Of a DNA stretch of 64,000 bases, positions 1 through 64,000 are shown piece by piece. Positions within the stretch are counted from its first letter, which is position 1; every line of letters starts with the position of its first letter. Below the pieces are notes generated by a model that saw only the letters and a program-made list of their open reading frames with translations, had not been told where the DNA came from and made no database searches. The stretch comes from Prosthecobacter sp. (lineage in GTDB: Bacteria > Verrucomicrobiota > Verrucomicrobiia > Verrucomicrobiales > Verrucomicrobiaceae). The DNA lies in the NCBI RefSeq assembly GCF_034366625.1, contig NZ_JAXMIH010000023.1, forward strand, positions 248,001-312,000, written 5' to 3'. The translations under genes were made by a program, and so were the position numbers.

Positions 1-728
1 CTTTGCGAAGCGGTGTTTCAGGAAAAAACCATTTTTTTTTTGCTGAATGCCTCAGATGCATTTCAGAAGTTCCGTCCCTGTCTTCCCTGTGCCCGGGTGG
101 TTGCGTTGACACCATTGCGATTCGCAATTGTCTTCATTCTTCCTGAAACATCGCCGCACCAACCGGGACTGTATTCTATTGCCGCCCCGTTTTATCCTCC
201 ATCATGCCCGCCGACTCACCATCCCCACCACCGCTCGGCGTGGAGAACTATCAGCTCGGGCAGGAGATCTCCTCCGGCGGCATGGGCAGTGTGCTGGAGG
301 CGCAGGACGCCAAACTCAAGCGCACCGTGGCCATCAAAGTCATGCTGCTGGAGGCCAATGCGAACGCGGCCATGCGCCAGCGCTTCATCCGCGAGGCGGA
401 GGTGCTCGCGAAGCTGGCGCATCCAAACATCGTGCCCATCTACGACATCGTGTGGGAGGACGGCCTGCCGCTGTTCTATTCGATGAAGCTCGTCAAAGGC
501 CGCACGCTCCAAGCCATCCTCCTCGATCTGCGCAAAGGAGTGCCTGAAACGCTGCGCGACTACTTGCTCGACCGCCTGCTGACCATCTTCCGCAAAGTCT
601 GCGACGCCATCGCCTTCGCCCACAGCCAGGGGGTGCTGCATCGCGATCTGAAGCCGGAGAACATCATGGTCGGCGAATTCGGCGAGGTGCTCGTGATGGA
701 TTGGGGGCTGGCGAAGCTGATCAAGGAT

Positions 729-787
729 GGGAGCGCGGACACTCCTGTCCGCATGGACGAGCGCGATGACAGCGGACAGGAGTGTCC
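729..787. repeat. REP-like hairpin inside the kinase gene, cut by the element
   Basis: The 24-bp left arm (729-752) is a perfect reverse complement of a right arm made of 772-787 plus 47705-47712, with a 19-nt loop at 753-771. The right arm is therefore complete only when the integrated element is removed. Each arm contains its own palindrome: GCGGACA, four central bases, TGTCCGC. In the restored kinase the hairpin is translated in frame as part of the activation loop. It looks like a genomic REP/MITE-type repeat that entered the gene before the element did; copy number in the genome cannot be judged here. Confidence 0.85.
776..787. other. attL core (left attachment site)
   Basis: The 12-bp sequence ACAGGAGTGTCC is repeated exactly at 47693-47704. 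Chromosomal kinase sequence lies to its left and element sequence to its right. The core is the centre of the palindromic hairpin arm, which is typical for a tyrosine recombinase core site with inverted binding arms around a short crossover. The reconstructed attP also has symmetry: AATA to the left and TATT to the right of the core. Confidence 0.85.
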
Positions 788-855
788 TATTACAAAACAG
801 CTTTTCAGCCCTGTTTTACCTGTATATTTGAGGGTCGCGCCGGTTCTTCTTGCGT

Positions 856-876
856 TTTTATACACTTGTTTTATAC
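856..876. repeat. Paired TTTTATAC boxes, left end (candidate integrase arm sites)
   Basis: TTTTATAC occurs at 856-863 and 869-876, starts 13 bp apart. The same octamer occurs twice near the right end (47543-47550 and 47556-47563), again 13 bp apart and on the same strand. Repeated boxes just inside both ends of an integrative element fit arm-type binding sites of a tyrosine integrase; binding is inferred. Confidence 0.55.
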
Positions 877-916
877 TCACTTCGCCGCCCCTCTCCGTGG
901 GTAACAGCGGCTTCTT

Positions 917-2017
917 ATGAGCGCTTCAAAGACTTGGACTTTCTCCGGCATCCCTCATCTCTACCGCCACCAGAAGGGCACGTATTACGCCCGTCTCTCC
1001 ATCGGCGGCAAACCGACTTTTCGCAGTCTCAAGACCAAGGTTTTGAGTGTGGCGAAACCCCAACTCAACGAGATCCTTCAAGACAACGCCCATCGTGATG
1101 AGCTGGGCAAGGATACCGTCATCACTGAAAAAATGACTGGAGCGGAGGCGCTAGTCATCCGCGAAAGCCAGCTTCAAAACGACCCATCCACCAAGAAAAG
1201 CACCAAGCGCTACTGGAAGGAAATTGTCGGACTCATCAAGAAAACTTGGCCCGATTTCGCCGCCTTGGAGATGCGTCGAATCTCTGTTCAGCACTGTGAG
1301 CAATGGGCAGGTGAGGCGGTCAAGGTGATGTCAGCCACTCGTTTCAACAATTGCCTCCTCATTTTGAAATCCCTGTTCAAAATCGCCATCAAACAAGGGG
1401 TGCGCCGCACCAATCCGGCTCTTGAGGTCAAGCGGGCAAAGGTTCGTCCAAAAGACCTCTCCGGTAAGCTGCCCAGCAAAAGCCACTTCAAGGAGTGGGT
1501 GGCGGCACTTCGCGCCGCTCGTGGCTGGACCTCTCAGGATCGAGCCGATTTCGTGGAGTTTCTGGCTTACACTGGGATGCGTCTCGGTGAATCAAAGTTC
1601 GTGCTTTGGAAGCACTGCGATTTTTCAAAAGGCGAATTCCTTGTGCTTGGTGATCCCACAGACGGCACCAAGAACGGCTTGTTTCGGCGCATTCCGATGA
1701 TTGCAGCCGCCAGAGAGTTGCTGGAGAAGATGAAGGCGCGTAGCAAACCCGCTTCGGTCGATGAGCCGGTGATTCGTGTGAAAAGCGCCTATGCAGCAAT
1801 GGGGCGGGCGGCCAACAAAATTGGCATCCCTCCGCTCAGTCACCACGACTTGCGCCATCTTTTCGCGACGATTTGTATCGAGTCAGGCGTTGATATACCG
1901 ACTGTCTCGCGCTGGCTGGGTCATCGGGATGGAGGGATTTTGGCAATGAAGGTTTACGGACATCTTCGGAACGAGCATTCTCTGGCGGCGGCGACCCGTG
2001 TTTCCTTCGCTGCTTGA
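917..2017 (+). CDS. int: Tyrosine-type site-specific integrase
   Basis: This 366-aa protein would integrate and excise the element at the ACAGGAGTGTCC core. The C-terminal catalytic domain carries the full active-site set: R222 in TGMRLGE, H310 and R313 in HHDLRHL, H336 in WLGHRDG and the nucleophile Y347 in KVYGHL. The N-terminal ~190 residues contain an SAM-like core-binding region (start GIPHLYRHQKGTYYARL). The gene starts 130 bp from attL; its ATG overlaps the stop codon of the chimeric kinase frame (ATGA at 917-920), so it may be co-transcribed from the host kinase promoter. The 3' end overlaps a convergent small gene (1836-2285). Length and motif order are normal for the family. Confidence 0.93.
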   Translation: MSASKTWTFSGIPHLYRHQKGTYYARLSIGGKPTFRSLKTKVLSVAKPQLNEILQDNAHRDELGKDTVITEKMTGAEALVIRESQLQNDPSTKKSTKRYWKEIVGLIKKTWPDFAALEMRRISVQHCEQWAGEAVKVMSATRFNNCLLILKSLFKIAIKQGVRRTNPALEVKRAKVRPKDLSGKLPSKSHFKEWVAALRAARGWTSQDRADFVEFLAYTGMRLGESKFVLWKHCDFSKGEFLVLGDPTDGTKNGLFRRIPMIAAARELLEKMKARSKPASVDEPVIRVKSAYAAMGRAANKIGIPPLSHHDLRHLFATICIESGVDIPTVSRWLGHRDGGILAMKVYGHLRNEHSLAAATRVSFAA

Positions 2018-2285
2018 GTGCAGCAGTCCATTTCTTCGCGCCTTTAGATGAAGGCGTTTTTTTCTTCGCCCTCCGCTTCGCCACCCTTTTCGTGTGCGAT
2101 GGAGCGCCGAGGTAGCGCTCAGCGCCATTGAGTAGTTTATCGACCTCTGACTGTGGGATGAGTGTTTGGCCCAGCTTCGTGATGGCCTTCACTTTTCCCG
2201 CGTAGAGCTGCCGATAGCCCCAGGTGCGTTCTTTGCCGAAGAGGGCGGCAAACTCTGCTGGAGTGTATGTGGCTTTGTCTGTCAT
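1836..2285 (-). CDS. Small helix-turn-helix protein, excisionase-like
   Basis: The N-terminal ~50 residues (TYTPAEFAALFGKERTWGYRQLY...) fit the excisionase/MerR-like winged helix (HTH_17 type): a helix with TPAEFAALFG, a recognition helix and a wing ending in SEVDKLL. A lysine/arginine-rich tail follows (RVAKRRAKKK). The predicted 149-aa product would bend DNA at the attachment site and favour excision, or act as a regulator. The last ~180 bp overlap the 3' end of the integrase gene on the opposite strand, so the true C-terminus is the least certain part. Position beside the integrase supports the excisionase role, which remains an inference. Confidence 0.65.
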   Translation of the reverse strand: MTDKATYTPAEFAALFGKERTWGYRQLYAGKVKAITKLGQTLIPQSEVDKLLNGAERYLGAPSHTKRVAKRRAKKKTPSSKGAKKWTAALKQRRKHGSPPPENARSEDVRKPSLPKSLHPDDPASARQSVYQRLTRYKSSRKDGASRGD

Positions 2286-2301
2286 CTTCAGAAGAAGGTT
2301 T

Positions 2302-2565
2302 TCATTGAGTCACCTTCCGACCAAAACGATGCTGTTCATCTGGCGGGAAAAGCACTGGCAAAGGTAGTTTCAGAGCGCTCGAAATCTCGACCAGCTCAAG
2401 GTCAGTCACGCATCGGATGCCTGACTCGATCTTTGCCAAGGTTTCCCTCGAAACATCCCAGCCACTTCGTTGACACAGGCCCGCAAACTCTGACTGCGAC
2501 ATCGCCAAGTGCGTGCGGTGCTTGGCGAGTTGTGGACCGATGAGGTTCTTGGCAGTGCGGGACAT
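2302..2565 (-). CDS. XRE-family transcriptional regulator
   Basis: This is an 87-aa single-domain Cro/CI-type HTH protein. The motif SQSEFAGLCQRSGWDVSRET is helices 2-3, followed by LAKIESGIRCVTDLELVEIS, the usual end of the XRE fold. I start it at the ATG at 2565 (MSRTAKN), because the longer open frame to 2697 runs through a cluster of palindromes that look like operators. It is divergent from the small-protein/membrane-protein pair at 2672 and 2916, which it probably represses together with itself. Confidence 0.8.
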   Translation of the reverse strand: MSRTAKNLIGPQLAKHRTHLAMSQSEFAGLCQRSGWDVSRETLAKIESGIRCVTDLELVEISSALKLPLPVLFPPDEQHRFGRKVTQ

Positions 2566-2613
2566 TACAATCCAAGAAAATAGATCAGATTCCGTTTGCG
2601 GCGGTTCTGATTT

Positions 2614-2659
2614 CGGAACAATGTTCGGTATTCGGAACAAATGTTCCGTTTTCAGAACA
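2614..2659. promoter_or_regulatory. Cluster of GGAACA/TGTTCC palindromes, probable XRE operators
   Basis: Two palindromes lie between the divergent XRE gene and the small gene at 2672: GAACAATGTTC at 2616-2626 and CGGAACAAATGTTCCG at 2633-2648. A further half site GAACA is at 2655-2659. Dyad repeats in the control region of an XRE gene are typical autoregulatory operators. Confidence 0.65.
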
Positions 2660-2671
2660 ACATCCACTATT

Positions 2672-2923
2672 ATGAACATCATCGTTAAGCGTCGCATCGG
2701 TCCCGATCCTCACGAGGGCGGGAGACAATCTTCGAGTTCATCAGGCTGCCCTGACATCCTGGAACTCGACAGTGGCGATTTCGCCATCATCGGCCAGGAC
2801 ATCACCGCAGCAGCCATTCCGGCACTTCCCGCTTCCGCAGGCTGCGCAGCGGAGGAGCGGGTGATTCGCATCCCACGCGAGATTCTGCTTCGCGCCAAAG
2901 GCGACATCGCTCGCCTTGCATGA
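2672..2923 (+). CDS. Small conserved protein with GCPDILEL motif, unknown function
   Basis: This 83-aa protein has the line GCPDILELDSGDFAIIGQDI in its middle and a C-terminal EERVIRIPREILLRAKGDI. From memory, small proteins with the same signature occur in actinobacteria and elsewhere, next to a membrane protein containing RISNLL, as here. It has no signal peptide or membrane segment. It overlaps the next gene by a few bases, is preceded by the operator-like palindromes at 2614-2659 and is divergent from an XRE regulator. I know of no assigned function; the pattern (regulator, small cytosolic protein, membrane protein) would fit a toxin/immunity or defence accessory module, but this is speculation. 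Confidence 0.7.
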   Translation: MNIIVKRRIGPDPHEGGRQSSSSSGCPDILELDSGDFAIIGQDITAAAIPALPASAGCAAEERVIRIPREILLRAKGDIARLA

Positions 2924-3467
2924 GATCGCACCCCTCTTGCCTTCGTCCCCACATTCTGTTACAAGGCAGGGTGTGGGGATTTTTGTGGAGTGGTTCGGGG
3001 CCAACTGGTTCAACCTGTTGCAGACCGTCGCTATCGTTGCCGGGTTGTTCTTTACCGGACGATCCTTTCTCGTGGATACCAGAATCCGCCGGATTTCCAA
3101 CTTGCTCAACATCACCGAGCATCATCGCTCCATCTGGCAGCAGGTGATCGACAAGCCAAACCTTCTGCGAGTTCTGAACGCAGAAGCAAAACTCGACATC
3201 AAGCCCATCACACTTGAGGAGCGCATCTTTGTGAACCTCATCATTCTGCATCTGACAGCCGTCATGGCTGCCATCAGGGGACGGGTTCACGAGCAACCAG
3301 CAGGACAGGATGAGGACTTGCGCGAGTTCTTCAGTTTGCCCATTCCCAACAAGGTTTGGAAGGACTCCAAACGCTTCCGAGAACCCGATGTCATCGCCTA
3401 CATTGAGTCTCTGCTCAAACCCAAGCCGAAGCAGCGTCGTCGGAAGCTGCGCTGGTGGTTCCGCTAG
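2916..3467 (+). CDS. Membrane protein with RISNLL motif, partner of the small protein
   Basis: This up to 183-aa protein has one membrane segment near the N-terminus (NLLQTVAIVAGLFFTGRSF), then a cytosolic part beginning with RIRRISNLLNITEHHRSIWQ and continuing with conserved FFSLPIPNKVW. The C-terminus is basic (KPKPKQRRRKLRWWFR). The listed TTG start at 2916 overlaps the end of the upstream gene; a GTG at 2985 just before the membrane segment is an alternative. It forms a two-gene unit with the 83-aa protein. Its stop overlaps the stop of the convergent recombinase by 4 bp. Function is unknown. Confidence 0.7.
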   Translation: MHEIAPLLPSSPHSVTRQGVGIFVEWFGANWFNLLQTVAIVAGLFFTGRSFLVDTRIRRISNLLNITEHHRSIWQQVIDKPNLLRVLNAEAKLDIKPITLEERIFVNLIILHLTAVMAAIRGRVHEQPAGQDEDLREFFSLPIPNKVWKDSKRFREPDVIAYIESLLKPKPKQRRRKLRWWFR

Positions 3468-4435
3468 TAGCTCACTTTGAAAGTTGGCGAGTCTTCCGGC
3501 TTGGTTTTGCGCCTGTCATATAGCCGCGTGGTCGCGATGCTCGCATGACCCAGCCACTCCTGCACCTTGGCAATGTCAGCTTCATGATCCAGTGCGTTCG
3601 TTGCCGCTGTCGCCCTCAGTCCATGCACGCACACAGCACTCGGATCGAGGCCAAGCACACGCGCATACTTTATCACCACGTCCTTGTAAACTCCGTGTCC
3701 CGTCAGCGCATCATCGAGACTGCCGGATGAGTTCTTGATCGGACGAAAGAGCGCGTTGTCGGGTTTGTCTCCATGCCCCGCGTGCTCCAGGTATTCGCTG
3801 ATACGCTGCAAGCTGTGCGGATGCACCGGCAGGAAGCGAATTTTGCCACCTTTGCCATGCACACGAAAGTGCATCACACCGCGCCTCGATTGCAAATCAC
3901 CGACAGCGAGCGAGCACAATTCAGCTCGACGCAAACCATGAAACAGCAGGATGGAAAGAATAGCTCGATCACGCAGCCCTTTGAGCGTGTCAGATGCGGG
4001 TGCTTCGAGCAGAGCCTTCGCCTCAGCATCACCCAACGCAGGAGATTTGCCTTCATTCGTGCCTTGATTGGGACGCTTCACTCCATCAGCCGGATTGAAC
4101 GGAACGGCATTGCACTCGCACAGGTAGTCAAACAATGAAGCCACCGCAGAGAGTTTGCGACGAACCGTGGCTGCTTGCAGTTCCCGCGTCTCAAGCTGCT
4201 TTCGCCACGCAATGAGGTGCGACCGCTTCACCAGGCGAAATTCTTCCGGTTGGTGAATACCCGCGAACCGCATGAACTCCTGAACGTCGTTCTTGTATGC
4301 TCGCCGCGTGTTCGCGTTCTCGATGTTCGCGAACCACTCAACCTCTGGCGGCACATCCGCCAAATTCTGAAACTCTGATGCCGTCAGCAAACGCTCGCTC
4401 GTTTCGACGACCAACCCTGAAGAACCATTAACCAT
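3464..4435 (-). CDS. Second tyrosine recombinase, XerC/XerD-like
   Basis: This 323-aa recombinase is shorter than the integrase at 917 and of the XerC/D type: an N-terminal SAM-like domain (residues ~30-115, VEWFANIENANTRRAYKNDV) and a catalytic domain with R169 (GLRRAE), K195 (GKGGK), H271 and R274 (HGLRAT), H297 (WLGHAS) and Y306. A ribosome site GAGG lies 8-12 nt before the ATG. The promoter TTGATA-17-TATAAT (4459-4487) overlaps a large inverted repeat, which suggests autoregulation or that the repeat is its recombination site. Role options: dimer resolution of the circular form, or integration of other cassettes into this element. Confidence 0.9.
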   Translation of the reverse strand: MVNGSSGLVVETSERLLTASEFQNLADVPPEVEWFANIENANTRRAYKNDVQEFMRFAGIHQPEEFRLVKRSHLIAWRKQLETRELQAATVRRKLSAVASLFDYLCECNAVPFNPADGVKRPNQGTNEGKSPALGDAEAKALLEAPASDTLKGLRDRAILSILLFHGLRRAELCSLAVGDLQSRRGVMHFRVHGKGGKIRFLPVHPHSLQRISEYLEHAGHGDKPDNALFRPIKNSSGSLDDALTGHGVYKDVVIKYARVLGLDPSAVCVHGLRATAATNALDHEADIAKVQEWLGHASIATTRLYDRRKTKPEDSPTFKVSY

Positions 4436-4458
4436 TCCAACTACCTCACCCTCAATGT

Positions 4459-4491
4459 ATTATAGTATTGATAAAATACATTATCAATACC
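4459..4491 (-). promoter_or_regulatory. Promoter of the second recombinase overlapping a dif-like inverted repeat
   Basis: On the minus strand a -35 TTGATA (4482-4487) and a perfect -10 TATAAT (4459-4464) are 17 bp apart. A perfect 10-bp inverted repeat, GTATTGATAA (4465-4474) and TTATCAATAC (4481-4490), has a 6-bp centre AATACA. The pattern ATAA-6 bp-TTAT is the hallmark of Xer dif/pdif sites. A second nested dyad pairs AATGTATT (4454-4461) with AATACATT (4475-4482). Operator and recombination site are both possible. Confidence 0.65.
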
Positions 4492-4574
4492 TGGTCGTTT
4501 ATATTTAGCTGAACATAATTATTTTGCCAGGAATGTCGAAAAGTGGGCTCTTGAGCAACAGAGCTTCGTCACGA

Positions 4575-5627
4575 TCAGATCATCACCGCCATCCCCTCCA
4601 ACTCCTCCTGCACTCGCTTCAGCAGCTCTGGTGGCCCGATCACCTTTGCCTTGCTGCCCCAGCTCAGCACCCAACGGGTGATTTCCTCCAGACCGGACAA
4701 GTCCGCCTGAAACTCAATGACACTGCCATCCGGCTTCAATTTGCGAATGGCTTGCGTCGTGTGCCACATCCGCTCCCCTACCACGCGGGCGGCGTAGCCT
4801 TCAAAGCGGATATGCACCTCGTGTGTGCGCTTCTCTTCGCCAGCGTAGCTCCACACGCCAAAGCCACCACCGAGATGATCCCGCGCATTGAAACGTGGAT
4901 CACGCACGAACTTCGTCTTCAGCAGGCTCAGGTTCGTAATGCGTTGCAGGGCAAAGGTGCGCACAGCCTTCCGAGCTGGGTCATACGCCAGCAAATACCA
5001 TCCGTGCTCGATCTGACCCACATGATAGGGATGCACTGTGCGCTGCTCCGGTTTATTTCCCGTGAGCTTGTGATATTCAAAGCTCACCTCCCGGCAGGCA
5101 CGCACCGCATCGAGTAGATCACCAAACAGCGTCACATCTGCCGGTAGCACACCGGATGCCTTCACCGAGAAAGCCTCATCCAGTTCATGCCACTCGATGG
5201 AAATCTCACCAGGGCATGCTTCGGCGATCTTGCTGAAGCTCTCGCTCAGCATGCGCTCCAGCCGCGTTCCGCGCAGCGGTTCCAAAGCATGCCGCGCCAG
5301 GAACAAGGCCACCAGGTCATTGCGCGAAAGATGCAGCATGGGAAACTCATGTACTGGCCGCGTGTAGTAGTAGCCATGCTTGAGTTGATCATACTCCAGC
5401 GGCAGATCCAACTGGTCCCGCATGAAAGTGATGTCGCGTTGGATCGTCTTGGGCGTCACCTCTATTTCTGCCGCCAGAGTGGAGCAGTTCGGATGTTTGC
5501 CTGTCTGCACGAACTTGTGGATCTCCAGCACCCGCCACATGGCGATCCGGCTGGTGCCTTTGCGGATGACCGAAGCGGGAAGCGGATCTTTGGTTCGTGA
5601 TCTTCGGGAAGCGGATGCTTTGGACAT
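4575..5627 (-). CDS. WYL-domain transcriptional regulator (BrxR/PafC-like)
   Basis: This 350-aa protein has an N-terminal winged helix (residues ~25-90, TLAAEIEVTPKTIQRDITFM) and a WYL domain centred on HGWYLLAYDPARKAVRTF, followed by a WYL C-terminal extension (DGSVIEFQADLSG...RWVLSWGSKAKVIGP). WYL regulators named BrxR sit beside BREX operons and repress them, so this is the likely regulator of the defence genes that follow. The start is ATG 5627; the open frame runs further upstream but only as the reverse of the VWA gene. The gene is divergent from the VWA gene with 78 bp between the starts, where the shared control region must lie. Confidence 0.9.
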   Translation of the reverse strand: MSKASASRRSRTKDPLPASVIRKGTSRIAMWRVLEIHKFVQTGKHPNCSTLAAEIEVTPKTIQRDITFMRDQLDLPLEYDQLKHGYYYTRPVHEFPMLHLSRNDLVALFLARHALEPLRGTRLERMLSESFSKIAEACPGEISIEWHELDEAFSVKASGVLPADVTLFGDLLDAVRACREVSFEYHKLTGNKPEQRTVHPYHVGQIEHGWYLLAYDPARKAVRTFALQRITNLSLLKTKFVRDPRFNARDHLGGGFGVWSYAGEEKRTHEVHIRFEGYAARVVGERMWHTTQAIRKLKPDGSVIEFQADLSGLEEITRWVLSWGSKAKVIGPPELLKRVQEELEGMAVMI

Positions 5628-5705
5628 GTTAGCGAAGAAATACCGCAGAAAGTTCCCCTGTCGCCCCACAAATGTCCCACCCCCTGTGGCAGGGTTGTCG
5701 TGTCT

Positions 5706-6380
5706 ATGAACCCACACCTCACCGAAATCGCCTACATCCTCGACCGCTCTGGCTCCATGCAACCCATGCAGGAACCCGCCGTCGCTGCCTTCAATGACTT
5801 CATCAAATCCCAGCTCGACGTTCACGGCGATGCCCGCCTCTCGCTCATCCAGTTTGATGACGCCTACGAAGTGCCCGTTGCCGCCATGCCCATTCAGGAT
5901 GTGCCGCAGCTCACCGCTGCTACCTACACGCCACGCGGCAGCACCGCTTTGCTCGATGCCATTGGCCGCACCATCAAAGAAACCGACCGCCGCATCAGCG
6001 CTCTGCCTGACGCCGACAAACCCGGCAAAGTCATCCTCGCCATCTTCACCGATGGCGAAGAAAACGCCTCGCAGGAATACACCATCAAGCACATCGGCGA
6101 TCTCATCCGCCTCTACCGCGATCAGAAAGGCTGGGAGTTCCTCTTCCTCGCTGCCAATCAGGATGCCATGGCCACCGCCGCCACCATGCGCATGGACACA
6201 GGCATATCCGCCAGCATTAGCTTCAGTGCCAAGGGCGTGAGATCCACTGGCAGCGCCATGTCGCGTAAAGTCCGCGCCATGCGCATGAAAAGCAGCGGCA
6301 CCATGGATGCCCAGGCGGTGGAGGACGATGCCAAGCCCATGAATCAGATCGTGCAAGAGGAGGAGCAAAAGCCCGACTAA
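5706..6380 (+). CDS. VWA-domain protein
   Basis: This 224-aa protein is a single von Willebrand factor A domain with a complete metal-ion site: DRSGS at residues 13-17, the conserved threonine region TYTPRGSTAL, and FTDGEEN. VWA domains mediate Mg2+-dependent protein binding. No signal peptide is seen, so it is cytosolic. The C-terminal 50 residues are charged and probably disordered. ATG 5706 is preferred over an in-frame GTG at 5700. It is the first gene of a four-gene unit ahead of brxA, divergent from the WYL regulator, which suggests an accessory role in the defence island; a direct link to BREX is not established. Confidence 0.85.
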   Translation: MNPHLTEIAYILDRSGSMQPMQEPAVAAFNDFIKSQLDVHGDARLSLIQFDDAYEVPVAAMPIQDVPQLTAATYTPRGSTALLDAIGRTIKETDRRISALPDADKPGKVILAIFTDGEENASQEYTIKHIGDLIRLYRDQKGWEFLFLAANQDAMATAATMRMDTGISASISFSAKGVRSTGSAMSRKVRAMRMKSSGTMDAQAVEDDAKPMNQIVQEEEQKPD

Positions 6381-6385
6381 ATCGC

Positions 6386-6817
6386 ATGACTTTCATCACC
6401 GATACCATCGCCATCGGCAACTGCCATGATGCTGAAGACCTTGCCGTTCAGGAGCAGGCGGGCATACGCTCCATCCTCTGTCTCAACGGCCTGCTCTCCC
6501 GTTTCACGGCGGCGGACTGCGGGGTGGAGGCCCTGACCAGCTACCACTTCCGCGACGGCTCCGGCAACGATCCCCGGCTTTTCGAGCGCGCCGTCAGCCT
6601 CGTTGGCAAGTATTCCCAGCAGCACCCGAAGCTGCTCGTGCATTGCCACGCCGGAAAAAGCCGTTCCGTCATGGTGGTGGCCAGCCATCTGGTGCGTCAG
6701 CACGGCTGGGATCTGCCCCAGGCGCTGGAGTTCATCCGCGCCAGACGCCCCGAGATCATGGCCCCGCAACTCCTGCTGGCCGTTTGGGATGTGAACAATG
6801 AAGGGAAAATTGCATGA
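6386..6817 (+). CDS. Dual-specificity (cysteine-based) protein phosphatase
   Basis: The 143-aa product is a compact DSP/tyrosine phosphatase. The signature loop HCHAGKSRS places the nucleophile at C87 and the phosphate-binding arginine at R93; an aspartate in HFRDGSGND (D57 or D62) may be the general acid. It follows the VWA gene by 5 nt and overlaps the next gene by 4 nt, so the genes are translated together. A phosphatase in this setting could act on a phosphoprotein or nucleotide signal of the defence island. The target cannot be seen. The kinases flanking the element belong to the host chromosome, not to this operon. Confidence 0.88.
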   Translation: MTFITDTIAIGNCHDAEDLAVQEQAGIRSILCLNGLLSRFTAADCGVEALTSYHFRDGSGNDPRLFERAVSLVGKYSQQHPKLLVHCHAGKSRSVMVVASHLVRQHGWDLPQALEFIRARRPEIMAPQLLLAVWDVNNEGKIA

Positions 6818-7047
6818 CCAACCGCCGCCGCCCCTGGCATCAACGCCTTGTCCGCAGAGTGACACGACATGTCCCGCTCAATGTCGTCGTGAAGCCCTCC
6901 CCCTTGAGCCTCATGTCAGCCTTCACCCTCCTCGGCAGTCTTATCGCTCTCCTCTCCGGCATCATCGCCGTCGCGCTCGTGCTTGCCACCGCCAGCGCTG
7001 GCTCTGTCGCCTGCCTGTTCAGACAACAATCCAACCTCTCCAGTTAA
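6814..7047 (+). CDS. Small membrane protein
   Basis: This 77-aa protein starts in the ATGA overlap with the phosphatase gene. It has a basic N-terminus (TNRRRPWHQRLVRRVTRH), then a long hydrophobic stretch (residues ~36-68) that fits one membrane helix or a tight hairpin. No family recognised. Translational coupling to the phosphatase and spacing of 6 nt to the next gene support it as real. Confidence 0.6.
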   Translation: MTNRRRPWHQRLVRRVTRHVPLNVVVKPSPLSLMSAFTLLGSLIALLSGIIAVALVLATASAGSVACLFRQQSNLSS

Positions 7048-7053
7048 TCATTC

Positions 7054-7392
7054 ATGTGGCTCTGCACCCAACTCGGTTTCTTCTCCATCGTCCGCAAAGA
7101 ACCGGACACCTTTCATATTCGCGCTCGCTGCCGGGAGGATCTCGGTCAGCTCGCCCAGGCGGCTGGCACAGGCACGCCCATCGCCTCGTATGCAGGCTCC
7201 GACTACCCATGGCGCATCCTTTGCCCTGCCGCTGATCTGCCACGCTTCATGAGCGCCCTCACCACCAGCATCTCCTACGGCAATTTTAAATCCGCCATCG
7301 CCGCCAGCCCCACCCAGCGTCCCAAACTCTCCGCTTACCACGACATCCACCACCAGATGGTGCAATGGCAACAGCAGCACGCCCCCACATGA
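7054..7392 (+). CDS. Conserved protein of unknown function (MWLCTQLGFFSIV start)
   Basis: This 112-aa soluble protein begins MWLCTQLGFFSIVRKEPDTFHIRAR, a start I associate with a small family of bacterial proteins of unknown function that have the same GFFS(I/A)V opening. It ends with a histidine-rich helix (YHDIHHQMVQWQQQH). It is the last gene of the VWA-phosphatase unit, followed by 224 bp before brxA. Function unknown. Confidence 0.65.
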   Translation: MWLCTQLGFFSIVRKEPDTFHIRARCREDLGQLAQAAGTGTPIASYAGSDYPWRILCPAADLPRFMSALTTSISYGNFKSAIAASPTQRPKLSAYHDIHHQMVQWQQQHAPT

Positions 7393-7616
7393 AACGCGAA
7401 ATGAGAAATCACGACACCATCGAGAAGCGTTCAGGTTGCTGGTTCAAGGAACTAGCTCGATAGAGCCAGATTTCCGGGTTCGATCTGAATGCGTGGATTC
7501 CGGCTTGGGATGCCGTCGGCACAGGTCGTCAGATTCCTGAGAAGAACTGAGCACCATTCCTTGCCGTCAGGGGCATGCCCCGCTTAGATGCCAGCCAGCC
7601 ATAGAAGTTTCACTGA
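7393..7616 (+). other. Gap before brxA, probable BREX promoter region
   Basis: No open frame of substance lies here. A 12-bp perfect palindrome GGGGCATGCCCC is at 7570-7581, about 35 bp before the brxA start, and could be an operator. No clear -35/-10 pair is seen. Confidence 0.4.
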
Positions 7617-8243
7617 ATGCCCACCACCAACCCACATGAATACAACCTCAGTTTCACCGCCGCATCATTGCGTCCAGAATTGGCGAGGATCGTTGCGGAA
7701 TACTATTTGGAGACAGGCAATTGGGATCTCGCGAAAGACCGCACTCTCTCGATGAACGCTCTCCAATGTCGGAGCGCGAGCAGCGCGATACGTCTTGAGC
7801 GGGAGCTGCGTCAGCGGTTGGAGACATTGACTCATGATCAGATCACCTTTCTCGCCCAAGCCACCACAGAAGATCGCACCGCTATCGCCTGGCTAGCTGC
7901 GTGTAAACACATCCGCTTTGCCTTCGAATTTGCAGCGGAGGTGTTGAGGGACAAGCTCTCCGTTCACGATCCAATCCTGCGTCATTCCGACTATGAGGCT
8001 TATGCGGAGACCAAAGGATTGTCTCACCCGGAGTTTGTTCGCTTGACGACCTCATCGAAGAACAAAATCCGGCAAGTGCTCCTGCGGATGCTCACCGAGG
8101 CGGGCCTGCTTGTAAAAGGGACCTCGCTTGGGACCATTCAGCGGCCAGCCCTCTCGCCGGCAGTTTTGCACGTCATCAACACAGACAGCCCGAGTTGGTT
8201 GGCAGGGTTCCTGGTTCCAGACATTGAAATTCCAAGCCGCTGA
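7617..8243 (+). CDS. brxA: BREX protein BrxA
   Basis: The 208-aa product matches BrxA (DUF1819): an N-terminal YNLSFTAASLRPELARIVAEYYLETGNW, then RSASSAIRLERELRQRLETL, the conserved central HIRFAFEFAAEVLRDKL and the C-terminal FLVPDIE. BrxA is a small DNA-binding protein of BREX with a winged-helix fold, conserved in types 1, 3, 5 and 6. It is the first core gene of the operon; brxB starts 5 nt after its stop. Length is normal (~200 aa). Confidence 0.93.
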   Translation: MPTTNPHEYNLSFTAASLRPELARIVAEYYLETGNWDLAKDRTLSMNALQCRSASSAIRLERELRQRLETLTHDQITFLAQATTEDRTAIAWLAACKHIRFAFEFAAEVLRDKLSVHDPILRHSDYEAYAETKGLSHPEFVRLTTSSKNKIRQVLLRMLTEAGLLVKGTSLGTIQRPALSPAVLHVINTDSPSWLAGFLVPDIEIPSR

Positions 8244-8248
8244 CCTGC

Positions 8249-8851
8249 ATGAACATGAACGACTTGTCTGAGCGCCTTTTCAAAACCCTCAGTCATCCGA
8301 ATTTTCTAGCCATGAAAGGGCTCGCCAACGAGGTGCCCATCTTCATTCAAACCTATGAGCCTTCGCAGGAAGACGCCATTCGGAGAATGGTCGATGGCCT
8401 CGTGGGCCGGCTGCGGAGCACCGGCATCACTCTAAAATCCCTCGACTTGTTCAGCCTGGTTTTAGAGGAATTGGAGGAGCATGACATCCTTGATGACCTC
8501 TTGAAGGGTGAATCCGACTCCGAGAAGGTGGAGATCCTCGAAACACTCCAGAACTACTCAGACCCCAAGACTCACCTGATCCCGCGCTTGATTCGAGAGA
8601 TCGGAGATGATGGGGCGCAGTTGACGCTCATCACCGGCCCAGGACGGATCTTCCCGTTCCTGCGAACCCACACCATCTTGGAATCACTTCAGCCTGCCAT
8701 GCTCAGGCATCCGGTGGTGATCTTCTTTCCCGGTGAATACGCTCAAGACCCAGCCGGTGGTTCCCACCTGCGTCTTTTTGGTTCGATCCCGAGCCCTCGG
8801 ATTAACAACCCCTACTATCGAGCCACCAATCTCGATCACTACCGTCTTTGA
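8249..8851 (+). CDS. brxB: BREX protein BrxB
   Basis: The 200-aa protein matches BrxB (DUF1788). Typical parts are LTLITGPGRIFPFLRTHTIL, the LQPAMLRHPVVIFFPGEY line and the terminal LRLFGSIPSPRINNPYYRA. BrxB contacts PglZ and other BREX proteins in the complex. The stop codon lies 5 nt before the brxC ATG, so the genes are translationally linked. Confidence 0.94.
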   Translation: MNMNDLSERLFKTLSHPNFLAMKGLANEVPIFIQTYEPSQEDAIRRMVDGLVGRLRSTGITLKSLDLFSLVLEELEEHDILDDLLKGESDSEKVEILETLQNYSDPKTHLIPRLIREIGDDGAQLTLITGPGRIFPFLRTHTILESLQPAMLRHPVVIFFPGEYAQDPAGGSHLRLFGSIPSPRINNPYYRATNLDHYRL

Positions 8852-8856
8852 CTTTC

Positions 8857-11800
8857 ATGAAAATCCACGAGCTGTTCCTTAAACCCGTTGAGCGCGCCAT
8901 TGATGGCGTCATCAAGGCCGATGACGACCGCAATCTCCAGACCGAGTTGGAGGAGTATGTCGTTACCCGCGATGTTGCCCGTGGGCTTGGTGTCTTCACC
9001 GACCGCTACCTCACGGAACTGACTGCCAACGGCGTTTGGATCTCCGGTTTCTTTGGCTCGGGTAAATCTCACCTGCTGAAGATCCTGTCCCTCATTCTTG
9101 ACGGACAGCCGCTGTCCACAGGCGTTCGCCCGTCCGATATTGTGCTGCCCAAGATTGAAGATGAGATCGTGAAGGCCAATTTGCGCAAGGCCACGGCCAT
9201 CCCATCGCGCAGTATTTTGTTCAACATTGATCAGAAGTTCGACGGCATCGGCGGCGACCATTCAGCGCCTATTCTTGAAGTGTTCGTCAAGGTTTTGAAC
9301 GAGCTGCAAGGCTACTACGGCAAACAGGGCTACATTGCCCGCTTTGAGCATGATCTCGACATTCGCGGTGACTTCGTTCCCTTCAAAGAAACCTACCTCA
9401 AGGTCAATGGTGCCACCTGGGAAAAGGATCGCGAGGCCATTGCCACGGCACGGAAAGCTGCCTTCGCCAAAGCCTACGCCGAGCATTTTGGGGTCGCCGA
9501 GACCGAAGCCTCCAATCTGATGCGGCAAGTCCGTGAAGATTATCGGGTCTCCATCGAAAGCTTCGCACAGATGGTGAAGGACTACATCACCCGCCAGCCT
9601 GCTGGATTCCGCCTGAACTTCTTTGTGGATGAGGTGGGGCAGTTCATCGGCCAGGACTCCCAGCGGATGCTCAATCTCCAGACTGTGGCGGAAACACTCG
9701 GCACCGTCTGCAAAGGCAGAGCTTGGGTTTTCGTGACATCACAGGCCGATCTCGATGGGATATTGGGAGCTTTCAAGACGAGATTGGATCAAGACTACAT
9801 CTCCAAAATCATCGGGCGCTTCAAGACTCAACTCACTTTGGCCAGTGACGATGTGCGGGAAGTTATTCAAAAACGACTCTTGGCGAAAAAGGAAGAAGAA
9901 CCCGAAGTCCTCACTGACATTTACGACCGTGAAAAGGACAATCTCCAAACACTCTATCGATTTGGCGACAACTCTCGGGACTTCAAAGGCTGGCGTGGCA
10001 GTGATGAGTTCTGCGGCTTCTACCCCTTTCACACCTATCAGTTCGACCTGTTTCAGCTCGCGATCCAGCAGCTCTCAAAGCATGGCGTGTTCACGGGCAA
10101 ATATCTCTCGGTCGGAGAGCGCTCCATGCTCGCTGTTTTCCAAGAGGTTGCCAAGACGGTGCGCCTTCAGGAGGTGGGGCATCTCGCCACCTTCGATCTC
10201 ATGTATGATGGCATTTCCGCCTCGATCCGTGGTGACATGCAGACCACGATCAAAATGGCAGAACGGCAGTTGGGGGAAGGCATCCCCATCCGTATTCTCA
10301 AATCCCTCTTCCTTCTCAAATGGGTGCGTGAATTTAAAGCCTCTCCGCGCAATGTCGCCATTCTATTGATCGACCGGCCTAATCTCGATATTCGTGCTCA
10401 TGAGAAAGCGATCCTGAAGGCATTGGCTGAGCTGGAAAGTCAGTCATATCTGCAACGCAATGGCGATCTGTTCGAGTTCCTCACCGACACGGAAAAGGAC
10501 ATCGAGGTCGAGATCAAAAATACCGAGATCGACGAATCACAGGTGGCAGATCTGCTCGCCACGGTGCTGTTTTCAGACGTCTTGCGTGATCCGAAGATCC
10601 GTTATGAAGGCAACGGTCAGGACTACTCCTATGCGCGGAAGCTGGATGATGCCCTGATCGGCAGAGAGGCGGACATTGCTCTCAACATCATCACTCCCGA
10701 ACACCCCAATCACACCGACGCCACCACCCTGGCTGCTCAGAATACGGGGAAAGCGGAACTCCTGACTGTTCTCCCCGCTGACACACGTCTGACGGATCAA
10801 GCCCGGCTTTATCTCAAGACCAAGAAATACGTCCAGCAGAACACCGGTGGCGGAGACGATACTCGCAAAGCCATTCTCGACCAGCGCAGTCAGCAGAACG
10901 GCCTCCGCGCCACCACCATGCGGGACATGGCCAGTGAGTTCCTGAGCAAGGCCCCACTCTACCTCAATGGCTCCCGGCTCGACAGCGTTGGAGCAGGCGA
11001 TGCCCGCAACCGTTTCTCCAAGGCTTGCCAGGAGCTCATTTCTTTCTCCTTCCCCAGTCTGCGCATGTTGAAGGGGGCCTATGACGAGACCACCCTATCT
11101 CAGGCTTTGCTCTCACAAGATGATCTGCTCACCAGTGGCACTCAGACGCCGTCAGAAGCCGAGCAGGAAATTCTCACCTACGTCATGCGGAACCAGAATG
11201 ATGGCTCACGCACGTCCATCGAGGAGATTGTTCGGAACTTCGGCAAGCGTCCCTACGGTTGGTATCCCATGGCGGTGCTCACCCTCGTCAGCCGCCTCTT
11301 CCGCATGGGCAAAGTTGAGTTGCGTGCGGCAGAGCTTCTCGATGCCCGCAGTGCCTTTGATCACCTCAAAAACACTCGCCAGCACGGCAGCGTGAAGGTG
11401 CGGCTGCAGGAGCAGTTTGACGCCACCAAGGTCAACGCTCTCAAGACCTTCCATCACGATTTCTTTGACCGCTCCAATAGCGGCACGGATGCCCGTTCCG
11501 CCGGCCAGTTCACTGCCGAAGCCCTCGTCGCCGAAATTCGCGATCTCACCGTGCTGCTCGATCAAGCCGCACGCTATCCTTTCCTTGAACCTCTGCGCCC
11601 CATCGTCGCACGTCTCACCACGCTGGCTGAAAAGGACTACACCTACCTGCTCAACCATCTGGCCGACTTCCAGGACGACCTCCTCTCGGCAAAGGACGAT
11701 TTCCTTTCTCCGATCAAAGCGTTCATGCATGGCCCGCAGCGCAATGCTTTTGATGAGGCCATCACCTTCCTGCGTGAAGAGGAGGCCAACTTCGCCGAAG

Positions 11801-12360
11801 TGCCCGCCGCTGAAGTGCAGCCCCTGCGCGACCTCGCGGCATCCCTTCATCCTTATCGGGGGAATGGAGTCCCTACGGCCAAGACAGCAGTCGCCAAGTT
11901 GCGCGGTATTCTAGCGGACCTGCTCAAGGCCGAGCGTGAGCAAGCTCTGGCCACCTTGGACACGCAGCAGGCACGTCTCCAGGCGGTCGAAGATTTCACC
12001 GCTCTTGATGAGCCCGGTCGCACCCAAGTGCTGGCACTTACCCATGCAGCACGTGAAGCGATTCAAACCGCCCGTTTCGTGACCGGCATTCGTGACCGGC
12101 TCCAACGCTACCTCACGCAGGATTACCCGGCTCAGCTTGCCCTGGCTTCGCGGCTCGCAGCCCCGGCACCGCCGCCTCCCGGTAAAACCGGTGAAAAATC
12201 GCCGCCTCCCCCGCCCGTCCGCTACACCTCCGCCACCAGCCTGCGCCCTCTGTGCAGCCTCCCCTACATCGCCTCCGAAACTGACCTCGATCAATGGCTC
12301 GCGGCTCTCCGCACAGCGGCCCAGGCCGAGTTGGATAAAGGCAACCGCATCAGCCTGTAG
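8857..12360 (+). CDS. brxC: BREX ATPase BrxC (PglY-like)
   Basis: This 1167-aa protein is the large AAA+ ATPase of BREX. The N-terminus (MKIHELFLKPVERAIDGVIK) and the P-loop GFFGSGKSH (K70) are typical; a Walker B-like FFVDEVGQFIG lies around residue 260. The long helical C-terminal half (residues ~600-1100) is rich in Leu/Ala and ends in a proline-rich linker (PAPPPPGK...SPPPPP) before a short conserved tail. The ATG at 8857 is preferred to an upstream in-frame TTG because it follows the brxB stop. A 66-bp gap follows before the next gene, the longest gap in the core operon. Confidence 0.94.
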   Translation: MKIHELFLKPVERAIDGVIKADDDRNLQTELEEYVVTRDVARGLGVFTDRYLTELTANGVWISGFFGSGKSHLLKILSLILDGQPLSTGVRPSDIVLPKIEDEIVKANLRKATAIPSRSILFNIDQKFDGIGGDHSAPILEVFVKVLNELQGYYGKQGYIARFEHDLDIRGDFVPFKETYLKVNGATWEKDREAIATARKAAFAKAYAEHFGVAETEASNLMRQVREDYRVSIESFAQMVKDYITRQPAGFRLNFFVDEVGQFIGQDSQRMLNLQTVAETLGTVCKGRAWVFVTSQADLDGILGAFKTRLDQDYISKIIGRFKTQLTLASDDVREVIQKRLLAKKEEEPEVLTDIYDREKDNLQTLYRFGDNSRDFKGWRGSDEFCGFYPFHTYQFDLFQLAIQQLSKHGVFTGKYLSVGERSMLAVFQEVAKTVRLQEVGHLATFDLMYDGISASIRGDMQTTIKMAERQLGEGIPIRILKSLFLLKWVREFKASPRNVAILLIDRPNLDIRAHEKAILKALAELESQSYLQRNGDLFEFLTDTEKDIEVEIKNTEIDESQVADLLATVLFSDVLRDPKIRYEGNGQDYSYARKLDDALIGREADIALNIITPEHPNHTDATTLAAQNTGKAELLTVLPADTRLTDQARLYLKTKKYVQQNTGGGDDTRKAILDQRSQQNGLRATTMRDMASEFLSKAPLYLNGSRLDSVGAGDARNRFSKACQELISFSFPSLRMLKGAYDETTLSQALLSQDDLLTSGTQTPSEAEQEILTYVMRNQNDGSRTSIEEIVRNFGKRPYGWYPMAVLTLVSRLFRMGKVELRAAELLDARSAFDHLKNTRQHGSVKVRLQEQFDATKVNALKTFHHDFFDRSNSGTDARSAGQFTAEALVAEIRDLTVLLDQAARYPFLEPLRPIVARLTTLAEKDYTYLLNHLADFQDDLLSAKDDFLSPIKAFMHGPQRNAFDEAITFLREEEANFAEVPAAEVQPLRDLAASLHPYRGNGVPTAKTAVAKLRGILADLLKAEREQALATLDTQQARLQAVEDFTALDEPGRTQVLALTHAAREAIQTARFVTGIRDRLQRYLTQDYPAQLALASRLAAPAPPPPGKTGEKSPPPPPVRYTSATSLRPLCSLPYIASETDLDQWLAALRTAAQAELDKGNRISL

Positions 12361-12426
12361 CACGACCAGACTACACAAATCACGCACGATACACTGCCTC
12401 AGTATATCCAGCATCATCAGTTAAAC

Positions 12427-13749
12427 ATGTCAGCCCTTCAAACCATCACCGATGACTTGCTCATTGAGGCGATCAATGGCGCAACTCAAAGAATCGTAAT
12501 GATCGGGCCGGGAGTCTGGCCGCCGCTGGCGAAGGCCATTGCGAAGGCCTGGCTGCGACTGGGGCCAAAAAACGTCACCGTCATTCTCGACGTGGATCCG
12601 GAGATTTGCCGGATGGGTTACGGTTCGTTGGAGGGCTTGGAGGTTTTGCAGAAAGCCGCCTCCGCCGCCGCCGAACCTTTGGGCGGTGAGCCGGGCGTCC
12701 GCATCTGCGTGGTCATCGCTGACGACCAGACCTTTGTTTTCAGCCCCACTCCTCGGCAGTTGGAGGCACCGCCGGGCCAATCGCCCGTGGTTTCCAACGC
12801 GGAGCCGCAGTCCCAGCCCAAGGCTAACGGCATCGTTCTCACCAAGCCGCCCGCTGCGTTGGAAGCGGATTTGGGCAGTGGTCCTGATGGCGTAACGACC
12901 CGCACCTTGGGATTGGATGTTTTGGACCAGAAAAAATTGGAGGCGGTCCAGCAGGACCTGAAACAGAATCCGCCCAAGAACTTCGATCTCGCTCGCGCAG
13001 TGAATGTTTACAATGCCCGCATCCAGTTCGTGGAACTTCATGTGGACGGCTATCGTGTGTCGCAGCACACAGTGGCCTTGCCGAAGCACCTGGTCAGTGT
13101 TGCCAGAAAGAACAAGGAACTTGCGCGCAAAATTGCGAGTGCCGTGAAACTCCTCGACAGCGAAGATCTGCTGGTGGGCGGAGGCGAGCCCGGTATTGAA
13201 TCAGAGCAAATCTGCGGACCTTTTGTTTCCCAAGCCACGGTTGAGGCTGTCCGAAATGCCATTGATGAAAAATTCCTTCGCCCGGTAAAGGGCGTCGGCA
13301 AGATCATCCGAAGAGCACAGATTGACGAATTTAAGACCGCCGTCACGAATTTAGAGCACACGCTCGCCATCTTTTCGCATGCGCTGAAACAGGTGCTTGC
13401 CGCCCTGTTCCGAAAAACCGCAGAAGAAATTGCCGACGCCATCCTCCCTGACGTCCTCCAGCAGCTTCCTGAAAAATGGCAGAAGCAACTCGGCCCCACC
13501 CCTCGACCCGAGCATGTCCGCTTCCGGGTCATCGACGATCTGCTCCATTCTTTTGGTGATCCCGAGAAGCGTTGCGAGGCCATGAAAGTTTCCTTCATCT
13601 TCAAGGATGTGACCTACGACATGCTCAAGGACGATGAGTTCGTGAAGTTGATGGACGCCTATTTTAACGAGCCCCCGATGCTGGAAGAATACAGCGCGGC
13701 CAAAGAGCGCCCCGCCGCTCAGGACACCCAAAAAGATCTTTTCTCGTGA
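12427..13749 (+). CDS. BREX-operon protein with degenerate PLD-like N-terminal domain
   Basis: This 440-aa protein is not one of the standard BREX genes. Residues ~10-115 resemble half of a phospholipase D fold: a helix AINGATQRIVMIGPGV, a strand VTVILDVDPE, and GVRICVVIADDQTFVFSPTP at the place where the HxKxxxxD motif would be. The histidine and lysine are missing, so it should be catalytically dead and may bind nucleic acid or protein. A Pro/Gln linker follows (~115-150), then an all-helical C-terminal half (ILPDVLQQLPEKWQKQLGPTP). The gene is embedded in the operon: pglX starts in its stop codon (GTGA). The domain call is from pattern reading and should be treated as provisional. Confidence 0.75.
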   Translation: MSALQTITDDLLIEAINGATQRIVMIGPGVWPPLAKAIAKAWLRLGPKNVTVILDVDPEICRMGYGSLEGLEVLQKAASAAAEPLGGEPGVRICVVIADDQTFVFSPTPRQLEAPPGQSPVVSNAEPQSQPKANGIVLTKPPAALEADLGSGPDGVTTRTLGLDVLDQKKLEAVQQDLKQNPPKNFDLARAVNVYNARIQFVELHVDGYRVSQHTVALPKHLVSVARKNKELARKIASAVKLLDSEDLLVGGGEPGIESEQICGPFVSQATVEAVRNAIDEKFLRPVKGVGKIIRRAQIDEFKTAVTNLEHTLAIFSHALKQVLAALFRKTAEEIADAILPDVLQQLPEKWQKQLGPTPRPEHVRFRVIDDLLHSFGDPEKRCEAMKVSFIFKDVTYDMLKDDEFVKLMDAYFNEPPMLEEYSAAKERPAAQDTQKDLFS

Positions 13750-16700
13750 ACACCTCCGCCCTCAAGACCTTCGCCCCAGCCGTCCGCAAGCAACTCATGG
13801 AGGCTGTCACGCGCAAGCTCGACTTCGCCCTCACCGCCCAGACGCCCGACTACCTCACCACCTTCGCTCCGCAAGTCGCGGCTCTGCGGAAGCTCGCGCA
13901 GGCCGACCGCCCCGGCCTCAACGAACGTGTCGCCTACACCTGGTTCAACCGCCTCGCCGCGCTCCGCTTCATGGACGCCCGCGGCTGGCATCCGTTCCGT
14001 GCCCGCGTCCTCACGCCGGCCAGCGCGGCGGAGACCCAGCCCGAGCTGCTCAAGCTCACCCGCACCGGAGCCTTGCCCGAGGAACTGAAGTCCCACACCG
14101 ACTCCGCCCGGCTCAATGACCTCCTCGATGGCCGCATCCCGTCGCCGGATGCGCAGGGCGAAGTCTATCGCCACCTTGTCCTCGCCGCCTGCCGGTTCTA
14201 CCACGCCCTGCTGCCGAACCTCTTCGAGAAACTCGACGACGAGACCGAGCTGCTCCTTCCCGATGACCTCCTAACCGAGCACTCCGTCGTCCACGGCTTT
14301 CGCACCGAGATCAGCGACGAGGACTGCGGCGACGGGCAGCGGGCCAATGTCGAGATCCTCGGCTGGCTCTACCAGTTCTACATCTCCGAGCGGAAGGACC
14401 AGGTCATGGCCCGCAAGAGCGCCGTGCCCACCGAGGACATCCCCGCCGTCACCCAGCTCTTCACCCCGCACTGGATCGTCCGCTACCTCGTCGAAAACTC
14501 CCTCGGCCGGCTCTGGCTGCTCAATCGCCCCGGCTCCCGGCTGCGCGAGCACATGCCCTACTACATCGCGGGCGAAAATAATGCCCCCGGCGGTTCGCCC
14601 GACGACTTCCTCAAAATCACCAAGCCCGAGGAAATCCGCCTGTGCGACCCCGCCGTCGGCAGCGGGCACATGCTCACCTACGCCTTCGACCTGCTCACCC
14701 TCATCTACGAGGAGGAAGGCCACGCGCCCACCGAGATCCCCGCCCTCATCCTGCGGCACAATCTGCACGGGCTGGAGATCTGCCCCCGGGCCGCCCAACT
14801 CGCCGAGCTGGCCCTCGTCTTCAAGGCCCGGGAAAAGTCCCGTCGCTTCTTCCAGCCCGAACACCTCGTCCGGCCCCGCATCATCGAGCTGCGCGACGTG
14901 CGCTTCGCGGAAAACGAGCTGCGCGACTACATCCGCGCCCTCGGGCTGGGCGACCTCTTCAATCAGCCGATGCTTCGGCTGCTCCACCAGTTCGAGGAAG
15001 CGAAGAACTTCGGCTCGCTCATCCAGCCGTGCCTCGACGAACGGGCCATCGCCGACGTCCGCCGCGCCATCGAGGCGAAGGACCTCGGCGGCCAGCTCTT
15101 CCTGCGCGAGACGCACCTCAAAGTCCTGCGCGTGCTCGAACAAGCCGAGGCGCTCACCCAGCGGTATCACGTCATTGCCGCCAATCCACCGTATATGGCA
15201 GCAGCAGCGATGAACCCACAGTTGAAGGACTTCGTTGAGACTAATTGGGAGGCGGGTAAAGCTGATACCTATTCGGCCTTCATACTTCGGAATTTGAAAC
15301 TCGCTTACTGCGGCGGAAGGGTTGCGATGATCACCACGCCGAACTGGATGTTCCTAAAAGGGTTCGAGAGTCTGAGGGAACAGCTCTTGCAAGAGACTCA
15401 CATTTCCAGCCTTGTTCACTGTGGTCGAGGAGTCTGGGGTGGCGATTTCGGGAGCTGTGCATTTGTTATTCAGTCATCAAAGAACCCGGAAATGCCGGGA
15501 GTGTTCAAACGCTTGTTCAAGCGGCCGGGAGAAATTCAGTCGAATGAAGAAATTGAAGCGAACTTTTTCAATGTTGCCGACTTTCCCAATTACACCGCAA
15601 CAAGCTCGAGTTTCCGTGGCATCACTGGTTTGCCAATCGCGTATTGGATCAGTAAAGCCTTCATTAATGTTTTCCAAGAATCCGAACCTCTTATAAAACG
15701 TTTCCAAACGAGGCTTGGTCTATCGACGGCGAATAACGAGCGGTTTCTCCGACTTTGGTTTGAAGTAGCCCCGTCAACTATCAAGATGGACGCGCCATCG
15801 CGGGACATTGCATTGAAATCAGGGAAACGTTGGTTTCCATATCAAAAAGGCGGAGCGTTCCGAAAATGGTTTGGGAACGGGGAACTCCTCGTGGACTGGA
15901 GCGATGACGGTCGTGAGATCAAAAACTTCGGTGCGGATCAAGGTCGCATTCGATCGCATAACTATAACCTCGACTATATTTTTCGCGAAGGGGTGACTTG
16001 GTCTGATGTTACGTCGGGACGGAATGCTTTTCGCTATATGCCTTCAGGCCAGCTTTTTGATGGCCGTGGCTCCAGCGGGTTTGCCATTGGAGATACAAAC
16101 TGGCGAGTTGTGCTTGGACTGCTGAACACTTCCCTGAGCTACGAAACAATTGGTTTCATAAATCCGACCATTGCAATCAACGTCGGAGAAATTGGGCGCA
16201 TCCCATATCACAAGTCACTCTATCAAATAGCAGATAGGATTGTGAGCATTGTCGATGAGTGTATTTTCCTTGCCCGCGCCGACTGGGACAACTTCGAGAC
16301 CTCGTGGGACTTCCGCGACCAGCCGTTGCTGCGGCCGGGGCTGAAGGGCGCGACGCTGGAGGCGAGCTGGCGGAATTGGGAGGCGCAGAGCACCGCCGCC
16401 ATCCGCCGGATGCAGGAGCTGGAGACGGAGAACAACCGGCTCTTCATCGCCGCCTACGGCCTCGACGGCGAGTTGCAGCCCGAAGTGCCCGAGGCGCAAA
16501 TCACCCTCGCCCGCGCCGAGGCCCGCCGCGATTTGGCCGCCTTCCTCTCCTATGCCGTCGGCTGCATGATGGGCCGCTATTCCCCCGACCACCCCGGCCT
16601 CATCCTCGCCAACGCCGGCGACTCCCTGCGTGAGTTTCTGGAAAAAGTGGGGAAGCCCTTGGCCGAACTCACCTTCGCCCCCGACGAGGACGGCATCGTT

Positions 16701-17270
16701 CCCGTGCTCGACGGTGAATGGTTCGAGGACGACATCGTGGCCCGCACCCGCGATTTCCTCCGCGCCACCTTCGGCGAAGCCACGCTGCGCGAGAACCTCC
16801 GCTTCATCGAAGACTCCCTCGGCAAAGACCTGCGGAAGTATTTCCTGAACGACTTCTACAAAGACCACCTCCAGACCTACAAGAAGCGCCCCATCTACTG
16901 GCTGGTCCAGAGTCCGAAGAAAGGCTTCAGCGTCCTCCTCTACCTGCACCGCTACACCCGGGACACGATGAACCTCGTCCTGAACCGTTACCTCCGCGAC
17001 TACCAGGTAAAGCTCCGCAACCGCCTTCCGCACCTCGTTCAAGAGCAAGCCACAGCCAGCACCGCCAAAGCCAAAACGGATGCCCGCAAGGAAGCTGACA
17101 AGCTCACCAAAATCCTCACTGAATGTGAGGAATGGGAGCGTCAGACCATGCTGCCACTCGCCCAAGCCCGAATCGAACTGGACCTCGATGATGGCGTGAA
17201 GACCAATTACCTAAAACTCGGCGAAGCCCTCGCCCCCATCGCCGGGCTGGCGGCAAAGGAGGAGGATTAA
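13746..17270 (+). CDS. pglX: BREX adenine-specific DNA methyltransferase PglX
   Basis: PglX methylates host DNA at the BREX site and is needed for defence. The 1174-aa protein has SAM motif I LCDPAVGSGHMLTYAFDLL (near residue 300) and the catalytic NPPY at residues 480-483, typical for N6-adenine methylases. The GTG start overlaps the stop of the PLD-like gene by 4 nt. Base use changes within the gene: both flanks are very GC-rich, whereas about 15180-16250 (residues ~480-835), following NPPY and covering the expected target-recognition region, is visibly less GC-rich with different codon choice. This suggests that the recognition region was exchanged by recombination. No frameshift is seen. 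Confidence 0.95.
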   Translation: MNTSALKTFAPAVRKQLMEAVTRKLDFALTAQTPDYLTTFAPQVAALRKLAQADRPGLNERVAYTWFNRLAALRFMDARGWHPFRARVLTPASAAETQPELLKLTRTGALPEELKSHTDSARLNDLLDGRIPSPDAQGEVYRHLVLAACRFYHALLPNLFEKLDDETELLLPDDLLTEHSVVHGFRTEISDEDCGDGQRANVEILGWLYQFYISERKDQVMARKSAVPTEDIPAVTQLFTPHWIVRYLVENSLGRLWLLNRPGSRLREHMPYYIAGENNAPGGSPDDFLKITKPEEIRLCDPAVGSGHMLTYAFDLLTLIYEEEGHAPTEIPALILRHNLHGLEICPRAAQLAELALVFKAREKSRRFFQPEHLVRPRIIELRDVRFAENELRDYIRALGLGDLFNQPMLRLLHQFEEAKNFGSLIQPCLDERAIADVRRAIEAKDLGGQLFLRETHLKVLRVLEQAEALTQRYHVIAANPPYMAAAAMNPQLKDFVETNWEAGKADTYSAFILRNLKLAYCGGRVAMITTPNWMFLKGFESLREQLLQETHISSLVHCGRGVWGGDFGSCAFVIQSSKNPEMPGVFKRLFKRPGEIQSNEEIEANFFNVADFPNYTATSSSFRGITGLPIAYWISKAFINVFQESEPLIKRFQTRLGLSTANNERFLRLWFEVAPSTIKMDAPSRDIALKSGKRWFPYQKGGAFRKWFGNGELLVDWSDDGREIKNFGADQGRIRSHNYNLDYIFREGVTWSDVTSGRNAFRYMPSGQLFDGRGSSGFAIGDTNWRVVLGLLNTSLSYETIGFINPTIAINVGEIGRIPYHKSLYQIADRIVSIVDECIFLARADWDNFETSWDFRDQPLLRPGLKGATLEASWRNWEAQSTAAIRRMQELETENNRLFIAAYGLDGELQPEVPEAQITLARAEARRDLAAFLSYAVGCMMGRYSPDHPGLILANAGDSLREFLEKVGKPLAELTFAPDEDGIVPVLDGEWFEDDIVARTRDFLRATFGEATLRENLRFIEDSLGKDLRKYFLNDFYKDHLQTYKKRPIYWLVQSPKKGFSVLLYLHRYTRDTMNLVLNRYLRDYQVKLRNRLPHLVQEQATASTAKAKTDARKEADKLTKILTECEEWERQTMLPLAQARIELDLDDGVKTNYLKLGEALAPIAGLAAKEED

Positions 17271-17289
17271 CTCAAAAATAATCAATCTT

Positions 17290-19575
17290 ATGGAACAGAT
17301 CATCTCCCAGATTCAAAGCGCTATTAGCCAGTTTGAAACCGTGTTACTGCCGAAGCTTCCAATGGTTTCAAGGGATCCAGATGATGCCAAGGAATTAAAC
17401 AAGCGACTCGAAGAGCTGCGCCGAATCGAAAAAGAAGCAAGCCAGCCTCCCTGCTTTTCCATTCGTTTCCTGGGAGATACTCAAAATGGAAAGAGCACTC
17501 TGATCAATGTTCTGCTCGGACGCAAGGTGCTGCCCGAGGGGCATGTTGGGGCGTGTTCCGCTACTATTGTTCGCTGCCGATACAAGAAACAGAAGGACAT
17601 TACCATCGAGTTCCGGTATGCAACCGAGGACGATTTTAAGCGGGATCTTGAACAGAAGTGTCAGGACGCGGAACAAGTTCTGGTCGAAGAGGAATCAGAA
17701 GCGAAACGCCGGGAAGTGGTGTGCGGGCTTCTGGGGCGATTTCTACGGCTTTTTGAAATCGAGGCTGAATCCGTCCCAAACACTGCGGAGCTGATCAGCC
17801 GTTGCCGTCGGCAGTCGGAGAATTTCAAGGAAATGGCTTTGCTCGGTACGGTCGAAAAACTGGTGGTCGGACCGGATACGGAGAAGGCCATCCAACAAAA
17901 CCTCTCCGCCAAGGGACAGCGGGCATTCATTGTGGATGAATGTCTCATTGAAGGCGCATTTTCAGAGTGGCACCCCGCCATGGAACTGGTGGACATGCCA
18001 GGGACCAATGCTTTCAATCCGTATGACGATCAGGTGAATGCCAGACTCAAACAAAAGGTCGGCGGACTGGCGATTGTCACCAAGGAAACCCAGCTACACA
18101 GCACGGTGATGGACTGGTTCAAAGAGAGTAGTATTCTGCCGGACGTCGCTGGCGCGTCGGAGCGCAATCAGGTTCGGGTCTTTGTACTCAAGACGTTTGT
18201 GGACCAGCTAAATCTGGATGAAGAGGACGAACGATCTGCATGGGAGAAGACTCGTGAATACTGTGAGGAGATCGGCAAGCATCTCAAAAAGCAAATCATG
18301 AGTCTCGTGCATCAACGCTACTCTGCACTCAATGAGATCGAAGTTTTGAAGGGATTCGTGGAACAACTACCTCTCCATTATCTCAGCCCCAGGGTTTATC
18401 GAGCCTTGGATGACGACGGTTTGCGGAATCGGGTGCTCGGCGATCCTCTGAATCACACGGCCCTGGCAGATGGCTTTAAGCGGTTTGATCAAAAACCCGT
18501 GAACACCGGAATTCCGACATTGAAACAAGACCTTCGTCGGCAAACGGAGAACTACATCCAGTCACACTTCTGGAACAAACTTCAGCTCGATTATCGAAAG
18601 GAGACGGGCCTGGTGGCCCGCTTTTTTCGCAGTCAGAGGGTGGGAATTGAACAACGATTGGCCAACAAAGGTGCGTTTATCCATGAAGTTAACCAAGGAC
18701 TCCGAAACGAGCTCCTACGGTGTGTTGGATCTCATCACGAAGCGACCGAAACGAAAGTCGTGAACCTGAAGCGCCGATTTCACGAAGAATTTGGCGGACT
18801 ACTCGAACAGGTTGCCGCGGACTTCGGCACCAAAACCCGCAGGAAACTTCAGGACTGGATGACCCTGCATTGGGCCAGTCTCCGGTGTGCAGGTCGGAAA
18901 AACGGACAGCACATCACTTCCCGTGGATATGAAATCGATTTTAATGGTGACCTCGCGGACTTCTGCGTCGAGGCCCTCAATTCGTCATGGATCTCTCACA
19001 GGGCTAGCTTGCGCAAGCAGCTCCTGGACGACCTCCGGTTGGATTTCATCCCGGCTATGGATAAGCTTGTCTATCAAGCCAAGGGACAGGATGATCAACG
19101 TATTAGCCTGATCGAGTCCACCTACCAAGACCTGGTCGAACAGACACGGCAGAACCTCGATCTTCAACTGGAGCAATATGATGCGGAGGCGGAGCAGTTC
19201 GATGCACTTCGGCCCGCCCTCGCCCTTCAAATTCGGACCTTCTTGCAGCCCACGTATTCCGAGATAGCGGACGAGATCGGCAAGGGTTCATCGGCGAGAA
19301 TGCGCAATCATTTGAATGACGGAGTCCTGAGAAGCATCCAGAAAATCAGCCATCTGGTAAAAGATACGGTTCGACAGAACTGGGATGGTCTCACCTCGGC
19401 GATGGAAAAGAGCATTGATACATTCTTTGAGGAGATTGAAACAGGTCTTCAAGAACAAGCTGAGCGGCTGGAGCGAATGGCTCAGCACCCTTCAGAGGGT
19501 GATGAGGAGCGTGTGAAACAGTGGTTGGAGATGGAGCAGGAAGTTGAAAGCTGGAATGCAAAGGAGGCCGCATGA
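17290..19575 (+). CDS. Dynamin-like GTPase
   Basis: This 761-aa protein has a dynamin-family GTPase domain: G1 GDTQNGKST (residues 62-70), a switch region ACSAT, G3 DMPG (235-238) and a candidate G4 KTFVD. The rest is long and helical with several coiled-coil segments (RRIEKEA..., LDLQLEQYDAEAEQFDALRP), as in bacterial dynamin-like proteins. No clear membrane segment is seen. Bacterial dynamins remodel membranes, and some are tied to phage tolerance by delaying lysis. It lies between pglX (19-nt gap) and the helicase (ATGA overlap at 19572), so it is an integral part of this operon although not a standard BREX gene. Ends with a charged tail. Confidence 0.85.
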   Translation: MEQIISQIQSAISQFETVLLPKLPMVSRDPDDAKELNKRLEELRRIEKEASQPPCFSIRFLGDTQNGKSTLINVLLGRKVLPEGHVGACSATIVRCRYKKQKDITIEFRYATEDDFKRDLEQKCQDAEQVLVEEESEAKRREVVCGLLGRFLRLFEIEAESVPNTAELISRCRRQSENFKEMALLGTVEKLVVGPDTEKAIQQNLSAKGQRAFIVDECLIEGAFSEWHPAMELVDMPGTNAFNPYDDQVNARLKQKVGGLAIVTKETQLHSTVMDWFKESSILPDVAGASERNQVRVFVLKTFVDQLNLDEEDERSAWEKTREYCEEIGKHLKKQIMSLVHQRYSALNEIEVLKGFVEQLPLHYLSPRVYRALDDDGLRNRVLGDPLNHTALADGFKRFDQKPVNTGIPTLKQDLRRQTENYIQSHFWNKLQLDYRKETGLVARFFRSQRVGIEQRLANKGAFIHEVNQGLRNELLRCVGSHHEATETKVVNLKRRFHEEFGGLLEQVAADFGTKTRRKLQDWMTLHWASLRCAGRKNGQHITSRGYEIDFNGDLADFCVEALNSSWISHRASLRKQLLDDLRLDFIPAMDKLVYQAKGQDDQRISLIESTYQDLVEQTRQNLDLQLEQYDAEAEQFDALRPALALQIRTFLQPTYSEIADEIGKGSSARMRNHLNDGVLRSIQKISHLVKDTVRQNWDGLTSAMEKSIDTFFEEIETGLQEQAERLERMAQHPSEGDEERVKQWLEMEQEVESWNAKEAA

Positions 19576-22253
19576 GTCTTGCAGCGGGAGATCTCGTCCG
19601 GCTTGCTGAGGCGGACACTAGGGGCGAGCTGATCGGTAAGGTCGAACGAGTTGGCCGACACCAGGCTCGCGTGCTTTTCCGGCGGCTTCCATGGACACCT
19701 CCCTCAGTCGCCCTTCCAGAGATGCGAGACTTTCCAATCGAGCAGTTGGAACTGGTTCGTGATCCTTGGAGTGACATGGCCAACGGCCGGTGGTCCGAGT
19801 TGGAAGCTGTGCGTCTTCGTGTCCGATGCGCTGAGCTGTGGATAGGCAACCAGCACGGACAGTTGGGCAATGCTCGAACCGATCTTCTTCCGCACCAAGT
19901 GTGTCTCGTGCATGAGGTGGTGGAGCGTAAACGCCGTCGCGTGCTGATCGCTGAAGAGGTGGGCATGGGCAAGACCATCGAAACTGGGATGATCATCCAT
20001 GCCCTCGTGCAGCGACGAGAACTGGAGCGCTGCCTTGTGGTCTGTCCTGCCGGGCAGATCAGCCAGTGGCAGGAGGAACTCGAAGATAAGCTGCGGGTCC
20101 GTTTTGAGGTTTACCGCCATGACATCGACGGGCAGCGTGCGTTTAGCTATCCAAGGGTCATAGCCTCTCTGGATACGCTGAAGCTGGATGCTCCAACCAA
20201 GCACCTGCGGGGGAAAAGCCATCTGGAAATTCTCTTGGAAGCCCCGAATTGGGATCTGGTCGTTTTCGACGAGGCCCACCGGCTGACGGCTCGTGATTAT
20301 GGCAGGAAAACGGAGAAGACCCTCAATTATCGGCTAGCCGAGCAACTGAGCCAACGCACTCGTGATTTCATCCTGCTCACAGGAACACCCCACGATGGCA
20401 ATGACGGCAAGTTTCGCAATCTGCTGAAGGCCCTGGAACCCGATGTGTCCTTCTCACGCCAGCAGCCGGGGATATTCTTTGGCGATCTCATCCTCAAGAA
20501 CCGGAAATCCGAGGTCCGTGACGCGACAGGCGAGCTGCTGTTCAAGCAGGTGAAGGTCGAGAAAATGTCACTCGCCGCCTTGGATTCTGGAGAAGCGCAG
20601 TTTCACTCGGCGCTGACTCAATATCTCCGCGAAGGGTATGGTGTGGCCGAGAAGGACCCAGCCGATCCACGAAATCGGGCTCTCGGCTTTGTGATGGTCA
20701 CTTTTCAGAAGCTTGCTTCGAGCAGTGCAGCCGCTGTCAGGGCGGCACTTCAGAAACGCCTCACGCGGCTGAGAAAAATTGAAATGATTGTAGCTTCAAT
20801 GGAATCCGAACTGGAGAGTTCTGAAGATAGCCGATTTGTCGGTGAGGAAGAGGAACGCACTCTGGAGGAACTCCAGGCCAAGCTCTTGCGAGATGCCTTC
20901 ACCGCCAGCGAAGTGAAGATGCTCCAGGAACTCCTGGAGTGTCCCATACTCGCCGAAGCCAAATGGAACGAACTGTGCCGCCTGATCAATGCTGGAATCC
21001 AGAGCAACGTGTCAGAGAAGTTTCTGATTTTCACAGAGTACCGGGGCACTTTGAGCTTTCTCGAAAAGTCGCTTACTCAGCGCCACGGAGTGGGATCTGT
21101 CGCCACAATTCAAGGCGGCATGGGAGTGGAGGCCCGCAGGGAGGCCATGCGGCGATTCCGAGACGATCCTGCCTGTCGATTCCTCGTATCGACGGAAGCG
21201 GGCGGTGAGGGTATCAACCTGCAATTCTGCAGCATCGTAGTGAACTATGATCTCCCGTGGAATCCCTTTCGAGTCATCCAGCGCATCGGACGTGTCCACC
21301 GCATCGGGCAACAACGGGACATGCAGGTCTTCAATTACCGACTGCACAATGAACTGGATCAGCGGTTGAGCGAATGTCACGAGCAGAGGGTGGAGTTATC
21401 AGTCACGAGGTTGAGTGAAGTGACGGGCCTGGTCCCTTCCGACGTGCGAGATCAATTGCTCGGATTCGCCCAGGAGTTCATCAACTATGACAAGATCTTT
21501 GCGGACTCTCTCGCTAGGGCCAACACCAGATCATCCGAGGAGGAGATTTCCGAGGGTATACGCCGCGCAGAAGAAGCTTTCAAAGTGGCTTACGAAACCG
21601 TTTTCAAACATGCCGTCGCTCCTTTCAACCCCGAGCGCTTTGACAAGCTGGTTGGCGGCTCATTGACGCTGGATAGCTTGCACGAGTGGCTGGACGTGTG
21701 GTTGAAGACCAACGGTCGCCGGCTCATGCACCGGGAGGATGAGGACTTGTATGATTTCCTGCTCCCGGAATTCCTGAAACACCGTTTTCCTGTCGGCGAA
21801 CGCTCTGTGAAGGGAACCTTTGATCGGGCAAGAGCAATGAGGGAGTCGTCCGTGCCGTTGCTGGCATTTGGACATCCTGCAATTGATACGATTGGACGCC
21901 AGGCGATGTCGTCTGATGCAGGGGGCTTTGTTAGCGCAGCGCTATTTCCTCATGATGAACCAGAATTTGATGTCCTAGTGGTCGCCCTGCTCCAAACGAA
22001 GTCGCATGACGGTGCGTCCGCTCATCGATTGCTTCACATCAAGAGAGATCTCTCGGGAACATGGAGCTTTGCTGATCCGGCGCTTCTGGATCGTCTCGGC
22101 GAAAATACAAACAAGGCAGTCGCTTTCACGCCCGAAGGTCTGAGTGATTCGTTCGAGGCATTTGTCCAGAATCAGTTTCCCGATCTCGATTTCGCTGCCG
22201 ATCAACTTCACTACGTTGCCGCACTTTTCAGCTCCCCCTGTAGCCATGTCTGA
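19572..22253 (+). CDS. SNF2-family helicase (BrxHII / DrmD-like)
   Basis: This 893-aa protein is an SNF2/HepA-type DNA-dependent ATPase. Motif I EEVGMGKTIETG has K134; motif II is DEAH (233-236); LLTGTPHDG is motif III; the second RecA domain has FLVSTEAGGEGINLQF and VIQRIGRVHRIGQ. In BREX nomenclature the SNF2-type helicase is BrxHII, found in types 3 and 5; DrmD of class 1 DISARM is a relative. No DrmA or DrmB is present, so BREX is the better label. It would translocate along DNA to support the restriction or methylation complex. The ATG overlaps the dynamin stop and its own stop overlaps the pglZ start. Confidence 0.92.
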   Translation: MSLAAGDLVRLAEADTRGELIGKVERVGRHQARVLFRRLPWTPPSVALPEMRDFPIEQLELVRDPWSDMANGRWSELEAVRLRVRCAELWIGNQHGQLGNARTDLLPHQVCLVHEVVERKRRRVLIAEEVGMGKTIETGMIIHALVQRRELERCLVVCPAGQISQWQEELEDKLRVRFEVYRHDIDGQRAFSYPRVIASLDTLKLDAPTKHLRGKSHLEILLEAPNWDLVVFDEAHRLTARDYGRKTEKTLNYRLAEQLSQRTRDFILLTGTPHDGNDGKFRNLLKALEPDVSFSRQQPGIFFGDLILKNRKSEVRDATGELLFKQVKVEKMSLAALDSGEAQFHSALTQYLREGYGVAEKDPADPRNRALGFVMVTFQKLASSSAAAVRAALQKRLTRLRKIEMIVASMESELESSEDSRFVGEEEERTLEELQAKLLRDAFTASEVKMLQELLECPILAEAKWNELCRLINAGIQSNVSEKFLIFTEYRGTLSFLEKSLTQRHGVGSVATIQGGMGVEARREAMRRFRDDPACRFLVSTEAGGEGINLQFCSIVVNYDLPWNPFRVIQRIGRVHRIGQQRDMQVFNYRLHNELDQRLSECHEQRVELSVTRLSEVTGLVPSDVRDQLLGFAQEFINYDKIFADSLARANTRSSEEEISEGIRRAEEAFKVAYETVFKHAVAPFNPERFDKLVGGSLTLDSLHEWLDVWLKTNGRRLMHREDEDLYDFLLPEFLKHRFPVGERSVKGTFDRARAMRESSVPLLAFGHPAIDTIGRQAMSSDAGGFVSAALFPHDEPEFDVLVVALLQTKSHDGASAHRLLHIKRDLSGTWSFADPALLDRLGENTNKAVAFTPEGLSDSFEAFVQNQFPDLDFAADQLHYVAALFSSPCSHV

Positions 22254-24753
22254 CTCCCGAATCCACAATAGTCTCCAACAGGTCTTCCAACGCCATCGTT
22301 TGGTTTTTTGGTATGATGCCACGGGTGAATGGGTGGAGACCTTCAACGGCTATCCCGATGAAAGCGTGGTCAAGCTCACGGTGGCAGGCAATGAGTTTGG
22401 CACCAAGGTGCGCATCGTCCGTGATCCGAACCCCGATGCCAAGTTCCTGATTTATGTGCCCACAGCCCGCCCGGCGGATGCGGACAACTGGCTGCTGGAC
22501 CTGCTGCTGCAAGGCTATGAATACAAGGCGGACAAGGCCTCGCTGGCGCTCCAGGAAGTCGGCCTACCGCACGAATTTCTCCATCTCGCAGAAGCGCATG
22601 GCAAGTATTTCCACAGCGCGAAGCGCGTCCAAGCCCTGAAGGAAATGATCGGCAGGGACGACCAGAGCCGGGAGATCCGGCTCAAGATGATGGCGGTGCT
22701 CGCGGACACCGACGTGGAGGTGGATGCCATGCTGCTGCGCTTTCTCCGCACGGACCCGGAAGCGGATTTAATCGCAACGGATCGAGTGGACGAGTGCCTC
22801 GGGGCGGCGGCCTTGGCGGAACCGTTTTGGCAGGAAGTGGAGCGCCTCTTTGGCTACACGGCGGCAGTCCCTTCATTGCGGGACTTCGCCGTGTCACTGT
22901 TTCGCGGAGCCAATCCGCTGGACACTCAGGCGGCACTGCACCCCCACGCGAAAGTCTTCCTGCAACGGTGGAAGGACAGCCAAACACACAGCCTCTGGTT
23001 TCGCGACTGGGCGCACCAAATGGAGAAGGAACTGCAAATCGTCGCCGCACTTGGCGGGCTGGACGAGCGGAAAACACTCGGCGATTGCGATACGTTTGAG
23101 ATTTTCGAGAAGTTTACTCTGCACCGGCTCTGCCAGTCGTTTGCGAACGGGGCCGCCGCCATGGACCTGCGTGCGGTGGTGCAGCAGCGACGGGGCTCCA
23201 TCTGGTGGCCGCAGCACGAGCATGGCTATGCCGCCCTGGAGCAAGCGGTGGAACTGCGTGAACTATTGGCCGGGGCTGAGCTAACAATGGACTCTGTCAC
23301 CAGTGGCGTGAGTCGTTATGTGACCACTTGGTGGCGGATCGACATGGCCTACCGCCTTTGCACCTGGAACTTGCGCCGCTACGGTCAGGTGCAGGTGATG
23401 GAGCAAATCTCTCAATGGGTGGAGAAGTCCTATGTGAATAATTTCCTCCTCCCGCTGGCCGACCGCTGGAGCGATCAAGTTCGCGGCATGGAATCGTGGG
23501 GGTGCTCCGACGTGATCGCCCAGCGGCGTTTCTTCAGCCACTATGTGCAGCCATTCCTGACAAAGGGGCAGAAGGTATTCGTGATCATCTCTGATGCCCT
23601 CCGCTATGAAGCGGCATCTGATTTTGCGCAGCGGCTGCGCTCCGCCAATCGCTGGACCGCTGAGGTGGAGGCGCTGTTTGGCTCCCTGCCATCCTACACC
23701 CAGCTCGGGATGGCGGCTCTGCTGCCCGGTCAGCAACTGACCGTGGACGCAATAACGGCAACAGTGACCGTGGATGGACGCGGCGCTACGGGCACGGCCA
23801 ATCGCCGCGAGATCCTGAGCCTCGCCTGTGATGGAAAAGCGACAGCCATTCAAGCAGAAGAGTTCCTGGAACTGAACACGAAGACCGAGGGCCGTGCGCT
23901 GATGCGCGATCACGAGGTCATTTACATCTTCCACAACATCATCGACAAGACCGGCGATGCGGCTGGCACGGAGGCGAAAACTTTCGATGCCGTGGAGCAA
24001 GCCTTCGCGGAGCTAGATCTGATCATCAAGAAAGTGGCGAACATCAACGGCAGCAACATGCTGCTCACGGCGGATCACGGCTTCCTCTTCCAGCAGGACG
24101 ATGTGGCTAAAGACGATGCCACGCCCCTGCCAACCGCCGGCGAATGGACGTTCCGCAATCGGCGGTTTGCGCTAGGACTAGACATCCCACCGAACGCCAA
24201 AGTGAAGATATTCGACAGCACTGAACTGGGATTGGCCGGTGACTGGTCAGCCGCATTTCCTCTCTCGCTCGGGCGCTTTCCGCTTCAAGGCTCTGGGATG
24301 CGCTACGTCCACGGCGGCAGCAGTCTGCAAGAGGTGGTGGTGCCCGTGGTCAAGATTCACAAGGCCCGCGCTGATGACACGGACAAAGTAGAGATCGAGC
24401 TGCTGCGCGTGCCCGCCAAGATCACTACGGGTCAACTTTCCATCGCGCTTTTCCAGGACCGGCCCGCTCAAGGCAAGGTGCTGCCCCGCACGCTCCGCGT
24501 GGGCATCTTTGCCAAAGACGGCACGAGTTTGTCAGAGATCAAGACGCATACCTTTGACTCCAAAGAGTCGGAAGCACGCCAGAGAGAGACGACCCTACTT
24601 TTGGTGCTTTCCGCCGCTGCCGATACATTCAACAACCGCGAGGTGGATCTGCGCCTCGAAGAAACCGTCTCCGGCACGATCCAGATCGTGACTTACAAGA
24701 CGCACAGCCTCAAACTCCAGAAACCCTTCACCAGCGACTTCGATGAGCACTGA
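22246..24753 (+). CDS. pglZ: BREX alkaline-phosphatase-superfamily protein PglZ
   Basis: PglZ is the signature gene of all BREX systems. The 835-aa product has the metal-binding motifs of the alkaline phosphatase superfamily: FVIISDALRYEAA (D450) and LLTADHGF (D610, H611). The N-terminus (VFWYDATGEWVETF) is typical of PglZ. ATG 22246 (MSDSRIHNSLQQVF) is chosen because it overlaps the helicase stop by 8 nt; the frame is open further upstream only inside the helicase gene. The end overlaps brxL by 11 nt. Confidence 0.95.
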   Translation: MSDSRIHNSLQQVFQRHRLVFWYDATGEWVETFNGYPDESVVKLTVAGNEFGTKVRIVRDPNPDAKFLIYVPTARPADADNWLLDLLLQGYEYKADKASLALQEVGLPHEFLHLAEAHGKYFHSAKRVQALKEMIGRDDQSREIRLKMMAVLADTDVEVDAMLLRFLRTDPEADLIATDRVDECLGAAALAEPFWQEVERLFGYTAAVPSLRDFAVSLFRGANPLDTQAALHPHAKVFLQRWKDSQTHSLWFRDWAHQMEKELQIVAALGGLDERKTLGDCDTFEIFEKFTLHRLCQSFANGAAAMDLRAVVQQRRGSIWWPQHEHGYAALEQAVELRELLAGAELTMDSVTSGVSRYVTTWWRIDMAYRLCTWNLRRYGQVQVMEQISQWVEKSYVNNFLLPLADRWSDQVRGMESWGCSDVIAQRRFFSHYVQPFLTKGQKVFVIISDALRYEAASDFAQRLRSANRWTAEVEALFGSLPSYTQLGMAALLPGQQLTVDAITATVTVDGRGATGTANRREILSLACDGKATAIQAEEFLELNTKTEGRALMRDHEVIYIFHNIIDKTGDAAGTEAKTFDAVEQAFAELDLIIKKVANINGSNMLLTADHGFLFQQDDVAKDDATPLPTAGEWTFRNRRFALGLDIPPNAKVKIFDSTELGLAGDWSAAFPLSLGRFPLQGSGMRYVHGGSSLQEVVVPVVKIHKARADDTDKVEIELLRVPAKITTGQLSIALFQDRPAQGKVLPRTLRVGIFAKDGTSLSEIKTHTFDSKESEARQRETTLLLVLSAAADTFNNREVDLRLEETVSGTIQIVTYKTHSLKLQKPFTSDFDEH

Positions 24754-26875
24754 ATCCACACCCGATCCCGCAGTCAATGAAGAGCAGGAGACATTTGTCG
24801 CCGAGCCACGTCCTTTGAGTCCGTTGGATCAAAAAATACTCCAGCACTTCCCCGGATTGGTAGTGCGTAAAGACCTGACCAAAGGACTAAAGCAGAACGC
24901 GGTGGTCCCCACCTACGTGCTGGAATACCTGCTGGGTCAGCACTGCGCCACCGATGACAATGAAGTGATCAAGGCGGGCCTGGAATCCGTTCAGAAGATC
25001 CTGGCCAAGCACTATGTGCATCGAAACCAGGCGCAACTGGTGAAGTCCACGATCAAGGAAAAGGGGCGGCACAAAGTCATCGACAAGCTGACCGTTGAAC
25101 TGAACGATAAGGGCGGATTTTACGAAGCCGAGTTCACCAACTTGGGCCTCAAGAAAGTGCCTGTGTCTGACGATTTTGTCCGCAGGTATCCGAAGCTGCT
25201 GGTGGGTGGCATCTGGTGTATCACCGATGTGACCTATGAAGTCGCCGAAGACCCCAAGGCAAGTCCATGGCAGATCGACACGCTGAAGCCGATTCAGGTA
25301 GCCAGCGTGGACTACGACCAGTTTCTGACAGCTCGGGCGCAGTTCACCACCGAAGAGTGGATGGACGTGCTGATGCAGAGCATGGGCTTCAATCCCGAGA
25401 TGTTCGGGCGGCGGGCAAAGATGCTGACTTTGATTCGCCTCATCCCGTATTGTGAGCGCAATTACAACCTCCTCGAACTCGGGCCGAAGGGCACTGGGAA
25501 ATCCCACATCTACGCGGAGTTCTCGCCTCACGGGATGCTCATTTCCGGTTCGGAAGTCACCGCCCCAAAACTCTTCGTCAGCAATTCCAGCGGCAAGATC
25601 GGCCTCGTCGGCTATTGGGATTGCGTTTGCTTCGACGAGTTCGCCGGCAAGGACAAGAAGGTGGACAAGGCGCTGGTGGACATCATGAAGAACTACATGG
25701 CCAACCGCACTTTCTCACGGGGGATCGAGCAGCTCACAGCCGAAGCTTCGATGGTGTTCATGGGCAACACCAAGAAGTCCGTGGCCTACATGCTCAAGCA
25801 TTCCCATTTCTTCGAGCCGCTGCCTGACAAGTATATCGACTCCGCCTTCCTCGACCGCATCCACGCCTACAACCCAGGCTGGGAAGTCGCTCCAATCCGG
25901 CATGACCTCTTCACCAACGGATATGGCTTTGTCGTTGATTTCATCGCCGAGGTTTTGAAGCACCTGCGAACGGAAGATTTCACAGGGGCTTACAAACAGC
26001 ACTTTGAGGTCGCCTCTGAAGTCTCCACACGCGATCAGACCGGCTTTGAAAAGACTTTCTCCGGGCTGATGAAGATCCTCTTCCCGGATGGCAAATGCAC
26101 TCCCGTGGAGACTGAGGAACTGCTGGCTTTCTCTATGGAATCTCGTCGGCGTGTGCGTGAACACATCCTGCGCATCGACGACACCTTCAAGCGCCACGAC
26201 TTTATCTACAGACCTCTCAGTGGAGGTGCGCCAGTAACGGTGCTGACCCCTGAAGAAATTCAGTATCCAACCTTTGCTGGGCAGCGAACTCAGCAAGCCG
26301 TCAATGGTGAGCCAGGTCCTGAGGTCCATGAAGACATTCCTCCTGCGGCTGAGCCGTCTCCTGCAACGCCAACAACCGCTGTCGCAGATGAACCGCAGCC
26401 TGGACATGTCGTGATCCCCGAGAACACCAAGGGCTGGAGCTACCGTCGTCTGTTCGCCAAGCACCTCACCGGCGCACGCAGCATCACCATTTGCGATCCG
26501 TATGTTCGCATGTTCTTCCAAGCTAGGAACCTGATGGAGTTCCTGCAAATGGTCCATGATCTGGTGCCGGAGGGCGATGAGGTCACCGTGCACTTGAGGA
26601 CTCAATCGGATCCTGACTCGTGCGTCAAACAGGCGGAGAATCTTGACCAAATCGCCGACTCGTTCGCCGGTTCCCGCATCGCATTCACATGGGAGGACGA
26701 TCCCAGTCCCAACTTTCACGCTCGAAACATCACCACGGACACCGGATGGAAAATCACCATTGACCGAGGCATGGACATCTTCCAGCGTTATGAAACGGGA
26801 CCATTCTCACTCGCGCAAGCGATGCAGGAAGCACGCCTGACACGGGGTGCTGAAATCACCTATTTCAAAGTGTGA
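24743..26875 (+). CDS. brxL: BREX ATPase BrxL with C-terminal MIT_C/PLD-like domain
   Basis: The 710-aa protein has a BrxL AAA+ core with Walker A GPKGTGKS (residues 247-254) and Walker B-like VCFDEFAGKD. BrxL is the DNA-binding, Lon-related ATPase that marks type 1 and type 4 BREX. Instead of an obvious Lon serine/lysine protease domain, a linker (~480-560) leads to a C-terminal domain (~566-710) with ITICDPYVRMFFQARNLMEF, NFHARNI and GWKITIDRGMDIFQRY, which matches the MIT C-terminal (PLD-like) fold known from MITD1. The start overlaps the pglZ stop. The domain assignment is from recognition of motifs and not from a search. Confidence 0.9.
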   Translation: MSTESTPDPAVNEEQETFVAEPRPLSPLDQKILQHFPGLVVRKDLTKGLKQNAVVPTYVLEYLLGQHCATDDNEVIKAGLESVQKILAKHYVHRNQAQLVKSTIKEKGRHKVIDKLTVELNDKGGFYEAEFTNLGLKKVPVSDDFVRRYPKLLVGGIWCITDVTYEVAEDPKASPWQIDTLKPIQVASVDYDQFLTARAQFTTEEWMDVLMQSMGFNPEMFGRRAKMLTLIRLIPYCERNYNLLELGPKGTGKSHIYAEFSPHGMLISGSEVTAPKLFVSNSSGKIGLVGYWDCVCFDEFAGKDKKVDKALVDIMKNYMANRTFSRGIEQLTAEASMVFMGNTKKSVAYMLKHSHFFEPLPDKYIDSAFLDRIHAYNPGWEVAPIRHDLFTNGYGFVVDFIAEVLKHLRTEDFTGAYKQHFEVASEVSTRDQTGFEKTFSGLMKILFPDGKCTPVETEELLAFSMESRRRVREHILRIDDTFKRHDFIYRPLSGGAPVTVLTPEEIQYPTFAGQRTQQAVNGEPGPEVHEDIPPAAEPSPATPTTAVADEPQPGHVVIPENTKGWSYRRLFAKHLTGARSITICDPYVRMFFQARNLMEFLQMVHDLVPEGDEVTVHLRTQSDPDSCVKQAENLDQIADSFAGSRIAFTWEDDPSPNFHARNITTDTGWKITIDRGMDIFQRYETGPFSLAQAMQEARLTRGAEITYFKV

Positions 26876-26891
26876 TCTGCAAGCCCCGCTT

Positions 26892-27410
26892 ATGTTCACC
26901 TTCGCCGATCTCGCCAAAGCCCTGAACCGGTCCACGGTTTATCTCTCCGGCCTGCAATCGCGCTTTGAACTTCCGAACTTCGATGGGGCGGGTTACTCGG
27001 AGGCCTATCTCGCCTTTCTCCAGACGGTGGTGCATCTGCGCACACTCTCGATCACCGAAGAAACGCTGCGCGATCTCTGGCACATCGAGAAAAAGCTTTT
27101 GGTGCTGCTCCATGCCGACTCGACCGGATCACCCACCTGGTTTCTCGATTCCTGCGGTGCCACCACCAGTCCGAAGCGACGCCTGCTACTGACCAACTAC
27201 GAACTCGGTGCCGAGGTCCATGGCAAAGGCGTGCAGTTGGGCCTTAACTTCGCCGACACTGCCCCGGAACTCTTTGCCGGACAGGAGATGGGTGAAGACG
27301 CCCTTCGTGTCCTCAACGACTACCGCAAACTCCACACACGCATCAGCACCGACGTGAATGCCGAGGCACCTCATGTTCGTGCAGCAGTGGCTTGGTCAAA
27401 GCGAGTTTGA
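26892..27410 (+). CDS. MerR-like HTH protein at the end of the BREX operon
   Basis: This 172-aa protein begins MFTFADLAKALNRSTVYLSG, a short MerR-like/winged-helix start, and is followed by helices (FLQTVVHLRTLSITEETLRDLWHIEKKLLVLL). The rest has no motif I know. It starts 16 nt after the brxL stop, so it is probably in the operon. ATG 26892 is preferred because the longer frame overlaps brxL. Likely a DNA-binding accessory or regulator; the role is unknown. Confidence 0.7.
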   Translation: MFTFADLAKALNRSTVYLSGLQSRFELPNFDGAGYSEAYLAFLQTVVHLRTLSITEETLRDLWHIEKKLLVLLHADSTGSPTWFLDSCGATTSPKRRLLLTNYELGAEVHGKGVQLGLNFADTAPELFAGQEMGEDALRVLNDYRKLHTRISTDVNAEAPHVRAAVAWSKRV

Positions 27411-27445
27411 GTTGAGGACAAACCGAAGCAGTTTCATCTTCGATC

Positions 27446-27949
27446 ATGTCCGATCTCATCCTCTATCAGTTCAGCCGGGATCGTGTGGAAGCCGGTGATG
27501 CCAAAGATTTCCTGTCCCGATTCGGCGATAGCGCTCTGCCGACAGGCAAGAAGCTGGAAGCCATGATGAACAGCGTGGCTCTGATGATCGACGGCTACAA
27601 TCACGACCCCCGAGAGATCTACGCCATCCCAGAAGTCAGAGCGTTCTACAAGCAGCTTTGGGAGGTCTGGCCCTACTGGCTTTTTTTCTGCAATCTGGAC
27701 TCTGAAAACCTGATGATGATGGTGATGTGCTGTCTCGAATCCCTGGACGCGCTGAAGGTGAAAGGTCAGAGCCAGGTCAAAGTCAGCATCAGTCCCTTGG
27801 AGGTCGTTCGATTCATCAGCGGTGGTTTTGTGCCGATGAATGAGATGTGTGAGCGTGCCGGAATGAGCGAGCGCCAGATATTCGACCGGACCAAGGCAGT
27901 GTTCGAGTATTTCAACCTGCCCTTCGACGCGGGTCCACCCCCGAGGTAA
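27446..27949 (+). CDS. Conserved protein of unknown function, last gene of the defence region
   Basis: This 167-aa soluble protein contains GYNHDPREIYAIPEVRAFYKQLWEVWPYW, MMMVMCCLESL and the C-terminal MCERAGMSERQIFDRTKAVFEYFNLPF. The composition and motif density suggest a real conserved family, but I do not recognise it with certainty. It is 35 nt after the previous gene on the same strand. It may be part of the BREX cargo or the first gene of the plasmid-like part. Confidence 0.7.
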   Translation: MSDLILYQFSRDRVEAGDAKDFLSRFGDSALPTGKKLEAMMNSVALMIDGYNHDPREIYAIPEVRAFYKQLWEVWPYWLFFCNLDSENLMMMVMCCLESLDALKVKGQSQVKVSISPLEVVRFISGGFVPMNEMCERAGMSERQIFDRTKAVFEYFNLPFDAGPPPR

Positions 27950-28258
27950 TACGCCGCCCACGCTGCAACATCGGTTGCTGTCGAAGCAAAAATCACGCGA
28001 GCGCCCAGGAAGGCCGTTGTGATGTTTTGAGTGTTGTTGTCGGCTCACAGTCCCGCTTTGCTTCGTAATTCTGCGCTGCTCCCGGTTTTGGTCCCACTGC
28101 GGATATGGCTCGGTTATGGCGGAAGCCGTCTGACCGTCAACCCCCGGCCCGCTCCATTCGCTTCGCTCCCGTGTTGGGGGCATGACCGCCAGCCTCATAG
28201 CTCCCGCCTTTGCACCGTCGCCCCGCAGTGGGGTGAAACCAAAACAAGGAGCAAAACT
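27950..28258 (+). other. Non-coding leader before the DUF6876 gene
   Basis: About 300 bp without a credible gene. The segment 28138-28190 is nearly repeated at 29197-29250 ahead of the next small gene: both contain CCCGGCCCGCTCCATTCGCT followed by CGCTCCCGTGTTGGG and CATGAC. A ribosome site AAGGAGC lies at 28246-28252. It may be a structured 5' leader. Confidence 0.5.
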
Positions 28259-28621
28259 ATGACGCAGAAAACACTCACAAAAGCAGACCTCAGCCAGTTC
28301 ACCGGCACCGAACAATGGTATCGCCACGGCCTCGCACGCAACGTGCTCTACACCGAAGGCGCACAACACGTCGCTGAAAGCGGCGGAGCCTACTGGCTCC
28401 TCGATGAAATCGCCTTCGCTCAACCCATTCGCGAAGTCGCAGCCGAAGCCTTTCAGGTCTGGCGGCTGAAGGTCAACCCTGACCACAGCGCGACGCTTGC
28501 CTGTGAAGATGGCAATTCAAAAATCGTCTTCACCAAGGAAATCGAGTTCACCGATTTCCCTCTCGATGAGATTGCCTTCTACTTCACAGACAACGTGCTG
28601 ATGCTGCCCAGCGAATACTAG
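28259..28621 (+). CDS. DUF6876-family small protein
   Basis: This 120-aa protein (MTQKTLTKADLSQFTGTEQW...) has the DUF6876 pattern: LARNVLYTEGAQHVAESGGAYWLLDEIA and a C-terminal FPLDEIAFYFTDNVLMLPSEY. The family is common in plasmids and integrative elements and has no known function. The start is fixed by AAGGAGC seven nt upstream. It is a single-gene unit: long leader before it and an intrinsic terminator right after its stop. Confidence 0.88.
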   Translation: MTQKTLTKADLSQFTGTEQWYRHGLARNVLYTEGAQHVAESGGAYWLLDEIAFAQPIREVAAEAFQVWRLKVNPDHSATLACEDGNSKIVFTKEIEFTDFPLDEIAFYFTDNVLMLPSEY

Positions 28622-28633
28622 CAGGGCAGCCTG

Positions 28634-28663
28634 CCCGCCCAAGGCAACTTGGGCGGGTTTTCT
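28634..28663 (+). terminator. Intrinsic terminator after the DUF6876 gene
   Basis: A perfect 10-bp stem CCCGCCCAAG / CTTGGGCGGG with a GCAA tetraloop is followed by TTTTCT. It starts 12 nt after the stop codon. Confidence 0.85.
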
Positions 28664-28701
28664 CCGCTAATCACTGATTCTCTAAGTTCAGTTTCATCTG
28701 C

Positions 28702-28779
28702 GGGGAAAAGCCTTTCCCTCGCGCCTACTGCGTGGGGCGCTACCCATTCCAGCGGGAGGTATCCCGCAACGCCCTCGCC
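28702..28779 (+). repeat. 78-bp non-coding repeat, copy 1
   Basis: Begins with a near-palindrome GGGAAAAGCCTTTCCC and runs through CTACTGCGTGG, CTACCCATTCC and a second dyad of the form CGGGA...TCCCG, ending GCCCTCGCC. Two further copies of the same length and orientation are at 29900 and 34553. It lies just downstream of a terminator and codes for nothing obvious. Confidence 0.75.
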
Positions 28780-29317
28780 ATGCGGCTCCGCGCTCCCACC
28801 ACGAGCAATCCCGCCATTCGTCGCCTCAGTCGGGACAAGCCCTCCGTTCACCGCCAAACGGCCAGCTTGCTTCCCGTCCACCTCTTGGACCAAACCTCCG
28901 CCAGGCAAGCCGGTGATTTCCTCCGCCCGCCTTCGCCCTCCGGCGGATCACCTTTCATTGCCCCGGCTCGGTTCCGTCCGCTTTCTGAACACTGAGCAGG
29001 GAGGCGCGATGCGTCAGACGACAGGTTCAAAGTGAAGGATGTTTTGCACCCTCGCATGGAAGCTACACACGGCGGTAAAGGTTTTGCGACAAGTCAGTCC
29101 ATCAGGTTCCTGCCCCCGTTCTTGTGGGCGGTTCTTCATGGTCTCCTTGGGGTTTCTCACTTGGAATTTTGGAAACGTAGCAGCCGCGCAGGGCAGTCAA
29201 TACCCGGCCCGCTCCATTCGCTGCGCTCCCGTGTTGGGCATGACAACGCCCTGCTTCACCGGCTGCTATTCACGCTCCCAATCCCTTCGGGGAGAAACCA
29301 CTAAACAAGGAGAACCT

Positions 29318-29563
29318 ATGAATAACAAACCAGCCCACGAAATCAAAAACGGCGCAGTCAAAGTCACCATCTGGTCCAATGAAGACCAGGGCAAAACCCG
29401 CTACAGCGTCACCGTGTCCCGCAGCTACAAGTCTGGCGAGGATTGGAAGCAAACCACCAGCTTCTTTAAATCCCACCTGTCGAAGCTGACAGCCGCTCTT
29501 GAGCAGGCCGAGCAGTGGATCGCGGAACGCGAACCCGCTGCTGCCGAGGCACAAGCTGCCTAA
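29318..29563 (+). CDS. Small element-borne protein, unknown function
   Basis: This 81-aa protein (MNNKPAHEIKNGAVKVTIWSNEDQGKTRYSVTVSRSYK...) folds predictably as beta strands (VKVTIWSN, TRYSVTVSRSYK) followed by a helix (LSKLTAALEQAEQWIAEREP). The type is common in integrative elements; the function is unknown. AAGGAG lies 7 nt before ATG 29318. It has a leader like that of the DUF6876 gene and a strong terminator after its stop. Confidence 0.82.
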   Translation: MNNKPAHEIKNGAVKVTIWSNEDQGKTRYSVTVSRSYKSGEDWKQTTSFFKSHLSKLTAALEQAEQWIAEREPAAAEAQAA

Positions 29564-29569
29564 ACCATG

Positions 29570-29602
29570 ATGCCGCGCCTTCGGGCGCGGCATTCTTTTT
29601 TC
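29570..29602 (+). terminator. Intrinsic terminator
   Basis: Stem ATGCCGCGCC / GGCGCGGCAT with a TTCG tetraloop (29570-29593) is followed by TCTTTTTTC. It ends the gene at 29318. Confidence 0.93.
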
Positions 29603-29629
29603 ATATCCAACTCTCCAAGGAGAACCGCC

Positions 29630-29893
29630 ATGGCTTTCATTCAACTCGACTACGACACCTGGTTTGAGCAGTTCAAACCCATCACCAAGCTCGGAACCGA
29701 CCATATCGCTTTCGATACCCACGACGACATTGATTTTCTACGCACACAACCCAACTCGAAAATCTGGACTCTCATCGACTGCCCCGGCTACAACACGGCG
29801 GTCATCATCAATGGCTATTGGCGTATCAACCGTTTGGAATACTACGTCACCGAAGTGGCTCATGACGAAACTGATGAATACAACATCGAATGA
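29630..29893 (+). CDS. Small element-borne protein, unknown function
   Basis: This 87-aa acidic protein (MAFIQLDYDTWFEQFKPI...) contains FDTHDDIDFLRTQPNSKIWTLIDC and GYWRINRLEYYVTE. I know similar single small genes from integrative elements but no function. Start at ATG 29630, with AAGGAGAA 5 nt upstream. A 78-bp repeat copy begins 7 nt after its stop. Confidence 0.82.
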   Translation: MAFIQLDYDTWFEQFKPITKLGTDHIAFDTHDDIDFLRTQPNSKIWTLIDCPGYNTAVIINGYWRINRLEYYVTEVAHDETDEYNIE

Positions 29894-30486
29894 GGTGTGG
29901 GGGAAAAGCTTTTCCCTCGCCGCTACTGCGTGGGCGGCTACCCATTCCAACGGGAAGTGTCCCGTAACGCCCTCGCCCGCCGCGTGACGCCGTTCGATCC
30001 GCCTTCAGCAAGCCTTGAAGAGTCAAGGCGCGGCGTTTCAAACCACGTCACTGCCTGCCCCATGTCGCACACCGAAGCAGCCGGACGCTTCGCTTCTGCC
30101 TGACCCTCCGCTTCGCTACCGGCTGCTTCCGTGCCAGTCAAACCCACCGCGAGCAATCCCGCCTTCATCATAATGGTCGGGGCAAGCCCTCCCTCTGCTG
30201 ACAAAGGCCAGCTTGCTCCCCCACAACCTCTTGGACCGATCCGCAGACGCGCCGGACCGCGACCACTTTGCCCGCCTTCGCCCTCCCTTCTTGTCGCCGG
30301 TCCATGCTACATCTGCGGTTCCGTCCGCTCTGAAGCGCCTGCTCTCGCAGGCGGGGCAAGCGCGTCTCTGTGGAGACTTCCCAAGGATGCCTGCACAGGC
30401 GGGCCTTGTGGCACCGCCGCTTGCCCTTCGTTTTCACAAAACACTTCTCGGCAACCGGGTCGTTTCATCTACAATTCACGCACACT
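29894..30486 (+). other. ~590 bp non-coding region
   Basis: Contains repeat copy 2 and its extended similarity to the regions near 34640-34790 and 28795-28990. No start codon with ribosome site or family-like protein was found on either strand until the secreted-protein gene at 30487. Confidence 0.5.
29900..29977 (+). repeat. 78-bp non-coding repeat, copy 2
   Basis: Same unit as 28702 and 34553. Here the first dyad is a perfect 16-bp palindrome GGGAAAAGCTTTTCCC. Similarity to copy 3 continues well beyond the core, including a small hairpin CCTTGA-AGAG-TCAAGG near 30010-30026. Confidence 0.75.
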
Positions 30487-31098
30487 ATGAGCCGCAGATC
30501 CCACACCATTCTCGCCGTCACGCTTTGTCTGTTTCCCCTCATTCCGTCTTCTGCGCAGACAGAGCAGCAGAAACAAACGATGTCAGTGCTGAAGGCCGCG
30601 AGCGAACGCCTCATGCGCGGCGACGTCGCAGCTCTCGACGAGGTGAAAGCGCTACCGGGCGATGACGCGGTGGCCGGACTGCTGATGTTCTTCAAACAGA
30701 ACTTCTACGTCTATTCCAAAGAGACACAGAAGAAGGCCATTGCCGCCAAAGCTGCCCAATACATCAGCGAATGCCCGACCGCCGCTGACTACATCAAGCG
30801 CCTGTTCAAAAAGGAGGAAGGAAGGCCCAAATCGGGAATGCTCATGAACTACCGGCAGACCACGCTGGACAGCCTGACCGCCGCGAACAACAAGTTCGCC
30901 GTGAGTCTCCTCATCGAACTTATGGACGAATCCAACTTGGAGGTGCCGCCCGGAGATTTTGCCGTTGCCATCGCCAAGATGGGCATCCCTTCTGCTCCCT
31001 TTACCAAGACAGAACTGAAATCCGCCGCCACGGCAGAGGGCGTCGCCAAATGGAAATCATGGTGGAAAGAAAACAAAGACGGCTTCCCCGACAAGTGA
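30487..31098 (+). CDS. Secreted or periplasmic protein of unknown function
   Basis: This 203-aa protein has a signal peptide (basic MSRRSH, hydrophobic core TILAVTLCLFPLIP, cleavage near SSAQ). The mature part is helical with several Lys-rich stretches (KETQKKAIAAKAAQYISECP, YIKRLFKKEEGRPK) and resembles a short array of helical hairpins, ending in WKSWWKENKDGFPDK. No family is recognised. It ends 10 bp before the stop of the convergent nuclease-helicase. Being inside a mobile element, it may act in the cell envelope during transfer or be a passenger. Confidence 0.75.
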   Translation: MSRRSHTILAVTLCLFPLIPSSAQTEQQKQTMSVLKAASERLMRGDVAALDEVKALPGDDAVAGLLMFFKQNFYVYSKETQKKAIAAKAAQYISECPTAADYIKRLFKKEEGRPKSGMLMNYRQTTLDSLTAANNKFAVSLLIELMDESNLEVPPGDFAVAIAKMGIPSAPFTKTELKSAATAEGVAKWKSWWKENKDGFPDK

Positions 31099-31108
31099 CG
31101 GGCAGTGG

Positions 31109-34100
31109 CTAAATATGCTGGGCCAGCTCCATGTAGCGACAGAACGCGTTTGCCAACTGAATCTGCCGAGGTGTTCGGCATTCTGCTTCAAACAGAAGCG
31201 GAGAGCCAACCACAATGCACACGCACTTGGCTCGTGAAGTTGCGACATTGAGGCGATTCAGACTGTAAAGAAACTCCATGCCTCGCGGCGCGTCGGCGTG
31301 AGAAGATGTCGTCATGGAATAAATCGCAATCGGCGCTTGTTGCCCTTGGAATTTATCAACCGTGCCCACTCTTGCCCCAGGAAGACGCTCTTGAATTTCA
31401 AACACCTGTGCGTTGTAGGGCGCGATGATGAGCACATCTTCAAGTCTGAGCGTCCTCTCTACGCCATGGCGGTCAATCCATGTTGTTCCGCTCCCAAGTA
31501 TGCTTGTCACAAGATCTCGAATTCTATCAGCCTCCTCCGGTGAAGAACTTTGATTGCCCTCATGATTCACAGCCACATACCGAAGTCCTGCACCACGAAC
31601 TACACTGGCCGACTTGATCTCCTGCGCCTCCAGCCCCTCCTTCGTCTGCAAACGCCCTTCATAAAACAACTCCGAGGTGAAAGCACAAATTGCCGGATGC
31701 AAACGCCACGTCTCTTCCAAGAACAAACCCCTTCCGGCCTGGATCGTCTGGTGACCATCCAGAATATGATTGAGAGCTGATACGTCTGTGCCTTCAGGGT
31801 GACTACCCTGCATCGGTTGATCTAGTTGCTGCGGATCTCCCAGCAACACAAGACTCTTTGCTGCATGGGAAACGGCAAGGACGTTCGCCAGCGACATTTG
31901 AGCCGCCTCATCTACAAACAGGACATCCACAGTCTCAAAGGCTTCCTCCCGCGACCAAAGCCACGCTGTTCCACCAGCAACTTGGCTTCCACGACTCAGC
32001 GCCGTAAACAAGTCAGCATTGCTCTTCGCAAAACAGAGGTGGTCGATGTCATCTTCCTTTTCCTTGGCCTTTTGAATACAGCGAATGTCCATGCCCTGCT
32101 CCCCAGCGGCGACAATCACTTCGTCCAAGAGATTGCGAATTACGGTATGGCTGTTCGCTGTAATTCCCACCTTCTTACCGCTTTTTACCATGTCGCAAAT
32201 CATTCGCGCCCCGGTGAAGGTCTTGCCCGTCCCAGGCGGTCCTTGAATTGGCAATACGCCTCCCTCAAGGCTCAAACCAACCCGACAGGCAGATTCGAGT
32301 GTTGATTCTGTAGCCGTGTGAATCGCCTGCCCACCGATGCGCGGCGGTTCTTTAAGGAGTAGATCACGCGCTGCCTGATAGCGGCCAAGCCCTGCAATCC
32401 CGCTTTCTGCGACATAGTCGCCGATTCGCATCAGCGCAGCCGCCTGCTCATCAGTGCCAATCACAGCATGTTCAAACACCGCATCGGCATGAATATTGGC
32501 GGTGTCGCCGCGCTTTTTGATGTCAACCCAACGTTCTTCCAAATTGATCGACACCACAGCTCCATATTTGTCACCACCGACCTTATGAAGTGTCTCACCC
32601 CCTCGAAACTCAGATTCTTGCAGTGGAAACCGATAACGATGAACGGGGGCTTTTGCAGTCCCCCCGGCGCTTCCGACGAATTCCAAACCGGACAAGCCGA
32701 CCCGTTCATCCAGCAAGTCTTCGCTCGACAGATCACGAAGCCGAAAATACTCCCACCACACGGCTTTCAGCTCACGCCTGTGCCAATCGAGAAGATTGGC
32801 AAGAATCCAGCGCCCATGCTGCTCTGCGCTCCGCTCTGCAACATCAACGGGCACATCATTGGTCAGTCGCGCTATCAGCGCATTCACCCGCTGTAGCCAT
32901 TCGCTGATGTCCTCGCTTGCGGCTCCGTCCAATGGGGACGGACGATCAATAATTTGCCCCCTCGCCAGCAGATCGGAGCGAATCTGCTCAAGCCAGTTCC
33001 GCAGTTCAAGTGTCGAGACACAATCGTCGCGATTGTAATCGGTCACTTTTTCCCTCATTTCGTCCGTGATGCCTGCGAAATTATTCAATTCCATGCAAGC
33101 CTGGACTCGCGTCAGCGCCACATTGGCATCAGGCAAACTCGTGTTCCGCACATAGGCATAAAACACTTCGAGCTTCTTGATTGAGTAACTCTCCACACTT
33201 GCACGCACCGCATGACGGACAACGCTGTAGAGGTCAACAAACAGCTCCGCACGCAGCATCCGGTCGATTTCCTCTTCGCGTGTGGCATACCGGCCCATCA
33301 GTCGTTTTAACGCGCTTGGCTCGTAGGGGGCGTAGTGGTAGATGTGCAGGTCTGGATAACGTGCCCACCTTTCCATTACCAAATCAACGAATTGCTCAAA
33401 GACCTGCTTTTCCTCTTCACGCGAGTGAGTCCAATTGCCCGTATATTGGGGCTTGCCATCATTGTCGAGCGTGACGTAACCAAACAGAAACTCAAGACCT
33501 CCCTCACCAACAAACGGATCGCCTTCAAGGTCGAAAAAGATGTCGCCAGGTGAAGGCTCCGGCAAACAATTCAAACCAAATCCCTGCATTAAGGGTAATG
33601 CTTCAAATATCGGCGTTCCGGCAGTCCTGCCCTCTATCTGAATGCGAGCCTGCTCGCGAATTCTTTCGTAGGACTGCGCCGATCCACGATCAGGTTTCCA
33701 ACTCAAAGGCAAAGGCATCGCACCCAATTCGCTTGTAGTGCTGACCCCATGATTTTGCAGTTCATTGATTTGCACTTTGGAGATGCCTGCGACCAGACAG
33801 AGATGATCATCTGCGCGGCGCTTGTTATCGCATGGCACCCGCCAATGGCAAATATCACAGTGACTTTTCGGGTCTGGATAAATTTCGCGGTTGGCATCAG
33901 TCGCAATGCTGCGCTCAAGCCCCGCTTTCACAGAGCGGTAATAGGCGGAGTAGTCCGTTATGCGATAAGACTGTGGTTCAAAATTTGTCCATGGCGTTAC
34001 GACGAAAGTCCTCTCAGGAAGCACCCCTTGGCTAGCTCCCACCAAGTCTGAATAGAGACACAACTGGAGAATCGTTCCTCCCTTTGTCTCGCTTGCGAGC

Positions 34101-34504
34101 TTGGTATCAATCACTTCGTATGACCAGCTTCCGAGAGATGAGGGTGTTTCGATGCGACGCAGGATGTCCGTTCGCCCTCCCCAGCCATTTTGCATGAAAG
34201 CCCCTTGCGAGATGATCTGCACACCGGCCTGCATCGCTTTCAATGTCGCGTTCACAAGTTCCTCAGTTACTCCAACGCCAACAACCTCGTGAACATCAAA
34301 CCCCGCGTTTCGGAGATGTTCAACGTAAGCCTTTTCATGCTCCAGGCCACGCTCCCAAAGAATCTGCAAGAGCGGGTCGCGATTGACTGATTTTTTCAGC
34401 TCACCATTTGCAGCAGCAAACTCCAGCCCGGTTAAATGGCGGCAGTTAAGATGCCCGACTAGATCGGACCCGCTGAGTTGCAACACACCATTCTGAATCA
34501 ACAT
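31109..34504 (-). CDS. TM0106-type RecB-like nuclease fused to a superfamily 1 helicase
   Basis: This 1131-aa protein joins three parts. Residues 1-~260: a RecB/Cas4-like nuclease with GRTDIL, YEVIDTKLA and QLCLYS, plus cysteines C21 and HCDICHWRVPC that fit an iron-sulfur cluster as in Cas4. Residues ~300-500: an RNase H-like domain (IFFDLEGDPF, YNRDDCVSTLEL). Residues ~700-1131: an SF1 helicase of the Upf1/DNA2 type with GPPGTGKT, DEAAQM, LLGDPQQL, VDKFQGQQ and NVATSRAK. Such fusions are found scattered in mobile elements and are good candidates for nucleic-acid processing in defence. It stands alone, convergent to the secreted-protein gene, with repeat copy 3 just upstream of its start. 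Confidence 0.92.
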   Translation of the reverse strand: MLIQNGVLQLSGSDLVGHLNCRHLTGLEFAAANGELKKSVNRDPLLQILWERGLEHEKAYVEHLRNAGFDVHEVVGVGVTEELVNATLKAMQAGVQIISQGAFMQNGWGGRTDILRRIETPSSLGSWSYEVIDTKLASETKGGTILQLCLYSDLVGASQGVLPERTFVVTPWTNFEPQSYRITDYSAYYRSVKAGLERSIATDANREIYPDPKSHCDICHWRVPCDNKRRADDHLCLVAGISKVQINELQNHGVSTTSELGAMPLPLSWKPDRGSAQSYERIREQARIQIEGRTAGTPIFEALPLMQGFGLNCLPEPSPGDIFFDLEGDPFVGEGGLEFLFGYVTLDNDGKPQYTGNWTHSREEEKQVFEQFVDLVMERWARYPDLHIYHYAPYEPSALKRLMGRYATREEEIDRMLRAELFVDLYSVVRHAVRASVESYSIKKLEVFYAYVRNTSLPDANVALTRVQACMELNNFAGITDEMREKVTDYNRDDCVSTLELRNWLEQIRSDLLARGQIIDRPSPLDGAASEDISEWLQRVNALIARLTNDVPVDVAERSAEQHGRWILANLLDWHRRELKAVWWEYFRLRDLSSEDLLDERVGLSGLEFVGSAGGTAKAPVHRYRFPLQESEFRGGETLHKVGGDKYGAVVSINLEERWVDIKKRGDTANIHADAVFEHAVIGTDEQAAALMRIGDYVAESGIAGLGRYQAARDLLLKEPPRIGGQAIHTATESTLESACRVGLSLEGGVLPIQGPPGTGKTFTGARMICDMVKSGKKVGITANSHTVIRNLLDEVIVAAGEQGMDIRCIQKAKEKEDDIDHLCFAKSNADLFTALSRGSQVAGGTAWLWSREEAFETVDVLFVDEAAQMSLANVLAVSHAAKSLVLLGDPQQLDQPMQGSHPEGTDVSALNHILDGHQTIQAGRGLFLEETWRLHPAICAFTSELFYEGRLQTKEGLEAQEIKSASVVRGAGLRYVAVNHEGNQSSSPEEADRIRDLVTSILGSGTTWIDRHGVERTLRLEDVLIIAPYNAQVFEIQERLPGARVGTVDKFQGQQAPIAIYSMTTSSHADAPRGMEFLYSLNRLNVATSRAKCVCIVVGSPLLFEAECRTPRQIQLANAFCRYMELAQHI

Positions 34505-35051
34505 ATTCTTCAGTTTACCAATTTATCAGTATTACAAAAGCAGATTCGGCGGGGGGAAAAGCCTTTCCCTCGCCGCTACTTCGTGGGCGGCTACCCATTC
34601 TAACGGGAGGTGTCCCGTAACGCCCTCGCCTGCCGCGTGACGCCATTCGTCTCGCCTTCAGCAAGCCTTGAAGAGTCAAGACACGGCGAGCCAAACCACG
34701 TCACTACCTGCCACGATACTGAACACCGAAGAAAGCCGGGCGCTTCGCTACCGCCTGACCGTCCGCTGCGCTTCCGGCTTCTTCCGTGTGAATCTTCCCG
34801 CCCTGCGGCGGTGAACTACGCCGACCGCTTGTGCCTCGCTTGTCGGCTCTGATGCCTCCCGGACGTTCGCGCCGTCAAGGGCATCCACCAGTCTCCCCAA
34901 ATTGTCCTCTCTCGTGCCTCGCTGCGGGACTTTGGGGATGCCCCTCTGGCGGAGCCTCCCTGTGACTGCCGCCCGTCCTACGGCGGTTTGGTCATCATGT
35001 TTTGCGCGCGCCCGAGTGCTTTGCGCAAACCCGCAACAGGAGGAAACATAC
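34505..35051 (+). other. Non-coding region between nuclease-helicase and ardC
   Basis: About 550 bp with repeat copy 3, no credible gene, and a ribosome site AGGAGGAAA ending 8 nt before the ardC ATG. It probably holds the divergent promoters and a long ardC leader. Confidence 0.5.
34553..34630 (+). repeat. 78-bp non-coding repeat, copy 3
   Basis: Same unit as 28702 and 29900, in the same orientation. It lies 49 bp upstream of the nuclease-helicase start codon and is followed by ~150 bp that resemble the sequence after copy 2. Confidence 0.75.
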
Positions 35052-35948
35052 ATGAAACCAGACATCTACGAACAGGTCACAGACCGCATCATCACCCAGC
35101 TTGAATCAGGGGTTGTCCCTTGGAAATCGCCATACTTCTCGAAGGTCGGATTTCCCCGCAACTTCTCCACCGGCAGAGCCTATCAGGGCATTAACGTCTT
35201 CCTGCTTGGAAGTCTGCGCTTCACCTCGCCTCACTTCCTGACCTTCATTCAGGCCAAGGAGCTTGGCGGACACGTCCGCAAAGGGGAACAAGGTTCCCTT
35301 GTCGTGAAATACGGCACCTACACCAGGCACGAGGACCAAGCCCCCGCCATTGAGGACGAGGCAGAGACGCGCCGCTTTTTGAAGGCTTACACCGTGTTTC
35401 ATGCTTCGCAGATCGAAGGCATCGAATTCCCGCAGCCCGATAATCTGCCCGAGCTTTCCATCACACAGAAGACAGACCGCGCCCGCGAGATCGTCGCAGC
35501 GATGCCAAACGCCCCCGCCATCCATGACGGGAATGCGGTTCCCTGCTATCGGCCCAAGACTGACAGCGTTCACATGCCGGAGCGTGGTTTCTTCGAGAGT
35601 GAAGAAGCGTATTATTCCACCCTCTTTCACGAGCTGAGTCACAGCACCGGCCACGCCTCACGCCTTGCCCGTAAGTCACTGCTTGAGAACAAGGGCATTG
35701 ATGCCGCTGGCGACACGGCCCGCAAAGTCTATGCCGAGGAGGAATTGGTGGCAGAAATGGGTGCTTCATTCCTGAACGCCCACGCCGGCATCATGGAGGA
35801 CGAAATCAGCAACTCCGCCGCCTACCTGCAAAGCTGGATTGATGCCCTCAAAGGCAAGGACGCCAAAAGCTGGATTGTCCGCGCTGCATCGCAGGCACAG
35901 AAGGCAGCCAACTACATCTTGAACATTCAGCCGGAGGTTCTGCCATGA
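35052..35948 (+). CDS. ardC: ArdC-family antirestriction protein (zincin-like metallopeptidase)
   Basis: This 298-aa protein has the N-terminal ssDNA-binding ArdC domain (DIYEQVTDRIITQLESGVVPW...GRAYQGINVFLL) and a C-terminal zincin domain with HELSH (H193, E194, H197) and EELVAEMGASFL. ArdC proteins protect incoming single-stranded plasmid DNA from host restriction during conjugation. The start follows a strong AGGAGG site. It overlaps the next small gene (ATGA). Its presence in the same element as BREX means that the element carries both anti-restriction and restriction-like functions. Confidence 0.93.
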   Translation: MKPDIYEQVTDRIITQLESGVVPWKSPYFSKVGFPRNFSTGRAYQGINVFLLGSLRFTSPHFLTFIQAKELGGHVRKGEQGSLVVKYGTYTRHEDQAPAIEDEAETRRFLKAYTVFHASQIEGIEFPQPDNLPELSITQKTDRAREIVAAMPNAPAIHDGNAVPCYRPKTDSVHMPERGFFESEEAYYSTLFHELSHSTGHASRLARKSLLENKGIDAAGDTARKVYAEEELVAEMGASFLNAHAGIMEDEISNSAAYLQSWIDALKGKDAKSWIVRAASQAQKAANYILNIQPEVLP

Positions 35949-36139
35949 GCTCCTTGCTTGCCCTCTCAGATGCCGAGCTGATCGAATTGGCAGACCTTAC
36001 CGATGCGGAGTTTGACGAGCTGGAAAACCAGCTCGCACTTCGCGCCGCGTGCCTTGGCTGGACTGGCGACCCCATGCGCCAGCCGCTCGAAACCGTCGTC
36101 GCCATCGTGCGCGGCATCATCTCCAAACGCATCGACTAA
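35945..36139 (+). CDS. Small acidic protein downstream of ardC
   Basis: This 64-aa protein (MSSLLALSDAELIELADLTDAEFDELENQL...) is helical and acidic. Its ATG overlaps the ardC stop (ATGA), which argues for translational coupling. Function unknown. Confidence 0.6.
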   Translation: MSSLLALSDAELIELADLTDAEFDELENQLALRAACLGWTGDPMRQPLETVVAIVRGIISKRID

Positions 36140-36149
36140 AGCGCACACC

Positions 36150-36368
36150 ATGAATGCCCTTGTCAAAGTCACCGGACCCCACGCCAGAGCCGTCAGAATA
36201 GAAGACAAGCCCCGCGCCGCTTGGCGCGTTGCCGTGATCGAAACGCAGAACCGGAAGCCGCAAGGCAAGGTTTATCAATGCCTCAGCTATCGCCGCGCTG
36301 TCTCGTTATCCTGCAATATGGCGCATGACCGGAGATTGCATCTTCACCTTGAGGCATTGCCCCGATAG
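36150..36368 (+). CDS. Small basic protein of unknown function
   Basis: This 72-aa protein (MNALVKVTGPHARAVRIEDKPRAAWRVAVIETQNRKPQG...) starts 10 nt after the previous stop. The line RVAVIETQNRKPQGKVYQCLSYRRA looks like a conserved beta-rich family of mobile elements, but I cannot name it. Likely part of the ardC unit. Confidence 0.55.
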   Translation: MNALVKVTGPHARAVRIEDKPRAAWRVAVIETQNRKPQGKVYQCLSYRRAVSLSCNMAHDRRLHLHLEALPR

Positions 36369-36618
36369 GGGCGCAAATCAGGCCGGATGTGCCGTCATTT
36401 TGGCAGTCTCCCAACACTTGGAGGGTGCGCACTCCCTGCCTTTCAGATGGCAAGCTAAAGTCCCCGCCGACCGCTCAAGCAGAAAATTGGTTCCCCCTGA
36501 AGGTCTCCCCCAATTTTCGGCTTTGACCGGCTCGCTTCGCTTCGGCTTGAAGGGACTTTGTTTTGCTTTGCCATCAGGCAGCGAGAGGCGCCGCCCAACA
36601 TAAAAAGGAGACAGAGCC
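36369..36618 (+). other. Non-coding leader before the 99-aa gene
   Basis: 250 bp without a gene. A hairpin pairs GAAAATTGG (36482-36490) with CCAATTTTC (36510-36518). The ribosome site AAAGGAGA lies ~10 nt before the next ATG. The style matches the other long leaders of this element. Confidence 0.4.
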
Positions 36619-36918
36619 ATGAACGACAACACCAACAATCAAGACGCTGATTTTGAAACGCCCCTTTTCCCAGGGCATCAAACTTCAATGGAATGCATCG
36701 AACAAATGATCGACTTCACGCCAGATATTGAATCCGAGTATGCCTTGCTGATGACCCGCGATCTGTTCCGAGGCGCACCCGACCTGCTAGATGCTGCAAA
36801 GTTTGCCTTCCAAGAACTTCAAAAACTATGCGATTCGCAGCCTACACTTTCCGCTGTTTCCAAACGGCTCAACGCTGCGATTGCCGCAGCGACACCGCCG
36901 CGCCCTCTGATGGCGTAG
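36619..36918 (+). CDS. Small protein of unknown function
   Basis: This 99-aa protein (MNDNTNNQDADFETPLFPGH...) ends in a helix LLDAAKFAFQELQKLCDSQPTLSAVSKRLNAAI. It has a good ribosome site and a long leader. No family recognised. Confidence 0.65.
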   Translation: MNDNTNNQDADFETPLFPGHQTSMECIEQMIDFTPDIESEYALLMTRDLFRGAPDLLDAAKFAFQELQKLCDSQPTLSAVSKRLNAAIAAATPPRPLMA

Positions 36919-37102
36919 GCGGCCACGCCTCCCGATGCAATGCCATGAACCAGAAGCGCCGCTCTCTTTCGCTCACTCTGCGAATACTTTTGGAAGTCCC
37001 CGCCCTGCCCGTCCCTTGGTGCGGCTCCGCAAGGCATCGCCTATAGACTCAGAAACCAGAGTTTGAGTTCTTCACACGATTACTGCAGCGGCAATTGGCT
37101 CA

Positions 37103-38413
37103 CTACTGAGGCCCCTTGCCCCACATCTCCACCGCTTGAATTCTCCCCACAGGCTGTTTGAGCTTGGCAACTTCGCGAAGCTCTGAGCCATCAGGTTTCA
37201 TCCTGAAAATCCCATTGCGAGTCGCGAAGACTACCACGCCAAGCTCGCGCATCAAAGCCAGCGGAGCTGACTTGTCGTAGCCGACAAGATAAGGTTCGGC
37301 CAACACTCGCTGCGGTTCACTGCCAATGGTTTTGATCCAGGTGCCGCGAAGTTTCATGTCCGGGATTTCCCGTGAATAGATCAGCGTGTCGTGGCTCACC
37401 CAGGTGATATTGTCGGCTTTGATGTCAAGGCTCTCCGCTTTTTTTGCCTGAACATCCACCAGCACCAACCCGTTGCCGCCGAAGCAGAGCAAATACCGCC
37501 CATCCAGCGACGGCATGGAAAACTTCTGGCAGTCAAAAGGCAATGTCGCCACTTCCTCTATCGTTCCTTTCTTGCGATCAAACACTCCCACCGTCTTCCC
37601 AGGCAGAAGGAACGCGCAGGCATTATTGTTCAGCCATTGATAATCCGAGACCTTGCCCGCACTTTTAGGGAACATGGCGGCTTCCGGCTTGTCGATGTCA
37701 AAAGCAAAGAGGCTTGCTTCCTCCTCACCCAGCATGACCTCGCAGTCTGGCGAGCGGCGCTTCATGTTATAGTGCAGGGGCAACGATATTTGCTGCAAGT
37801 CACCCGTGCTCAAATCTACACGCAAGAGCTTGCCCTGTTGGTTTACCAGACAAGCTTTTTCAGAGGCAAGCGACAGGTTCGCAGAGAAGTATAGTGCATT
37901 GAACTGGCCGTAATGCGTGGCCTGCCGCTCGTTGATGAACTTGAATGCGGTCCAGTCAATACCCGCGATCCAGATGTCGCCGTCCTTCACATACATGGCC
38001 TGGCTGCCGTCATTGGTGAATGCGGGCGGCGTTTCAACGCCCATCACGCCGTCCTGCTTTCCATCCAGCCCGAACCTCATGATGCCGCGTTCCGCTTGCA
38101 CCATGAGATGCCTGCTTTCAGGATAGTAAAACACGCGCATCGGAATGCCGCGCAGCCAGTTTTTGAAGATCACTTCACCTGTGCTGATGTCATAGAGGTC
38201 ACCGCCCACCAGGGCCAGCCAGCCCAGCTTGTCGGGAAGCTCTTCAGCTTTCTTTTTGATCTCTGCCACCACGGCGGGATCAGGTTTCGCAAACTCCCAG
38301 CGCGGCATCGTGCGCTTGAAGAACCACCATGCACCAAACAAGCCCGTGCTGAGCAGCACCACGCCGATGGCAATCGCGTATTTCGGGAACGCCTTCAGTA
38401 TGCGCCAGTTCAT
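37103..38413 (-). CDS. Membrane-anchored beta-propeller-like protein, third gene of relaxase operon
   Basis: This 436-aa protein has a single N-terminal membrane anchor (AIAIGVVLLSTGLFGAWWFF) and a large part outside the cytoplasm made of repeated beta segments (LALVGGDLYDISTGEVIF, GKLLRVDLSTGDLQQISL, TVGVFDRKKGTIEEVATL, GIFRMKPDGSELREVAKL) that fit a six- or seven-bladed propeller. It starts 5 nt after the 138-aa gene and belongs to the relaxase transcription unit. No known mating-pore family fits; it might contact a partner in the envelope, or be cargo. Confidence 0.75.
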   Translation of the reverse strand: MNWRILKAFPKYAIAIGVVLLSTGLFGAWWFFKRTMPRWEFAKPDPAVVAEIKKKAEELPDKLGWLALVGGDLYDISTGEVIFKNWLRGIPMRVFYYPESRHLMVQAERGIMRFGLDGKQDGVMGVETPPAFTNDGSQAMYVKDGDIWIAGIDWTAFKFINERQATHYGQFNALYFSANLSLASEKACLVNQQGKLLRVDLSTGDLQQISLPLHYNMKRRSPDCEVMLGEEEASLFAFDIDKPEAAMFPKSAGKVSDYQWLNNNACAFLLPGKTVGVFDRKKGTIEEVATLPFDCQKFSMPSLDGRYLLCFGGNGLVLVDVQAKKAESLDIKADNITWVSHDTLIYSREIPDMKLRGTWIKTIGSEPQRVLAEPYLVGYDKSAPLALMRELGVVVFATRNGIFRMKPDGSELREVAKLKQPVGRIQAVEMWGKGPQ

Positions 38414-38418
38414 GGAGT

Positions 38419-38835
38419 TTAGTCGGCGGCAGGTGCTTCCTCAGTGAACCCTTTCGGCGGAGTGATGCTGATCTCTTCAACAAAACACTCGTTGTCTTTG
38501 TGATCCTGAAGGTTGCTGTCCGCTTCCTTCACCCACGCGACCCGCTTGCCCTTCACGCCGTTGAAGATTGTGCGCAGGCCACGGCCTTTGATGGTGATGA
38601 GGAAGCCGCCAAATTCCAGGTCGATGCAGCCGCTTTCCGGGTCATGGTTGAACCATAGCAAATCCGTATAGCTGAAACAGGTTTGCAGCCCGTTGCGGAA
38701 CTGCAATTCCAGGAAGTTCTCCTGCATCCCTTCACCGATCAGAATGGAGAAAAACTTATCGCCATCAGGCGTCAGTTCGGCAGGCTTTTCAGCCGCCTGT
38801 CTTGCCTTGAGAATTTCGTCAATTTTGTCAGCCAT
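38419..38835 (-). CDS. Small acidic protein, second gene of relaxase operon
   Basis: This 138-aa soluble protein (MADKIDEILKARQAAEKPAEL...) has a central beta-rich part (FLELQFRNGLQTCFSYTDLLWF, CIDLEFGGFLITIKGRGL) and an acidic tail. It lies between the relaxase (6 nt) and the propeller gene (5 nt). Not recognised. Confidence 0.7.
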   Translation of the reverse strand: MADKIDEILKARQAAEKPAELTPDGDKFFSILIGEGMQENFLELQFRNGLQTCFSYTDLLWFNHDPESGCIDLEFGGFLITIKGRGLRTIFNGVKGKRVAWVKEADSNLQDHKDNECFVEEISITPPKGFTEEAPAAD

Positions 38836-38841
38836 AGTGCC

Positions 38842-41800
38842 TCATTTTTTGATGACGACGGGACGCGGCGCGGCCTGCTTCGTCTTGGTTTCAGTTCTGT
38901 TTTTAGCCTGCCCCTCGCCGGTCTTCCTAATACTTGCTGCTTTTTCCTTTTTGGAGTGCTCCGCCGCACGGTCCGCGTTGCTGTTCTGCAACGGTTTTAC
39001 TTTTGCCCTCCCCATCTTGACCTCTTTCTCTTTGTCTCCCGGCGCAGACCTGCCGCGCACCTTGTCCGCCACTTTCTTGAAATGGCTGGCCGCTGACTCG
39101 TAAGCTTTCACGAGCCGCTCTTTGCGATCTTGAGGGGCTTTCGATGCTGGAGGTTTTTCTTGAGCGACTCCTGTCTTCTTGGCTTCATGCGCCGCCTTCA
39201 GTTCAGCGATCCTCGCGTCCGAGTGCTGGCTTATCTTGGGCCGTGCGATGCCTTTGCTTTGACTGCCCTTTCTCGGTTCTGAAGGATAGCCCTTGGAGCG
39301 GCTTTTGCCGTCCGCGCCAACCAGGTTCCGGCGCATCTCGACGTAGCCCTTCCAGTCGATGACCTCGCCTGTTTTGCGCGGTTCGACCTTCCGGTGCTCG
39401 GTGAGCTGCTTGACGAAGGTTTTGGCACCGTCCAGCCCTTTGCGGCTGTGAACAGCCTCCCGCCATTGTTTTGCACCCAGTTCGCCGTTCATGAAGTTGG
39501 AGAGTTCCTGCGAGGTCAGTTCCGCCAGTTCCACGCCGGACATTCGCGTGGACGTGTTGCCGACCGCCTGCTGCAATTCGCGGCGGTTGTCAGTGTAGAT
39601 GCGGAGGGTTTGTTTGCCACGGCTGCATGACACATAAAATTGTTCACGAGAACTGGCAAGGAACGAATCGGCGCTTTGTGCCACCAGCACGTCGCGGACG
39701 CTCCGGCTCTGGCTGGAATGCGAGGTCTGGCAATAGCCGTGCGCGATATGGCCGTGGTTTGCCGGAAGAATGGCCCCGTTGCTGAGGACGATCTCGCCCT
39801 TCCTGCCGAACTTCTCCACAGCTAAGAGGTTGCCGTTGTTGAGGCGTTTGCCGTTCGTGCTCTCTCCGTTTCGTGTGATGCGAATGCGGTCCCCCTTTGC
39901 CAGGGCGATCTCGCGTTCCTCATAGACCAGAAACTTTGCGGCCTCGTTGAGGGGCAGCGTGCGGGTTTTGCCTGCCTTATTCTGAATTTGCACCGTGCCG
40001 TTTTCGCCCTGCCCCAGCACCTTGAAAATTTCGCCGCGCTTCACGCCCTTGGCGTTCTGATGGAACTGAACAACCAGACCGGCACGGTAGTTCTCAGGAA
40101 GTTGGCGCTCCGCTTCCTCCCACTGCAAGTTCTGGTATTGAAGGAACTTCTTTTCCGCGCCGAGCTGTCCCGCCTCCCGGCGAGCCTCACGAATGGCGTT
40201 CGTGACCTTGGCGCTCTCCGCATGGGTCGGAGAGACGACCAGTGGAAACTCGCCCCGTCGCCCGAAGGCGATGTAATCAGCCGCCAGTTCCCGGTGACGC
40301 TGCGCTTCGTCTGCAATTTCCACGAACGCTCCCAGGCTGTCCAGGCGACGGAAACCGGTTCGGAGGTCGCCTTTGCTGATGGCTTCGATGGCCTTCTTGT
40401 AGTCCTCAACTTCCTGACGCCGGATCTCCGTCACTTCCGCGACGCGAAGACCGGCATGTTTTTGCAGGATGCGAAACGCATCACCCCGCGCCACCGGCGC
40501 GTGCTGTGCGGTGTCGCCAGTGAGGATGACGCGCGTTTTAGGCCCGGCGATTTCCATGATGCGCCACAAGTCCCTTGTGCCAAGCAGGCCCGCCTCGTCG
40601 ATCCAGATGACCTGCCCACGAGCCTGCTTTTGCAGCTTGGTGTTGAGCATCAGATGGGCGACCGTATCGGCACCCGCGAACCCCGCTTCACGGAGGGTTT
40701 CACGGGAAGCGACGGCAGAGGGAGCAAAGGCGAACACCTTTAATCCTTGCGCCTCAATCGCGGCCACCGCGTCTTTCATGAGCGTGGTCTTGCCCACGCC
40801 AGCACCGCCGCGAATCGCCATCACCTGATCGCGGCTGGTGAGCAGATGTTTGACCGCTGCCCGCTGTTCCTCGGAGAGCTTTTCAGAATATGAAAGCCTG
40901 CCCTTGCCGCCCAGCGGCATGGCCGAGTTCCGGCCAGCACGAACAAAAGCAAGGAGGGCGATTTCTTCTGCCAGAACATCCACGGAAGTGCAAAGATGCT
41001 CATCGCCGATCTTGCGCCCAATCAACTGCCGCCGCTCAAACTCAGCTTTGATCGCCTCCGGTGTCGTTTGCCCAACGCCAAAGCGAAGCGCTGCCGCCAG
41101 GATATGGCCGCGTTCCACCACCGATTGCCGCTCGAACAGTTTGGAAATGGCATAGTCCACGGCCTGCCCCGCAGTCACCCTTTCGGCTCCACCCTGCCCA
41201 CGCTCATAGCAAACCTTGGAGATTTGCACCTTTTCGTCATCGGTGAGCCGGACACTCCACGCCGCCAGCAGGTCTGAAAAGGTCATGCCGTGTCGTTTTC
41301 CCTCCCGGCTTGCAGCCCCAAGAGCATCTTTGGCCTTGGCGTCCTTGATGCCCATTTCATCGGCCAGTCGCTCAATTTGAGCGGTGCGCCGCGAGAACTT
41401 CGCTATCACGCTGGCGGGCATTCCCTTGATTTCCCAGCCGCTTTTCCGGCGCTCAATGGCGTAGCCTTGAGCCACTAAACTTGCCGTCAGGCGGGCATGA
41501 AACGCCGCTTCCGCGTAATGCGCTTCGCGCTTGATGGCCCCGAACTCCGCAGCTTTCCATCGCGCCTCCGTTTGGTCGAAAGTCGCGTTGAAAGTGAAAC
41601 AGTGAACGTGCAGATGCGGATCGGGAATGCCACCGACCGGGCGGGAGGTGAAGTGAACAAACTCGGCCCAGGCGAGGTTTCCAGTGACGCGGTTTTCACG
41701 CGCCCCCTTCCTTCTGACTCGGGTTTCCGCCCTCGCCTCAAGTTCCGTCATGGTGTCAGAAACCGCCTGCCGAAACGCTTTCAAAACCTCTTTGTCCTGC

Positions 41801-42099
41801 GTTAGCGCATAAAGCACGGAGAGACTTTTTGGCGCGTGAAAATTGAGGTCATACCCTACCCGGCGACCTTCCTTCGTGCGGGGTGTCAGCTTCTCCCCAG
41901 TGAGGGGATTGCGGTTCTCCACCAGCGCCGCGAACTGCTCCCGATCCACGTCCCCGGACAGCCCCAGCAGGCCCGCAGCGCGGCCATGCCACTTGCCTAC
42001 CACCTCCTGTTTCTCGGAGTAGTAGTCCTCGCGTTTCAGACCTTCCGCATAGTATTTGCGGGCGGCTGCCGCGCTCGTGTGCGCTACAACTCTGAGCAT
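38842..42099 (-). CDS. MobF-family conjugative relaxase-helicase (TraI/TrwC-like)
   Basis: This 1085-aa protein nicks the element at oriT and unwinds it for transfer. The N-terminal relaxase domain has paired tyrosines (Y16/Y17 and Y26/Y27) and the metal-binding histidine triad HLHVH (H162, H164, H166). The central SF1 helicase has the Walker A motif GGAGVGKTT, followed by IWIDEAG and VILTGDTAQHAPV. The C-terminus is long, basic and low-complexity. The gene is divergent from the coupling-protein gene across a 320-bp region with repeated motifs that probably contains oriT. Confidence 0.95.
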   Translation of the reverse strand: MLRVVAHTSAAAARKYYAEGLKREDYYSEKQEVVGKWHGRAAGLLGLSGDVDREQFAALVENRNPLTGEKLTPRTKEGRRVGYDLNFHAPKSLSVLYALTQDKEVLKAFRQAVSDTMTELEARAETRVRRKGARENRVTGNLAWAEFVHFTSRPVGGIPDPHLHVHCFTFNATFDQTEARWKAAEFGAIKREAHYAEAAFHARLTASLVAQGYAIERRKSGWEIKGMPASVIAKFSRRTAQIERLADEMGIKDAKAKDALGAASREGKRHGMTFSDLLAAWSVRLTDDEKVQISKVCYERGQGGAERVTAGQAVDYAISKLFERQSVVERGHILAAALRFGVGQTTPEAIKAEFERRQLIGRKIGDEHLCTSVDVLAEEIALLAFVRAGRNSAMPLGGKGRLSYSEKLSEEQRAAVKHLLTSRDQVMAIRGGAGVGKTTLMKDAVAAIEAQGLKVFAFAPSAVASRETLREAGFAGADTVAHLMLNTKLQKQARGQVIWIDEAGLLGTRDLWRIMEIAGPKTRVILTGDTAQHAPVARGDAFRILQKHAGLRVAEVTEIRRQEVEDYKKAIEAISKGDLRTGFRRLDSLGAFVEIADEAQRHRELAADYIAFGRRGEFPLVVSPTHAESAKVTNAIREARREAGQLGAEKKFLQYQNLQWEEAERQLPENYRAGLVVQFHQNAKGVKRGEIFKVLGQGENGTVQIQNKAGKTRTLPLNEAAKFLVYEEREIALAKGDRIRITRNGESTNGKRLNNGNLLAVEKFGRKGEIVLSNGAILPANHGHIAHGYCQTSHSSQSRSVRDVLVAQSADSFLASSREQFYVSCSRGKQTLRIYTDNRRELQQAVGNTSTRMSGVELAELTSQELSNFMNGELGAKQWREAVHSRKGLDGAKTFVKQLTEHRKVEPRKTGEVIDWKGYVEMRRNLVGADGKSRSKGYPSEPRKGSQSKGIARPKISQHSDARIAELKAAHEAKKTGVAQEKPPASKAPQDRKERLVKAYESAASHFKKVADKVRGRSAPGDKEKEVKMGRAKVKPLQNSNADRAAEHSKKEKAASIRKTGEGQAKNRTETKTKQAAPRPVVIKK

Positions 42100-42420
42100 C
42101 GGTTCATTCTACCACATCTGATTCCGCGAATCCATTTTCGCCGCTTACTCGGCAAAATTTGCCTGCTAGCAAGCTATTGAGCGAGCCAGCAAGGCAGCGA
42201 ACTTGCCACCTTGTCAGGTTGCGAGCTAGCAAGCTGGGAAGGCAGTTTCCGAGCAAGTTTGCCGTCTAGCAAGGAGGCTACCGAGCTAGGAAACTAGCAA
42301 GCTAGCAACATAGCAATATGATCTTCAGACATCTCTCCTTAGCAGTGCTAAGGCTGTGGTTTTTGCTCGCCGCAGAGCGGCTGCGCGGCTAGCTTGCAGT
42401 GACCCCAGCACCCTCCCCTC
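42100..42420. repeat. Intergenic region with repeated CTAGCAAGCT motifs (candidate oriT)
   Basis: Between the divergent relaxase and coupling-protein genes. CTAGCAAGCT occurs exactly at 42166-42175, 42226-42235 and 42294-42303, with degenerate copies around 42183, 42266 and 42302. The same 10-mer occurs twice at 46401-46422 upstream of parA. The position next to a relaxase gene fits oriT; the repeats could bind a relaxosome or partition protein. The nick site cannot be named. Confidence 0.6.
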
Positions 42421-43956
42421 ATGGATGAATTCAGCCTCGCCAAACGTCCCCCATCTGCCCCTACAGGCGCAAAACGAAACTGGCCTGATGACGACGAGGC
42501 GTTGCTGGAATTGAGTGCAGACGGCAAGACCAGCAGGGCTGAAAACTACTGGTGCCTGAAGGATGCCTTTGAGGGTGTCCAGATTTTGGGAGCGACCGGT
42601 TCTGGCAAATCATCAGGGAGTGGGCAAGCCCTCGCCAAGGCGTTCATGGAGTCCAATCTAGGCGGACTGGTTCTGACTGCCAAGAACGACGAAGTGCTCT
42701 CATGGAAGCGCTTCGCCAAGGCCGCAGGCCGTGAGTCAGAATTGCTCATTGTCGGCCCCGACTCACCCCACAGGTTCAACTTCCTGCGCTACGAATTGAA
42801 GCGGCCAGGAACCGGGGCAGGGCACACCGAAAACCTCGTGAACCTGTTTTGCAGCGTGCTTGAAGCCGCCGAGCGAAAACAAGGGCAGGGCGGCGGGCAG
42901 GATGCCTATTGGCAGCGCACATTGAAGCAACTTCTCAGGAATGCGATTGACCTCGCCGTTCTCGCTTTGGACGACATCGACCTGCCGTCCCTCTACCGGA
43001 TCATCACGTCCGCGCCGCGCTCCACAGATGAGGCAGAGAATCCCGACTGGCAGAAGAAATCGGCCTGCTTTGCATTGCTGGAAGTGGCGACGGCAAAAAC
43101 TAAAGATAAGGGCAGGGCGAACGATTTGGAACTGACTCGCGACTTCTGGCTGCGGGAGTTTCCCAGCCTCGCCCCTGAAACCCGCTCCGTGATCGTCTCC
43201 ACCTTCACCAGCATGGCCGACTGTTTTCTGCGCGGCCTGCTGCGTGACCTGTTCTGCACCGATCTCACCTTCACCCCCGAGGACACGTTCAACGGCAAGA
43301 TCATCATCCTCAATCTGCCGGTGAAGGAGTTCAATGAGCTGGGCCAGTTCGCCCAGGTGCTTTTCAAGTTCATCTGGCAGAGGGCCGTTGAACGGAGGAT
43401 TTCTGCGGACATGAGCCGCGAAGCTGCCCAGGCCGCAGCTCGCCCCGTTTTCCTTTGGGCGGACGAATCACAGTTTTTCGTCAATTCCTACGACGCGCTC
43501 TTCCAGAGCACGGCGCGAAGCTCCCGCGCCTGCACCGTTTACCTGACTCAGAACCTCCCCAGCTACTTTTCGGCCTTCGGCGGACAAAACTCCCGCTCCG
43601 ATGCCGAGAGCTTCCTTGGCAACCTTCAAACGAAGATTTTCCACGCCAACGGCGACCCGACCACGAACAACTGGGCAGCGGATTCCATCGGCAAGACGCG
43701 GCAAGCGACGTTTTACGGTGGATTAAATGAAGGGATGGCGAAAGGCGGCACGATGAGCCAGAACGCAGGCGGCAGCATGGTGGTGGAATACGTCGTGCAG
43801 CCGCAAGAGTTCACCATGCTGCGCACGGGTGGCCCTGAATCTGAATATCTTGTGGACTCGATCATTTTTCAAGGCGGGCGGCGATGGCTCGCGACCAAGA
43901 AGGGCGAGCCGGTCGCTCAGAATTTCATCCGGCATGTCTTCTCGCAAAAGTCATAG
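42421..43956 (+). CDS. VirD4/TraD-like type IV coupling protein
   Basis: This 511-aa ATPase has Walker A GATGSGKSSG (residues 57-66), a Walker B-like PVFLWADESQFF and the TraM-recognition-type segment STARSSRACTVYLTQNLPSYF. It lacks N-terminal membrane helices, so it is the soluble form; the next gene encodes a membrane protein that could anchor it. It would bring the relaxase-DNA complex to a mating channel supplied by another element. Confidence 0.9.
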   Translation: MDEFSLAKRPPSAPTGAKRNWPDDDEALLELSADGKTSRAENYWCLKDAFEGVQILGATGSGKSSGSGQALAKAFMESNLGGLVLTAKNDEVLSWKRFAKAAGRESELLIVGPDSPHRFNFLRYELKRPGTGAGHTENLVNLFCSVLEAAERKQGQGGGQDAYWQRTLKQLLRNAIDLAVLALDDIDLPSLYRIITSAPRSTDEAENPDWQKKSACFALLEVATAKTKDKGRANDLELTRDFWLREFPSLAPETRSVIVSTFTSMADCFLRGLLRDLFCTDLTFTPEDTFNGKIIILNLPVKEFNELGQFAQVLFKFIWQRAVERRISADMSREAAQAAARPVFLWADESQFFVNSYDALFQSTARSSRACTVYLTQNLPSYFSAFGGQNSRSDAESFLGNLQTKIFHANGDPTTNNWAADSIGKTRQATFYGGLNEGMAKGGTMSQNAGGSMVVEYVVQPQEFTMLRTGGPESEYLVDSIIFQGGRRWLATKKGEPVAQNFIRHVFSQKS

Positions 43957-43984
43957 GGCAGGGCAACGGTGAACAAATCCACAC

Positions 43985-44869
43985 ATGAAGGACCGGCAAA
44001 TTCAATCCACGGGAGCGCAGCCAAGCGTCCCCATCCTCAGTCCCATCCTGCACTGGCTGGCGATGCCGGCCATCGTGTTCCTGCGCTCCCGATTCGGCTT
44101 TTCGTTTCTCAGTCCCAAAAGTGTTTTCTTCGCCTTCGTTTGGGCGCACCTCCTGTTCTCGATCTACGCGTGGATAGAGCAGGGCGTTTGGTTCAAGTAT
44201 TGGGCCGTGGCGAGCTTCGGTCTTGGCGCGGCTGCGTTGTATCTGCTGCACCTTATGCTGGCCTTTTCACGGGAAGTGGGCAGGCAGGGCAAGCACGACT
44301 TCTATTCAGGGACATCGCACCTGCTGCTGCTTCCCGGCTTCAGCCAGCTTCGCGGCAACCCGCGCTCCGAGCTGATGGTGCATCTCTGGGTCGAGCCTTT
44401 TCTGGCCTTGACCACTGCGGCGATGCTTCGCGCTTTTTTCACAGAACACCGCCTTTCAACATGGCTGATCCTTGTCGCCGTCGCCATGTGGCTGAAGGAG
44501 TTCATCAATTTCTGGTATGGCATCCGCTCGGAGAAAAAGCACGAGGACATCATTGAAGACGCCAAGGAGAAGATGCCAGGGAGCGGCGCTGCTGAAGTCC
44601 CACTGCCAGCGGCAGGAACCCGCAAACCAAGGGCGAAGCGGCCTCCCCAGACAGCCGAGGATGAGCAGGCAGTGAAGGCATTGGAATTCCGCTCCGCAGA
44701 AGTGTTGCGACTGATGCCTCCCCATTCACTGGAGCAGGCCGAACTGAATTACCGCCATCTCATCAAGACCGTCCATCCCGATCCGAACAACGCGGACGCA
44801 GGGACCACCGAAAAAGCGGCGACTTTGAATGAGGCCATTGAGTATTTCCGCCGAACTCTAGGCGGCTGA
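43985..44869 (+). CDS. Membrane protein with C-terminal J-like domain
   Basis: This 294-aa protein has four or so membrane segments in residues ~20-165 (SVFFAFVWAHLLFSIYAW, WAVASFGLGAAALYLLHLML, FLALTTAAMLRAFF, TWLILVAVAMWLKEFINF), a charged linker, and a C-terminal J-like domain in which H264-P265-D266 follows AELNYRHLIKTV and precedes LNEAIEYFRR. The HPD motif is the DnaK-contacting signature of J proteins. It follows the coupling-protein gene by 28 nt. Such a protein could anchor the soluble coupling protein and use the host DnaK to remodel the relaxosome; that is inference. Confidence 0.85.
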   Translation: MKDRQIQSTGAQPSVPILSPILHWLAMPAIVFLRSRFGFSFLSPKSVFFAFVWAHLLFSIYAWIEQGVWFKYWAVASFGLGAAALYLLHLMLAFSREVGRQGKHDFYSGTSHLLLLPGFSQLRGNPRSELMVHLWVEPFLALTTAAMLRAFFTEHRLSTWLILVAVAMWLKEFINFWYGIRSEKKHEDIIEDAKEKMPGSGAAEVPLPAAGTRKPRAKRPPQTAEDEQAVKALEFRSAEVLRLMPPHSLEQAELNYRHLIKTVHPDPNNADAGTTEKAATLNEAIEYFRRTLGG

Positions 44870-46042
44870 TTTTCGGCTTTTCGTTTCGATGCGAACCGAA
44901 GTCACCGGATGACCCATCGACTGCCATGCTGATTCCAGCTTGTGTTTGAAATTGGTTTCCACCCAATCCGCCACGAATTTGAGGTTTGCGCGATAGGTGA
45001 GAGTGCCATCTACCAGCTCGCCAAGCTGCAACCTTTCCAGCCAAGCTTTCACTTGGTCTGCTCCAATTTGTTTGCGCATCAACTCCAGCACGTTCTCCCA
45101 GGTTTCTTCCAAAGGCGTTCGCTCGATAAGCACAAGCTGCGCCTCTTGAACCGGATGTTCCTTGGCCTCAATCACCGCCCGTTTTTCTCTGCGTTCCATG
45201 AGCAGCATGTCTTTGCCTTGAGCCGAACTCACATGCTCCAGCCTAACCCCCGGCAGGTCATTCTTCTTCACCAGCTTTCGGAGCGTGCTCGCATAGTGCT
45301 TGTATGCCTGCTGCGAAGCGGATTTCTGGTAAAGGCTCTTGAACGTCTCTTTCCAGACGCCTGTCGGGCCTCCCGTGGCTTTTCGCGCATAGAGATAAAG
45401 CCAGCGCTCCACACTGCCGGAAATATCAAAATACCGTTTGTCGAGAGTCAGCACATGGAAGTCCTGAATGCTTTCAAAGAGCCATTCGGCCAGCACGACT
45501 TCAATGCCGCGAATTTCGCCTTTTTCTTCCGTGATCTCCCATTCTGAAATCCACGAGAACTGCCTGATGCGTTTGCGGCTCCGCTTGCCTTGTTCGGAAC
45601 GGATCGTGGTTTGAATGCTCGTCATCTTGAGGCGGTGCAGGGCATCTTTGAGCCGCTGATATTGCCCGCCGCCGGGTTCGCGGTTCATCCATGCGAGGAA
45701 CTGATACGGGGTGAAGTGAATTCGGCGCGAAGGCTCAAGTCCCTTCCTTTTGGCTTCGATCCATTGCGATATGGCATAGATGAGCAAATCCTGATCGTGG
45801 ATCGTGGCAATGCCGTGTTCACCGCTGCCGGTGATGCGGACCGTTTCAGTTTGGCCCGACCTCGCGTCCACATACTCGTGCTGAATGGCCTCAGTTCTTC
45901 CGGGTGTCAGGCTGAACCAGCAACGCGCCATCAGATCAATCTGGTCTTTGGGGGCGATGTCAGCCGAGGACGCTATGAACCTTTCCAAGTTCTGATGTTC
46001 TTTGATCCCACCCTCAATCATCCTGCCCATGCCCTTCGGCAT
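44858..46042 (-). CDS. repA: Plasmid replication initiator RepA (RPA family)
   Basis: This ~394-aa protein has the pattern of replication initiator protein A: NLERFIASSADIAPKDQIDLMARCWFSLTPG, RIHFTPYQFLAWMN...YQRLKDALHRL (winged helix), and a second winged helix around YFDISGSVERWLYLYARKATG. It binds the iterons at 46068-46245 to start replication. The frame is open to 46114, but the iterons overlap that part; starts at 46042, 46030 or 46021 are therefore more plausible. The 3' end overlaps the J-domain gene by 12 bp, tail to tail. Confidence 0.88.
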   Translation of the reverse strand: MPKGMGRMIEGGIKEHQNLERFIASSADIAPKDQIDLMARCWFSLTPGRTEAIQHEYVDARSGQTETVRITGSGEHGIATIHDQDLLIYAISQWIEAKRKGLEPSRRIHFTPYQFLAWMNREPGGGQYQRLKDALHRLKMTSIQTTIRSEQGKRSRKRIRQFSWISEWEITEEKGEIRGIEVVLAEWLFESIQDFHVLTLDKRYFDISGSVERWLYLYARKATGGPTGVWKETFKSLYQKSASQQAYKHYASTLRKLVKKNDLPGVRLEHVSSAQGKDMLLMERREKRAVIEAKEHPVQEAQLVLIERTPLEETWENVLELMRKQIGADQVKAWLERLQLGELVDGTLTYRANLKFVADWVETNFKHKLESAWQSMGHPVTSVRIETKSRKSAA

Positions 46043-46067
46043 AGCATGATTGGTTTGAAAAAACAAT

Positions 46068-46245
46068 ATCGTCAGAGCAGCGACCTTTGGGCCGGATTTA
46101 TCCAAACTTTCCAACCATCGTCAGACCAGCAACCCTTTGAATCGTCATGCCAGCGACCGTATCGTCAGAGCAGCGACCAACCCACGTCAGGCCAGCGACT
46201 TTGCTATCGTCACTTCAACGACCCGCCATCGTCAGAGCAGCGACC
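46068..46245. repeat. Seven iterons of an iteron-type replication origin (oriV)
   Basis: Consensus ATCGTCAGAGCAGCGACC (18 bp). Copies start at 46068, 46117, 46141, 46161, 46183, 46206 and 46228; copies 1, 4 and 7 are identical and the last six have a period of 20-24 bp, about two helical turns. They lie directly upstream of repA, the classical arrangement in iteron plasmids. Confidence 0.93.
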
Positions 46246-46288
46246 TTGGCAGCCCTCAAGCCCAAGCCTGCCGCGCCTTTCCAGCTCC

Positions 46289-46330
46289 CTAAACCTTACT
46301 TAAACAGTAAAGAATAAAACCTTTAAACCC
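46289..46330. other. AT-rich segment beside the iterons (candidate unwinding element)
   Basis: A short AT-rich run (CTTACTTAAACAGTAAAG, then AATAAAACCTTTAAA) in otherwise GC-rich DNA, 45 bp from the last iteron. This is where duplex opening would be expected in an iteron origin. Confidence 0.5.
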
Positions 46331-46400
46331 CGTCGGCAGCCGACGCGCCTTTTTGAAAGGCTCGCCTGCCTCCGGGTGTCTGGCAGGGAAGAACCAAAAA

Positions 46401-46422
46401 CTAGCAAGCTAGCTAGCAAGCT
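46401..46422. repeat. Two CTAGCAAGCT motifs upstream of parA
   Basis: Exact copies at 46401-46410 and 46413-46422, identical to the three in 42166-42303. A palindromic box TTGCAAGTTTGCAA follows at once. Possible binding sites for the partition proteins (parS/operator). Confidence 0.6.
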
Positions 46423-46533
46423 GTGTTGCAAGTTTGCAACCCTCCGAAGAAAAATGCAGGCACGCATCAGCAAAACATTCGAGAGGCTATCGGTGACAGG
46501 AGCAAATCACTATTCTGCCAAAAAGAGGCAGAC

Positions 46534-47157
46534 ATGATTTACGGACTCACAAATTCAAAAGGCGGTGTTGGCAAAACAACCATCGCAGTTCACTTGGCGG
46601 CATGGCTCGTCAAAAAGAAGCGCAGCGTGATCTTCATTGATGCCGACCCGCAATCTTCGGCATCACAATGGATCAAGGAACTGGCACTGCCGATCCAGCT
46701 TGAGCAAATCGACTCGCCGGAGGAAATAATTCATCGGCTCGCCAAACTCGCGGGCGATGCGAATGACATCGTCATTGACGGCCCCGCAGGACTTTCAGCA
46801 ACGACCAGGGCCATCATGCTCCGTGCTGACCGCGTGTTCTTTCCATGCGGACCGTCAATTCTTGATCTCCGCGCAGCCTCCAAAGCCGTGCAGCTTCTTC
46901 GCGAAGCTCAGAAAACACGCAAAGGCAAACCGGAAGGACTTCTCATCCCCAACAAGCTGCAAAAGCGCGGACGCCTCAGCCGTGAAATGATGAACGCCGC
47001 GAAAAAACTTGGCGTGGATGTCACCGCTGGAGTGTGCCTTCGTCAAAGCTTCGCGGACTCCGCAGGGCAGGCCAAAGTGGTCTGGCAAATGGGCGCAGGG
47101 GCTTTGCTGGCCTCTCTCGAAATGCAGCAGCTCATGAAGGATATGACCCGTGGTTAA
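46534..47157 (+). CDS. parA: ParA-family partition ATPase
   Basis: This 207-aa protein is a small ParA/MinD-type Walker ATPase with deviant Walker A KGGVGKTT (residues 9-16), FIDADPQSSASQW and VIDGPAGLS. It has no N-terminal HTH, so it is the short (type Ib) form found in plasmids. ATG 46534 follows AAAGAGG. It overlaps the next gene by 8 nt. It would partition the replicating, excised form. Confidence 0.93.
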   Translation: MIYGLTNSKGGVGKTTIAVHLAAWLVKKKRSVIFIDADPQSSASQWIKELALPIQLEQIDSPEEIIHRLAKLAGDANDIVIDGPAGLSATTRAIMLRADRVFFPCGPSILDLRAASKAVQLLREAQKTRKGKPEGLLIPNKLQKRGRLSREMMNAAKKLGVDVTAGVCLRQSFADSAGQAKVVWQMGAGALLASLEMQQLMKDMTRG

Positions 47158-47530
47158 CCGACGCTCACTCGACGACGCGCTTACCCCTGATGAGCAGAGT
47201 TTTCTTGAAACCGGCAAGACTGCCAAGGCAGAGCCGAAACCGAAATCTGAAGCAACCTCAAAGAAGGAGAATACCCCTATGGCAAGAGCAGCACTGAAAG
47301 AAAATTTTGCACAACGACCAACCGCCCAGGTGCCACCAAGTTCCGCACTGCCTCAGTTCACGATGGCGGGTGCCGTCTCCCTGAATGTTCGCATCGAACC
47401 CGAGATCAGCACCGCACTCCTCAGAGCATCAATGGACCGGAAAATCCAGAGGCTTGACCCGTTCACGCAACGCGACATCGTTGCCGAAGCACTTGCCGAA
47501 TGGCTCAAAAATCACGGCTACCTTGCCTGA
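47150..47530 (+). CDS. Small partition partner (ParB/ribbon-helix-helix-like)
   Basis: This 126-aa protein starts at GTG 47150 inside the end of parA. The first 60 residues are charged and flexible; the C-terminal part (GAVSLNVRIEPEISTALLRASMDRKIQ...QRDIVAEALAEWLKNHGY) fits a ribbon-helix-helix DNA-binding domain, as in the small centromere-binding proteins that accompany short ParA proteins. The likely target is the CTAGCAAGCT repeats. Confidence 0.75.
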   Translation: MVNRRSLDDALTPDEQSFLETGKTAKAEPKPKSEATSKKENTPMARAALKENFAQRPTAQVPPSSALPQFTMAGAVSLNVRIEPEISTALLRASMDRKIQRLDPFTQRDIVAEALAEWLKNHGYLA

Positions 47531-47542
47531 TCAAGCCTCCGG

Positions 47543-47568
47543 TTTTATACAGCCATTTTATACAGCCA
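47543..47568. repeat. Paired TTTTATACAGCCA repeats, right end (candidate integrase arm sites)
   Basis: The 13-mer TTTTATACAGCCA is directly repeated at 47543-47555 and 47556-47568. The octamer TTTTATAC with the same 13-bp period occurs at 856-876 inside the left end. Confidence 0.55.
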
Positions 47569-47692
47569 CGGGCTGAAAACGTGCAATTCAGCCCCACTGG
47601 ATGCAATTGGGCGCAACGCGCAACCATCGCCGAACCCTTGTGCTGCAAGGCTTTGCAAATGAATGCAACACAGTGCTACATTATGGAATACA

Positions 47693-47704
47693 ACAGGAGT
47701 GTCC
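47693..47704. other. attR core (right attachment site)
   Basis: ACAGGAGTGTCC, identical to 776-787. Kinase coding sequence resumes immediately to the right (GCGCTCCC, completing the hairpin arm). Confidence 0.85.
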
Positions 47705-50282
47705 GCGCTCCCTTTCACAAACACTCGCTGGCGCGGTGTTGGGCACTCCGCAATACATGTCCCCCGAGCAAGCACGCGGCAGCATGGCGGAGGTGGATGA
47801 GCTTTCGGACATCTATGCGCTGGGCGGCATTCTTTACGCCATCCTCACGCTGCGGCCGCCGGTGGAGGGCAAGACGGCGCTGGAGGTGCTGGAGAAGGTC
47901 AGCCGTGGAGAGATCACTTCACCGACGGCTTTGAAAACAAGCTCCGGCAGTCGTGGAAAGGTCTTTGAAAAAGGCGAGGTGCTCGAAGCCAAGCAGATCA
48001 AGCCGCTGCCGCATCTGCGCGGTGGTCTGGTGCCGTCGGCGCTGTCTTCCGTGGCGATGAAGGCGCTGCGGCTCGACAAATCCGAGCGCTTCGCGAGTGT
48101 CACCGCCCTCAGCGCCGACATCGACGCCTACCTGACCGGCTTTGCGACGTCCTCCGAGCAGGCGGGAGTACTCCGACAGCTCCAGCTTCTCATGCTGCGG
48201 CACAAAGTCGTCACTGCCTCGCTCGCGGCGCTGCTGGTCGTCAGCCTGGGCTTCATGGTGAATCTGCGGACAAAGGAACGCCGGGCCGTGGCAGGCGAGG
48301 CGCGGTCCGTCATCGGGCTGGCGGATGCGGCCCTGCGCAATGGCAATGGCGTGCGGATGCAGGAACTGCTCCACACCGTGCCCGCCGAGATGCGTGACAG
48401 CAGTTGGCACTATCTGCTTGGACAGTCCGACACGTCGGTGACCACGATTCAGCTCAATCCACCGAAGGCATTCAGTCTCGCGCCACTGCCACGCACGCCG
48501 GGCGGTCTGGCGGTGGCGCAGTCGGGTGGAGGCATCTCCTTCATCCATGCCCGCAGCGGCAAGTTGTTGAAGGAGTTTGCCGCCGGCATTTCCACCTCGT
48601 GGGCGATACCCAGGATCGCTGTATCACCCGATGGAGAGCGCATCGCCATCGGGCAATGGGACGGCCCCGGCGGCATCGTTGTCCGCAATATTCGCAGCGG
48701 GCAGGAAATCCTGCGCTGGGACGCGCCGGAGACGAAAAGCCTGATGTTCAATGCCGATGGCAGCCTGCTGCTGCAACGATGCAGACCCGTGAACAACAAC
48801 CCGGCTTCGATTCGAATCTGGGACAGCGCCACCGGTGCGCTCCTGTGGCAGGAGGGGCCGCCGGGCGCGATCTTTGCCACCTTTTCCCCCGATGGGCGGC
48901 AGGTCATCGTGAGCAACACCTCCAGCGGCCTGCGAATCGTGGATGCGCGCGATGGCCAAACGATCCGCCGTCTGCCGGGTGAATATCACAACGTCATCGA
49001 CCTCGCCGCCTGCCGGGAGGGCTTGCTCGCGGCTCTCGACAACCGCGCCGAGGTGATCGTCTTCGATCTCCACGACGACACCGTGCTCACCCGGTTCGCC
49101 GGGCCTGGACCGCGCTCGCGGGACCACTTCATCGGCTGGACGCCGGACCGCGCCGTGCTGATCACCGCGTGGCAGTCCGCAGACAGCCTTCAGGTCGTGC
49201 AGCTCCGCAATCCGCGCAACGGAGCGGTGATCAGATCGTTGCTCGGCGGCAGGCAGGGCATCTCCTCCGCCGCCGTGCATCCGCTCACCGGCGAGTTGGC
49301 GATCGGGCTCAGTGGCCTGAAAGTCTGGGATGTGCGCGACACGCCGACGCTGCTGAAATACCCATCACATCCCACGCCGTTCCTCGGATTCCTCGGCACG
49401 GATGACACCCTCGTCAGCTATGCCAATCCGCAGTCTGCGCCCATCGTGAATCGAGGCACCAAAACCCTGTGGACACTCAAAAACAGCGGCTACCGTTTTC
49501 TCTCCACGAGTCCAAGTGGTGCCGTGGCGGCCATCCACACCGGAGACTCCCGCCAGCCCGTTTTGATCCTGGAGCGCGAGGGTGACTCCGTGCGCCAAAC
49601 ACGAGCCATCACCACGCAGTGCCAGGACCATCTCGTGCGTCTCAACCCGACCGGGAATGAACTGGCTATCTTCCGTGACAAGGTCGAGCGCTTCACCCTC
49701 GCTGGCGAGCCGCTCCCTGCGCTGGAGCAGGGCCGGATCGTGCAGTTCAACGACATCGCCTGGCTGCCCGCCACCGGGCGCATGATCGGCCTCGTCACGA
49801 TGCATGGGCTGCGTTTTTCCAAGGACAGCGAGGAGCACATCGTGCTCTGGGACGCCGCCAGCGGCAAACAACAGCGCAGCATCCCGCATCCCACGCGAAT
49901 GAACTTCCTGGCCGTCATGCCCGATGGCCGCCAGTTCGCCGAGGCGGGCGCGGATGCCATGGTGCGCCTGCGCGATGCCGACACGCTGGCCGTCGTGCAT
50001 GAGTTCCGTGCGCACGACGGGCCGATCACCGCTCTCGCCTGCCATCCAACACGGCGCATCCTCGCCACCGGATCGCAGGATCTGTGCGTGCGCCTGTGGG
50101 ACGCCGACAACGGTCAGCTGCTCGAAGAACTGCGCGGCCCTATCCAGCCGCCGACTCAGCTCATCTTCAGCCCCAGCGGTCGCCAGCTCGCCTGTTCCGT
50201 GGCGAATGACGAATGCCGTCTCTGGAAACCGACCACGCTGAACCAAGCCATCAAAGACAGCAGAATAGGGACAACAGAATAA
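47705..50282 (+). pseudogene. Ser/Thr protein kinase, 3' part (split by integrated element)
   Basis: This is the rest of the kinase begun at 204. It opens with the P+1 loop GTPQYMSPEQARG, continues through the kinase C-lobe (SDIYALGGILYAILTLRPP), one membrane segment (KVVTASLAALLVVSLGFMV) and a large C-terminal beta-propeller with WD40-like repeats (LACHPTRRILATGSQDLCVRLWD). The frame is open upstream to an ATG at 47601 inside the element, so a kinase-dead fragment with the propeller might be made, but no normal start remains. The overlap of phase at the junction (third codon base on both sides) shows the element inserted without loss of kinase sequence. Confidence 0.9.
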
Positions 50283-50317
50283 GTTTCTGAAATTCTGCTG
50301 TCCCCCATTCTGCTGTC
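50256..50317. terminator. Large inverted repeat between the two kinase genes
   Basis: Left arm from GACAGCAGAAT (50256) to ACAACAGAAT (50280) pairs with the right arm 50292-50317 (ATTCTGCTGTCCC then CATTCTGCTGTC) with few mismatches. Each arm is itself a doubled motif. It overlaps the stop codon of the split kinase. It could act as a terminator, though a T-run is lacking, or be a REP-type repeat. Confidence 0.5.
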
Positions 50318-50330
50318 CTCCAAATCATCC

Positions 50331-53300
50331 ATGCCCGCCGATTCTCCAGCCCCAACTCCACCGCCCCTCGGCGTGGAGAACTACCAGCTCGGCGCGGAAA
50401 TTTCCACGGGCGGCATGGGCAGTGTGCTGGAGGCGCGAGATGGGAAGCTGGACCGCACCGTGGCCATCAAGGTCATGCTGCTGGAGGCGAACGCAGACGC
50501 ACGCATGAGACAGCGCTTCCTGCGCGAGGCCCAGGTGCTCGCCAAGCTCGCGCATCCGAACATCGTGCCCATCTACGACATCGTGTGGGAGAGCGGCCAG
50601 CCGCTCTTCTACTCGATGAAGCTCGTCAAAGGTCGCACGCTGCAAGCCATCCTCACCGACCTGCGAAAAGAAGTGCCCGAGGCGCTGCGCGACTATCCGC
50701 TCACGCGCCTGCTCGGCATCTTCCGCAAAGTCTGCGACGCCATCGCCTTCGCCCACAGCCAAGGCGTGCTGCATCGCGATCTAAAGCCGGAGAACATCAT
50801 GGTTGGCGAGTTCGGCGAGGTGCTCGTGATGGACTGGGGACTCGCCAAAAGGTTGAGTGTTGATGAGTTGAGTGTTGAGAGCCAGATCCCCGATTTCCCC
50901 CATCTCTCAACTCTCAACATTCAACTCTCATCTACCCTGCACGGCTCCGTCCTCGGCACTCCGCAATACATGTCCCCGGAGCAAGCCCGCGGCAGCATGG
51001 CGGAGGTGGATGAGCTTTCGGACATCTATGCGCTGGGCGGCATTCTTTACGCCATCCTCACGCTGCGTCCGCCGGTGGAGGGCAAAACGGCGCTGGAGGT
51101 GCTGGAGAAGGTCAGCAAAGGTGAAATCACGGCTCCAACGGCTTTTGCCTCGCAGTCTGGCAGCCGGGGAAAGGTCTTCGAGAAGGGCGAGGTGCTGGAG
51201 GCGAAGCTCATCCGTCCGCTGCCGCACATTCGCGGGGCGCGTGTGCCTGTGGCGCTCTCTGCCGTGGCGATGAAGGCGCTGCATCTCGACAAAGCGCGGC
51301 GCTATGACCGAGGCACGTCCTTGAGCGCTGACATCGAGGCTTATCAAAACGGCTTTGCCACGCGGGCGGAGGACGCAGGCTCGATGAAGCAGCTTCAGCT
51401 CCTGCTGCTGCGGCACAAAGTCGTCACCGCATCCCTCGCCGCGCTGCTTCTCATCAGCCTCGGCTTTGTGTGGAAGGTGATGGCAAGCGAACGACACGCC
51501 CAACAATCTTTGGCCACCGCGCAGATCGCTCTGGCCGATGTCGCACTCAAAGAAGGCGACGTGACCCGCATGACGAGCGCCTTGGAGGTCGTGCCCACGG
51601 CTTTGCGGGACCAAAGCTGGCACTATCTCGCTGCGAAGCGTGATTCCTCACTCGGCACGCTCATGATCCCAGGCTTCTGCGAGCAAGTGACGGATGTTTG
51701 TGCGGTGGGAAACGCCGCCGCGCAGTTCGCCATCGCCAGTCGCGATGGACGCATCGGCATCGTGGATGTGGTGAGCAAAAAACTCCTCCGCACCCTCGAC
51801 ACCGGTCACTCAGGCGAGCTGCGCCTCAGCATCTCCGCCAATGGCAAACGTCTCCTCACACGCACGAGTTCAGCGAGCGAGGCCGCATTGTATGATCTCA
51901 CCACGGGAGCGAAGCTGAAGACCTTCCCCGTCTCGCACTCCGAGGCTACCGAGCATCCGTATCTGCAAACCCTCGCGCTGAATGCCACCGGCACGCTGGC
52001 GGCTTTTGCGGACTTCGACAGCGCAGCGCTTCACCTCATCGACACCGAAACCGGCGCGGTGCGCTGGACGAAACCCTTCCGTCCGTTGCGCATGATCTTT
52101 GCCTCGCATGGACATGCTCTGGCCCTCATCCAGCACCAAGACTACGTCCTCAGGGGCATCAAGCTCACCGATGGCAGCCCCGCCTTTCTCGGGCGCCTCA
52201 ACGCGCACCCGAACTCCATGGCAGCGAGTCCCGATCATGCTCGACTCGTCATCGGCCTCATCTCCGGCGATGTGGAGGTTTACCATTCCAACAACGGCCT
52301 CCTCATCAAACGCCAGCGCGTCGCCGCCATGCCCATCGCACAGGTGGCTTACAGTGCGGGCAGGAATGTCATCACCCTCGGCGGCAGTGGTTCACAAAGC
52401 CTCGCCGTCAGCCGTGCGCTGTCCTTTTGGCATCCCGGCGATCTCACACCGAACGGCACCTTCCACGGCATCACCGCCTATACCGGCCATCTACCGCTCA
52501 GCGTGAATCACACGAGCGGACACCTCCTCACGCAGCAATCCCCGCCGCAGATCTGGCGCTTGCCCGATCAACCGCTCGCCGAGATGCTGCCCGGTGGTGA
52601 CGAAGGCTGGTCCTGCCATTTTCTCTCCGACACCGAGCTGCTCGCACGCACCGAAGGCGGTCTGCGGGCACGCTTCAACGTGGTTGACCCGCGCCAACCC
52701 ACGCCGATGGGCACGCCGTTTGCCAAAAATCACCCCGTCAACGCCGTCCATCCCGCCACCGGCCTCATCGCCACCGCTTATTCGCGAAATAGCCTCACCA
52801 CCCCCGGAGCCGCGCTCAGCCTGTGGCAGACCACGAAAGACGGCGTCAGCGAACAATGGTCCCTGCCTGCTCAGGCAGGCAACGACAACACCATGCACCT
52901 CGACTTCGATGCCAAAGGAGAACGCCTCCTCCGCACCACACCTCAACCGCATAATCATCTCATCGTCCACGACACCCGCACCGGCGGCGTGCTTCACGAT
53001 TTCAAACACGAGAGCTACAAAGCCATCTTTGCCGGCACCCACGGCCACATCATCGCCATCTCCAGCGAACTCCAGCCCGACAACAATCAAAAAGGCAGCA
53101 TCGCCATCCTTGATCCGCAAACGGGCCGCATCCTCGCCACGCTCGATCACGACGACGCCTTCTACGCCCTCGCCGTATCCCCAGATCGCCGCCTCATCGC
53201 CGTCGCCGGCAGCGACCGCTTCATCATGATCCTCGATGCCGACACGCTCGCCATCCGACACCGCTTCCGCGCCCACGACGCCACCATCACCGCCGTCCGC

Positions 53301-53519
53301 TTTCATCCCACCCAGCCCCTCCTCGCCACCGGCTCCTCCGATCACACGCTGAAACTCTGGCGCTACGCCGACGCCACCCTCCTGCAAACCTTCACAGCCA
53401 TCGAAGGCCTACCCCGCAGCCTCACTTTCAGCCCCAATGGTCGCCTGCTCGCCACGGATGGGAGGGATCGCGCGGTGCGGGTGTTTGAGCTGACGGAACC
53501 CCCGGCATTAAGTGACTGA
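50331..53519 (+). CDS. Ser/Thr protein kinase with C-terminal WD40-like propeller
   Basis: The intact 1062-aa paralogue of the split gene. The kinase domain (residues ~18-290) has GGMGSV, K47 in VAIK, HRDLKPEN (D150), DWG (D168) and GTPQYMSPEQARG. One membrane segment (about 368-388, VVTASLAALLLISLGFVWKV) separates it from an extracytoplasmic beta-propeller of about 650 residues (repeats such as RFHPTQPLLATGSSDHTLKLWR). It probably senses a signal through the propeller and phosphorylates cytosolic targets. The activation loop between DWG and GTPQY holds ~30 extra residues encoded by an inverted repeat. The DWG for DFG change is shared with the split copy. Confidence 0.93.
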   Translation: MPADSPAPTPPPLGVENYQLGAEISTGGMGSVLEARDGKLDRTVAIKVMLLEANADARMRQRFLREAQVLAKLAHPNIVPIYDIVWESGQPLFYSMKLVKGRTLQAILTDLRKEVPEALRDYPLTRLLGIFRKVCDAIAFAHSQGVLHRDLKPENIMVGEFGEVLVMDWGLAKRLSVDELSVESQIPDFPHLSTLNIQLSSTLHGSVLGTPQYMSPEQARGSMAEVDELSDIYALGGILYAILTLRPPVEGKTALEVLEKVSKGEITAPTAFASQSGSRGKVFEKGEVLEAKLIRPLPHIRGARVPVALSAVAMKALHLDKARRYDRGTSLSADIEAYQNGFATRAEDAGSMKQLQLLLLRHKVVTASLAALLLISLGFVWKVMASERHAQQSLATAQIALADVALKEGDVTRMTSALEVVPTALRDQSWHYLAAKRDSSLGTLMIPGFCEQVTDVCAVGNAAAQFAIASRDGRIGIVDVVSKKLLRTLDTGHSGELRLSISANGKRLLTRTSSASEAALYDLTTGAKLKTFPVSHSEATEHPYLQTLALNATGTLAAFADFDSAALHLIDTETGAVRWTKPFRPLRMIFASHGHALALIQHQDYVLRGIKLTDGSPAFLGRLNAHPNSMAASPDHARLVIGLISGDVEVYHSNNGLLIKRQRVAAMPIAQVAYSAGRNVITLGGSGSQSLAVSRALSFWHPGDLTPNGTFHGITAYTGHLPLSVNHTSGHLLTQQSPPQIWRLPDQPLAEMLPGGDEGWSCHFLSDTELLARTEGGLRARFNVVDPRQPTPMGTPFAKNHPVNAVHPATGLIATAYSRNSLTTPGAALSLWQTTKDGVSEQWSLPAQAGNDNTMHLDFDAKGERLLRTTPQPHNHLIVHDTRTGGVLHDFKHESYKAIFAGTHGHIIAISSELQPDNNQKGSIAILDPQTGRILATLDHDDAFYALAVSPDRRLIAVAGSDRFIMILDADTLAIRHRFRAHDATITAVRFHPTQPLLATGSSDHTLKLWRYADATLLQTFTAIEGLPRSLTFSPNGRLLATDGRDRAVRVFELTEPPALSD
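50865..50927. repeat. Inverted repeat inside the kinase activation loop
   Basis: GAGTTGAGTGTTGAGAG (50865-50881) pairs with CTCTCAACATTCAACTC (50911-50927) with one mismatch. Further copies of GTTGAGTGTTGA and CTCTCAACTCTCAAC flank the arms. It is translated in frame (LSVDELSVES ... LSTLNIQLSS) at the same protein position that holds the other hairpin in the split kinase. Confidence 0.8.
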
Positions 53520-53558
53520 CAAGCTTGAACATGAGATCAGCTTCGGCAGTAAAGAGAC

Positions 53559-54329
53559 TCACTTGGTGATCCGCATTTCCGCAAACTCCACCCAGCATGG
53601 CCTCGTCGGAGCCCAGGACTTGTCACCGCCGCCATGGAAGGTTTCAAAGTAGAGTCCGTCCACGCCAAAGGTGTCCACGCTGCGCCATTCCATGTAGGTG
53701 CGTTCGACGAGAAGCTTTTCGTCGATCCACACACGCAGTGCGCCGTCGCGTTTGCCAGGCGTGTTCATGGTCACGGCGATGCGCACCTTGACCGGTGTGC
53801 CGGTGGGAAAGCTGAAGTCAGCGGGAAAGGCAAAGCTGTCGCCATAATCGCCCTTTTGATTCTTGTGATAGACGTAAGCCTCGCCGCGTCCGTCTCTGCG
53901 CCACATGAGGCGTGCTGAGAAGCCGTTCTTTCCGTTCGCAGGCCGTCCACCGCTCACGTTTTCAGGGCCGCCGCAAAGTCCGGGCAGTTTGCCGCCCTTG
54001 ACGAAGTCGAAGTCTTTGCTGAAGCGCAGCGTGTAGCTCATCTCCGCTTTCTGATGCCTCCCCATGGGCAAGCGCCAGCCCGCACCGCCTTCCTCCGGGC
54101 CGATCTTGCCAACAGCGAAATTCACGCGCAGCCATTTCAACGCATCGCGCTCAATGACAGCGACGCGTCCCTCCTTGATGCCGCCTTCAAACTCGCAGCC
54201 CGGCCAGTCGGCCTTCCAGCGCTCCTTGGTGTAAGGCCCGGCCTCGCCAGAAATCGTGACGCTCAGCGGCAGATCCGCCGCAGGAGCGAAATGGACCGGA
54301 ACGAGAAGCAAAAAGGCCAGGAGACGCAT
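53559..54329 (-). CDS. Secreted polysaccharide lyase family 14-like protein
   Basis: This 256-aa protein has a signal peptide (MRLLAFLLLVPVHFAPAADL) and a beta-jelly-roll typical of PL14/alginate-lyase-like proteins: YTLRFSKDFDFVKGGKLPGL, GGRPANGKNGFSARLMWRRD, AYVYHKN, and FETFHGGGDKSWAP. It would cleave or bind acidic polysaccharides outside the cell. It is convergent to the kinase and divergent from the esterase. Family assigned by motif recognition. Confidence 0.8.
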   Translation of the reverse strand: MRLLAFLLLVPVHFAPAADLPLSVTISGEAGPYTKERWKADWPGCEFEGGIKEGRVAVIERDALKWLRVNFAVGKIGPEEGGAGWRLPMGRHQKAEMSYTLRFSKDFDFVKGGKLPGLCGGPENVSGGRPANGKNGFSARLMWRRDGRGEAYVYHKNQKGDYGDSFAFPADFSFPTGTPVKVRIAVTMNTPGKRDGALRVWIDEKLLVERTYMEWRSVDTFGVDGLYFETFHGGGDKSWAPTRPCWVEFAEMRITK

Positions 54330-54414
54330 GGGCGGGAGTTACCACAGGGCTGGCGCGGCGGCATGCAAATTTCATGCTGGACATCCAGGCGTCCAGTCGT
54401 TGTGATCGGCCATC

Positions 54415-55451
54415 ATGAAAAGCGCGCTGCTTCTTCCCCTCGTCTTTGCCGCCACGGCGGCCGCCCAGATCACCTCGGAGAACAATGACCGGCTGCGTGA
54501 GGGTTTGAAAAGCTACCCGCAGGCGGACACCAACAAAGACGGCATCCTCACGCTCGATGAAGGCCGGGCATTTCTCGCCAAGATGAAGCCCAAGACCTCT
54601 GGCGAGGCCAAACCAGCCGCGAACGGCCTGAAGCCCGATGTCACCGACGTGGCCTACGGTCCGCATGAGCGCAACAAGCTCGATCTCTATCTGGCGAAGT
54701 CCGAACAACCCACGCCGGTGGTGTTTTTGATCCACGGCGGCGGTTTTCGCAACGGCGACAAAAGCCGCTGGTCATCCGACAAACAAATGAGCCAGCTCCT
54801 CGCCAGCGGTGTGTCCTGCGTGGCGGTGAATTATCCTTTTCTCGATGCCATGCCGATTCAGGACATCCTGCGGCAGTGCGCGCGTGCTGTGCAGTTCACG
54901 CGATCGAAAGCCGGTGAGTGGAAGCTCGACAAGATGCGCTTCGCGTCCATGGGCGGCTCGGCGGGCGCGGGAACCTCGCTCTGGCTCGCCACGCATGACG
55001 ACATGGCCGATCCGAAGGCCGAAGACCCGGTGCTGCGCGAATCCACGCGCCTCGTTTGTGCCGTGTGCAACGCCACGCAGGCCACCTATGATGTGACACG
55101 CTGGGAGTCCTTCCTGGGCCCGGCCAAACCCGAGTTCCGCACCAGCGAGGCCGAAGCCGCGCTGTTTTACCGCCTGCCTTCCATCGCCGATTTCACCACG
55201 GACAAGGGCAAGGCCGTGCTCAAAGAGTGCGACATGCTCTCATGGATCACCAAGGACGATCCGCCGCTGTTCTTGAACAATACCCAGGTCGTTCCCGCGC
55301 CCACGAATCGCTGCACTGCATCCATCACGCGCGTGAGATCCAAAAAGAATGCCGCGCCGACGAAGTCCCCTGCGTCCTCGCCCAGGATCCCGCCGAAACG
55401 AAGCCCGATGCCGTGCGGTTCCTGCTCCAGCACCTGAAAGTTTCGCCGTGA
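54415..55451 (+). pseudogene. Secreted alpha/beta-hydrolase (esterase) with a frameshift near its end
   Basis: The protein has a signal peptide, an EF-hand-like loop (D38-x-N40-x-D42 ... D48) and an esterase/lipase domain with HGGG (107-110) and nucleophile S182 in GGSAG. In the listed frame the sequence loses family character after NNTQVVPAP and ends at 55437 with a Ser/Pro-rich tail. In another frame from about 55300 a normal ending is read: ESLHCIHHAREIQKECR...DEVPCVLAQ, stopping at 55451. This includes a likely catalytic histidine. A one-base loss or gain around 55300-55310 explains it: either a real inactivation or a sequencing error. Confidence 0.8.
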
Positions 55452-55530
55452 GGGGAAAACGAACTTGCGCGGCAGGCGGAGACGGTTATTACTCGCGCCC
55501 TTCTCCAACACCGTTTGTTTTTTCAAACAC

Positions 55531-55606
<76 letters not shown>

Positions 55607-55621
55607 TCTGCAAAGGGTGGT

Positions 55622-56311
55622 TTACAGGTCGGAAGTGATTACTGAACGCACGCTTTTGAGCGCTTCAGCATACTTGGCGCCGCAGGCCAGTCCGCGATAG
55701 CGGGACAGCACGGTTTTCGTGTCCATGGCAGCATCGTTTTTCGCGGGGTCATACTCTTCTTTGCGCACGAAGGCCATCAGGCGGCCCAGCCACTCGCTGG
55801 CGGCGGGCCATTCGGAAGAAACATCCACATACGTGTCCGGCTCGAAGCCGATGGTGTGGCCGGGACCGTTGTCATACCAGTAAACACGGGAGGGCGATCT
55901 GACCTCGTCACGACCGAGCAGCCGCGCCGGTTGTGACAAGGCCGCGTGGCAGATGGCGCTGGCCGCCTCGTGATCAGCATGACGGTCGCGCGGCCAGAGC
56001 ATGAAGGCGGTGTCCGGCTTCACGTCGGCGACGACCTCGGCCACGGCGCGCTTCGTTGCCAGCGTCGGCTCAAAACCCATGCTCTTAAACGGCAGGAAGC
56101 GCATCTCCATGCCGCGCTCGGCGGCCAGTTGCTTCGACAGATCAAGGAGCCCCTGCTCCCGCCCGCGCACCGGCGGCCAGTTGGAGTAATCACCGATCAA
56201 ACTGAGGATGACGACGCGCTGATGCTTCTGCACGGCCCGCAGCAGTGTCCCCGGAATGCCAAAAGGACAGTCATCATAATGCGCGCCGATGGCGAGGAGG
56301 GTTCGTGTCAT
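55622..56311 (-). CDS. PIG-L family deacetylase
   Basis: This 229-aa protein has the zinc-binding motifs of the LmbE/PIG-L family: HYDD (H11, D13, D14) in place of HPDD and HADH (H111-H114). These enzymes remove acetyl groups from N-acetylglucosamine-type substrates. No signal peptide. It stands alone, ending 16 bp after the tRNA on the other strand. The substrate cannot be inferred from the neighbours. Confidence 0.88.
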   Translation of the reverse strand: MTRTLLAIGAHYDDCPFGIPGTLLRAVQKHQRVVILSLIGDYSNWPPVRGREQGLLDLSKQLAAERGMEMRFLPFKSMGFEPTLATKRAVAEVVADVKPDTAFMLWPRDRHADHEAASAICHAALSQPARLLGRDEVRSPSRVYWYDNGPGHTIGFEPDTYVDVSSEWPAASEWLGRLMAFVRKEEYDPAKNDAAMDTKTVLSRYRGLACGAKYAEALKSVRSVITSDL

Positions 56312-56910
56312 GCGGTGATGATGACGAAAAGCGTCAGTGAGGGCAAGCAGCTTTCTGAGGCTTGATCAAGTTCAAGGTCTGCGGCAGGGAACGCTCGTCA
56401 TCATCAGGACACAAACGCCGAAGGATGCAGGTGTTTGAGACAGCCCAAAGGGCTGCCCCGCAGGGGTGAGTCTGCGGGGAGCAGACGAATCAATCGCATG
56501 CCTACCAAAGTTGTTTCCGAAGCTGACCAGCACCGCGTTTGCCGGTGTCTCGGAAGAGTGAACCGGGACAAGCGCTCCGAGGTGGGCAAGGCGTTGGCAT
56601 GTTTAGTTTGAGTAGGTTCTCTTTTCTCCGTCAACAGCGTTGCCGGTGCCGCAAGCAAATCGCAGCCGCAAGTGTGTGAACGCTGGCTGCGACAAGCTCG
56701 CCGTGCTGCCTCAACAGAGGAGGGTTCAGGACCGAGATGCTGTGCTGGTTTCATTTTCTCAGATGGGTTGGCACGGCCAATGCCATTGGTTGGCTTGTGG
56801 GTTCATATAGCGCTGCGCGGTCAAGGAGGAGCGTGAGGCAAGCAGCCTGTTCTTTCGATCCACAGGCTGGCAGCCTATCTCACGTGCGCCGCGGCCCTCC
56901 GGGGCACAAA
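56312..56910. other. ~600 bp without a supported gene
   Basis: Open frames here (for example 56404-56754 on the minus strand) have no ribosome site and look like low-information Arg/Ser/Thr-rich shadows. The sequence may be an old insertion or a genomic repeat, but nothing definite is seen in this window. Confidence 0.4.
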
Positions 56911-56942
56911 AAAGCCGGGCTGGAGTGAACCAGCCCGGCTTT
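56911..56942 (-). terminator. Intrinsic terminator of the Amt gene
   Basis: A perfect 13-bp stem AAAGCCGGGCTGG / CCAGCCCGGCTTT with a 6-nt loop. On the minus strand it is followed by a T-run (GGCTTTTTTG), 30 bp after the Amt stop. Confidence 0.93.
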
Positions 56943-56972
56943 GGAGTTAGCAGGGGACGTGCCCTGCGTGGA

Positions 56973-58583
56973 TTAATGTTCGTAACCTGCTTCGCCGTGG
57001 TCGGTGAGGTCGAGGCCGATGGCTTCTTCCTCGGGTGTCGGACGGAGGCCGACGAGGACTTTCACGATGAGGGTGATGACCACGGTGGCGACGACGGAGA
57101 GGGCGATGGTGATGCCGCAAGCCTTGAGCTGGTTCATCACAATGCCACCCTGACCGCCAGCGTCGGCGATCGCCTTGGCGATATCCGCGTTCACATAGAC
57201 GTTCGCCGTGGTGAGGTTGCCGTTGATGCTGCTGTTGGCAAAGACCCCGGTGACGATGGCTCCAAGGGTGCCGCCGATGCCGTGGACGCCAAAGGTGTCG
57301 AGGGCGTCGTCATACTTGAGGAGCGGCTTGAGGATCATGACGCCGAGGTAAGGGATGACACCGGCAAGGACGCCGATGATCATGGCGGCCTTGGCATTCA
57401 CGAAACCAGCAGCCGGAGTGATGACGACCAGGCCGGCGACAGCGCCAGAGCAGAAGCCGAGGACGGAGGGCTTGCCTTTGTGGATTTTTTCCACGACGGC
57501 CCAGACGAAGCAGGCGGTGGCGGCGGCGAGCGTGGTGGTCATGAAGGCGTTGGCGGCGATGCCGTCAGCGGCAAGAGCGGAACCTGCATTGAAACCATAC
57601 CAGCCGACCCAGAGCATGCCGGTGCCGACCATGACGAGGACCATGCTGTGAGGAGCCATCTTTTCCTTGCCGTAGCCAGCGCGTTTGCCGAGCAGGATGC
57701 AGAGAACGAGAGCCGACCAGCCGGAGGACATGTGAACCACGGTGCCGCCGGCGAAGTCGATGGCAGGAACGGTTGAACCGGTGTTCCAGACACCGTTCAT
57801 GAGACCGTCGAAGCCCCAGACCATGTGAGCGAGCGGGAAGTAAACGAGGAACATCCAGAGGGTGATGAAGAGCATGATGGCGGAGAACTTCATGCGCTCA
57901 GCAATGGCACCGACGATGAGGCCGGGGGTGATGATGGCGAACATGAGCTGATACATGGCAAACACGGACTGGCTCGGCCAGCCGGCGTAGTTGGTGTTGG
58001 GAGCAGCGCCGACGCCTTCAAGGAAGAAGTACTTGAAGCTGCCGAGGTAGGGAGCCCAGGAAGGAGCGGCCCAGTCTTTGGGAGCGCCTTCAGGAGCGAG
58101 ATGCTCGCCAAAGATGAGCGAGTAACCCACGAAGTACCACAGGATGGCGACCAGACCGGCGCAGCCGAGGCACTGGGCGAGCACGGAGAGGACGTTCTTG
58201 GAGCGAACCAGACCACCGTAGAACAAGGCCAGACCGGGGAGCGTCATGAACAGCACCAGAGCAGCGCAGACCATGAGGAAGGCGTTGTGCCCAGGACCGG
58301 AGAGACCTGTCAGCGATCCTGCGGGAGCCATGTTGTTGAAGTACTGTTTGATGTCAGCCACATCACTGGCGACCGCCTCCAGCGTGGGAGCGGCAGCAGC
58401 GGGGGCTGGGGCAGGCTCCGCAGCAGGGGCTGGTGCAGGAGCTGCCGGGGCAGGGGCGGCAGCGGGTGCCGGAGCCGCAGTCTGACCTCGGGCGTCGCCG
58501 GGGTTGAATGCGAGTGAGGTGAGGGCGACAACCGCAGCAATTGCCATGCTGCGCCAGGTTCGAGTGTGGTTGAGTTTCAGCAT
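56973..58583 (-). CDS. amt: Ammonium transporter Amt
   Basis: This 536-aa inner-membrane protein has the Amt/MEP fold of 11 helices: GHNAFLMVCAALVLFMTLPGLALFYGGLV, DFAGGTVVHMSSGWSALVLC (with the conserved Asp), WVGWYGFNAGSALAADG, and DTFGVHGIGGTLGAI with the pore histidine. It starts with a signal peptide and an unusual periplasmic segment of about 35 alternating Ala/Pro residues before the first Amt helix. A sigma-54-type promoter lies just upstream, as expected for nitrogen control. No glnK is adjacent. Confidence 0.96.
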   Translation of the reverse strand: MLKLNHTRTWRSMAIAAVVALTSLAFNPGDARGQTAAPAPAAAPAPAAPAPAPAAEPAPAPAAAAPTLEAVASDVADIKQYFNNMAPAGSLTGLSGPGHNAFLMVCAALVLFMTLPGLALFYGGLVRSKNVLSVLAQCLGCAGLVAILWYFVGYSLIFGEHLAPEGAPKDWAAPSWAPYLGSFKYFFLEGVGAAPNTNYAGWPSQSVFAMYQLMFAIITPGLIVGAIAERMKFSAIMLFITLWMFLVYFPLAHMVWGFDGLMNGVWNTGSTVPAIDFAGGTVVHMSSGWSALVLCILLGKRAGYGKEKMAPHSMVLVMVGTGMLWVGWYGFNAGSALAADGIAANAFMTTTLAAATACFVWAVVEKIHKGKPSVLGFCSGAVAGLVVITPAAGFVNAKAAMIIGVLAGVIPYLGVMILKPLLKYDDALDTFGVHGIGGTLGAIVTGVFANSSINGNLTTANVYVNADIAKAIADAGGQGGIVMNQLKACGITIALSVVATVVITLIVKVLVGLRPTPEEEAIGLDLTDHGEAGYEH

Positions 58584-58621
58584 AAGTCAGGTGTGTGGAT
58601 TTTAACTCCGACGCAGAACCA

Positions 58622-58637
58622 AGCATGGTGCGTGCCA
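58622..58637 (-). promoter_or_regulatory. Sigma-54 (-24/-12) promoter of amt
   Basis: On the minus strand TGGCACG (-24) and ATGCT (-12) give the diagnostic GG-10 bp-GC spacing. Transcription would start about 28 nt before the Amt ATG. NtrC-type activation under nitrogen limitation is the expected control. Confidence 0.75.
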
Positions 58638-58714
58638 AGTTTGGGGAGGATTTTGGCGGGGTCGGATCATGCGCGGCTTTCTGACTGCAAAAACCCACGG
58701 CTGGGACAATAGAA

Positions 58715-58741
58715 AGAGGCAGGTGGATGCCACCTGCCTCT
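58715..58741 (-). terminator. Hairpin terminator after the 175-aa gene
   Basis: A 12-bp perfect stem AGAGGCAGGTGG / CCACCTGCCTCT with a 3-nt loop, 30 bp after the stop codon at 58771. The T-run on the minus strand is short (TTTCTATTG). Confidence 0.75.
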
Positions 58742-58770
58742 GAGTGAAGCGCGCTTGGAGCGTGCTGCGG

Positions 58771-59298
58771 TTATTTTACAAACGGGCTGCCGGCCATCTT
58801 TTTAAAGCCTTCGGTCAGCTTGGCGATGGCGTCTTTTGGGCCGGTGAGCTTGATGAAGATGTTGGAGTCTTCGGTGGGGACGATGGCGGCGACGAGGGTG
58901 TAGTCCGCCTTCGGCGTCTTGGCTCCCATGGGCGGGCCATCATTGTAAGTGCCGGAGGCGGTCACGAGTGTGATTTTTTTGCCACCTGAGTCGATTTCCT
59001 CGCGCTTGGATTCCGGCGTGCCCTGGAACTGGCCGAGCCAGCGCTGGACGTTGGCCTCCACACCGCCACCGCCGCCAGGGCCGGGGAAGTGGTAAAATAC
59101 CGCCTCGACCGGCTTCTCCACGCCTTCCACTTTGGCGGCGAGTGTTCCGGCGCGGAACATGCCGGTGCTTTCGACGCTGGCCCAAGGGGCGGCGAATTTG
59201 AAAGTCAGGCCGGCGACTTCGAGCTTCCCATCTTCCGCGTGAACGGCGGAGGTGAGCGAGAGCAAGGCGAGGAGGGTGGTGGTGAGGAAGTGTTTCAT
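58771..59298 (-). CDS. Secreted protein of unknown function, downstream of the cupredoxin
   Basis: This 175-aa protein has a signal peptide (MKHFLTTTLLALLSLTSAVHAED). The mature part is one beta-rich domain with GLTFKFAAPWASVES, FYHFPGPGGGGGVEANVQRWLGQF and a C-terminal KLTGPKDAIAKLTEGFKKMAGSPF. I have seen this type in planctomycetes and verrucomicrobia without a known role. It follows the cupredoxin gene by 24 nt and is probably co-transcribed. Confidence 0.8.
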   Translation of the reverse strand: MKHFLTTTLLALLSLTSAVHAEDGKLEVAGLTFKFAAPWASVESTGMFRAGTLAAKVEGVEKPVEAVFYHFPGPGGGGGVEANVQRWLGQFQGTPESKREEIDSGGKKITLVTASGTYNDGPPMGAKTPKADYTLVAAIVPTEDSNIFIKLTGPKDAIAKLTEGFKKMAGSPFVK

Positions 59299-59322
59299 GG
59301 AGGGCGCGTTGGGTTGGTGGGA

Positions 59323-59796
59323 TTACTTGGTGACGTGCATCACACCACGCATCAGCATCCAGTGGCCGGGGAAGGTGCAGATGTAGGGATAGTCGCCAGC
59401 TTCAGCAGGGGCGGTGAACTCAATGGTCTCGCTCGAGTTGGGCTGCACGAGCTTGGTGTTGGCGAGGATGTCGGGCTTGGCGGCCTCGGGGATGTAGCTC
59501 TTGGCCATGCCCTGGGGGTCGGCGAGCATGGCATTGGCGAGGGCGCCCACGGCATCCAGTTTGCCGGGCTTGAGCAGGAGGAAGTTATGCGGCTGGGGGA
59601 GGATGCCGCCGGTGTTGTTGAGGGTGAGCTTGATCTTCTGGCCGGCTTTGACGGCAAGCTCGGTCTTTTCATAGGCAAGCGGTGTCGAAGGATTCGCGCT
59701 GGGCTTGAGTTCGATGGTGGCGACATTCGCATCCTGCGCGAGGGCGGGAAGGCTGAGTGCGGTGATGGCAGTGAGGAGGAGGCAGGCTTGCTTCAT
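59323..59796 (-). CDS. Azurin-like cupredoxin
   Basis: This 157-aa periplasmic blue copper protein has a signal peptide (cleavage near ALA-Q) and all type 1 copper ligands: H70 (QPHNF), C140, H145 and M149. The C-x4-H-x3-M spacing is that of azurin. It carries electrons between respiratory partners. First gene of a two-gene unit. Confidence 0.93.
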   Translation of the reverse strand: MKQACLLLTAITALSLPALAQDANVATIELKPSANPSTPLAYEKTELAVKAGQKIKLTLNNTGGILPQPHNFLLLKPGKLDAVGALANAMLADPQGMAKSYIPEAAKPDILANTKLVQPNSSETIEFTAPAEAGDYPYICTFPGHWMLMRGVMHVTK

Positions 59797-59938
59797 GTTT
59801 TTATGGGTGGGATTTGCGGGGAGCCACTAATCGGGCCGCGACGCCCCGGAATTTCAACTACTTTCGCGGTCCTGTCGTATGGTATGCCAGCCTCCTGGCA
59901 CGAAAGTTTCTTTCCAACCCTGCCGTTAGTCATCCTGC

Positions 59939-61297
59939 ATGAACGAGTTTCGCGAAACCTCCCTCGCCGCCCATTCGCTCAGCCGCCGCCATGTTTTGCG
60001 GGGGCTGGGTTCGTTGATTTCACTGCCATTTCTGGAGTCCGCCGGCACACGTGCCTTCGCGGCCGCCAAACCTGCTGCCAAACCGGTTCGCGCCGCGTGG
60101 TTGTACATCCCCAACGGCGTGAACGTGGAGCAGTGGATGCCGAAAGGCGAGGGCACCAGCTATGAGCTTTCGCCTTCGCTGAAGCAGATCGAGAAGAATC
60201 GCGATGATTTCATGGTGGTGTCCGGCCTGATGCAGGATTTTGCGCGCAGCCATGGCAATGGCGGTGGTGATCATGCGCGTGCGACGGCGACGTTCCTCAC
60301 CGGCTGCATGCCGAAGAAAACCGCCGGCGCGGACATTCACCTCGGCATTTCGGTGGACCAGATCGCGGCGCAGAAGATCGGTCATCTGACACGGCTGCCT
60401 TCGCTGGAACTGAGCACCGATGGCCAGCGCAGCTCCGGCAAGTGCGATTCCGGTTATTCCTGCGCGTATCAGTTTAACCTGGCGTGGAAGAATGAAACGA
60501 TGCCGATGGCGCCTGAAATGGATCCGCGGCTGGTGTTTGAACGCATGTTTGGCCTGGGAGCGACCGCAGGCAAAGGCCCCGAAGCGGCGCGCGCGAAACG
60601 CATGCAGAAGAGCATCCTCGACACGGTGCTGGACGAGGCGAAAAGCCTGCAAGGCAAGGTGAATGCGAGCGACCGCCGCAAGCTGGACGAGTATTTTTCA
60701 TCCGTGCGTGACATTGAGCAGCGCATCGAGCGTGCGGAGAAGTTTTCGGCGGAAATGCCGGATGTGAAAATCCCGGAAGGCATCCCGGATTCCTATGAGG
60801 AGCACATCCGCACGATGTTTGACCTGATGGTGCTGGCGTTTCAGACGGACACGACGCGTCTTTCGACCTTCATGCTCGCACATGATGGCAGCAACCGCAG
60901 TTTTCCCGAACTGGGCGTGCCGGACGCGCATCATTACCTCTCCCATCATCAAAGCGATCCGCAGAAGCTGGAGAAGATCGCGAAGATCGACCAGTTTTAC
61001 CTGCGCCAGTTCGGGTACTTCCTCGACAAGATGAAATCCATCAAGGAAGGCGATACGACGCTTCTGGACAACTCGATGATCGTGTTCGGCGGTGGCATCG
61101 GTGACGGCAACCGCCACAATCACGACAACCTGCCAATCCTGCTGGCCGGGCGTGCAGGCGGCACCCTCACACCAGGCAAACGCATTGTTCTGCCGGGCGA
61201 GACACCGATGACGAACCTGTATCTCTCACTGCTGGACCGTCTGGGCGTGCCTGCGGAGAAAGTGGGCGACAGCACGGGCAAACTGGAAGTGAGCTGA
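59939..61297 (+). CDS. DUF1552 protein with Tat signal
   Basis: This 452-aa protein begins with a twin-arginine-type signal (SRRHVLRGLGSLISLPFLES) and has the DUF1552 pattern: AAWLYIPNGVNVEQWMP, DHARATATFLTGC, SVDQIAAQKIG, AHDGSNRSFPELGV and HYLSHH, NSMIVFGGGIGDGNRHNHDNLP. The family is abundant in planctomycetes and verrucomicrobia, usually next to a DUF1592 cytochrome-like gene, which is missing here. A hairpin TGCCAG-CCTC-CTGGCA (59885-59900) lies upstream. Start at ATG 59939. Ends 31 bp before the convergent gene. Confidence 0.93.
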   Translation: MNEFRETSLAAHSLSRRHVLRGLGSLISLPFLESAGTRAFAAAKPAAKPVRAAWLYIPNGVNVEQWMPKGEGTSYELSPSLKQIEKNRDDFMVVSGLMQDFARSHGNGGGDHARATATFLTGCMPKKTAGADIHLGISVDQIAAQKIGHLTRLPSLELSTDGQRSSGKCDSGYSCAYQFNLAWKNETMPMAPEMDPRLVFERMFGLGATAGKGPEAARAKRMQKSILDTVLDEAKSLQGKVNASDRRKLDEYFSSVRDIEQRIERAEKFSAEMPDVKIPEGIPDSYEEHIRTMFDLMVLAFQTDTTRLSTFMLAHDGSNRSFPELGVPDAHHYLSHHQSDPQKLEKIAKIDQFYLRQFGYFLDKMKSIKEGDTTLLDNSMIVFGGGIGDGNRHNHDNLPILLAGRAGGTLTPGKRIVLPGETPMTNLYLSLLDRLGVPAEKVGDSTGKLEVS

Positions 61298-61328
61298 GCT
61301 CACGCCGCCCGACGTTGGAGTTTTCTCA

Positions 61329-63431
61329 TCAACGACCCGAGGGAAGCGGGCGTTTGATGGTGGAAGGCAGGCTGGGATTGGATTTTTTGATGCCTGGAGG
61401 GGGCAGGGTGCTTTCAGACTGACCGCTGGATTTACCACGGACGCCATTTTTAGAAATCCCAGGGGGCGGCTCTTCTCTTTCGAGCGCTTTCTGCGGTGTG
61501 GAGATCGGTCTGGGGGCCATCGGCAATGAGTACCAGTGCATTTGGGGGACCGCACTGAGTTCGACCCATTGCTGGGAGCCGAGTTTTTTCCATTCGAGTT
61601 CCACCACGGCCCAGACATGGGTTTCCCAAGGCAGACGGATGCGCAGTTCCTGGGCGAGGGCAGAATCTTTGTCGAGGAATACGGATGCCTGGTATGAATT
61701 GGGCGGCGCCGGGCCGACCCGGAAGGCGTCTTTGCGATCCACATTCGGCACTCCATCCTCGAAATAGTGATGGCGGATGATGCCGACATGAAACCGTGCC
61801 GGGCCTTCCTGATAGGCCTGGAAGAACTTCTCCAGCAGGCGGTCTTTGAATTCGACAAAGGCGAGCCAGTCCACTTTGAAGCCGTCGGGCTGTTCCTCCA
61901 GCATCACTGGAACCGGGAACTCCCAGGTTTTGTTTTCCAGACTGAAGATGCAGTGTTTGCCGGAACCGAGCTCGGGGTTGGGATCCATGCGGACGAATTG
62001 AATGCGGTCCACGATGATGGGGCCGTCGGCCGAACGTGTGTAGTAGCGTTCCATCAACGGCTTCATGTGCTCGGCACCGAGGGTGTGTTGCAGACGTTCG
62101 GCGAGAGAACTGGAAGCGAGGAATTTTTTGAGCGCCTCCACGGCGGGCTTGGCCTCGGGCGGAGCATCGTCTTCCGCCATGACATGCGTCTGTAGTCCGC
62201 TGGAAGGCGGGGCGGTCATCGGAGCGTGCGACTCTGCGTTCAACGCCGGTTTGGAGGGTACTTCGAGCAACGCGTCCGATGCTTGAGGCATTTTGGGTGT
62301 GTCATCCACTGGCACTGCGGTTGCGACGGCAGGTTTGGGAGAACTGGCAGACCCGACTGTGGCAATTTCCTCGGGCGAGGCAGGTGGAGCCTTGGGTGGA
62401 ATCGACTCCGTGGGGTCAAAACCGACCGTCATTGGCATCGGTTTCGGTTTGGTTTCCGCAGTGGATGACACAGAAGGGGGGGGGGCTGCTGTTTCCGGGC
62501 CGGAGTTGTCGGACAGCCTGGGCGATGTGTCGGGCGCTGGATTAGAGATGAGTGGGGAGGTTGTGATCGTCGGAATGTGAGAATCTTCCTTGATGGGTTC
62601 CTCTGTTCCATCACGACCTGCCAGGCTTGGGAAGATGCCAGGAAGATAGTCTTTCAGCAGAAAACCAACGAGGCCGAGGAATCCCAGCAGGAACATTGCG
62701 GCGAAGGCGAGCCGAATGAAATTCGTCCCACGCGGCGCACGCAGACTGGCGATGCTGCGCCCTGCTGGAATTGGTGCGGCGGGAGCTGTGGAGGATGGTT
62801 CTTGCCCGAGTGCCGCACCCAGGCTGAGGGAGGGAAGGCCACCTGTATGATGGAGAGGCTGAGTCACTGGGGAAACGGGTGCGGGCGGCACCTCTCTGCC
62901 GAGGAGTGATGATCCTGGCAGTGTGCCAGCCATTCCACCCAAGCTGCCTGCGGGTATCATGTTCGGCAATGCGGGCGCGCCGGGGATCAGACGTGAGTGG
63001 TTGGGCAAACCACCTCCTGAACCTCCTGCGGGCGCATCGAGAGGATTGGGTGACGGGAATCCTGGGGATGGCGGAGTGGATGACCAAGGCATCTGGCCTG
63101 CGGCTCCACCGAGTGTGGCGGTGAGGGGCGGCTGTCCCGGAGCACGTTTTGGCGGCAGGCCTGTGCTTGGTGATGGCATGCCTGCACCTGCCATCCCTCC
63201 CATCAAGGGGGATTGGGGAGGAGGGGACCAAGCGGGCGGAGCCACAGGGGCTTGATCCGCCGCAGGTGCTTGGGGCCACTGTGGGGCCTGTAGCGCTACG
63301 GGTGCAGGTGTGGGCGAAGTAACTGTCTGTCCGCAACTGGGACATGGTCCTGAGACACCGGCCATATGAGCCGGTACCGTCAGAGTGGTGCGGCAGAATC
63401 CGCATTGGAACTGGAGCATGTCTGGGTTCAT
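61329..63431 (-). CDS. Zinc-ribbon, proline-rich single-pass membrane protein
   Basis: This 700-aa protein starts with a zinc ribbon (C10-x2-C13 ... C30-x2-C33), then a Pro/Gly/Ala-rich disordered region, one membrane segment (about 240-262, LAFAAMFLLGFLGLVGFLL), another Pro/Ser-rich stretch, and a folded C-terminal domain (residues ~450-640, MERYYTRSADGPIIVDRIQF...VDWLAFVEFKDRLLEKFF). The layout is frequent in verrucomicrobia; the function is unknown. A run of guanines (about 62478) in a Pro-codon stretch is a place where replication slippage or sequencing error could change the frame, but the frame is intact. Confidence 0.85.
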   Translation of the reverse strand: MNPDMLQFQCGFCRTTLTVPAHMAGVSGPCPSCGQTVTSPTPAPVALQAPQWPQAPAADQAPVAPPAWSPPPQSPLMGGMAGAGMPSPSTGLPPKRAPGQPPLTATLGGAAGQMPWSSTPPSPGFPSPNPLDAPAGGSGGGLPNHSRLIPGAPALPNMIPAGSLGGMAGTLPGSSLLGREVPPAPVSPVTQPLHHTGGLPSLSLGAALGQEPSSTAPAAPIPAGRSIASLRAPRGTNFIRLAFAAMFLLGFLGLVGFLLKDYLPGIFPSLAGRDGTEEPIKEDSHIPTITTSPLISNPAPDTSPRLSDNSGPETAAPPPSVSSTAETKPKPMPMTVGFDPTESIPPKAPPASPEEIATVGSASSPKPAVATAVPVDDTPKMPQASDALLEVPSKPALNAESHAPMTAPPSSGLQTHVMAEDDAPPEAKPAVEALKKFLASSSLAERLQHTLGAEHMKPLMERYYTRSADGPIIVDRIQFVRMDPNPELGSGKHCIFSLENKTWEFPVPVMLEEQPDGFKVDWLAFVEFKDRLLEKFFQAYQEGPARFHVGIIRHHYFEDGVPNVDRKDAFRVGPAPPNSYQASVFLDKDSALAQELRIRLPWETHVWAVVELEWKKLGSQQWVELSAVPQMHWYSLPMAPRPISTPQKALEREEPPPGISKNGVRGKSSGQSESTLPPPGIKKSNPSLPSTIKRPLPSGR

Positions 63432-63540
63432 CCCATCAAATCATTATGGTCAATTTCAGCAATTATCATTCAAGGATTGGTTTTGACAAATTGAAGTTCT
63501 AAAAGTCTGGGCTGTGGAGGGTAGCCCTAATGGCTGGAAA

Positions 63541-64000
63541 TCAGGCATATCGGATCATGCCTCCCCCTCCACCTGTAAAAGCACCCCCGAGCCGGGGAAC
63601 AGTTTCAGGTTCTGGCAGGATCCATACGCGGCTTTGCCGCCTGAGCCGCAAATGACGGTGAAATTGACGGCCTGCGACTCCTGCAACCCCGAGCATAAGC
63701 AGGCTCGCTGAACTCCAAATCACGATGAAAAGGACACTGGTGGTGTGTTGGACGGTTGTTTTCACTTCGGGCGTGACTTCCGCCAGAGGTTGGTCTTTGC
63801 CCACCTCAGTTGTGGGAGCAGTGCCAAGAGCTCTTTGCAGCCAGAACAGGCGTGTTGAGAGATGCACTGCGTAACGATGGAGCTGATCGTGGACATCGCT
63901 GGCCTGCAGGGCTTCGTGCAGGCATGCTTGTATCGTCTCGCTGAGGAACTCGGTGGAGGTTTGATCATGCACAGACTTGCTGACAAACAAGCGTGCTCTC
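63541..64000 (-). CDS. Membrane protein, C-terminal part, cut by the window edge
   Basis: The frame is open to the end of the window, so the N-terminus is missing. The visible ~150 residues have one membrane segment (VLFIVIWSSASLLMLGVAGVAG) and end with GGAFTGGGGGMIRYA. A glycine-rich tail after a membrane helix recalls TPM-domain (YgcG-like) proteins, but the TPM domain itself is not in view. Confidence 0.55.
   Translation of the reverse strand, partial: RARLFVSKSVHDQTSTEFLSETIQACLHEALQASDVHDQLHRYAVHLSTRLFWLQRALGTAPTTEVGKDQPLAEVTPEVKTTVQHTTSVLFIVIWSSASLLMLGVAGVAGRQFHRHLRLRRQSRVWILPEPETVPRLGGAFTGGGGGMIRYA

What the first reader, a model, noticed from the sequence alone, without database searches (positions are those of the whole stretch)
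17290..19575. Dynamin-like GTPase translated as part of a BREX operon
A complete dynamin-type GTPase sits between pglX and the helicase with an ATGA overlap to the helicase. Bacterial dynamins act on membranes and have been tied to phage tolerance. It suggests a second, membrane-level line of defence coupled to BREX.
Basis: partly seen in the sequence, partly recalled or inferred. Interest (0 to 1): 0.65.

Follow-up and report, generated by a model that had tools for sequence, protein, structure and literature searches.

The report
Dynamin-like GTPase paired with defence helicase
Inside a bacterial anti-phage (BREX) operon sits a gene for a dynamin-like GTPase which, in several other bacteria too, lies next door to a DNA helicase and lacks the usual membrane-inserting part, suggesting a little-known GTPase-helicase partnership in DNA-modification-based defence.

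Summary
In detail: 17290-19575 encodes a complete 761-aa dynamin-superfamily GTPase in a complete type-1 BREX operon, between pglX and a Swi2/Snf2-like helicase it overlaps by ATGA. The membrane interpretation is not favoured. The protein ends in a rare domain (DUF7605) and lacks a BDLP-like hydrophobic paddle. Searching by dynamin sequence alone gave five more members with its HWA[ST]L signature. All six abut a same-strand BrxHI/HmaA-like helicase: in type-1 BREX (this one), two Hma (BREX-related) operons, a methyltransferase/GmrSD/UvrD island, and two short contigs. None of 24 other dynamin loci examined does. Against: three cyanobacterial relatives without HWA have no such helicase; three of the six loci are close relatives; no second true BREX locus with the gene was seen. 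Dynamin and helicase share codon usage distinct from the core brx genes, so they probably entered BREX as one cassette. Best reading: a GTPase that works with the helicase, perhaps loading or licensing it on foreign DNA; the biochemistry is inferred. The 2026 BREX survey's main text mentions neither GTPase nor dynamin. New variant of a known kind.

The parts
7617..8243 (+). brxA
   Evidence: PADLOC BrxA 4.3e-46, PF08849
8249..8851 (+). brxB
   Evidence: PADLOC BrxB 4.3e-44, PF08747
8848..12360 (+). brxC (P-loop ATPase)
   Evidence: NF033441 1033 bits, over cut-off
12427..13749 (+). orfX, 440 aa, unnamed accessory protein of type-1 BREX
   Evidence: no hit in PADLOC/Pfam/NCBIfam; homolog between pglX and pglZ of an Acinetobacter towneri BREX-1 locus
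13746..17270 (+). pglX, BREX-1 adenine methyltransferase
   Evidence: NF033452 1253.7 bits, over cut-off
17290..19575 (+). dynamin-superfamily GTPase with DUF7605 domain (the finding)
   Evidence: PF00350 6.8e-13 and PF24564 3.6e-12; dynamin-superfamily structural matches
17473..17496 (+). P-loop GDTQNGKS (G1)
   Evidence: sequence; G62, G67, K68, S69 invariant in 4 of 4
17992..18003 (+). G3 motif DMPG
   Evidence: sequence; D, P, G invariant in 4 of 4
18193..18204 (+). G4-like element T-F-V-D (T302, D305)
   Evidence: T302 and D305 invariant in 4 of 4
18868..18882 (+). HWASL signature in the DUF7605 region, at the end of the longest helix of the (low-confidence) models
   Evidence: HWA invariant in 6 of 6; absent in 3 of 3 cyanobacterial relatives
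19279..19302 (+). GxGxxxR[MVI] motif
   Evidence: 6 of 6
19560..19567 (+). Shine-Dalgarno-like AAAGGAGG for the helicase, inside the dynamin gene
   Evidence: sequence
19572..22253 (+). Swi2/Snf2-like helicase (best PADLOC model BrxHI), ATGA overlap with the dynamin gene
   Evidence: PDLC02500 3e-93; PF00176 and PF00271 over cut-off; GMGKT, DEAH, QRIGRVHRIG
22246..24753 (+). pglZ type A (ATG at 22246 overlaps the helicase by 8 nt)
   Evidence: TIGR02687 652 bits, over cut-off; start read from sequence
24743..26875 (+). brxL with C-terminal phospholipase D-like domain
   Evidence: PF13337, PF20442, PF16565/MIT_C; TIGR02688 over cut-off

Best explanation
The gene encodes a dynamin-superfamily GTPase without a membrane-inserting paddle that works together with the adjacent Swi2/Snf2-like helicase. 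The two form a transferable two-gene unit found in methyltransferase-guided defence systems: here it has been added to a type-1 BREX operon, and in BREX-related Hma operons the GTPase is attached to the system's own helicase HmaA. Proposed mechanism (inferred): the methyltransferase marks self DNA; the BREX/Hma sensor proteins recognise unmarked DNA; the GTP-loaded GTPase assembles into an oligomer through its G domain and helical stalk and, through the HWA-containing region, binds the helicase or its nucleoprotein substrate; GTP hydrolysis then times loading, release or activation of the helicase on the foreign DNA. Shown here: protein family, intact GTPase motifs, operon geometry, recurrent pairing, compositional unity of the pair. 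Inferred: physical contact, oligomerisation, target, effect on phage.
For: 6 of 6 HWA-type members, collected by dynamin sequence alone, abut a same-strand helicase; 0 of 24 other dynamin loci do. The helicase lies either downstream (window, L041, L039, L061) or upstream (L013, L060) of the dynamin, so the pairing is not one inherited gene order. Contexts: type-1 BREX, two Hma/DUF499 operons with HmaB and HmaC, a type-III-like methyltransferase + GmrSD + UvrD island. Dynamins and helicases fall into the same three groups {window}, {L013, L060}, {L041, L039, L061}. In three of six genomes (G722, G387, G1035) the paired helicase is the only BrxHI-model match at E <= 1e-20. Dyn and helicase have the lowest GC3 of the nine operon genes (0.583, 0.615; others 0.636-0.763), the only positive third-position GC skews (0.072, 0.015), and a mutual codon-usage distance of 0.61 against 0.94-1.50 to the other seven genes. 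No hydrophobic paddle.
Against: Three cyanobacterial relatives of the wider family (E 5e-85 to 3e-56) are not beside such a helicase; identified neighbours are EamA transporters, a calcineurin-like phosphoesterase, an aldehyde dehydrogenase and an Hpt protein: 6 of 9 overall. A tree joins them to the Hma-type members at support 0.97, so the HWA type may not be one clade. L041, L039 and L061 are 52-79% identical, so the six loci represent about three independent cases; BREX itself is one case. The helicase family often lacks the dynamin: in 3 of 41 plasmid records looked at, no dynamin was annotated or detected nearby. PF24564 is called in only 3 of 6 members at E <= 1. The helicase profile of the final tally was built from four of the six helicases (L060 and L061 were not in it), the control loci were not randomly sampled, and some loci end close to the dynamin. 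Models are low confidence. The brxC-orfX pair has an equally small codon-usage distance (0.59). Adjacency does not prove contact.
Confidence: 0.5

Rival explanations
1. One reading: a membrane-acting dynamin giving a second, membrane-level line of defence (as Bacillus DynA, which delays lysis), simply hosted in the BREX operon.
For: Dynamin-superfamily structural matches, best SynDLP, mitofusins, the Campylobacter DLP pair and BDLP; DynA protects Bacillus populations by delaying lysis (PMC8844932, abstract and passages).
Against: No hydrophobic paddle in the family; constant neighbour is a helicase; members sit inside DNA-modification operons.
Confidence: 0.17
2. Backup effector: the GTPase is an abortive-infection protein held in check by the helicase or the intact BREX complex and released when a phage inhibits them, comparable to the PARIS/OLD and other backup effectors found inside BREX and BR operons.
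For: BREX/BR operons often carry embedded effectors (PMC12839542 section 35 part 1); the L013 Hma operon also holds a Fic gene beside the dynamin, and a Klebsiella plasmid operon with DUF499, DUF1156 and SNF2 genes holds a SIR2-family gene.
Against: This one keeps the same partner class in three contexts. No catalytic domain besides the GTPase was detected with significance.
Confidence: 0.22
3. Chance or simple hitch-hiking in a mobile defence island; no functional link to the helicase.
For: The window carries two integrases, a TrwC relaxase, a TraG/TraD-like protein and a plasmid-type replication initiator.
Against: 6 of 6 against 0 of 24; about one to four BrxHI-like helicase genes per genome in six genomes, so repeated adjacency by chance is very unlikely (inference, not computed); 4-nt overlaps in the window and L013.
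Confidence: 0.07

Closest known systems
Type-1 BREX (brxA, brxB, brxC, pglX, pglZ, brxL)
   Same: All six core genes present, BREX-1 type PglX, PglZ type A, BrxL with a PLD-like C-terminal domain
   Different: Carries a dynamin-like GTPase and a Swi2/Snf2-like helicase between pglX and pglZ, plus orfX; the survey PMC12839542 names six components for type 1 and ascribes BrxH-type helicases to types 2 and 3 and some type 5 (passages)
Hma system = DUF499-centred BREX-Related (BR) systems
   Same: Two relatives of the GTPase lie inside operons with hmaA, hmaB and hmaC, next to hmaA
   Different: Described as three genes (helicase, methylase, ATPase); no dynamin in the passages of PMC8565338 or the sections of PMC12839542 that I saw
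Bacterial dynamin-like proteins (BDLP, DynA, SynDLP, Campylobacter DLP pair)
   Same: Dynamin G domain plus long helical stalk
   Different: No hydrophobic paddle; C-terminal DUF7605 with HWA signature; partner is a helicase
LeoABC-type dynamin clusters
   Same: Weak match to LeoBC/LeoA models (2.8e-10, 5.5e-4)
   Different: Five plasmid loci of generic relatives each hold three or four neighbouring dynamin genes; here there is one. Calling those loci Leo-like is my reading
DUF7605 (PF24564) proteins, many of them eukaryotic and named after a nuclear GTPase (recalled, not from a call)
   Same: The Pfam model matches above its cut-off
   Different: Bacterial, in a defence operon; no functional data available here
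McrBC/CoCoNuT GTP-dependent restriction
   Same: A GTPase coupled to restriction (analogy only)
   Different: McrB is an AAA+ protein, not a dynamin

Membership tests
Type-1 BREX | Six core genes brxA, brxB, brxC, pglX, pglZ, brxL in one cluster | tested here: met
Type-1 BREX | BREX-1 type PglX and PglZ type A | tested here: met
   NF033452 and TIGR02687 over cut-off
Type-1 BREX | N6-adenine methylation at a BREX site and phage restriction | not testable with these tools
   needs culture and methylome
Dynamin superfamily | Dynamin G domain with intact G1, G3 and G4 elements | tested here: met
   PF00350 over cut-off; motifs; G4 is a T-x-x-D variant
Dynamin superfamily | Helical stalk/trunk after the G domain; dynamin-like fold | tested here: inconclusive
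   long helices 408-732 and 49 of 49 PDB matches dynamin-superfamily, but the model is low confidence and whole-chain TM-scores are at most 0.33
Membrane-remodelling bacterial dynamin (BDLP-like) | Hydrophobic paddle or transmembrane anchor | tested here: not met
   maximum C-terminal KD19 at most 1.07 in 6 of 6 (one a fragment), against 2.2-2.6 in five GDM-type proteins
Membrane-remodelling bacterial dynamin (BDLP-like) | Lipid binding and GTP-dependent membrane activity | not testable with these tools
   needs purified protein
DUF7605 family (PF24564) | Match over the Pfam gathering score | tested here: met
   47 bits, cut-off 27; 3 of 6 family members match at E <= 1
Leo (LeoABC) system | Two or more Leo-type dynamin genes together (definition recalled) | tested here: not met
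   single dynamin gene in the operon; weak model match only
Hma / BR system | HmaB methylase and HmaC/DUF499 ATPase | tested here: not met
   the window has PglX and BrxC instead; met in L013 and L060

The most novel reading that the evidence does not exclude
A dynamin-family GTPase has been redirected from membranes to nucleic acid: it is the GTP-driven assembly factor or switch of a defence helicase, a bacterial counterpart of the non-membrane antiviral (Mx) and nuclear (DUF7605/SLIP-GC-like, recalled) dynamins, and it forms a plug-in GTPase-helicase cassette used by BREX, BREX-related and other methylation-guided immune systems.
Probability: 0.3. Interest if true: 0.85.

Novelty: new variant of a known kind. 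Interest (0 to 1): 0.6.

Why it matters
The bacterial dynamin best studied in phage defence (DynA) acts at the membrane. A dynamin tied to a DNA helicase in several kinds of methylation-guided immune system would give a directly testable case of a dynamin acting on DNA or nucleoprotein. It would also add a component class that the recent BREX survey's main text does not mention, and show how accessory cassettes plug into BREX and its relatives.

Tried and rejected
Searches that found nothing useful: P0001 by tblastn in plasmids; P0001, L013's dynamin, A1 and A2 in viral contigs (0, 2, 27 and 171 pattern matches, none confirmed); L041 and L060 dynamins in plasmids; L041's helicase in plasmids at 1e-40. 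The only phage-collection match to P0001 was a 54-residue G-domain piece at E 0.01, ignored. L013's dynamin matched 11 plasmid records, all over the G-domain region only; five of them were fetched as controls.

Rows dropped before counts: 10 of 387 genomes rang with P0001; only the window's genome and G177 are true members, G373 and G007 were fetched as controls, and G017, G022, G145, G284, G312 and G367 (E 4e-4 to 9e-4) were not followed. Of 18 loci from the genome-contig scan, 15 matched a two-sequence profile with significance only in the G domain and were treated as generic. L024 is the same place as L013 and was counted once. In one search G855 was read as generic (L062, a control); G981, G1003, G1150 and G1187 matched at 1e-7 to 1e-6 over the P-loop region only and were not fetched further. 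The short flank loci from the genome search (L001-L012, L017, L018, L042-L059, L068-L071) were not used in the 33-locus tally. Of 41 plasmid records with a relative of the window's helicase, 3 were opened.

Considered and rejected: Leo membership (one dynamin gene here); Hma membership of the window (BREX core instead); 'BrxL has a membrane-binding MIT_C domain' as support for a membrane role, because PMC12839542 describes the C-terminal domain that replaces LonP in many type-1 BrxL proteins as an HKD nuclease. The first AF2 model (pLDDT 51) was not searched; the second has 61. The likeness to eukaryotic nuclear GTPase SLIP-GC rests on memory of what DUF7605 proteins are called; one search listing gave nothing useful, and 'DUF7605' occurs in no held paper.

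Full report
1. Observation. The window carries one compact defence operon on the + strand (gaps of at most 66 nt): brxA 7617-8243, brxB 8249-8851, brxC 8848-12360, orfX 12427-13749, pglX 13746-17270, dynamin 17290-19575, helicase 19572-22253, pglZ 22246-24753, brxL 24743-26875. All six type-1 BREX core genes are there. The dynamin gene is complete: ATG, 761 codons, TGA; its stop overlaps the helicase start as ATGA, with AAAGGAGG 5-12 nt upstream of that start. Residues 59-266 match Dynamin_N and 515-679 match DUF7605, both over Pfam's cut-offs. The P-loop, DMPG and a T-x-x-D element are intact, so it is probably an active GTPase (inference). The helicase's best PADLOC model is BrxHI (3e-93), followed by HmaA (1.3e-85) and DrmD (4.8e-74); Pfam gives SNF2-rel_dom and Helicase_C. 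PMC12839542 calls BrxHI Ski2-like and BrxHII Swi2/Snf2, so the PADLOC name should not be pressed.

2. What the protein is. By profile the nearest solved structures are BDLP (2j68) and the Campylobacter dynamin pair (5owv), matched in the G domain. The second AF2 model (13 sequences, pLDDT 61, pTM 0.46) has a G domain followed by very long helices; the 49 PDB matches at E <= 0.001 are all dynamin-superfamily proteins, with whole-chain TM-scores of at most 0.33. In both models the most conserved C-terminal element, HWASL...GG (527-539), falls at or just after the end of the longest helix, before the next long helix, roughly where dynamins carry their lipid- or target-binding tip (general knowledge). 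pLDDT there is below 50, so the placement is tentative.

3. Membrane features. The maximum 19-residue hydropathy after the G domain is 0.38 in the window protein and 0.17-1.07 in the six family sequences, one of them a fragment. In the same table five cyanobacterial dynamins with a GDM-type P-loop reach 2.2-2.6, as expected for a BDLP-like paddle. Several other generic dynamins there are also low (about 0.8-1.3), so the low value is not unique to this family. It argues against BDLP-like membrane insertion, not against peripheral binding.

4. Relatives. The family is rare. PF24564 rang in 2 of 387 genomes of the window's phylum, the window's own and G177. The phylum is inferred to be Verrucomicrobiota in the GTDB sense because the G177 contig has the length and match of a Lentisphaerae record. 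The A2 profile rang in 1 of 274 genomes of the class of G387 (Hydrogenophaga), G387 itself; in 3 of 250 of its family: G387, G722 and a weak generic match; in 6 of 299 of its phylum: G387, G1035 and four weak matches. The A5 profile, at a stricter cut-off of 1e-15, rang in 3 of 189 genomes of a cyanobacterial draw and 0 of 185 of the class of a Competibacteraceae MAG. The draws overlap in part. One scan of the species-genome collection with two short patterns gave 18 confirmed loci, of which three were true members: L024 (= L013), L039 and L041.

5. Gene neighbourhoods. L013/L024 (Lentisphaerae MAG): HmaA helicase, dynamin overlapping it by 4 nt, Fic protein, HmaB, HmaC/DUF499. L060 (G722): WYL regulator, HmaA, dynamin, HmaB, HmaC/DUF499. 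L041 (Hydrogenophaga sp. IBVHS1): type-III-like methyltransferase, GmrSD-like protein, UvrD-like helicase, dynamin, Swi2/Snf2-like helicase. L039 (Rhizobacter MAG): dynamin, Swi2/Snf2-like helicase, contig ends upstream. L061 (G1035): dynamin fragment at the contig edge, BrxHI/HmaA-related helicase. With the window that is 6 of 6. In a uniform test of 33 loci with one helicase profile the result was 6 of 6 for HWA-type members, 0 of 3 for cyanobacterial relatives and 0 of 24 for other dynamins. One of the 24 (L022) has a weakly matching helicase on the other strand about 3 kb away. The profile was built from four of the six paired helicases (window, L013, L041, L039), so L060 and L061 are the out-of-sample cases; it also detected the three plasmid helicases in L063-L065 (365-405 bits), so it is not blind to relatives. 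A few loci end within 2 kb of the dynamin on one side (L014, L036, L039, L061, L074).

6. Counter-results. The three cyanobacterial relatives (L072, L073, L074) belong to the wider family (same C-terminal region; W, L and G kept, HWA replaced by PWQ, SWQ, NWQ) but have no such helicase and ordinary-looking neighbours. So the domain as such is not a helicase partner; the HWA-type subset is. An unrooted tree joins the cyanobacterial sequences to the Hma-type ones at support 0.97, so the HWA type may be ancestral rather than a clade. L039, L041 and L061 are 52-79% identical, so there are about three independent cases, and BREX proper is one case only. The helicase family often stands alone: in the 3 of 41 plasmid records opened, no dynamin was annotated or detected nearby.

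7. The pair as a unit. Pairwise identities place dynamins and helicases in the same three groups. In the window, dyn and helicase have the lowest third-position GC of the nine operon genes, the only positive third-position GC skews and a mutual codon-usage distance of 0.61, while their distances to the other seven genes are 0.94-1.50; brxC and orfX form another such pair (0.59). A type-1 BREX locus on an Acinetobacter towneri plasmid has the order brxA-brxB-brxC-pglX-orfX homolog-pglZ-brxL, with neither dynamin nor helicase annotated, a natural comparison without the cassette. I infer that the dyn-helicase pair was inserted together between pglX and pglZ.

8. Mechanism. The constant partner is a helicase, the identified operons are DNA-modification systems and the membrane-insertion element is missing; I therefore favour a GTPase that assembles with, loads or licenses the helicase on unmodified DNA. 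Dynamin relatives that act on viral nucleoprotein or in the nucleus (Mx proteins; SLIP-GC) are precedents from general knowledge, not tested. PMC11789081 (passages) states that no bacterial or archaeal ortholog of Mx-like genes was found and that the bacterial dynamins linked to defence cluster weakly with mitofusin-like proteins. A backup-effector role is the main rival.

9. Literature. PMC12839542, the 2026 comparative survey of BREX and BREX-related systems, has no 'GTPase', 'dynamin' or 'GTP' in its main text; I read sections 28, 33 and part 1 of section 35 and passages elsewhere, not the supplements. PMC8565338 (Hma definition), PMC10853773, PMC12458937, PMC9009780 and PMC11090510 have no 'dynamin' in the main text (find results only). 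Listings for BREX + dynamin + phage, dynamin-like + antiphage + helicase + methyltransferase + defence island, dynamin + GTPase + BREX + methyltransferase, dynamin-like GTPase/Hma/DUF499/BrxHI, dynamin + conflict-system terms, bacterial dynamin + phage + defense, dynamin + DISARM + operon + anti-phage, PglX + GTPase and DUF7605 showed no title or abstract start reporting this pairing; most listed papers were not opened. Only open-licence PMC papers were searched. Dynamins and Hma are listed as separate systems in a Pseudomonas hotspot (PMC12629846, passages), and dynamin genes of a Pseudomonas island gave no protection against the phages tested there (PMC12595487, passages).

10. Verdict. The gene is real and part of a defence operon. 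The membrane reading is not favoured. The most interesting result is the recurring dynamin-helicase pair, a new variant of a known kind.

Noticed in passing
window 12427-13749: orfX (440 aa) between brxC and pglX has no library match but a homolog (25% identity over 96%) between pglX and pglZ of an Acinetobacter towneri plasmid BREX-1 locus and another (29% over 93%) on a Caballeronia plasmid: an unnamed accessory gene of type-1 BREX.
   Followed up: partly
window 24743-26875: BrxL carries a C-terminal phospholipase D-like domain (Pfam MIT_C), in line with the HKD variant of BrxL described in PMC12839542; the catalytic residues were not checked.
   Followed up: partly
window 917-2017, 3464-4435, 38842-42099, 42421-43956, 44858-46114, 55531-55606: Two integrases, a TrwC relaxase, a TraG/TraD-like protein, a plasmid-type replication initiator (RPA) and a tRNA-Lys: the BREX operon seems to lie in an integrated conjugative or plasmid-like element.
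   Followed up: no
window 31109-34504 (-): 1131-aa protein with RNase H-like and AAA_11/AAA_12 helicase domains; its C-terminal part matches PADLOC MkoA at 2.2e-44: possible further defence gene in the same island.
   Followed up: no
window 4575-6368 (-): Divergent WYL/WCX-domain gene upstream of the operon; a WYL gene also heads the Hma-dynamin operon in L060, so it may be the regulator.
   Followed up: no
window 28136-29977: Two pairs of direct repeats (78 nt at 88%, 43 nt at 93%) about 1.1-1.2 kb apart, suggesting a duplicated segment downstream of brxL.
   Followed up: no
L015 680-10549: Cluster with a patatin-like phospholipase fused to a dynamin domain and two further dynamin-domain genes, in a genome of the same phylum.
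   Followed up: no
L013 9524-10645 (-): A Fic-family gene (PADLOC SoFic 1.2e-111) sits between the dynamin and hmaB inside the Hma operon.
   Followed up: no
L072, L073, L074: Cyanobacterial dynamins with a diverged DUF7605-like region, two of them near an EamA transporter; 43-65% identical to each other, possibly a conserved non-defence branch.
   Followed up: partly
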